Source: Sphingobacteriia bacterium (GTDB taxonomy: Bacteria > Bacteroidota > Bacteroidia > Chitinophagales > Chitinophagaceae). From it: a DNA stretch of 26,273 nucleotides. This document shows positions 1 through 26,273 of this stretch, piece after piece. The position numbers and the translations under genes were made by a program. The stretch is taken from contig REAV01000163.1 in NCBI GenBank assembly GCA_004294465.1, positions 1-26,273 on the forward strand, given 5' to 3'. Within the stretch, counting starts at the first letter, position 1, and the number at the start of each line of letters is the position of its first letter. The notes under the pieces are model-generated. The model was given only the letters and a program-made list of their open reading frames with translations, had not been told where the DNA came from and searched no databases.

Positions 1-1006
1 CATGTGCATACTCATGAAATAAATTATCAGAATATTCTTGGCCACCAATAGTTACGTATTTAAACTGATTGTTGAATGTGATCATGGTTTGATGCTCCAT
101 TCCCGAATTAGGCACTTCGGCAATCCCAATTTTTTCTTTGTACCAGGGGTACTCACCAAAATATTTTTCTAAAATTTTACTGTCGCGAATTTTTGTTTGA
201 ATTAATTTTTTAGCATGCATGGTATCTTCTACAAGCACATAAAACTCAATAGGTACAACATGATTATTAATAGTAGTATAACTGTCTTTAGCTACATAGT
301 ATTTTCCAATATTAAAAACGATGCAATAATTACTGATGGTATAATTGGTTTTCCAGGAGAAAGTTGTTTTATTGTTTTTAGTAATTGTTTTTTGCAACAA
401 TCCTGGACCAGCAACAGACAATCCATTTGGAACAGTGATGTTCAGTTCTGCTCCTTCATTGGGCTCGTCACTTGGATGGTCTTTGCATGGAAAATACAAA
501 CGACCTCCTTCTTTTTGTACATTAATCGAAACCCAATCATTTCCACTCCGGTCTTTAGACCAAGTAAAGCCTCCCAACCATGGTGGCCTTACAGCAATCG
601 GTGGGTTACCGCCATAAATAATATCTACGTCGTGCTTACCCGTTTTAAATGAAGTTCCTGTAATATAAATCAGGTCGTTTTTTTGTTGGAATGCTGCCGC
701 TTTTTTATCTACGGTGATTTTTTCTACTTTCAACAGATGTACCAAATCCAATAAGATAGTATCTGATGCTTGAGAAAGATTGAGTGTAATAACCGTGTTT
801 CCCTGAATAGACTTATTGGAAATATTTACATCCAGATTGATGGTATAATGTCTTATATCCATTATTGCTTGAAGGGGTTTTAATTTTCCTCCAGATGACA
901 TATAACCAATGTCTAAGCCCTGTGAAAAAATGGATTGTACAAACAACAGCGCAGTGGCGAATAAATATAATTTTATACTAGTTGGTTGGGGTTTAATGGC
1001 TATCAT
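1..1006 (-). CDS. Exported M1-family metallo-aminopeptidase, N-terminal part (runs off the left edge)
   Basis: I translated this from the minus strand. The gene starts at the ATG at 1006-1004 and stays open for 335 codons to the window edge. Residues 1-29 form a signal peptide ending FSQ. Residues 45-240 fit the beta-rich M1 N-terminal domain. Residues 300-310 contain SGMEHQTMITF, the exopeptidase motif equivalent to GAMEN (GMEHQ form). The last five residues are H331-E-Y-A-H335, the zinc-binding HExxH, so the third zinc ligand (a downstream Glu) and the C-terminal domain lie outside the window. The family removes N-terminal residues from peptides, and the signal peptide places this member in the periplasm or outside. 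It is divergent from the secreted-protein pair starting at 1199, with about 190 bases between. The family assignment is firm; substrate preference cannot be read. Confidence 0.9.
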   Translation of the reverse strand, partial: MIAIKPQPTSIKLYLFATALLFVQSIFSQGLDIGYMSSGGKLKPLQAIMDIRHYTINLDVNISNKSIQGNTVITLNLSQASDTILLDLVHLLKVEKITVDKKAAAFQQKNDLIYITGTSFKTGKHDVDIIYGGNPPIAVRPPWLGGFTWSKDRSGNDWVSINVQKEGGRLYFPCKDHPSDEPNEGAELNITVPNGLSVAGPGLLQKTITKNNKTTFSWKTNYTISNYCIVFNIGKYYVAKDSYTTINNHVVPIEFYVLVEDTMHAKKLIQTKIRDSKILEKYFGEYPWYKEKIGIAEVPNSGMEHQTMITFNNQFKYVTIGGQEYSDNLFHEYAH

Positions 1007-1123
1007 GACCTAAGATTGAGTATTAAATATAGAATATTTTTATAGTAATGAAATTCTATTAATTCAATATAGGTGGGTGATTTAGAGGTATATATTTCTG
1101 AAACATAAATATTCCCTATGATT

Positions 1124-1131
1124 TAGTTTTG
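1124..1131 (+). promoter_or_regulatory. Candidate Bacteroidota -7 promoter box (TAGTTTTG)
   Basis: TAGTTTTG is an exact match to the Bacteroidota -7 consensus TAnnTTTG. It lies 67 bases before the chosen start of the secreted protein at 1199. A clean -33 TTG is not seen at the usual distance; the nearest T-rich stretch is around 1095-1100. The gap 1007-1198 holds nothing else that I recognise. Confidence 0.35.
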
Positions 1132-1198
1132 GTCTTCCAACCACAGTTATTCAATTGTTTATATGAAGTTTTATATATTTAATCAATCAAACATAAAT

Positions 1199-2218
1199 AT
1201 GAAAAGAATCCTAACATTTACATTATTATTAGTTATTTCTGTAACAATTGCATTTGGACAAACACCCATTGATATTACCGAAAACACCTTTAAGGTTTCA
1301 ACTTTAAGCGAAGAGGTTTTTTATTTTGGATTCGCAGAGGGTGATCAATTGATTTTCAATTTTGAAGAAATAAATGGAAAAGAATTGAAAGAGGTGGAAA
1401 TAATGGCTTTAACATCTAAATCACTCTATTTGGACTATAAGGTTAAAAAAATCGAAAAAAAAATCTTGATAATTGAAGAAACAGGCGTTTACAAATTCCG
1501 TTTTACAAATTCTAATATTTTATCAGGTCGTGTATGTAAGTTTAAAATACAAAGAATTCCAGCCAATGAAAAAACAAGAAAGTTTAATACTACTGTTTTT
1601 AAAAGAACACTTTATGACACTTCCTACTATAGCGAGCAAGAAAGATTTTTAGTAAAATCAGATACTACAACTAATGAAGTGTTCAACCAAATAGTAAGAG
1701 TTCAACCTAGGGAAAATACTAGCGACAATAGAAGGATAATTAATTTTAGTTTACCATCAAATACTGTATTTTGGAGTTATTATATTGGTGTTGACCAGAA
1801 TGGCCAGCAATCTTTTGATGCTGCTTCAAGAAAACTTGTTTCAAGCGCATCACCTTTAATGACTAAGCTTAATAGCAATAGCCCACTAACTGCATTGGCT
1901 TTAGATATTCCATCATTCTTGTCTCAAGTCTATAATGGGGAAGATATTGAGTATGTTCTTTTGGAAGCACCATTCCTAAATCTTTACACTAGCGGAAAAA
2001 CTTATGGTTATTTAAAATATGGAAAAGTGGTGAATGATTTTGCAAGAATGCTTCCAGTTAAAGGAAATGTATCATTTTGTTTTACCAACGACAACCCATC
2101 TACATCGGTGTCCGTTACAATAAAAGTTCAAGCTATACAAGTAAACTCCATTTATGATACTAGAACAGTTAAAAAAATGAATATTACTTCAAAAGAAGAT
2201 ATGTATTTGAAAAATTAA
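1199..2218 (+). CDS. Secreted protein of unknown function
   Basis: An upstream ATG at 1163 is in frame, but the ATG at 1199 gives a normal signal peptide directly (MKRILTF, a hydrophobic stretch, then AFGQ), so I chose 1199; the product is 339 residues. The mature part looks beta-rich. The region about 15-125 residues after the signal, with a segment reading GVYKFRFTN and ending IQRIPA, resembles the general pattern of emp24/GOLD-like or galactose-binding-like beta sandwiches, but that is only an impression. There are no catalytic motifs, lipobox or transmembrane segments beyond the signal. The next gene follows after 37 bases on the same strand, so the two are probably co-transcribed. I do not recognise the family. 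Confidence 0.75.
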   Translation: MKRILTFTLLLVISVTIAFGQTPIDITENTFKVSTLSEEVFYFGFAEGDQLIFNFEEINGKELKEVEIMALTSKSLYLDYKVKKIEKKILIIEETGVYKFRFTNSNILSGRVCKFKIQRIPANEKTRKFNTTVFKRTLYDTSYYSEQERFLVKSDTTTNEVFNQIVRVQPRENTSDNRRIINFSLPSNTVFWSYYIGVDQNGQQSFDAASRKLVSSASPLMTKLNSNSPLTALALDIPSFLSQVYNGEDIEYVLLEAPFLNLYTSGKTYGYLKYGKVVNDFARMLPVKGNVSFCFTNDNPSTSVSVTIKVQAIQVNSIYDTRTVKKMNITSKEDMYLKN

Positions 2219-2255
2219 AAAGTCAGATTATAATACCAGTCAATATAAAATAACA

Positions 2256-3185
2256 ATGACTAGATGTTCTAATTACCTATTGGCAATTTTTACGACCTTA
2301 ACTTTTTGTTCTTATGGGCAACAAACATGGGGCACAGTTGAAAATAAAAATGATTTAGCATCTCAAACTGATTCAGCAAAACTTGAGCACTACTTTCAAT
2401 GGCAAAATAGTCAAAAAAGTATTAAGCAATTTAAATACGATGATCAATTACTCCTTAAAATTGAAAAAAAAAGAGATAGTTTAAAGATTCTACAATTCCT
2501 CACTAAAAATTATAAAATCATTAAACCAATTGCAGACTTTCCATATAAACCTGCAGACCTGGTTAAATATACTTATGCTATTGATTTAAATGGAGACAAT
2601 TTGCTTGATATGGTTTATGTTGGCCCTTATAGTGGCGATTATAAGATCAGCCAAATTTTTCTAAACAATGATGGCCAGTATAAAAAAGTTTTTTCTGGCA
2701 AGCAAGAAATAGTAAAAATAGGCTTTTCCAAAAAAAGACTAAATTCATTTACTTTACTAAACCCTGGTTGTTGTGCAGATCCAGGACAAGTAGAATACAA
2801 TTATAAAGTTAGCTTTTCAACAAACAAGCCAATTTTCAAACGTACACATACAATTGGCTATTATAACGAAACTGAGAAACCATTATCTATATTTACAAAG
2901 ACCAAAGCGTTCATTGTTAAAGCCGATAAAGCTAAATTGAGATTCGAATGTTATCCATTAGATATAGAACATCCATTTTATGGAATGTACGGTAATTCAA
3001 TTGCTAGTTATAAATCAGGATCAAAGGGAAAAGCGATTGGATTTAAAAAAGAGAATGATGTTGATTGGATTTATGTAATAATGAGTTCAAAAAATAAGAT
3101 TGATAATTGCGATTTTTCTACTTTTAAAGATCAACCAACACAAATCAGGGGTTGGATATTAAAGACCGATATAGAATGGAAATAG
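2256..3185 (+). CDS. Exported protein with FG-GAP/VCBS-like calcium motif and SH3-like C-terminus
   Basis: The product is 309 residues with a signal peptide ending around residue 22 (CSYGQQ). Residues 110-118 read DLNGDNLLD, the DxNGDxxxD calcium loop seen in FG-GAP/VCBS blades, followed by a short beta segment and ISQIFLNNDG. This suggests one or two propeller-like units rather than a full seven-blade propeller. The C-terminal 65 residues (DWIYVIM ... RGWILKTDIEW) resemble a bacterial SH3-like domain ending in a GWI strand. It lies 37 bases behind the secreted protein at 1199 and likely shares its transcript. Extracellular binding or adhesion is a reasonable inference; no enzyme activity is apparent. 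Confidence 0.7.
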   Translation: MTRCSNYLLAIFTTLTFCSYGQQTWGTVENKNDLASQTDSAKLEHYFQWQNSQKSIKQFKYDDQLLLKIEKKRDSLKILQFLTKNYKIIKPIADFPYKPADLVKYTYAIDLNGDNLLDMVYVGPYSGDYKISQIFLNNDGQYKKVFSGKQEIVKIGFSKKRLNSFTLLNPGCCADPGQVEYNYKVSFSTNKPIFKRTHTIGYYNETEKPLSIFTKTKAFIVKADKAKLRFECYPLDIEHPFYGMYGNSIASYKSGSKGKAIGFKKENDVDWIYVIMSSKNKIDNCDFSTFKDQPTQIRGWILKTDIEWK

Positions 3186-3230
3186 AGATTTTTTCAAGTG
3201 TTTATTCCTAATTAAAAAGGGGGTAAATGA

Positions 3231-3956
3231 TCACTTCTTCCCAAACAACAAAAAATGTTGAATAGGTAAAAAGTCGCCACGATAACTCAACTCAAAACCA
3301 TTTGCCCCTAATTCTTTTTTCAATTGTTCCACCGTTGTTTTGTGTAATGCTTTAATAGGTATAGTGGGGTCTTCTCCACGGTATTCTATCAACAGTATCT
3401 TACCGTCTTTTTTTAATGCCGTTTTTAGTGATTGTAACATTTCATGAGGATATTCCAACTCGTGGTATACATCTACCATGATAGCCAGATCGATACTATT
3501 TGCGGGCAGGTTGGGACTTTTTTCTGAACCTTTTATTACACTAACAACCGTATCGCGAATGGCTTGTTTCTTTTGTGCTAAAAAATAGAGCAACTCGTCC
3601 TGTACATCTACAGCATATACTTTTCCTTTTGGAATCTTTGCTGCGATCTTAAAACTATAATAGCCCGTACCTGCACCAATATCCGCCACCACTGCATTCT
3701 TGGGTAAATTCATTTTTTGTATGGCCAACTTTGTATTCTCTTCTTCTTGTCGAGTATCCCGCTCCAACCAATCACTGCCTGCTGCTCCCATCACATAAGA
3801 GATTTCTCTCCCTAAATAATATTTACCAATGCCATCGTAGGATTTTTTTTGATAAGTATAAATTGTATCAGAAAAATGTTTGATCGAAGTGTTGGCTGCT
3901 GCCGATTGAAATATGCACATTAATCCAAGTGCAAAAAAACGAAAGTAAATTTTCAT
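3231..3956 (-). CDS. Class I SAM-dependent methyltransferase with an N-terminal signal peptide
   Basis: The open frame begins upstream at 3986, but the ATG at 3956 gives a plain signal peptide (MKIYFRFFALG, then QSAAANT), so I used 3956; the product is 241 residues. The Rossmann methyltransferase core is clear. Motif I is D92-I-G-A-G-T-G98 (VVADIGAGTGYY), the acidic end of strand beta2 is D117 (VYAVDVQ), and later segments are IDLAIMVDVYHE and GKILLIEYRG. The stretch GAAGSDWLERDTRQEEE before the core is typical of a bacterial methyltransferase subfamily that often carries a leader. The acceptor cannot be read. The leader is odd because SAM is cytosolic. The gene is divergent from the DUF418 gene at 4123. 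Confidence 0.85.
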   Translation of the reverse strand: MKIYFRFFALGLMCIFQSAAANTSIKHFSDTIYTYQKKSYDGIGKYYLGREISYVMGAAGSDWLERDTRQEEENTKLAIQKMNLPKNAVVADIGAGTGYYSFKIAAKIPKGKVYAVDVQDELLYFLAQKKQAIRDTVVSVIKGSEKSPNLPANSIDLAIMVDVYHELEYPHEMLQSLKTALKKDGKILLIEYRGEDPTIPIKALHKTTVEQLKKELGANGFELSYRGDFLPIQHFLLFGKK

Positions 3957-4122
3957 ACATAGCATTGTGCGTAAAGTTAACAACAATGATTTACCTCAAA
4001 CGAAAGCGCTCATCTAAAACTTCTTTCCAATCAATAGTTTATATGCAATTATTTTATTATCTTGTTTTGACTTCCTCTTTATTTGTGCGTATTTTATTAA
4101 ACAACAAATCAACCCAACCAAC

Positions 4123-5442
4123 ATGCATTCAACCAACAACCCCGCTGAACAATCGGCTACGGCTGCATTTGTACCTGTAACCAACTCCGAAAGAATATTG
4201 CCTATCGACATCATGCGGGGCTTTGTGCTTTGTGGTATCTTGCTCATGAATATAACTGGATTTGGTTTATATGGATCCTATAGTAATCCAACTGTATCGG
4301 GTGGTTCAACAGGTTGGGACCTCTATACATGGATTACTACCAATATGGTTTTTGAAGGAACCATGCGTGCCTTGTTCTCTCTTTTATTTGGGGTTGGCAC
4401 ATATATTATTTTAGATCGATTAACTAAAAGTCATGCTGGTATTAAAGCGGCCGACATTTATTTTAGAAGATTGATGTGGATGATCGTTTTTGGATTGATT
4501 CACGGCTACCTTTTATTATGGACCGGTGAGATATTATTTGATTATGCAATCATGGGAATGTTGCTCTATTCGTTTAGAAATCTGGCTCCCAAAACCTTGG
4601 TTTGGATTGCTTTATTGTTTTTCTGCATCGGAGCTTTTTGGACTTATACTGAATACAAAGAAGATCAAAAATTAGTAGCAGATGTGGCCATTGCCAAAAC
4701 GTATACAGCTCAAGGCAAAGAGCTTACTAAAGAATTAAAAGCTGCAACAGCTAGATGGGAAAAAATTGAAGAAAAAAAATCACCGAAAGCGGTAGCAGAA
4801 GCAAATGAAAAAATGCGTAAGGGCTACTTCAGTTTAGTAGCTCATTTGGCTCCATACAATAAAGAAACAGATACTATTTGGGTATACCGTTTCGACTTAT
4901 GGGATGTATTAAGCATGATGTTATTGGGTATTGCTTTTTATAAATGGAATCTGTTCTCTGGCCAAAAATCATATCGTTTTTATGGGTTGATGGTGTTGTT
5001 TGGTTACGCTATTGGATTAAGTACCAACTATTACGAAGTAACATCTCTCATGAATGATAATTTTTCTTTTCTAGCGTTTTCTAAAGCAAACATCACCTAT
5101 GATTTGGGTAGAGTTCCAATGGCTATAGGACATATTGGGTTAATTATGATCTTTACTAAATTACCCATTCTCGGTTGGCTTAAATTGAGACTGGCGGCAG
5201 TTGGTAAAATGGCATTGAGTAATTATATAATGCATTCGCTCATATGCATGATCATCTTTACTGGAGTTGGTTTTGGATTATTCGGTAAACTGCATCGTCA
5301 CGAATTATACTATATCGTTTTCGCAATCTGGATTTTTCAATTAATTCTTAGCCCGATTTGGTTAACCTATTTTCATTTCGGTCCAATGGAATGGTTATGG
5401 AGAAGGTTGAGCTATCAGTATAAGCCGCCTTTTAGAAAATAA
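4123..5442 (+). CDS. DUF418 / YeiB-family multi-pass membrane protein
   Basis: The product is 439 residues. The N-terminus shows the family signature RILPIDIMRGFVLCGILLMN at about residues 24-43. Several hydrophobic helices follow, then a charged, helical soluble loop (about residues 185-240, rich in Lys/Glu/Ala) and the C-terminal DUF418 domain with KMALSNYIMHS and GPMEWLWRRLSY. The family is related to heparan-alpha-glucosaminide acetyltransferase-like membrane acyltransferases, but members such as YeiB have no settled function, so transport or acyl transfer would be guesswork. The next gene begins 17 bases downstream on the same strand, which suggests co-transcription with the exported amidohydrolase. 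About 165 bases separate it from the divergent methyltransferase. Confidence 0.88.
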   Translation: MHSTNNPAEQSATAAFVPVTNSERILPIDIMRGFVLCGILLMNITGFGLYGSYSNPTVSGGSTGWDLYTWITTNMVFEGTMRALFSLLFGVGTYIILDRLTKSHAGIKAADIYFRRLMWMIVFGLIHGYLLLWTGEILFDYAIMGMLLYSFRNLAPKTLVWIALLFFCIGAFWTYTEYKEDQKLVADVAIAKTYTAQGKELTKELKAATARWEKIEEKKSPKAVAEANEKMRKGYFSLVAHLAPYNKETDTIWVYRFDLWDVLSMMLLGIAFYKWNLFSGQKSYRFYGLMVLFGYAIGLSTNYYEVTSLMNDNFSFLAFSKANITYDLGRVPMAIGHIGLIMIFTKLPILGWLKLRLAAVGKMALSNYIMHSLICMIIFTGVGFGLFGKLHRHELYYIVFAIWIFQLILSPIWLTYFHFGPMEWLWRRLSYQYKPPFRK

Positions 5443-5459
5443 ATTCCATAAATTGTAAC

Positions 5460-6734
5460 ATGCTTTATTGTACAAGTAAATATACTTTACTATTCGCTAT
5501 CATTTTCATTGCAATGAGCGCGTATGGACAAACTACCTATTATATTACTGCACCAAGAGTTTTTGATGGCAATCAACTACATGAGAATTGGGCTTTAATT
5601 GTAAAGGCCGACAAAATTATTGCGGCAGGCCCGGCAACGGAAATGAGTACTCCTGCTGGTGCAACCAAGATCAATTATCCGAATGCTACCATAACACCTG
5701 GTTTAATTGAAGGACATTCTCATATGCTGCTCTATCCTTACAATATCAAAGAATGGGATTTGCAGGTAGCTAAAGAAACGGATGAGTACAGAACTATTAG
5801 AGCAACCATTCATGCTAAAAATACTTTGTTGGCGGGCTTTACAACAGCTCGTGATTTGGGATCGGAGGGTGCAGGGTATGCTGATGTTGCTTTGAAAAAA
5901 TCGATTGAAGACAATATTATCATTGGTCCTCGTTTATTGGTGGCGGGCCGTGCCATAGTTGCTACTGGTTCTTATGGCCCCAAAGGGTATGATCTAGATA
6001 ATCAAATAATGTTGGGTGCAGAAGCGGCTGATGGAATGGATCTTCCGCGTGTAGTTCGCGATCAAATTGGAAAAGGGGCTGACCTTATAAAAGTATATGC
6101 CGATTATAGATGGGGACCTAACGATGAAGCTCGCCCTACTTTCACCCTGGATGAATTAAAACTCGTAAATGAAATTACTCTGAGTAGTGGCCGTGTAATG
6201 GTTTGTCATGCAAAAACCAAAGAAGCTATTCGTAGAGCAGTATTGGCAGGGGCAACTACCATTGAACATGGTGATGACCTCGATGCGTCAACTGCTCAAC
6301 TCATGAAACAATATGGAGTGGTGTATATTCCAACATTGGCTGCCACAGAGTCTACATCTCAATACAAGGGTTGGAAAAAAGGTGTAGAGCCGGAACCCGA
6401 AGCAGTACAAAATAAAAGAAGAGCTTTTAAAATTGCAATTGGCGAAGGTGTTATCATAGGTATGGGTGGAGATGTAGGTGTGTTTGCTCATGGCAATAAT
6501 GTACTAGAAATGGAATTGATGGTGAACTATGGCATGAAACCAATCGATGTGTTGAAAGCGGCTACCAGTATTAATGCCAAAGCTTTTCAATTAGACACAG
6601 CATTTGGAAAAATTGAAAAGGGTATGAAAGCCGACATCGCCATTTTTTCGGGCGACCCTTCTAAAAATATTTCCGACTGCAGAAATGTTTTATTGGTAAT
6701 GAAGGACGGTGTAATTTATAGGCAGGAAAAATAA
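5460..6734 (+). CDS. Exported metal-dependent amidohydrolase (prolidase/imidazolonepropionase-like)
   Basis: The product is 424 residues, starting with a signal peptide (cleavage near AYGQ, residue 24). The amidohydrolase metal site is complete: H86-x-H88 in GLIEGHSHM, the probably carboxylated K211 in DLIKVYADY, H250 in VMVCHAK, H270 in TTIEHGDD and D338 in MGGDVG. The C-terminal SINAKAFQLD and GKIEKGMKADIAIF segments close the urease-like barrel and its beta sandwich. This arrangement is that of the exported Xaa-Pro dipeptidase / Xaa-Arg carboxypeptidase-like group. The exact substrate is not readable, but dipeptide or N-acyl amino acid hydrolysis in the periplasm is the likeliest role. It is 17 bases after the DUF418 gene and is followed by another exported hydrolase. 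Confidence 0.88.
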   Translation: MLYCTSKYTLLFAIIFIAMSAYGQTTYYITAPRVFDGNQLHENWALIVKADKIIAAGPATEMSTPAGATKINYPNATITPGLIEGHSHMLLYPYNIKEWDLQVAKETDEYRTIRATIHAKNTLLAGFTTARDLGSEGAGYADVALKKSIEDNIIIGPRLLVAGRAIVATGSYGPKGYDLDNQIMLGAEAADGMDLPRVVRDQIGKGADLIKVYADYRWGPNDEARPTFTLDELKLVNEITLSSGRVMVCHAKTKEAIRRAVLAGATTIEHGDDLDASTAQLMKQYGVVYIPTLAATESTSQYKGWKKGVEPEPEAVQNKRRAFKIAIGEGVIIGMGGDVGVFAHGNNVLEMELMVNYGMKPIDVLKAATSINAKAFQLDTAFGKIEKGMKADIAIFSGDPSKNISDCRNVLLVMKDGVIYRQEK

Positions 6735-6810
6735 TGGTTACCAAAATAGATTTCAATAAAAAATCAAATTCTTTCGATATCAATTAATAGCATTACGTAA
6801 ACTTACCATC

Positions 6811-8685
6811 ATGAAAAAAATCCTTTTTGTTTTATTGAGTATCATCTTCTTGCAACAACTAACAGCGCAAGACACATCATTAATTTACCGCAGGCTAGAT
6901 TCTATTGCCATTATCGATCAAAAAGTAATGATGCCTATGCGTGATGGTGTGCGACTAGCAACAGATATTTATCGCCCAAAGGGCAATGCAAAAGTGCCGA
7001 TTATTTTTTCTAGAACACCTTATAATTTTAATACCTGGATTGATGGTAAAATGGTTACAGGCACTATACAAGCTGCTTATGAAGCGGTTAGTAGAGGCTA
7101 TGCCTATGTAGTACAAAACGAAAGAGGCCGCTATTTTTCAGAAGGCACCTGGGATATTTTGGGCACTCCAATTACAGATGGCTATGATGCACTGAGTTGG
7201 ATGCAAAAACAAATATGGAGTAATGGTAAAGTGGGATTGATCGGTTGTTCTTCTACTGCGGAATGGCAGATGGCAGTTGCTTCACAGAATCATCCGGCAC
7301 TTGCTGCAATGGTGGCCCAAGGTTATGGTGCTGGAGTTGGTCGAATCGGAAAATTCAATGAGCAAGGAAATTGGTACAGAGGTGGTGCACAACAAATGTT
7401 GTTTACTTCCTGGTTGTACGGGACTCAAAACGATCAATATAAACCAACACTTCCAAAAGATATTAAGCAAGCCGACTTACAACGCTTACAGCGATTTTAT
7501 GATATGGGTACCGAAATGCCTCGTGTTGATTGGGCGGTAGGGTTAAAGCACCTTCCTGTTAAAGACATCATTAAAAATGTAAATGGACAAATAGGCATTT
7601 ATGATAAAATGATTCCTCGTAAACCCAATGACCCAGCATGGTTCAAGGGAGGCCTGTATCATGATAATATGCCTTTTGAAGTACCTTCTTATTGGTTTGT
7701 TTCTTGGTATGATGTTTCTTCTGCACCCAATATTGCGTTGTTTAATCATGTGCGCAACAATGCAAAAAAACAAGGTGTGGCAGACAATCAATATTTAGTG
7801 ATTGCTCCCGTACTGCACTGTTCTTATAAAAGAGCAACAGAAAATACCATTGTTGGCGAACGCAGTGTAGGTGATGCACGTTTGAATTATGATGAACTTA
7901 CATGGGGTTGGTTTGATCTTTTATTGAAAGGAGAAAAAAATGATTTCAAACAAAAAAATCCTCGTGTTAGATACTATACCATGGGCAGCAATAAATGGCA
8001 AGCTGCAGAATCTTTTCCTTTGCCCAATACCAAAGTGCAAAATTTTTATTTAACGAGTGAAGGAAAGGCCAATACCAGTAATGGCAATGGTAAATTAGTG
8101 ATGAAACCTTCAACAACCGATATGCCCGATGCATTTACCTATGATCCGATGAATCCTGTTCCTTCATATGGAGGTAATGTTTGCTGTACCGGAAACGCTG
8201 TGCAGGGAGGATCTTACGATCAATCTAAAATGGAATTAAGGGATGATATTTTAGTTTATACATCTGATGAATTAAAAGAAGGAACAGAGATTACTGGTTT
8301 TATAGAATCCACCTTATATGTATCTTCTACTGGATTAGATACAGACATCACTTTGAAATTGATTGATGTATATCCTGACGGCAAAGCATATAATTTGGAT
8401 GAAACCATCCAAAGACTTCGTTACAGAGATGGCTATAACAAAGAAGTTTGGATGGAGAAAGGCAAGGTGTACAAAGTAGATTTAACTCCGTTGGTTACGA
8501 GCAACTATTTTGCAGCAGGTCATAAAATTCGCATTGAAGTTTCAAGCAGTAATTTTCCGCGCTTCGATCGTAATTTAAATACTGGCGGAAAAAATTATGA
8601 TGAATCAAAAGGAGTTATAGTAGAAAATAAAATTCATCACTCAGAAAAATATCCTTCTGTAATTAAATTACCGATTATTCGGTAA
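6811..8685 (+). CDS. Exported CocE/NonD-family alpha/beta hydrolase (X-Pro dipeptidyl-peptidase S15 type)
   Basis: The product is 624 residues with a signal peptide ending LTAQ (residue 20). The S15/CocE entry motif [17 protein letters not shown] spans residues 40-56. The oxyanion/loop segment [13 protein letters not shown] lies near 100-112. The nucleophile elbow is G145-C-S147-S-T-A-E, with Ser147 as the likely nucleophile, in a form lacking the usual second Gly. A candidate catalytic His is in APVLHCSY. The C-terminal jelly-roll domain begins around residue 450 and includes [25 protein letters not shown] and [17 protein letters not shown]. Family members cleave X-Pro dipeptides, cocaine-like esters or beta-lactam amides, and the choice cannot be made here. 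It lies 76 bases after the amidohydrolase and overlaps the convergent gene at 8668 by 18 bases. Confidence 0.88.
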
Positions 8686-9165
8686 GGGAAACCCCATGCT
8701 TTCAGCACACCAAAAAATATTTACAATATAGTAGCGTTCCTTGTCTTTAAAAAGCTGGATACTGTTGATGCCCCTATTGGTAGCAATTCCTTGGGGGCTT
8801 TCACTGGTTAAATATGTGCTAAAAACATGGACAATAGTTCCATATTCCTGTATTTCTTGGGATAGTTCTTTTTCAAAAAACCCCGTTTTAATTCGGCTAG
8901 TAAACATCGTAATATATTCTTCCGGGCTAAGCATTTTATACTGAAAATCACCATTAGGTGTTTTTGAAGTTGGTATTAACTTGGCATCTTTTCCGAACAA
9001 AAACCTAAATCGATCCCAATTGCGATCCTTTCCTGCTTCGCCAGAAATTACTTCATAAAGGCTTTTAATGATTTTATCAACCGACTTAACATCATTCGAA
9101 TAATCTTGGGCATATAGTAAAGAATTAAGCCACAAGAACGCCACTACAAAAAATGTTTTTTTCAT
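8668..9165 (-). CDS. Small exported NTF2-like protein
   Basis: The product is 165 residues with a signal peptide (MKKTFFV ... LLYAQ). The mature part begins with a helix carrying [12 protein letters not shown], then [18 protein letters not shown], and ends with a strand pair ([21 protein letters not shown]). This is the usual order of elements in the cone-shaped NTF2/SnoaL fold. No catalytic residues can be assigned with confidence. Many exported Bacteroidota members of this fold are uncharacterised. Its last 18 bases overlap the end of the convergent CocE-type hydrolase, so the two share a short antisense tail. Confidence 0.75.
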
Positions 9166-9225
9166 CTTCTTAATTTTTTGCCGAAAAAACCTTCAAATAA
9201 TTTGGGATAAAAAACGAATATAAAT

Positions 9226-9654
9226 TTATACTCTATGATGATCAGCTCTCCAGTTTTGAATGGCTGTTTTAATTGCTTTGCTGGATAAATTTTCAGCTGC
9301 CGCTTTTTGAGCCAACGCAACAAATTCATCATCAGATGCAAAACGCAATGCAATGATTTGTCCGATTCGTAGTTCCTTTGGCAATAATTTTCCGGTCATA
9401 GCAAAATATCTTAAATTCTCTTCTGCCCTGATGGCTCGGTCCTGTGCTTTTAAAGCAAATAAGCGGGCATAAGCAAAAATGAATCCTAAAATGATAGCTA
9501 CTAAACAGATCAATGAAGCAGAGTATAAGTTTTCGGAGGCCGAATGTGAGAGATTAATAAATGATCCAATTAATAATGCAAGAATGGCCAAAAAAGTAAT
9601 TCCATGCCAGCCAGCTACTAATCTTCTATGGTTGCTAAAATTTTGAGTTTTCAT
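9226..9654 (-). CDS. DUF6526 family membrane protein
   Basis: The open frame extends upstream to 9834, across the neighbouring divergent gene, but recognisable protein starts only at the ATG at 9654 (MKTQNFSNHRRLVAGWHG), giving 142 residues. Two hydrophobic helices are visible at about residues 18-36 and 46-66. They are followed by the family signature: YARLFALKAQDRAIRAEENL, then an amphipathic tail with QIIALRFASDDEFVALAQ. I recognise this as DUF6526, a small integral membrane family of unknown function. It is divergent from the YaiO-type gene, with 86 bases between the starts. Confidence 0.85.
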   Translation of the reverse strand: MKTQNFSNHRRLVAGWHGITFLAILALLIGSFINLSHSASENLYSASLICLVAIILGFIFAYARLFALKAQDRAIRAEENLRYFAMTGKLLPKELRIGQIIALRFASDDEFVALAQKAAAENLSSKAIKTAIQNWRADHHRV

Positions 9655-9695
9655 GTGTTTGTGATTATTTGTTTTTTTGAAGATAGATATTGTAG

Positions 9696-9722
9696 TTGGT
9701 ATTTTGATGAATTGTATCTTTA
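9696..9722 (+). promoter_or_regulatory. Candidate promoter for the YaiO-type operon
   Basis: TTGG at 9696-9699 is separated by 15 bases from TATCTTTA at 9715-9722, a near match to the Bacteroidota TAnnTTTG -7 box with A as last base. The box ends 18 bases before the first ATG of the operon. The spacing is slightly short, so this is a candidate only. Confidence 0.3.
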
Positions 9723-9740
9723 AATGAATATTAGCATACA

Positions 9741-11018
9741 ATGCAAATGAAGAAATTATTTTTTGGTTTGATATTGATGGGCAGTCTTTGTTCAGGCAGA
9801 TTAAAAGCGCAAGACAGCACATCGAAAGCCCCAATTGATACTTCCAGCTCCGATGGTTTATTTCAAGCGGCTCGAAGGGCTGCTTTCGACAACAAAGATT
9901 ATCCCTTAGCTAAGAGTTATTGTAAGAGAGCTTTAGAAAAAAGCCCCAATTATGCAGATATCCGTATTTTTTTAGGAAGAATGTATACCTGGACCGATCA
10001 ATACGATAGTGCCAAAGCCTGTTTCGAAAAGGTCTTAGCAAGAGAACCCGATTATGAAGACGCTTCATTGGCATATGCCGATTTGCAATATTGGAATAAT
10101 TATAACAAAGAGACTGTTGCCATTTGTGATGCCGGATTAAAAGCACATCCCGAATCGAAAGACCTGCTTATTAGAAAAGCAAAAGCACTTACTGCATTAA
10201 AAGACTACGCGGCAGCTCATATAATCACCACCAATTTATTGATAAAAGATAAAACCAATACCGATGCTCGGTCTTTGGAAAACAGGATCAAAGATGAATC
10301 GGTTAAAAATAAAATTGGTGTTAGCTACGACTACAACACTTTCGACAAACAATATGACGATCCTTGGCATTTATTGAGTGTTGATTACAGCAGAACTACA
10401 GGCATTGGTTCAGTTATTGGAAGGTTTAATTACGCTAATCGTTTTGCTAGTACTGGCACCCAATTCGAAATAGACGCTTATCCCAGAATCAACAAAACAT
10501 TTTATAGTTATGTAAGTATGGGTTTTGGAGATAATTCTGGTTTGTTTCCAAAATTCAGAGCTGGCTTTTCTTTGTATGCCAATTTGCCAAAAAGTTTTGA
10601 AACAGAAATTGGATTTCGTTACCTTAAATTCACTGGTACGCCTACCTGGATTTATACCGCTTATATCGGGAAGTATACTGGAAATTGGTTGCTCGGAGCA
10701 AGAACCTATATTACCCCAAGCGATTTTGTAAAAAAAGTTTCAGTCTCTTATAGTGTAACAGCTCGATACTATTTAGGCGGAGCAGATGATTTTATAGGAA
10801 CCGTTTTTGGATACGGAATATCACCGGATGATCGATATAATAATATACAAATTAATACAGCTTTATTGAGTAGCTATCGAATTGGATTAACGTATAAAAA
10901 GCGAGTTAATGTTGGCAATAATTTCATTGCAGATCTTGGCTGGTTTAATCAAGAGTATTTACCCGGTACAAAGGGCAACCAATATTTAATCAGCGCAGGA
11001 TGGCAGTTTCGGTTTTAA
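9741..11018 (+). CDS. TPR plus YaiO-family outer-membrane beta-barrel protein
   Basis: The product is 425 residues; the start may be ATG 9741 or ATG 9747 (MKKLFFG). A signal peptide ends at LKAQ (residue 24). Residues 35-180 contain about four TPR helix pairs, for example DYPLAKSYCKRALEKSPNYA and QYDSAKACFEKVLAREPDYE. Residues 190-425 are amphipathic beta strands rich in Tyr and Gly, ending in SAGWQFRF with the C-terminal Phe typical of outer-membrane barrels. This is the YaiO-type barrel. The TPR-then-barrel order resembles polysaccharide exit porins such as PgaA and NfrA, though the barrel here is smaller. It overlaps the next gene by 19 bases and faces a GT2 synthase operon, so polysaccharide export is the leading inference. 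Confidence 0.88.
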   Translation: MQMKKLFFGLILMGSLCSGRLKAQDSTSKAPIDTSSSDGLFQAARRAAFDNKDYPLAKSYCKRALEKSPNYADIRIFLGRMYTWTDQYDSAKACFEKVLAREPDYEDASLAYADLQYWNNYNKETVAICDAGLKAHPESKDLLIRKAKALTALKDYAAAHIITTNLLIKDKTNTDARSLENRIKDESVKNKIGVSYDYNTFDKQYDDPWHLLSVDYSRTTGIGSVIGRFNYANRFASTGTQFEIDAYPRINKTFYSYVSMGFGDNSGLFPKFRAGFSLYANLPKSFETEIGFRYLKFTGTPTWIYTAYIGKYTGNWLLGARTYITPSDFVKKVSVSYSVTARYYLGGADDFIGTVFGYGISPDDRYNNIQINTALLSSYRIGLTYKKRVNVGNNFIADLGWFNQEYLPGTKGNQYLISAGWQFRF

Positions 11019-12181
11019 AAAAATCAATTTGGAAAGACCTTCGTTTTATTATCTTAATAATAATCTTCTTTCCGTTATGGCTTTGGTTGTATTGGTGGCT
11101 AAGTCCAAAAACCAATTTAAGTATTGCGATTATTGATAAAACGGTTTTAAATAATCGATACCAAGAACACAATTCTTTGTTTTGGATTTTAGGGCATGAA
11201 AAATATACTAAAAGAAATGGTGGCTTTTATGAACCGAATAAAAGTTATTATGGCTTCTTTCCTTTAGATAGCAATAAATATCGAATTAAAGGACTGGAAA
11301 GGTTTGATCAATCAAAATTAGATCAGCTGGTGAAAGACTGCGATATGGTATATGTTACAGATACTTATGGAATTTATACAGAAGAATGGCATCAATTAGC
11401 TGTGCTGGGCGATCGTTCTTCATTAATTTATGGAGGACTCAGCAAACAAGATCTTTCCTTTTTGCAAGGAATGCATAAAGTAGGCAAATTGATTGTTGCC
11501 GAATTTAATACAATTGGATCTCCAACAGCAGATCCTATCCGAAATGAATTTGAAAAAGAATTTGGCGTTAAATGGTCTGGCTGGAATGGCAGGTATTTTA
11601 GTGCTTTCGATACTATAAAAAATCCTGAATTACCCAAATGGTTATATAGAAACTACCAGCGAGATCATAATGGTGAATGGCCCTTTAAAAACGATGGTAT
11701 TGCTTTAGTAAGCAAATACGATGAAATAATTGTTTTAGAAAGAGGGGATGGATTAGACCAAGACGTTTATGCACACATTATTTCAACCCCTTCAACACAA
11801 AATAATTTCGGCGTTCCTAAAGACTTTAAATATAATTATTGGTTTGACATCATGTATGCAGACCCTTTGGTAAATAATGTTTTATCAACATTTGAATTAC
11901 CGGTAAATGAAAAGGGTAAAAAATTATTGTCAGATTATAAAGTTCCATTTAGTTTTCCTGCAGTGATTCAATCGATTGATGCTAAAAAACCATTTTATTA
12001 TTTATCAGGAGATTTTTCGGATAATCCTATCAACATGAAAACAGTACAGTTTGGGGGAGCCCCATTGTATAAATGGATGTTGATTGATTATGACGATAAA
12101 CTAGATCGTTCTGTTTTCTTTTGGAATTTTTACCGACCAATGGTTACTGCTATTCTAAAAGATGGTGTAAAAAAATATTGA
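11000..12181 (+). CDS. Membrane-anchored periplasmic protein of unknown family
   Basis: The product is 393 residues. A short basic N-terminus is followed by one long hydrophobic helix (about residues 15-35, IILIIIFFPLWLWLYWWL), suggesting an inner-membrane anchor with the bulk in the periplasm. The remainder alternates strands and helices (NLSIAIIDKTVL, DMVYVTDTYGIY, KLIVAEFNTIGSPT), which could be a Rossmann-like or GATase-like fold; this is only an impression. Other distinctive blocks are EFGVKWSGWNGRYF, YYLSGDFSDNP and FFWNFYRPMV. It begins inside the end of the YaiO-type gene (19-base overlap), implying translational coupling and a joint role. Its stop lies 3 bases from the ancestral stop inferred for the facing synthase gene. 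I cannot name the function. Confidence 0.75.
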   Translation: MAVSVLKKSIWKDLRFIILIIIFFPLWLWLYWWLSPKTNLSIAIIDKTVLNNRYQEHNSLFWILGHEKYTKRNGGFYEPNKSYYGFFPLDSNKYRIKGLERFDQSKLDQLVKDCDMVYVTDTYGIYTEEWHQLAVLGDRSSLIYGGLSKQDLSFLQGMHKVGKLIVAEFNTIGSPTADPIRNEFEKEFGVKWSGWNGRYFSAFDTIKNPELPKWLYRNYQRDHNGEWPFKNDGIALVSKYDEIIVLERGDGLDQDVYAHIISTPSTQNNFGVPKDFKYNYWFDIMYADPLVNNVLSTFELPVNEKGKKLLSDYKVPFSFPAVIQSIDAKKPFYYLSGDFSDNPINMKTVQFGGAPLYKWMLIDYDDKLDRSVFFWNFYRPMVTAILKDGVKKY

Positions 12182-12184
12182 TGT

Positions 12185-12268
12185 TTAGTTTCCATAACGC
12201 TTAATTAAGCTATCAGGCAATAAGCGCGCACCCTTTTGAACAAGCCCATTCTTTTGTTTAAATAAATT
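12185..12268 (-). other. Out-of-frame remnant of the synthase C-terminus
   Basis: On the minus strand, the frame in which the second copy of a 13-base repeat continues the pattern N-L-F-K stays open from 12268 to a TAA at 12187-12185. It reads NLFKQKNGLVQKGARLLPDS and then LIKRYGN. The annotated synthase frame instead stops at 12267 after NLFKWCI. The composition, the shared NLFK junction and the position of the stop (3 bases from the facing gene) make this look like the original C-terminal tail of the synthase/phosphotransferase, now detached by a frameshift. Confidence 0.55.
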
Positions 12269-12291
12269 AAATGCACCATTTAAATAAATTA
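12257..12291. repeat. 13-base direct repeat at a 22-base offset
   Basis: TTTAAATAAATTA occurs at 12257-12269 and again at 12279-12291, an offset of 22 bases. Since 22 is not a multiple of three, a duplication of this unit shifts the reading frame of the minus-strand gene. The second copy sits inside the last codons of the synthase gene and the first spans its stop codon. Confidence 0.8.
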
Positions 12292-15200
12292 CCATGCAAA
12301 TAATTATTCACTTCGTTTTTGGTTTGCATAAACGGATAAGACTTGGTGATTCTGAAAGCTCGATTGGTATCTAGTCCGGTACCCATCCAAATTGCTTGAG
12401 ATGGAACAGACAAGCCATAGGATTGATGCAACCACTGTAAAATGGAAGGAGTAATATCAAAATGCGTTGACACAGCATTCATAGTTGCCCTTCTTTTTAG
12501 TAAAGGCGAATATATCATCAAGGGTACATGATAGCGATCAATCTTAGTGCTCATTGGAATTTCCGGCATTCGGTGGTCGCCAGTAATGATGAAAACGGTA
12601 TTGGCAAAATCAGGATCTTGTTTCGCTTTTGCAAAAAATGTTTTCAATGCATCATCTAAAAATAGAATACTTGCATATTGTTGTTTGTAATTTCTATAGT
12701 TTGATTTCTTTGATTCTTCAATTTGAATGGTATTTAACCGCTCTTCGAATTTTGACAAATAGGTTTCTTGTTCATTAATTAAAAAAGGACTATGAGTGGA
12801 AACCGTTAATACTATATTACAATAGGGTGAATTTGTTTTTTTGTTTTGATTGAAGGTATATTTTCTAAACAATTCTTTATCGCCATAACCCCAACTAAAA
12901 CCAGAAGCGCTTTTGGGCATTTGAGTATATCCTTTTCCAAAACTATTGATATCGTTTACCGACCCTACTCCATTCTTTTTTAAAAATACGTCCATGTAAT
13001 CAAAATGAGCATCACCGCCATAATAAAAAGCATTTTGATAACCGTTCTTCTTGAGTATACTGGTTAATGATAAAGTAGATGGCATATCATTGCCCATTTC
13101 TGTAAAGCCAAATTTTCCAAATGGCAAAGAACCTAATACAGAAGGTAATACCGCAAATGTTCTTCCTCCCTCACTCAAAAAATTAGGCCAATACAAACTT
13201 TGTTTAGAAAGAGAGTCTATAAATGGAGTAAAATTTCCTAAATAAGCTCCATCGTTCGTGAATGCCCGGCCCAATCCTTCCACTAATACAATAACGATAT
13301 TGGGTGGTTGGGTGGATTTATTAAAGAAAGGCGATAATACATCTGCCGAACTATCTATGTTATGTAAAAAAGGATAATCTGCGTTTGTATAATTTATTTT
13401 CGCCATCTTATTGGATGCATCCTCCCCAAAATCTCCACTATAAGCATCATCATAAATATTGGTATTGATCTTTTTCGGAAAAAAGTAATTAATACTTTTT
13501 CTATATAAAAAATAGGTTTTGTTTAAACTCAGGTTTTGATCATATTCCGTTGACATTGCACGGTTTTTCTGACGAATTGGGTTTTTCGCCATAAATACGA
13601 TGGCCATGGACCCTACTAAAATACCTGCACCTAAATGGGTAAAATGAATTTTTTTTGGAAGTTTATTAATTGCCCAAACAATACCAGCTATTAAACCCGT
13701 TAATAAAACAACATTCATAAAACTGAGTACTCCACTCGCTCTAACGGTTTGTTTAATCTCTGCCCATGAGTATCCCCAAATATCTGCACCCAATGGCACC
13801 AATGCAGTTAAAAAATATTGAGATAGAAATAATTGCGCTAATACAATTAGGGTTCCGAAAATTTGTAAAAATATTTTTGCTGTTTTTTGATGTAATTGAT
13901 ACAGTAAAGTAAAAACGATAAATAATTGAAATCCGAAACCAAACAAGTAGGTAAGATCAGCTATAACCGTATACCTTAATAATTCGAGCATGGAATCTTT
14001 GATGCTGTTGGAGAAGTACCCCATTCCAATTTCATAACACCTAGCAAGAAAAAACAATCCAATTACTGTTGTGTAGATATTTGCAAATACCCTTACAGGA
14101 AGCGTAAACAGTTTTTTTCCTTCATCATTTAATGGAACTTCTTTAACTGCAACAGTCGGACTAAATCCCGCCCGCTGCATTACTCCCCATGATTTTACTT
14201 TTTGAAAATAATCTGCAAAGCCATTCATTGCGGCCCAAACGATAACAGGATGATAAACGAAGGGCTCTATCATAGAAACCAATATTAACTTTAAAGTATC
14301 ACCCCTGGTTTTATATTGATTAAATGTAGACGCTTCCATCAATACCGCAAATGATGAAAAAGTAAAGGCACTGCTCCAAACAAAAGCGAAGAACCAGCCA
14401 AAAACTTGCCAATTTACTTCTCCTAGAATGGCCATGGTAATAAAAAAAAGCATCCCAAAAAATTCTATCGGTGCTGCTAGCATTTCAAAAAAGAACCAAT
14501 ACGGATAACTCAACAAACCCAATAATCCATATTTTTTATTGAAGAATAAAGTTCTGTGGTCGCGCAGGGTTTCAATAGTACCGCGAGTCCATCTATTTCT
14601 TTGGCGAATCAAAATTTTATAAGATACAGGCGCTTCAGTCCAGCAAAGTGGTTCTGGAATATAGGTTACAGTATATTTTTGTTTCTGTTCGTGCATGTAC
14701 CTGCGCATTCGAACAACCAATTCCATGTCTTCACCAACTGTATTGGTATTGTAACCACCACAAGCAATGGCAATTGATTTGTCAAAAGCGCCAAATGCTC
14801 CGGAGATCAATAACAATCCATCCAACCTGCTCCAGGCCATTCTGCCCAATAAAAAAGAACGGATATATTCTAAACTTTGTAATCGGGGCAATAACTGTTT
14901 AGGCAAAACAACATTCACTAATTTTCCATGTTCTACAATACAGGAATTAGCAATACGAACAACTCCTCCTGTTGCAATCACTCGAACATCAGTACGATCA
15001 AGAAATGGTTTAACTATTTTGAACAATGCATCTTGTTCTAAAATACAATCCACATCAACACAAACAATTATATCTCCAGAAGCAATATTGATACCGGCAT
15101 TTAAACTATCAGCTTTGCCTCCATTTTCTTTATCTACAATGACCAGTCTATCATAAGCCGGGTTCTTGCTTTTGTATACAGCTCGAATAGGTTTTGTTGA

Positions 15201-15575
15201 AATTAAGTTAGGTACAAATGTGTTGGTTTTTTCCAATTCATAGGTAGCAATTAACTTTTCCATACTATCGTCCTTGCTGCCATCATTGATAATGACTATT
15301 TGTAATTGATAATAATAGATCGTTAAAAGTGATTTTACATTTTCAATGATTGTAGCAGACTCATTGAAAGCAGGCGCCAGAATACTTATTGAAGGTGTAT
15401 GGTGTGATGGTGCTAATAATTTGAAATCTGTTGACTTATTTTTGCGTTCGTAATAACTCAATTCTCTAACTGAAAAGAATGACAAAAACAAGTATGCAAG
15501 AAAAATTGCTACGGAATAAAAAAATAATCCGTAAGCAAAAAAATCACTGACTGCACTCTCCCAACTTATAAACAT
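12267..15575 (-). CDS. Fusion of a processive GT2 polysaccharide synthase with an LtaS/EptA-like phosphotransferase domain
   Basis: The product is 1102 residues. After a transmembrane helix (about 14-36), residues 60-340 form a GT2 domain with all motifs of a processive synthase: D98 in IINDGS, D174-V-D176, G281-E-D283, and Q325-R-N-R-W329. Further helices lie at about 358-383, 390-414, 493-513, 535-558, 568-592, 615-636 and 645-663. No PilZ signature (RxxxR, DxSxxG) is seen. Residues 755-1075 form an alkaline-phosphatase-superfamily domain like LtaS/MdoB: E766 in VLVEGLGR, likely nucleophile T806 in SEGGRTFAV, H857 near YYGGDAHFDY, H928 in STHSPF and D1000-H1001 in ITGDHR. The Thr nucleophile favours phosphoglycerol or phosphoethanolamine transfer over sulfate ester hydrolysis. 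It overlaps the HEAT gene by 10 bases. The C-terminus appears shortened by a frameshift. Confidence 0.9.
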   Translation of the reverse strand: MFISWESAVSDFFAYGLFFYSVAIFLAYLFLSFFSVRELSYYERKNKSTDFKLLAPSHHTPSISILAPAFNESATIIENVKSLLTIYYYQLQIVIINDGSKDDSMEKLIATYELEKTNTFVPNLISTKPIRAVYKSKNPAYDRLVIVDKENGGKADSLNAGINIASGDIIVCVDVDCILEQDALFKIVKPFLDRTDVRVIATGGVVRIANSCIVEHGKLVNVVLPKQLLPRLQSLEYIRSFLLGRMAWSRLDGLLLISGAFGAFDKSIAIACGGYNTNTVGEDMELVVRMRRYMHEQKQKYTVTYIPEPLCWTEAPVSYKILIRQRNRWTRGTIETLRDHRTLFFNKKYGLLGLLSYPYWFFFEMLAAPIEFFGMLFFITMAILGEVNWQVFGWFFAFVWSSAFTFSSFAVLMEASTFNQYKTRGDTLKLILVSMIEPFVYHPVIVWAAMNGFADYFQKVKSWGVMQRAGFSPTVAVKEVPLNDEGKKLFTLPVRVFANIYTTVIGLFFLARCYEIGMGYFSNSIKDSMLELLRYTVIADLTYLFGFGFQLFIVFTLLYQLHQKTAKIFLQIFGTLIVLAQLFLSQYFLTALVPLGADIWGYSWAEIKQTVRASGVLSFMNVVLLTGLIAGIVWAINKLPKKIHFTHLGAGILVGSMAIVFMAKNPIRQKNRAMSTEYDQNLSLNKTYFLYRKSINYFFPKKINTNIYDDAYSGDFGEDASNKMAKINYTNADYPFLHNIDSSADVLSPFFNKSTQPPNIVIVLVEGLGRAFTNDGAYLGNFTPFIDSLSKQSLYWPNFLSEGGRTFAVLPSVLGSLPFGKFGFTEMGNDMPSTLSLTSILKKNGYQNAFYYGGDAHFDYMDVFLKKNGVGSVNDINSFGKGYTQMPKSASGFSWGYGDKELFRKYTFNQNKKTNSPYCNIVLTVSTHSPFLINEQETYLSKFEERLNTIQIEESKKSNYRNYKQQYASILFLDDALKTFFAKAKQDPDFANTVFIITGDHRMPEIPMSTKIDRYHVPLMIYSPLLKRRATMNAVSTHFDITPSILQWLHQSYGLSVPSQAIWMGTGLDTNRAFRITKSYPFMQTKNEVNNYLHGNLFKWCI

Positions 15576-16693
15576 ATTTCAGTTTGAAGGTGTTTAATTA
15601 ATTGCGCTTTTCTTTCTTTATTATTGTCTTCTACAGATTCAACCAACAATAAACCTTTATCATAATGCTTCGCTATATTTTCAGCAGCTTTTAATCGAAT
15701 TAATTCGTTGGGCTCTTTCAATAAGCTTACCAGTAATTTAGCACCAGGTATTTCTGGTAATAACATCAATACATCGAGTAATAATAATTGATTCTCAATG
15801 GTCTCATTGCTATATTGATTTTCAAGTTTTTCGTTGGTATCAAATACATTTATTTTTTCGCAACAGCGTATAGCATGATATCGAATTAATGGATTGGAAT
15901 GGTCTAAACAGGCTATCATATTTGTATAGAAACGACCATCGGGATATTCGAATAAAATCTTTAATCCCAACAATACTACAGAATCATTCGTAGAACTTAT
16001 CCAAATAGGCATTTCATCCAATGGCTTTGGAGTAAAAAGTTTTAATTGTTCTAATATATTAATTTGATCCCAAGTGCTTAATTGATTTTGTACATTTTTT
16101 AAAAAACGCAAAGCATCAAAGCCTTGTAAATTAACCACACCAAATTGGGCTTCTGCTCTTATGAATGGGTTGGAGTTGTCTGCAAAACGATACAACTGTT
16201 CCATTGCATCGTATTGATCAAAAATATAAATTTCCTGTATCCCTGTTACTACTCTACTCCATATACCACTTTTTAATTTTTTATTGGTCACTTTTCTTAA
16301 ATCCAATTCTTCATATAAATTCACTGCTGCTTGCATAGCAACCCCTTTCAAATATTTTTTGCAAACCAACAATTCTTCAACAGCAATATTTCTTTTGATC
16401 GAATTCTTCAAAGCTGCTTTTAGTTCTAATGGAATGGTAACAATATGTTTAGGGCTTTTAGCTAAAAGTGTAAACTCTTCGGCTACCCATTTTCTGAAAT
16501 GTGCTTCAAACTGCGTTTGTATTCTTTTGTAAATTCTTCTAAATACGGCAAATCCTACCGTTACCAAAATAATCACCAATCCTGCACAGATCGTAATTAA
16601 AGTAATGGTCTGCATTAACTCTTTGCTCAAACTTATTTTTAATAGCTGAGTTATAAAAATCACAATACCTAATATGCTTTGAGCTAAAATCAT
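15566..16693 (-). CDS. Membrane-anchored HEAT-repeat protein
   Basis: The product is 375 residues. Two hydrophobic helices (about residues 2-20 and 28-50) are followed by a basic stretch (RRIYKRIQ) and a long all-helical region. Repeated helix pairs carry HEAT-like patterns such as NPFIRAEAQFGVVNL, NPLIRYHAIRCCEKI and NELIRLKAAENIAKHY. It probably sits at the inner membrane with the HEAT solenoid in the cytosol, acting as a scaffold or adaptor; no enzyme motif is present. Its start codon overlaps the stop of the receiver gene (TAATG) and its end overlaps the synthase gene by 10 bases, so the three are translationally coupled. The likely partner is the GT2 domain or the receiver. Confidence 0.85.
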   Translation of the reverse strand: MILAQSILGIVIFITQLLKISLSKELMQTITLITICAGLVIILVTVGFAVFRRIYKRIQTQFEAHFRKWVAEEFTLLAKSPKHIVTIPLELKAALKNSIKRNIAVEELLVCKKYLKGVAMQAAVNLYEELDLRKVTNKKLKSGIWSRVVTGIQEIYIFDQYDAMEQLYRFADNSNPFIRAEAQFGVVNLQGFDALRFLKNVQNQLSTWDQINILEQLKLFTPKPLDEMPIWISSTNDSVVLLGLKILFEYPDGRFYTNMIACLDHSNPLIRYHAIRCCEKINVFDTNEKLENQYSNETIENQLLLLDVLMLLPEIPGAKLLVSLLKEPNELIRLKAAENIAKHYDKGLLLVESVEDNNKERKAQLIKHLQTEICL

Positions 16694-17064
16694 TAGTGTA
16701 TACTACTACTTGTTTTTTGAACCTGAATAAATGCAACCAATTCCTCTAAATCGAAAGGTTTAGAATAATAAGTATGAACGCCCATTTCTAGATGTTCTTC
16801 TTTTGCATCTTCTTGTTGAAATAAGGCAACGATGATAATAAAAAGTTTCGGAAGTTTTTCTAAAGCATAAGCAATTACTTCTTTGCCACTATAGAATGGT
16901 ATTAGCAGATTAGTGATTAGCATATCTGGCTGAAAAGAATCAATCAATTCCCTTGCTGTTTTTCCGTCTCCACAAGCGGCAGTTTCCCAGCCCTCAGCCA
17001 ATAATCGTTTTTCAACAATGGCCATTAAAATAGGCTCTTGTTCTACAATCAACACTTTATTCAT
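16693..17064 (-). CDS. Stand-alone response-regulator receiver domain, degenerate (pseudo-receiver)
   Basis: The product is 123 residues, the length of a single CheY-like domain with no output domain. The fold pattern is clear: VLIVEQEP at strand 1, PDMLITNLLIP at strand 3, and YYSKPF at strand 5. Key residues are altered. The acidic pair is E8/Q9, the phosphorylation site is N52 instead of Asp, the conserved Thr/Ser position appears to be A80 (IIIVALF), and only K102 is kept. Phosphotransfer is therefore unlikely, and the domain may act by protein binding alone. It is the first gene of a coupled operon with the HEAT protein and the GT2 fusion, so it probably regulates or assembles that complex. 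It is divergent from the DUF1080 gene. Confidence 0.88.
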   Translation of the reverse strand: MNKVLIVEQEPILMAIVEKRLLAEGWETAACGDGKTARELIDSFQPDMLITNLLIPFYSGKEVIAYALEKLPKLFIIIVALFQQEDAKEEHLEMGVHTYYSKPFDLEELVAFIQVQKTSSSIH

Positions 17065-17107
17065 TAATAATTACTTTTATTGGCTCCCTAAGTTAACGCT
17101 GAATCGA

Positions 17108-17136
17108 TTGATTATATTGAAGATTCAGTATATTTA
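17108..17136 (+). promoter_or_regulatory. Candidate promoter for the hydroxyproline operon
   Basis: TTG at 17108-17110 and TATATTTA at 17129-17136 are separated by 18 bases, which fits the Bacteroidota -33/-7 layout (TTG, then TAnnTTTG) except for the final A. The box ends 24 bases before the ATG at 17161, leaving a short leader. Confidence 0.35.
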
Positions 17137-17160
17137 TTGCCATACTTAAAACTTTGTTTC

Positions 17161-18111
17161 ATGAAAAAGATTGCTTTTGTTTTTGCTATTACTTGCTTTT
17201 CGTTTTTTGCAGCAAACGCTTCAATTAAAAATGATCCCACAGTTAATGATAATGCTATTATTGGAAGATGGGATCTTACGGTTAAAATGGGAGACCGTAT
17301 TGTGCCTTCTTGGCTAGAAGTAAAGCTTTCTGGGGTTAAAACCTTAGTGGGTTATTTTGTGGCTGATGGCGGAAGTGCAAGGCCAATTGCTCATGTGTAT
17401 TTTAAAGAGGGCAAAGTCAATTTCTCCATCCCCCCTCAATGGGAAAGAGCAGAAGCCGATATGCAATTTGAAGCAGTTTTAGCAAATGATCAACTCAGTG
17501 GAAACATTACCAGTAGTTATGGCAAAGCATTCTCATTTACCGGAGAAAGAGCGCCGCTGCTAAAAAGAGATAAAGCCCCAGTTTGGGATAAACCCATCAA
17601 ATTATTCAATGGAAAAAATACGGACGGTTGGCATCCTTCAGGCAAAACCAATCAGTGGGTTGCTATTGATGGAATACTCACTAGCCCCAAATCCGGCTCT
17701 AATATTATTACCGATCAAACATTTGAGGATTTCAAGTTGCATATAGAATTCCGCTATCCTGCAGGAAGCAATAGTGGTGTGTATTTGAGAGGGCGGTATG
17801 AAGTGCAGGTAGAAGATAATATCGGAAAAGAGCCATCCTCCACTTATTTTGGAGGCGTTTATGGATTTTTAACCCCCAATGAAATGGTGGCTAAAGCACC
17901 AGGCGAATGGCAGGTATACGATATTACTTTAATTGGCAGAAGAGTTACGGTAGTAGCAAATGGGAAAGCCATTATTGTAGATCAAATTATTCCTGGAATT
18001 ACTGGTGGGGCTTTAGATAGTAAAGAAGGTACACCGGGTCCTATTTATTTACAAGGCGATCATGGCCCTATAGAATATAGAAATATTGTACTTACACCTG
18101 CAAAAAAATAG
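17161..18111 (+). CDS. Exported DUF1080 (3-keto-disaccharide hydrolase-like) protein
   Basis: An in-frame ATG at 17137 exists, but the one at 17161 begins a standard signal peptide (MKKIAFVFAI ... FFAANA), so the product is 316 residues. After an N-terminal beta domain (about 30-135, IIGRWDLTVKMGDR to FSFTGERAP), the DUF1080 jelly-roll begins at PIKLFNGKNTDGWHP. It continues with FKLHIEFRYP, SNSGVYLRGRYEVQVED and GPIYLQGDHGPIEYRNIVL, all typical family blocks. DUF1080 proteins bind or cleave 3-keto-glycosides or other glycans; this member's substrate is unknown. It is followed after 3 bases by the DapA-fold gene, making it the first gene of a five-gene operon whose core is amino-acid catabolism, which is an unexpected partner. 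Confidence 0.88.
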   Translation: MKKIAFVFAITCFSFFAANASIKNDPTVNDNAIIGRWDLTVKMGDRIVPSWLEVKLSGVKTLVGYFVADGGSARPIAHVYFKEGKVNFSIPPQWERAEADMQFEAVLANDQLSGNITSSYGKAFSFTGERAPLLKRDKAPVWDKPIKLFNGKNTDGWHPSGKTNQWVAIDGILTSPKSGSNIITDQTFEDFKLHIEFRYPAGSNSGVYLRGRYEVQVEDNIGKEPSSTYFGGVYGFLTPNEMVAKAPGEWQVYDITLIGRRVTVVANGKAIIVDQIIPGITGGALDSKEGTPGPIYLQGDHGPIEYRNIVLTPAKK

Positions 18112-18114
18112 ACA

Positions 18115-19038
18115 ATGGCTACAATTACCTGGAAAGGAGTTTACCCCGCTTTATTAACACCTTTTAAAGCAGACGACTCCATTGATTTTGATCTATACAA
18201 AAAAAATCTGCATGCGCAAATTGAAGCGGGTGTTGATGGAATCATTTTAGGAGGATCACTTGGTGAAGCAAGTTCTTTGTTAAATGAAGAAAAAAAAGCA
18301 CTGCTACTTTTATCAAAAGAATTCCTTCCTTCCAATATTCCGGTGATCATCAATATTGCAGAGCAAACCACCAAAGCAGCTATTCAATTGGCCAAAGAAT
18401 CTGAAGCCAATGGGGCGGATGGGCTTATGTTATTGCCCCCCATGCGATATAAATCAGACGATAGAGAAACTATTGAATATTTTAAAGCAGTAGCATCTTC
18501 CACCAGTTTGCCTATAATGATTTATAATAACCCAGTAGATTATAAAATACTGGTAACCTTGGATATGTTCGAAGCATTGCTGCCATTTGCGAATATTCAA
18601 GCGGTAAAAGAATCTACAAGAGATGTATCGAATGTAACCAGAATGTACAATCGCTTCGGTAATCGTTTTAGTATTCTTTGTGGTGTAGATACCCTTGCTT
18701 TTGAAGAATTGTGTTTAGGTGCCGATGGTTGGGTTGCAGGTTTGGTAGATGCTTTCCCTCGTGAAACAGTGGCTATTTTTCGATTAGTAAAAGCCAATAG
18801 AATAAAAGAGGCTTTAGATATTTATCGCTGGTTTCTTCCTGTTTTGGAATTAGATATTCATCCTAAATTAGTGCAATACATAAAATTGGCTGCAACATAT
18901 ACGGGTATTGGTTCTCCTCATGTACGTGCCCCAAGATTGATACCAGACGGTGCAGAATTAAATGAAGTTGAATCAATTATCAAAAAAGCCATTGCTACTC
19001 GACCAGTTTTACCAGATTATTTGAACCTGAATAAATAA
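18115..19038 (+). CDS. DapA-family deaminase, probably 1-pyrroline-4-hydroxy-2-carboxylate deaminase
   Basis: The product is 307 residues with the DHDPS/NAL aldolase barrel. Tyr137 (MIYNNP) and the Schiff-base lysine K165 (IQAVKEST) are present. Residues needed for lysine biosynthesis are not: the GTTGE loop is G47-S48-L49-G-E, replacing the Thr-Thr proton relay, and the Arg that binds aspartate semialdehyde after YNxP is D142. It is therefore not DapA. Its neighbours, an aldehyde dehydrogenase and a 4-hydroxyproline epimerase, point to the third step of hydroxyproline breakdown: deamination and dehydration of 1-pyrroline-4-hydroxy-2-carboxylate to alpha-ketoglutaric semialdehyde. It is cytosolic, without a leader. 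Spacings of 3 bases on both sides indicate one operon. Confidence 0.85.
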   Translation: MATITWKGVYPALLTPFKADDSIDFDLYKKNLHAQIEAGVDGIILGGSLGEASSLLNEEKKALLLLSKEFLPSNIPVIINIAEQTTKAAIQLAKESEANGADGLMLLPPMRYKSDDRETIEYFKAVASSTSLPIMIYNNPVDYKILVTLDMFEALLPFANIQAVKESTRDVSNVTRMYNRFGNRFSILCGVDTLAFEELCLGADGWVAGLVDAFPRETVAIFRLVKANRIKEALDIYRWFLPVLELDIHPKLVQYIKLAATYTGIGSPHVRAPRLIPDGAELNEVESIIKKAIATRPVLPDYLNLNK

Positions 19039-19041
19039 TAA

Positions 19042-20592
19042 ATGCAATCAAACAATAGCTTTCAATCGTTTAGTACGCTTAAAGGGGAATTTCTCCCAAC
19101 AATTTATCCTTTTTCATCGGAGGAAAAAATAAGCGAAGCTTTACTTAAAGCAAATGAAGCTGTAATTCCTTATGGCAAAACAAGTTTTGTGCAGAGGGCC
19201 GATTTTTTAGAAACAATTGCTCAAAATATACTTGCATTGGGGGAGGATTTATTGATGCAGGCTCACTTGGAAACAGCATTACCCATCGCAAGATTAACAG
19301 GCGAAAGAGATAGAACCATCAATCAATTAAAATTATTTGCTTCATTGTTGAGAGAAGGGTCTTGGGTAGATGCAGTAATTGATACCGCACTACCAGATCG
19401 CAAACCATTGCCCAGAGCAGATATTAGAAGAATGCTACAACCAATTGGCCCCGTGTTGGTTTTTGGTGCCAGTAATTTTCCATTCGCTTATTCAACTGCT
19501 GGAGTTGATACTGCTTCTGCGTTGGCTGCGGGCTGCCCGGTTATTGTAAAAGCACACGAATCGCATTTGGGCACCAATGAGATGGTTGCAAGTGCAATTA
19601 AACAAGCAATCGATCAAACCAAAATGCCACTGGGAACTTTTGATACACTTATTGGTGAAGGACCTGTTCTGGGTCAACAATTGGCAACCAATGAATTGAT
19701 CAAGGCAATCGGATTTACAGGATCTTATAAAGCGGGCATGGCTTTATACACAACAGCCACTCAAAAAAGAAAAACACCTATACCTGTCTATGCAGAAATG
19801 AGTAGCATTAATCCGATTGTATTATTGCCAAAAACATTGGAAGAGAAAGTTGAACAAATTGCAACCACTTTATCAGCTTCTATCTTACTAGGTGTTGGTC
19901 AGTTTTGCACTAGTCCAGGATTGATATTTGTTATTGAATCCGAAGCTGCCAATAGATTGAAAGAATTACTGGCACATCATTTAAAGACAGCCAATTCTGC
20001 TGTAATGTTAAATCAGACAATCAGTAAAGCCTATTATACCGATCAAAAAAAATTAATCGGATATGATGGAGTAACAATAATAATACAAGGCCAAGACGAA
20101 TCATCACTTTATAAAGCTACTCCTACATTACTCTCTGTTAATGCGGCGCATTTTATTACAGAACCATTATTGCAAAAAGAAGTATTTGGTCCTTGTTCAA
20201 TGATTGTTGTTTGTAAGGATCAGTCAGAATTAAACAATGCCATCATGCATATGCACGGGCAGTTAACAGGTTCTTTTTTTGGAAATACCGAAGAGCTGGA
20301 GGAATACAATCATGCTATCGACTTATTGCAACAAAGGGTAGGAAGGATTGTTTTTAATAATGTACCAACAGGCGTAGAAGTGTGTAATGCAATGGTACAT
20401 GGAGGCCCGTTTCCATCAACAACAGATGGTAGAACTACATCGGTTGGTCCCGAAGCAATTAAAAGATTTGTACGACCTGTATGTTACCAAGATTGTCCGG
20501 ATGATTTATTGCCTGTTTATCTAAGAAATAAGAACGAAGCTGGCATCAATAGAAATATCAATGGTGTAATTACTAATGTATCTATCAAATAA
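19042..20592 (+). CDS. Aldehyde dehydrogenase, probably alpha-ketoglutaric (2,5-dioxovalerate) semialdehyde dehydrogenase
   Basis: The product is 516 residues, the length of the NADP-type ketoglutaric semialdehyde dehydrogenases associated with hydroxyproline and sugar-acid pathways. Catalytic residues are visible: N145 in FGASNFPFA, general base E252 in VYAEMSSINP, and nucleophile C289 in GVGQFCTSPG. The cofactor segment is CPVIVKAHESH followed by GFTGSYKAG. It would oxidise alpha-ketoglutaric semialdehyde, the product of the preceding deaminase, to 2-oxoglutarate for the TCA cycle. It starts 3 bases after the deaminase stop, and the epimerase follows after 9 bases. The ALDH family is certain; the substrate is inferred from the operon. 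Confidence 0.88.
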   Translation: MQSNNSFQSFSTLKGEFLPTIYPFSSEEKISEALLKANEAVIPYGKTSFVQRADFLETIAQNILALGEDLLMQAHLETALPIARLTGERDRTINQLKLFASLLREGSWVDAVIDTALPDRKPLPRADIRRMLQPIGPVLVFGASNFPFAYSTAGVDTASALAAGCPVIVKAHESHLGTNEMVASAIKQAIDQTKMPLGTFDTLIGEGPVLGQQLATNELIKAIGFTGSYKAGMALYTTATQKRKTPIPVYAEMSSINPIVLLPKTLEEKVEQIATTLSASILLGVGQFCTSPGLIFVIESEAANRLKELLAHHLKTANSAVMLNQTISKAYYTDQKKLIGYDGVTIIIQGQDESSLYKATPTLLSVNAAHFITEPLLQKEVFGPCSMIVVCKDQSELNNAIMHMHGQLTGSFFGNTEELEEYNHAIDLLQQRVGRIVFNNVPTGVEVCNAMVHGGPFPSTTDGRTTSVGPEAIKRFVRPVCYQDCPDDLLPVYLRNKNEAGINRNINGVITNVSIK

Positions 20593-20601
20593 TTTATTGT
20601 T

Positions 20602-21603
20602 ATGGCGCAACATCAATTTCATTGTATCGACGCACATACTTGCGGCAATCCTGTTAGGCTTGTTGCAAAAGGTGGCCCTGATTTACAAGGAGAAACAATG
20701 ATGGAAAAGCGACTCCATTTTTTGCGCGAATATGATTGGATTAGAAAAGGATTAATGTTTGAGCCACGTGGGCATGATATGATGAGCGGAAGTATTTTGT
20801 ATCCACCTCATGATCCACAAAACGATGTAGCTGTATTATTCATTGAAACAAGCGGTTGTTTACCCATGTGTGGCCATGGCACTATTGGAACAATTACTAT
20901 TGCCATTGAAGAGGGTTTAGTAAAACCTAAACTGCCAGGAGTACTAAGAATGGAAACTCCTGCAGGTTTGGTGATGATCGAATATAAACAAGAGGGCAAA
21001 AAAGTAGTATCTGTTAAACTAACCAATATAGCTTCATTTCTTTATGCCACTAATCTGGAAGTAAATTGCCCTGATCTTGGTCCTATTACTGTTGATGTTG
21101 CTTATGGTGGAAATTTTTATGCAATTGTAGATGTACAAGCTAATTTTCCTGGGTTAGAATTTTTTACAGCTGATCAATTAATATCCTGGAGCAGGGTTTG
21201 CAGAAAATTATTAAATGAACAACACCAGTTTATTCATCCAGAAAATGAAAATATTAATGGACTAAGCCATTTTTTATGGTCAGGAAAACCGATTGCTAAA
21301 AACGCTACTGCACGTAATGCGGTATTTTATGGAGACAAAGCAATTGATCGATCTCCTTGTGGAACAGGTACATCAGCAAGAATGGCCCAGTGGTATGTAA
21401 AAGGGTTGTTGAAGGAAGGAGATGATTTTGTACATGAAAGTATCATTGGTTCAACTTTTATTGGAAGAATAGAAAACACATTGATGGTCAACAATTATAA
21501 AGCCATCACTCCAAGTATAGAAGGTTGGGCAAGAATAACTGGCTATAACACCATTATTATAGACGATGAAGATCCTTATGCACATGGATTTCAGGTAATT
21601 TAA
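20602..21603 (+). CDS. 4-hydroxyproline 2-epimerase (proline racemase family)
   Basis: The product is 333 residues. The two-base racemase site is intact: C90 in LPMCGHGTIG and C253 in DRSPCGTGTSA. The second Cys rules out the Thr-containing trans-3-hydroxyproline dehydratases. The N-terminus CIDAHTCGNPVRLV and the block MFEPRGHDMMSGSILYPP are characteristic of the hydroxyproline epimerase branch rather than of proline racemase. It would convert trans-4-hydroxy-L-proline to cis-4-hydroxy-D-proline, the first pathway step. No signal peptide is present, so uptake of the substrate is needed. It lies between the semialdehyde dehydrogenase (9 bases) and the DUF885 gene (15 bases). The next enzyme, D-hydroxyproline oxidase/dehydrogenase, is not in the window. 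Confidence 0.9.
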   Translation: MAQHQFHCIDAHTCGNPVRLVAKGGPDLQGETMMEKRLHFLREYDWIRKGLMFEPRGHDMMSGSILYPPHDPQNDVAVLFIETSGCLPMCGHGTIGTITIAIEEGLVKPKLPGVLRMETPAGLVMIEYKQEGKKVVSVKLTNIASFLYATNLEVNCPDLGPITVDVAYGGNFYAIVDVQANFPGLEFFTADQLISWSRVCRKLLNEQHQFIHPENENINGLSHFLWSGKPIAKNATARNAVFYGDKAIDRSPCGTGTSARMAQWYVKGLLKEGDDFVHESIIGSTFIGRIENTLMVNNYKAITPSIEGWARITGYNTIIIDDEDPYAHGFQVI

Positions 21604-21618
21604 ATTTAAACCATCATT

Positions 21619-23376
21619 ATGAAAAAAATTATTGCGCAATGTCTTTTATTGATTGGATTATTTCCATCAATCGCAAATGCACAAGTATCTAAAGATGCTT
21701 TTGTTCCTTGTCAGGAAATGCCATCGTTGATTCAACGATATGGTGTGGATAGCAGAACATTGGTGCGATATTATAGCCCTGCAACTACAGGTAGAGGCGG
21801 TTTTGGTGGTGATGCATCTATCGGATCTCCAGAAAAAAATAAACGTTTACAGCAGTTGGTGAAAGATTATCAGCAACAGCTGGCACAGCTCAATTTTAAA
21901 AATCTTTCTCAGGAATGTAAAGCTGATTATATTTTATTTAAAAGAGATCTTACAGAAAAGTTGGATCAATTGGTGAAAGAAGCGGAGGCAATGAATAAAA
22001 TCCAGCAATGGGTTCCGTTTTCTACAAAAATATATGCGCTTGAAGTTGATAGAAGAAGAGGCATACAACCCAATGCAGAAGTTGTTGCAAAAGATTGGGC
22101 CGCAATCATACAAGAAATAAAGTCTTTGCAAAATAAATTGAAGGAGGAGAAAAATATTGATCAGGAAAAAGTTGCTACATCAATAGCAGTAATCAATAAT
22201 TTAAAACAAACTACCCAAAGCATTTTTGATTTTTATAATGGGTATGATCCAATGTTTAGCTGGTGGGTCCCTTCAACCTATAAAACATTAGATGAAACAT
22301 TGACCGCTTATGCAAATGCATGGAAAGGAAAAACATTGACTTTAGCCGCAACCGATAAAAGCGGAATTGTTGGCATTCAAGCAGGGAGAGAAAACCTTAT
22401 CAAGCAATTACAATTAGAAATGATTCCTTATTCTCCGGAAGAGCTCATTGAAATTGCCAACAAAGAGTTTGCCTGGTGCGATCAAGAAATGTTGAAAGCT
22501 ACCAAAGAAATGGGCTTTGGAACCGATTGGAAAGCTGCTTTGGAAAAAGTAAAAAACACTTATGTGCCTGCAGGTAAACAACCTGAAGCAATTCTAAAAT
22601 TATATACAGAAAGCATTGATTTTTTAAAGAAAAATAACTTACTGACTATTCCACCACTTGCCGAAGAAACCTGGGGCATGATGATGATGAGCCCTGAGCG
22701 TCAATTAATTGCTCCCTTCTTTTTAGGTGGTGCAGATATCATTATTTCCTATCCTACGAATACTATGGCATTTGAAGATAGGATGATGAGTATGCGTGGC
22801 AATAACCCCCATTTTTCTAGAGCTACAGTGCATCATGAATTAATTGCTGGTCATAATTTACAGCAGTTTGTGAATTCACGTAACCGCACTTATAGAAATT
22901 TCGGTACACCATTTTGGACCGAAGGTTGGTCTTTGTATTGGGAATTGATATTATGGGATATGCAATTTGCAAAATCGCCAGAAGATAGAATTGGAATGCT
23001 GTTTTGGCATATGCATCGTTGTGCACGAATTATTTTTTCACTCAATTACCATACTGGCAAATGGACCCCACAACAATGCATCGATTTTTTGGTTGACCGA
23101 GTAGGGCATGAAAGGGCCAATGCAGAGGGAGAAGTAAGACGTTCCTTTACTGGGCAATATCCTCCTTTATATCAGTTGGCTTATTTAACAGGAGGACGTC
23201 AATTTTATGCATTGAAAAAGGAATTGGTAGATAGTAAGAAAATGAGCTATAAGCAATTTCATGATGCAATATTGAGTTTAAACGCCATGCCAGTTGAGAT
23301 GGTAAGGGCCATACTTACTCAACAACCACTTACAGAAGATTTTAAAACCAACTGGCGTTTTTATGAAAAGCAATAG
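21619..23376 (+). CDS. Exported DUF885 protein, putative metallopeptidase
   Basis: The product is 585 residues with a signal peptide ending IANAQ (residue 22). The N-terminal half is helical and includes a Gly-rich insert (TTGRGGFGGDASIG) after the leader. The C-terminal half carries the DUF885 signature H406-E407-L-I-A-G-H412, an HExxxGH variant of the gluzincin site, followed by TEGWSLYWEL, where E435 is a possible third metal ligand. Such proteins are suspected carboxypeptidase-like metallohydrolases, but I know of no settled function. It is the last gene of the operon with the hydroxyproline enzymes (15 bases after the epimerase), so it may release hydroxyproline-containing peptides outside the cell. 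That role is an inference. Confidence 0.85.
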   Translation: MKKIIAQCLLLIGLFPSIANAQVSKDAFVPCQEMPSLIQRYGVDSRTLVRYYSPATTGRGGFGGDASIGSPEKNKRLQQLVKDYQQQLAQLNFKNLSQECKADYILFKRDLTEKLDQLVKEAEAMNKIQQWVPFSTKIYALEVDRRRGIQPNAEVVAKDWAAIIQEIKSLQNKLKEEKNIDQEKVATSIAVINNLKQTTQSIFDFYNGYDPMFSWWVPSTYKTLDETLTAYANAWKGKTLTLAATDKSGIVGIQAGRENLIKQLQLEMIPYSPEELIEIANKEFAWCDQEMLKATKEMGFGTDWKAALEKVKNTYVPAGKQPEAILKLYTESIDFLKKNNLLTIPPLAEETWGMMMMSPERQLIAPFFLGGADIIISYPTNTMAFEDRMMSMRGNNPHFSRATVHHELIAGHNLQQFVNSRNRTYRNFGTPFWTEGWSLYWELILWDMQFAKSPEDRIGMLFWHMHRCARIIFSLNYHTGKWTPQQCIDFLVDRVGHERANAEGEVRRSFTGQYPPLYQLAYLTGGRQFYALKKELVDSKKMSYKQFHDAILSLNAMPVEMVRAILTQQPLTEDFKTNWRFYEKQ

Positions 23377-23434
23377 TTAAGACAGACAAATAAATATACT
23401 TTTTAATAAGCGTTCTAATTTTAAACTTACGCAT

Positions 23435-23860
23435 ATGCAAGCAGCTGAAATATTCTCCATTTGTAACAAAGTGATTTTATTGGGTTGGGTGTTGTTGATT
23501 TTCCTGCCTAATTGGAAATACACACAGACCATTATTTTAAATGGATTGATTGTAACATTTGCAGCACTGTATTCGTTTATTATTTTGAAAGATATTGGCA
23601 ATTTTAATCCAGACAGTTTTAGCAGTTTGGCAAAAGTGAAAGCACTTTTTCAAAATGATGATGCGGTTGCGGCTGGCTGGATTCATTATTTAGCATTCGA
23701 TTTATTTGTAGGGGCATATATTGTTCGTAAATCGAAAGAAATACAAATCTCAAGGGTTTTGTACACCATTTGTTTGCCTTTTACTTTTATGTTTGGTCCG
23801 ATGGGATATTTAATATTTGTAATTTTTAAAACCATAAAAACAAAATCCTTGAATGATTAG
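23435..23860 (+). CDS. ABA4-like (DUF4281) membrane protein
   Basis: The product is 141 residues with about four transmembrane helices. It shows the family blocks AEIFSICNKVILLGWVLL at the N-terminus, AAGWIHYLAFDLFVGAYI in the middle, and PFTFMFGPMGYLIF at the C-terminus. The plant homologue ABA4 is required for neoxanthin formation, and bacterial members are uncharacterised. The next gene overlaps it by 8 bases, which implies a functional pair. It is 58 bases after the DUF885 gene and may or may not share the upstream transcript. Confidence 0.85.
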   Translation: MQAAEIFSICNKVILLGWVLLIFLPNWKYTQTIILNGLIVTFAALYSFIILKDIGNFNPDSFSSLAKVKALFQNDDAVAAGWIHYLAFDLFVGAYIVRKSKEIQISRVLYTICLPFTFMFGPMGYLIFVIFKTIKTKSLND

Positions 23861-24641
23861 TATAAAAGAACTTAAAGAAAGAAATTCACTTTTAGCCAAT
23901 GCCGGAAGCTTTTTCTTGATAGTAGCCATTTGCCTGGGTATTTATGCTTGCTTTAATTCGACAATCGTATTGGGTATTAACTCAATGATCAAGCCCATCA
24001 AATTTGCTTTAAGCACCTGGATATATAGTTGGACACTGGCGTATTTACTTTATTATGTGAACAATCAAAATAAAGTAAAATGGTTTTCTTATTTATCGGT
24101 TTTTGTAATGTTGTATGAAAATGGAGTAATCACCATTCAGGCTTTCCAAGGAAAAATATCCCATTTTAATCAGTCAGAAATAGTAGGTGGTATTTTATAT
24201 GCTTTAATGGGCATTTTTATTGTTTGGCTTACTACAGCAACCTTAGTACTAACCCTTCGATTTATTCTTCAAAAAACATATAGTATCAGTGCCCCATTTG
24301 CATTGTCTATTAAAATCGGGCTACTGCTTTTTGTAGTATTCAGTTTTTTTGGTGGATATATGAGTATGCTGAATACGCATAATGTAGGCGGAAAGATTGG
24401 GGGACCTGGTTTACCGTTAGTAAATTGGAGTACTTTATATGGAGATCTAAGAGTTGCCCATTTTTTTGGTATTCATTCATTGCAGCTAATTCCATTTGTT
24501 GGATATTATATTGCCGATAAAATAAAAGATGAACGAAAAGCTACAAACATGGTTTGGATTGTAGCTGTTTTGTATTTCATTTTTATAACGGCCCTTGCAG
24601 TACAATCTTTAATGGGATTGCCTTTCATGAGCGTTGGTTAA
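23853..24641 (+). CDS. Polytopic membrane protein of unknown function, partner of the ABA4-like protein
   Basis: The product is 262 residues with roughly seven hydrophobic helices (for example about 17-38, 50-68, 76-92, 112-135, 152-168, 205-222 and 232-256). A distinctive conserved-looking block, WSTLYGDLRVAHFFGIHSLQ, contains Asp and two His residues near a membrane face and could be a catalytic or cofactor site. The segment SMIKPIKFALSTWIYSWT near the start is also distinctive. It starts 8 bases inside the ABA4-like gene, so translation is probably coupled. It ends 12 bases from the end of the convergent M24 peptidase. I recall similar uncharacterised proteins in other bacteria but cannot assign a function. 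Confidence 0.75.
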   Translation: MISIKELKERNSLLANAGSFFLIVAICLGIYACFNSTIVLGINSMIKPIKFALSTWIYSWTLAYLLYYVNNQNKVKWFSYLSVFVMLYENGVITIQAFQGKISHFNQSEIVGGILYALMGIFIVWLTTATLVLTLRFILQKTYSISAPFALSIKIGLLLFVVFSFFGGYMSMLNTHNVGGKIGGPGLPLVNWSTLYGDLRVAHFFGIHSLQLIPFVGYYIADKIKDERKATNMVWIVAVLYFIFITALAVQSLMGLPFMSVG

Positions 24642-24653
24642 AAATCTAACCTT

Positions 24654-25976
24654 CTAGTTTCCTATAAGGTATAATTCGGTTTGTCTTCCATTAATGTATC
24701 TAAAACCTTTTTCATCGAAATAACCATCCTGTTCTAACATAATACGGATGGTTTTTTTCCATTCTTTAATTTCTACTGCTGCATTCAATTCAATAGAATA
24801 AGCAGTTTTTACATGCATGGGAAAATCACCAGTACCTTTCACACCTCCTTGCATATCCCACATTCCAATTGCAGGGCCTGCAGCGTGTCCATGAAAGCCA
24901 ATCGGATGCGTATAAATGGTAGCATTGATATTTTCTTTTTTTGCCTGGGCCAAAGCTGCAGCTAAAATTTGATTACCGGTTTTACCTTCTTTAAATTGTT
25001 CTGTTAAAATATCTTGTAATCGATTACCTACTGACATTGCTTTTTGTAAATATATTGGAGCCGCTGTTTCTCCAGGTTTCAAAACATATGCATGCTCCTG
25101 TATATCTGTGTTTAGCCTTAAATAAGTAATGCCAAAATCTACATGCAATAAATCTCCTTGCATAATAATGTCTTTTCCATTATACCCTTTGCTCGTAAAT
25201 GCTTTTAAATGATCAAATTCTACATTATCATTCCGCTGAATTTCTACTGATGGATGAAACCAAGTAGTAAATCCTCTTTTAATGATTTCTTGACGATACC
25301 ACCATACCAAGTCTTCGGTGGTAGTAATACCCGGTGTAATTACGTTACTACTAAAACCTTCGGCTATAATATCCTTACTCATTTTAATGAGTTGAGGGTA
25401 AAATTGCATTTCTCTTTCTGTTCTTGTTTCTAGCCAGGCAATGGCTAAAGGTTCAGCGGAAATCAATCGAGTATTAAATGGAGCAGGTAGTTTTTGTTTG
25501 AAAGTTTCATATTCGGTATGATCTAATCCATCGGCATGACCAAAATCAACAGAAGTATTGACCGCTATTTTTTTAGGTTGATGTTTTTTGATCAAAGCAT
25601 TGAGTGCATCCCATTGATCGGGGTAAGCTTGCATATCCCAGGCCGCTTTAATTTCTGAACCTACACTATAGCGGGCAACTGCAGACTTGGTGTATTCTTT
25701 CGTTGTAGGATTATAATAAAAAACCAAGACTGTTCTCCTTCTGGCACTTAACCAGGTTGCAGGAATCATGGTTCTTACAATAGGATCTTCGTTGTATTCT
25801 CTGGTAATTAATACCCACATATCTATTCCAGATTTTTCCATCAACGATGGCAATAGATTGTTTAAACGGTCAGATAAAACCTCATCAATAACAGTTGCTT
25901 GTTGACGCAATGGTAAAACCTGGGCATTACTTTGAAGTAGCAATAATACAAACCCAATGAGGATCAATTTTTTCAT
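24654..25976 (-). CDS. Exported M24-family metallopeptidase (Xaa-Pro aminopeptidase-like)
   Basis: The product is 440 residues with a signal peptide ending SNAQ (residue 19). Residues 30-190 form the N-terminal creatinase/prolidase-like domain (GIDMWVLITREYNEDP ... RRRTVLVFYY). The pita-bread catalytic domain follows with candidate metal ligands D280 and D291 (11 residues apart, HVDFG ... NTDIQ), H357 in THPIGFHGH, E396 in SIELNAAV and E415 in IMLEQDGYF. This set is complete for a two-metal M24 enzyme. The family removes N-terminal residues preceding proline, cleaves Xaa-Pro dipeptides, or acts on other substrates; the exact specificity is not readable. It faces the polytopic membrane gene and is divergent from the gene starting at 26056. 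Confidence 0.9.
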   Translation of the reverse strand: MKKLILIGFVLLLLQSNAQVLPLRQQATVIDEVLSDRLNNLLPSLMEKSGIDMWVLITREYNEDPIVRTMIPATWLSARRRTVLVFYYNPTTKEYTKSAVARYSVGSEIKAAWDMQAYPDQWDALNALIKKHQPKKIAVNTSVDFGHADGLDHTEYETFKQKLPAPFNTRLISAEPLAIAWLETRTEREMQFYPQLIKMSKDIIAEGFSSNVITPGITTTEDLVWWYRQEIIKRGFTTWFHPSVEIQRNDNVEFDHLKAFTSKGYNGKDIIMQGDLLHVDFGITYLRLNTDIQEHAYVLKPGETAAPIYLQKAMSVGNRLQDILTEQFKEGKTGNQILAAALAQAKKENINATIYTHPIGFHGHAAGPAIGMWDMQGGVKGTGDFPMHVKTAYSIELNAAVEIKEWKKTIRIMLEQDGYFDEKGFRYINGRQTELYLIGN

Positions 25977-26025
25977 AAAACTGTTTTATAACAATAGATA
26001 AAAAATAATATGCTTTACTATATAC

Positions 26026-26033
26026 TATCTTTA
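26026..26033 (+). promoter_or_regulatory. Candidate -7 promoter box (TATCTTTA)
   Basis: TATCTTTA is identical to the candidate box before the YaiO-type operon and one base off TAnnTTTG. It ends 22 bases before the TTG start chosen for the gene at the right edge. I see no clear -33 TTG at the expected spacing. Confidence 0.25.
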
Positions 26034-26055
26034 TAATTCATAACAATATACAACA

Positions 26056-26273
26056 TTGCGGAATTCAGTATACATCATTTTGTTGATTTCATTATTACTG
26101 CAGTCAAATGCCATTTTGGGGCAAGACAGTCTGGTTCCGCAAAAAGATATTATTGATGTAATATTTGCAAAAAAGAAATTAAAAAAACCGGCTGTTGCCG
26201 ATAGTCTGGTTATTAAAAAACTCTATCCAAGCTATTTGCCAATAATAGGATATAACCCTGCATTGGGAATGGT
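26056..26273 (+). CDS. Exported, possibly outer-membrane, protein; N-terminal part (runs off the right edge)
   Basis: The frame is open from a stop at 26041-26043 to the window end. No ATG precedes the signal peptide, so I chose the TTG at 26056. It gives RNSVYIILLISLLLQSNA followed by ILGQ as a normal leader with cleavage before QDSL. The short mature part reads KDIIDVIFAKKKLKK, then LPIIGYNPALGMV. That pattern (a short charged N-terminus before a Gly/Tyr strand) resembles the start of Omp85/surface-antigen-like outer-membrane proteins in this phylum, but only about 50 mature residues are visible. The 79-base gap to the divergent M24 gene must hold promoters for both. Confidence 0.55.
   Translation, partial: MRNSVYIILLISLLLQSNAILGQDSLVPQKDIIDVIFAKKKLKKPAVADSLVIKKLYPSYLPIIGYNPALGM

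Follow-up and report, generated by a model that had tools for sequence, protein, structure and literature searches.

The window analysed here, a stretch of 26,273 nucleotides of contig REAV01000163.1 from a Sphingobacteriia bacterium, contains two convergent gene runs whose stop codons lie 85 bp apart (Table 1). The overlaps between neighbours within the runs are 19, 10 and 1 bp long; a scan of the gap between the runs returned neither a terminator nor a promoter. An earlier note on this DNA had placed five open reading frames here and had read them as a synthase-dependent exopolysaccharide system with a built-in phosphotransferase and a non-canonical regulatory arm. The ORF coordinates and the Pfam and NCBIfam domain matches agree with that gene map, and the interpretation is supported by our results with the refinements described below.

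Table 1. Genes and catalytic domains of the locus (positions in the window)
Feature	Position	Strand	Remarks
TPR-YaiO barrel exporter	9741..11018	+	425 aa
Membrane-anchored protein, unnamed family	11000..12181	+	393 aa
GT2-LtaS-like fusion	12267..15575	-	1102 aa
LtaS/OpgB-like catalytic domain, alkaline-phosphatase superfamily	12429..13307	-	residues about 757-1049; PF00884
GT2 synthase domain, processive-type	14136..15575	-	residues 1-480; DxD, ED, QxxRW
Membrane-anchored HEAT protein	15566..16693	-	375 aa
Stand-alone receiver, degenerate	16693..17064	-	123 aa

The exporter consists of a signal peptide, recognized by eye, a TPR region (TPR_19, E = 1.7e-16) and a C-terminal YaiO outer-membrane beta-barrel (PF19413, E = 4e-72), as the earlier reading had it. 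Its TIGR04390 score of 190 bits against a cut-off of 32 places it in the YaiO family, and its score against the PgaA equivalog is 23.6 bits where 366.65 are needed. A TPR-bearing outer-membrane beta-barrel that is genetically tied to a synthase, as this one is, is a mark of synthase-dependent systems. The synthase forms the N-terminal part of a chain that matches PF00535 and PF13641 there and PF00884 (E = 2.5e-32) on the C-terminal side, with a polytopic segment in addition to the two domains, so that the proposed single-chain fusion holds for the window. Searched for anywhere in the chain, the motifs that identify a processive GT2 synthase were counted in 45 homologues (DxD in 45, QxxRW in 44, ED in 39). 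PgaC_IcaA was the best curated family for the window GT2 (119 bits) and in general for the GT2 of the four members scanned, at 119-145 bits and far under the cut-off of 422. In Halosolutus glmS and a GlmU-like nucleotidyltransferase gene lie downstream of the GT2 gene. The GT2 polymer is perhaps a HexNAc polymer.

The earlier note had named a lack of conserved co-occurrence as a result that would refute its proposal. Co-occurrence proved to be strong and to extend outside the Bacteroidota. With the GT2 protein as seed, 23 loci were compared at order level: the HEAT gene was found in the fetched region of all 23, at most 50 bp from the GT2 gene in 19, with a stand-alone receiver in 20 and the barrel in 19, and all six parts were present in seven of nine loci in the phylum that were seeded by the unnamed-family protein. 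When the ORFs of 47 loci were clustered, the GT2/LtaS family was recovered in 45, the receiver in 38, the barrel in 32, the main HEAT cluster in 31 and the unnamed-family protein in 21, and no further family exceeded four loci; the gene grouping is far beyond chance. YaiO was single-copy and sited at the module locus in 20/20 module genomes examined (29 are known) and was found in 0/25 genomes chosen for the absence of a close GT2 match (Fisher p = 3e-13, uncorrected for phylogeny). Two loci, L077 and L078, hold the unnamed-family protein alone and were both scored as misses; L077 lies close to a contig end, and L078 shows neither GT2 nor HEAT. The pairing of GT2 with HEAT also occurs in 11/11 plasmid records, nine of them from other phyla and three of these archaeal (Mesorhizobium, Erythrobacter, Devosia, Deinococcus, Emticicia, Bacteroides, Paenibacillus, Planococcus and three haloarchaea). 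The TPR/barrel gene is present in 6/6 of the diderms among these records and in 0/5 of the monoderms; its occurrence thus coincides with that of an outer membrane. Module members include Mesorhizobium ciceri WSM1271 (L084) and Emticicia oligotrophica DSM 17448 (L085), the stretch examined of the latter being without a gene for the unnamed-family protein. The constant core of the module is GT2 plus HEAT, with the receiver as a usual companion; the fusion of synthase and phosphotransferase and the dead receiver are lineage traits outside this core.

The phosphotransferase domain has VP1736 (3lxq), LtaP (4uop) and LtaS (2w5q) as relatives in the PDB. E766, T806, D899, H928, D1000 and H1001 are invariant in 22/22 sequences and H1016 is kept in 18, so that the domain combines PF00884 with the catalytic Thr and the metal-binding E/D/H residues typical of the LtaS/OpgB group. 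Its superfamily and catalytic residues are those of LtaS, LtaP and OpgB; it differs from them in being fused to a polysaccharide synthase and in its scores against two equivalogs of this group, 43 bits where 970 are needed and 51 where 572 are needed. The built-in phosphotransferase of the earlier note is real in the window chain but is not a general trait, since the fusion occurs in 6 of the 21 module loci with an LtaS-like gene, the window counted. The chains of the five fused homologues contain no unknown residues. Elsewhere the LtaS-like gene is separate, carries a TPR of its own or is missing. Gap-free LtaS-TPR chains at loci L062, L063 and L082 tie LtaS to the export side. An apparent single-chain LtaS-TPR-barrel fusion at L060 was rejected because the record is gapped there, so that the frame crosses 33 unknown residues.

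The LtaS-like domain might in principle make a separate polymer of the polyglycerol-phosphate type or modify a glycolipid, with the barrel exporting the GT2 product alone. Sulfatase-fold relatives are frequent elsewhere in these genomes (L040-L044), and at 11/23 module loci no LtaS-like gene is shown, which would fit such a separation of tasks. We nevertheless consider it improbable, because LtaS-like domains of one subfamily are found fused to GT2 in six loci and joined to exporter-like TPR segments in three, because 12/23 loci carry the domain either fused to GT2 or within 6 kb of it, and because none of five control loci seeded by LtaS contained GT2, HEAT, barrel or unnamed-family protein. 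We favour a phosphotransferase that acts on the GT2 product. Phosphoglycerol as the certain substituent was not upheld, as the pgsA equivalog exceeded its cut-off in 2/13 module genomes examined, neither of which belongs to the family of the window, in a weak test that gave lesser matches in 13/13 module genomes and passed the cut-off in just 6/14 controls. A supply of phosphatidylglycerol can therefore not be taken for granted, and the substituent may instead be phosphoethanolamine.

The second gene of the forward run encodes a protein with 778 homologues and no Pfam or NCBIfam family over cut-off. Its predicted structure (pLDDT 91) has a GATase1/ThuA-like alpha/beta/alpha fold and, among the matches listed, resembles the sugar-binding domain of Agd3, to which its sequence is 8-13% identical. 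The CBM87 domain of Agd3 and the alpha/beta/alpha domain of PelADA are described as polymer-binding domains of exopolysaccharide deacetylases (PMC7229062, PMC13254593). By prediction the window protein would have a fold of this type; it differs in standing free on a membrane anchor, no esterase domain having been found. It is membrane-anchored and probably extracytoplasmic, and we propose that it may be a subunit that binds or guides the polymer. The protein could instead be an enzyme with the chain as its substrate (a hydrolase, lyase or transferase), a possibility that we regard as real though on balance doubtful. Many polar residues are near-invariant among 57 aligned rows, those retained in at least 95% of them being D46, K47, H57, D121, E168, R198, D338 and D341, and the Paenibacillus cellulosilyticus homologue (L083) is extended beyond the GATase1-like domain by some 650 residues that belong to no assigned family. 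What speaks against an enzyme is that no catalytic family matched above cut-off, that the fold relatives in exopolysaccharide systems are, as far as these sources describe them, sugar-binding domains of deacetylases, and that the nucleophilic Cys of class-I amidotransferases has no conserved column (the Cys-richest position, 340, has 41/57 and the next 14/57). With no invariant or near-invariant Cys in the 57 rows, the protein does not fall among the class-I glutamine amidotransferases. A glycoside hydrolase suspected by eye in the L083 extension had no match in the libraries or the PDB and is not proposed here.

The HEAT protein has two hydrophobic N-terminal segments, seen in hydropathy, followed by HEAT repeats. 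Its own Pfam score lies under the cut-off (22.8 against 27.7 bits), and its assignment, which agrees with the earlier one, is carried by a relative that passes and by the family alignment, whose profile matches HEAT/alphaRep structures. The receiver (Response_reg PF00072, E = 1.6e-16) carries Q9, N52 and A80 at positions that are D, D and S/T in most relatives, and retains K102; with N52 in place of the phospho-acceptor Asp it is not a canonical receiver, and the pseudo-receiver of the earlier note is borne out for the window. A receiver is a usual companion of the synthase, but among 23 aligned receivers the non-canonical state is seen just in three, those of the window, of L046 as its closest relative and of the more distant L061. 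The other 20 retain both acidic residues, the acceptor Asp, the Ser/Thr and the Lys. At L051 and L059 hybrid histidine kinases with Hpt domains adjoin the receiver, the Hpt of L059 scoring slightly under cut-off, and the Mesorhizobium record contains an Hpt gene. The intact receivers together with the kinases at L051 and L059 suggest phosphotransfer. The lack of an evident PilZ domain or c-di-GMP motif, noted before for the locus, extends to whole genomes: PilZ was unmatched in 21/21 module genomes and GGDEF in 19/21, the remaining two belonging to one genus. Control by c-di-GMP is accordingly unlikely for most members in the Bacteroidota. Outside that phylum it may still occur, as GGDEF was seen in Paenibacillus and a PilZ gene near the Erythrobacter locus.

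The module could make its polymer while receiver and HEAT merely scaffold or localise the synthase, for polar placement or assembly, with signalling taking place elsewhere. This would accommodate the three degenerate receivers, the absence of a stand-alone receiver near 3/23 GT2-seeded loci and on the stretches examined of Deinococcus, Bacteroides, Planococcus and Paenibacillus cellulosilyticus, and the nature of HEAT proteins as generic scaffolds, which in the module diverge fast (25% mean column identity). It would leave unexplained the phosphorylation residues kept in 20/23 receivers and the Hpt-bearing kinases beside two of them, and we judge it rather unlikely.

We consider it probable that the locus is a HEAT-coupled, synthase-dependent exopolysaccharide system under HEAT/receiver control, in which GT2 makes the polymer, the LtaS-like domain decorates it and the YaiO barrel exports it; that the polymer is phosphorylated we infer. 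The GT2 domain would polymerise sugar units, N-acetylhexosamine being the likeliest, and pass the chain through the inner membrane, just beyond which the anchored GATase1-like protein may hold or guide it. The synthase-tethered LtaS-like domain would transfer a phospho-alcohol from a membrane lipid, a decoration that is presumably optional, and the TPR-YaiO barrel would conduct the chain across the outer membrane. Control would run through an adaptor, the HEAT protein, which is anchored next to the synthase and is probably cytoplasmic. In most relatives the stand-alone receiver, once phosphorylated, may dock on it and set synthase activity, replacing c-di-GMP/PilZ; in the window's lineage the receiver without a phosphorylation site is probably a constitutive or otherwise regulated subunit.

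Several known systems share parts of this design. In the cellulose system of E. coli, BcsG belongs to the same superfamily as the LtaS-like domain, and BcsC contains TPRs. The type II Bcs system has been described as comprising a GT2 synthase, the synthase-held pEtN-transferase BcsG, the BcsB crown, which is membrane-anchored and periplasmic with flavodoxin-like and carbohydrate-binding domains, the BcsC exporter and the REC* domain of BcsE (PMC11470070). To judge from that description, the module likewise has an inner-membrane GT2, a phosphotransferase, an anchored accessory protein, an outer-membrane exporter and a REC-type regulator; it differs in lacking a PilZ match (21 genomes), in having HEAT and receiver as control parts, in the covalent fusion of the window phosphotransferase to its synthase, and in a CelA score of the window GT2 far under the cut-off (37 against 699 bits). 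In the Nfr system of E. coli, NfrB-NfrA-YbcH, c-di-GMP activates NfrB via an MshEN domain (PMC8669469). The likeness lies in a GT2 with QxxRW, a TPR-rich outer-membrane pore protein and an anchored periplasmic accessory, whereas the nfrBA-ybcH operon as described there contains no HEAT, receiver or LtaS-like gene (PMC8669469). At E up to 1, matches of the window synthase were listed for 7 Pfam and 25 NCBIfam families, MshEN not being one of them. Pga/Ica shares the top curated GT2 family and a TPR-barrel exporter with the module, which differs in GT2 scores far under the cut-off, in having no PgaB-type deacetylase and in an exporter of YaiO rather than PgaA type. In the yaiO-yaiX-yaiP-yaiS cluster of E. 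coli a YaiO barrel adjoins a GT2, but an acyltransferase pseudogene and a putative deacetylase are present, and no HEAT, receiver or LtaS annotation occurs within the 12 kb viewed. YaiP matched the module GT2 profile weakly (58 bits), and E. coli YaiO had no match to the module barrel profile.

Synthases of exopolysaccharides, cellulose and poly-GlcNAc among them, are described as commonly switched by c-di-GMP (PMC8669469). Tentatively, with a confidence a little short of even, we suggest that the module represents an unnamed class of processive synthases, found in several bacterial phyla and haloarchaea, that would be gated post-translationally by a phosphorelay via a HEAT adaptor as a two-component counterpart of c-di-GMP/PilZ, with YaiO export, the GATase1-like guide and LtaS-like decoration as accessories that differ between lineages and types of envelope. 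If true, a synthase tied to HEAT and receiver would explain polymer control in bacteria without GGDEF/PilZ, in monoderms and in archaea, and the module would give a role to an unnamed protein family of 778 homologues. In the fused phosphotransferase nature has made an association like that of BcsA and BcsG covalent, so that decoration at the synthase becomes testable on a single chain. The titles and abstracts listed from the open-licence literature described neither HEAT, GT2 and YaiO nor receiver, HEAT and GT2 in combination, although a description may be in print elsewhere; in listed papers where such words occur together, the mentions of HEAT concerned beta-catenin, a Bacteroides thetaiotaomicron gene-list entry and a type III effector. 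A first scan outside the Bacteroidota had returned one locus, that of Paenibacillus; among the best 120 of 241 matches of a later one, the family was represented by several genera of the Bacillota and by isolated named records from Bdellovibrionota, Spirochaetaceae and Deltaproteobacteria.

Genes for five families that the earlier note described in the window recur together across Bacteroidota: a TPR-YaiO outer-membrane barrel, an anchored protein with a predicted GATase1/ThuA-like fold (here the ThuA-like protein), a stand-alone receiver, an anchored HEAT protein and a GT2 synthase with an LtaS-like phosphotransferase. A search of 198 genomes of the order, seeded with the synthase, led to 32 fetched regions, whose ORFs were scored by profiles built up from the window's own proteins. 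Our tally, which required a GT2 score of at least 640 bits, holds 23 loci from 22 genomes. HEAT was present at 23/23 (within 50 bp of GT2 at 19), a receiver below 190 residues at 20, the barrel by profile at 19 and additionally by TIGR04390 at L034, LtaS at 12 and the ThuA-like protein at 10; L060 and L064, among the loci with missing parts, sit on 11-12 kb contigs. The profiles were trained on the tallied loci, so these scores are not independent. The second seed, the ThuA-like protein, is independent of the first; among the 345 genomes searched across the phylum it matched 12, the window's own included. Nine loci from other families were fetched, and seven carry all six parts, the misses being L077, near a contig end, and L078, without GT2 or HEAT. 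The seven complete loci represent three families in the search's own numbering and are not seven independent events. When ORFs of 47 loci were clustered (leaving out L038-L044), the module families alone exceeded four loci.

Nine regions (L037-L045) were kept outside the tally as more distant or LtaS-seeded. GT2, HEAT, barrel and ThuA-like protein were all absent from the five LtaS-seeded loci L040-L044; L045 has GT2 together with HEAT and barrel, and L039 has barrel and LtaS at the end of its contig. At L037, a more distant GT2 (501 bits, 8994-11981) adjoins a 511-residue barrel-like protein without any HEAT match, which argues against strict universality of the set; the next gene (5827-8988) has a polysaccharide-deacetylase match below threshold. 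The window's own genome holds a further distant GT2 within a 1122-residue protein (L038, 5292-8657) that has neither HEAT nor receiver nor barrel in its vicinity, and similar weak GT2 matches in frames of 1100-1200 residues recur across the order-level search.

The barrel and HEAT families also appear specific to the module. In the 20 near-complete genomes examined, of 29 with a module locus, YaiO occurs in exactly one copy, always within the fetched locus, and none was found in 25/25 near-complete genomes without a close GT2 match (Fisher p 3e-13, uncorrected for genome relatedness and with the 25 genomes picked by us from the order-level search). Strong HEAT matches (at least 82 bits) fall at the module in 20/20, and all others score below 45 bits.

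In the window the genes form two convergent runs with 85 bp between the facing stop codons. Overlaps measure 19 bp (barrel/ThuA-like), 1 bp (receiver/HEAT) and 10 bp (HEAT/GT2-LtaS). The labels are backed by Pfam and NCBIfam, the window HEAT protein itself scoring below cut-off.

Genes of the module in the window
Gene	Coordinates	Strand	Remarks
TPR-YaiO barrel	9741-11018	+	first gene of plus run
ThuA-like protein, 393 residues, anchored	11000-12181	+	second gene of plus run; no Pfam or NCBIfam family above cut-off
Receiver, stand-alone	17064-16693	-	first gene of minus run
HEAT protein, 375 residues	16693-15566	-	two hydrophobic N-terminal segments, then HEAT repeats
GT2-LtaS-like fusion, 1102 residues	15575-12267	-	

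Beyond the order, tblastn with two GT2 members returned 10 and 14 plasmid records (14 distinct), of which 11 were read, nine of them belonging to phyla other than Bacteroidota; the remaining three, two Mesorhizobium and one Legionella, were left out. HEAT adjoins GT2 in 11/11 by annotation or profile (9/11 by profile), and a stand-alone receiver is present in 7/11. A TPR or YaiO barrel gene was found in the Mesorhizobium, Emticicia, Erythrobacter, Deinococcus, Bacteroides and Devosia records, annotated as TPR only in Deinococcus and Erythrobacter, with weak barrel-profile matches of 32 and 41 bits; none was found in the Paenibacillus, Planococcus and three haloarchaeal records read. The distribution follows that of the outer membrane, the six carriers being diderms and the other five monoderms, and is the best evidence for the barrel's predicted role as exporter. 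Paenibacillus hunanensis L001 agrees with this split, having HEAT, GT2, the ThuA-like protein and, 6.5 kb away, a receiver, with no barrel within 21 kb. Its run at 1434-11125 reads receiver, kinase-like protein, receiver-GGDEF, HEAT, GT2 and ThuA-like protein, and the receiver-GGDEF makes c-di-GMP input possible in Bacillota. Among the matches listed, the ThuA-like family extends to Bacillota, with single named records in Bdellovibrionota, Spirochaetaceae and Deltaproteobacteria. A 1033-residue protein of Paenibacillus cellulosilyticus (L083, 11827-14925) begins with the ThuA-like domain and is extended by about 650 residues for which no family scores above cut-off. Haloarchaeal plasmids carry receiver-HEAT-GT2 runs (L088, L089, L090), and in Planococcus maritimus (L092, 936-8371) genes annotated as polyphosphate-polymerase-domain and CotH kinase precede the HEAT-GT2 pair.

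The absence of PilZ noted at the module holds genome-wide, with no match in 21/21 module genomes, the window's own incomplete genome included; GGDEF is unmatched in 19 of these 21 and matched in the other two. All marker residues are kept in 20/23 aligned receivers. The window receiver is a pseudo-receiver, as first read: it and that of its closest relative, L046, have lost the acceptor Asp, one acidic partner and the Ser/Thr. In the L061 receiver only the acceptor Asp is lost, with Glu replacing the acidic partner. Control at these three loci must differ. Hybrid kinases with a C-terminal Hpt adjoin the receiver at L051 and L059 (the L059 Hpt slightly below cut-off), and Mesorhizobium has an annotated ATP-binding protein followed by two receivers, with an Hpt gene after GT2. 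The HEAT repeats come after the membrane anchor, and the basic residues behind it suggest that they are probably cytoplasmic. From adjacency and this topology, the receiver would act through HEAT on the synthase.

The LtaS region aligns with LtaS, LtaP and VP1736. E766, T806, D899, H928, D1000 and H1001 are invariant in 22/22 sequences and H1016 is kept in 18/22; these positions correspond to metal and nucleophile sites of LtaS. Fusion to GT2 occurs at 6 of 21 module loci with an LtaS gene, which is separate elsewhere, and the fusions fall on three branches of a quick GT2 tree built without branch support. LtaS-like proteins with a C-terminal TPR segment resembling the exporter's occur at L062 (4455-7010), L063 (8683-11181) and L082 (4621-7110). 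These links, to the synthase on one side and to TPR on the other, would suit an enzyme acting on the nascent chain. The pgsA equivalog is above cut-off in 2/13 genomes; phosphatidylglycerol is one possible donor lipid. An apparent LtaS-TPR-barrel fusion at L060 (6741-10319) was rejected as an artefact of a stretch of unknown bases. Among 45 GT2 homologues, DxD is found in 45, QxxRW in 44 and ED in 39, each pattern counted wherever it occurs in the protein. For 4/4 GT2 members scanned the top curated family is PgaC_IcaA, always far below cut-off, and on the haloarchaeal plasmid of Halosolutus GT2 is followed by a GlmU-like nucleotidyltransferase and GlmS; together these weakly suggest a HexNAc polymer.

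The module probably works like Bcs type II (PMC11470070) and Nfr (PMC8669469), which likewise combine a synthase, an anchored periplasmic partner and an outer-membrane exporter, to which Bcs adds a phosphotransferase and a REC* domain. Membership of Pga or of Bcs is ruled out by the criteria tested, and MshEN, which defines Nfr, was not seen among the Pfam/NCBIfam matches listed for the window synthase. In E. coli, yaiO likewise lies near a GT2 gene.

Very large TPR-YaiO proteins of 955, 958, 1013 and 988 aa mark a variant at L035, L036, L065 and L091. Neither LtaS nor the ThuA-like protein was found there, and the barrel's neighbours belong to one family, DUF4838 for the three that were scanned. 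Genome G095, which holds the closest relative, has a second, divergent module copy (L047, 7127-13438) with HEAT, fused GT2-LtaS, ThuA-like protein and intact receiver, and no barrel within the fetched stretch. The window's source genome is incomplete (1.78 Mb, 70.6% complete), and named relatives of its ThuA-like protein come from Sediminibacterium at about 60% identity. The scanned neighbours in the window have no evident link to the module (amidohydrolase, proline racemase family, DUF885, M24 peptidase, methyltransferase, 3-keto-disaccharide hydrolase and others). The 3' end of its GT2-LtaS gene (12182-12290) is shorter than in relatives, and a tail like theirs is readable in a different frame, so that either a small indel or an error in the assembly has altered this end.
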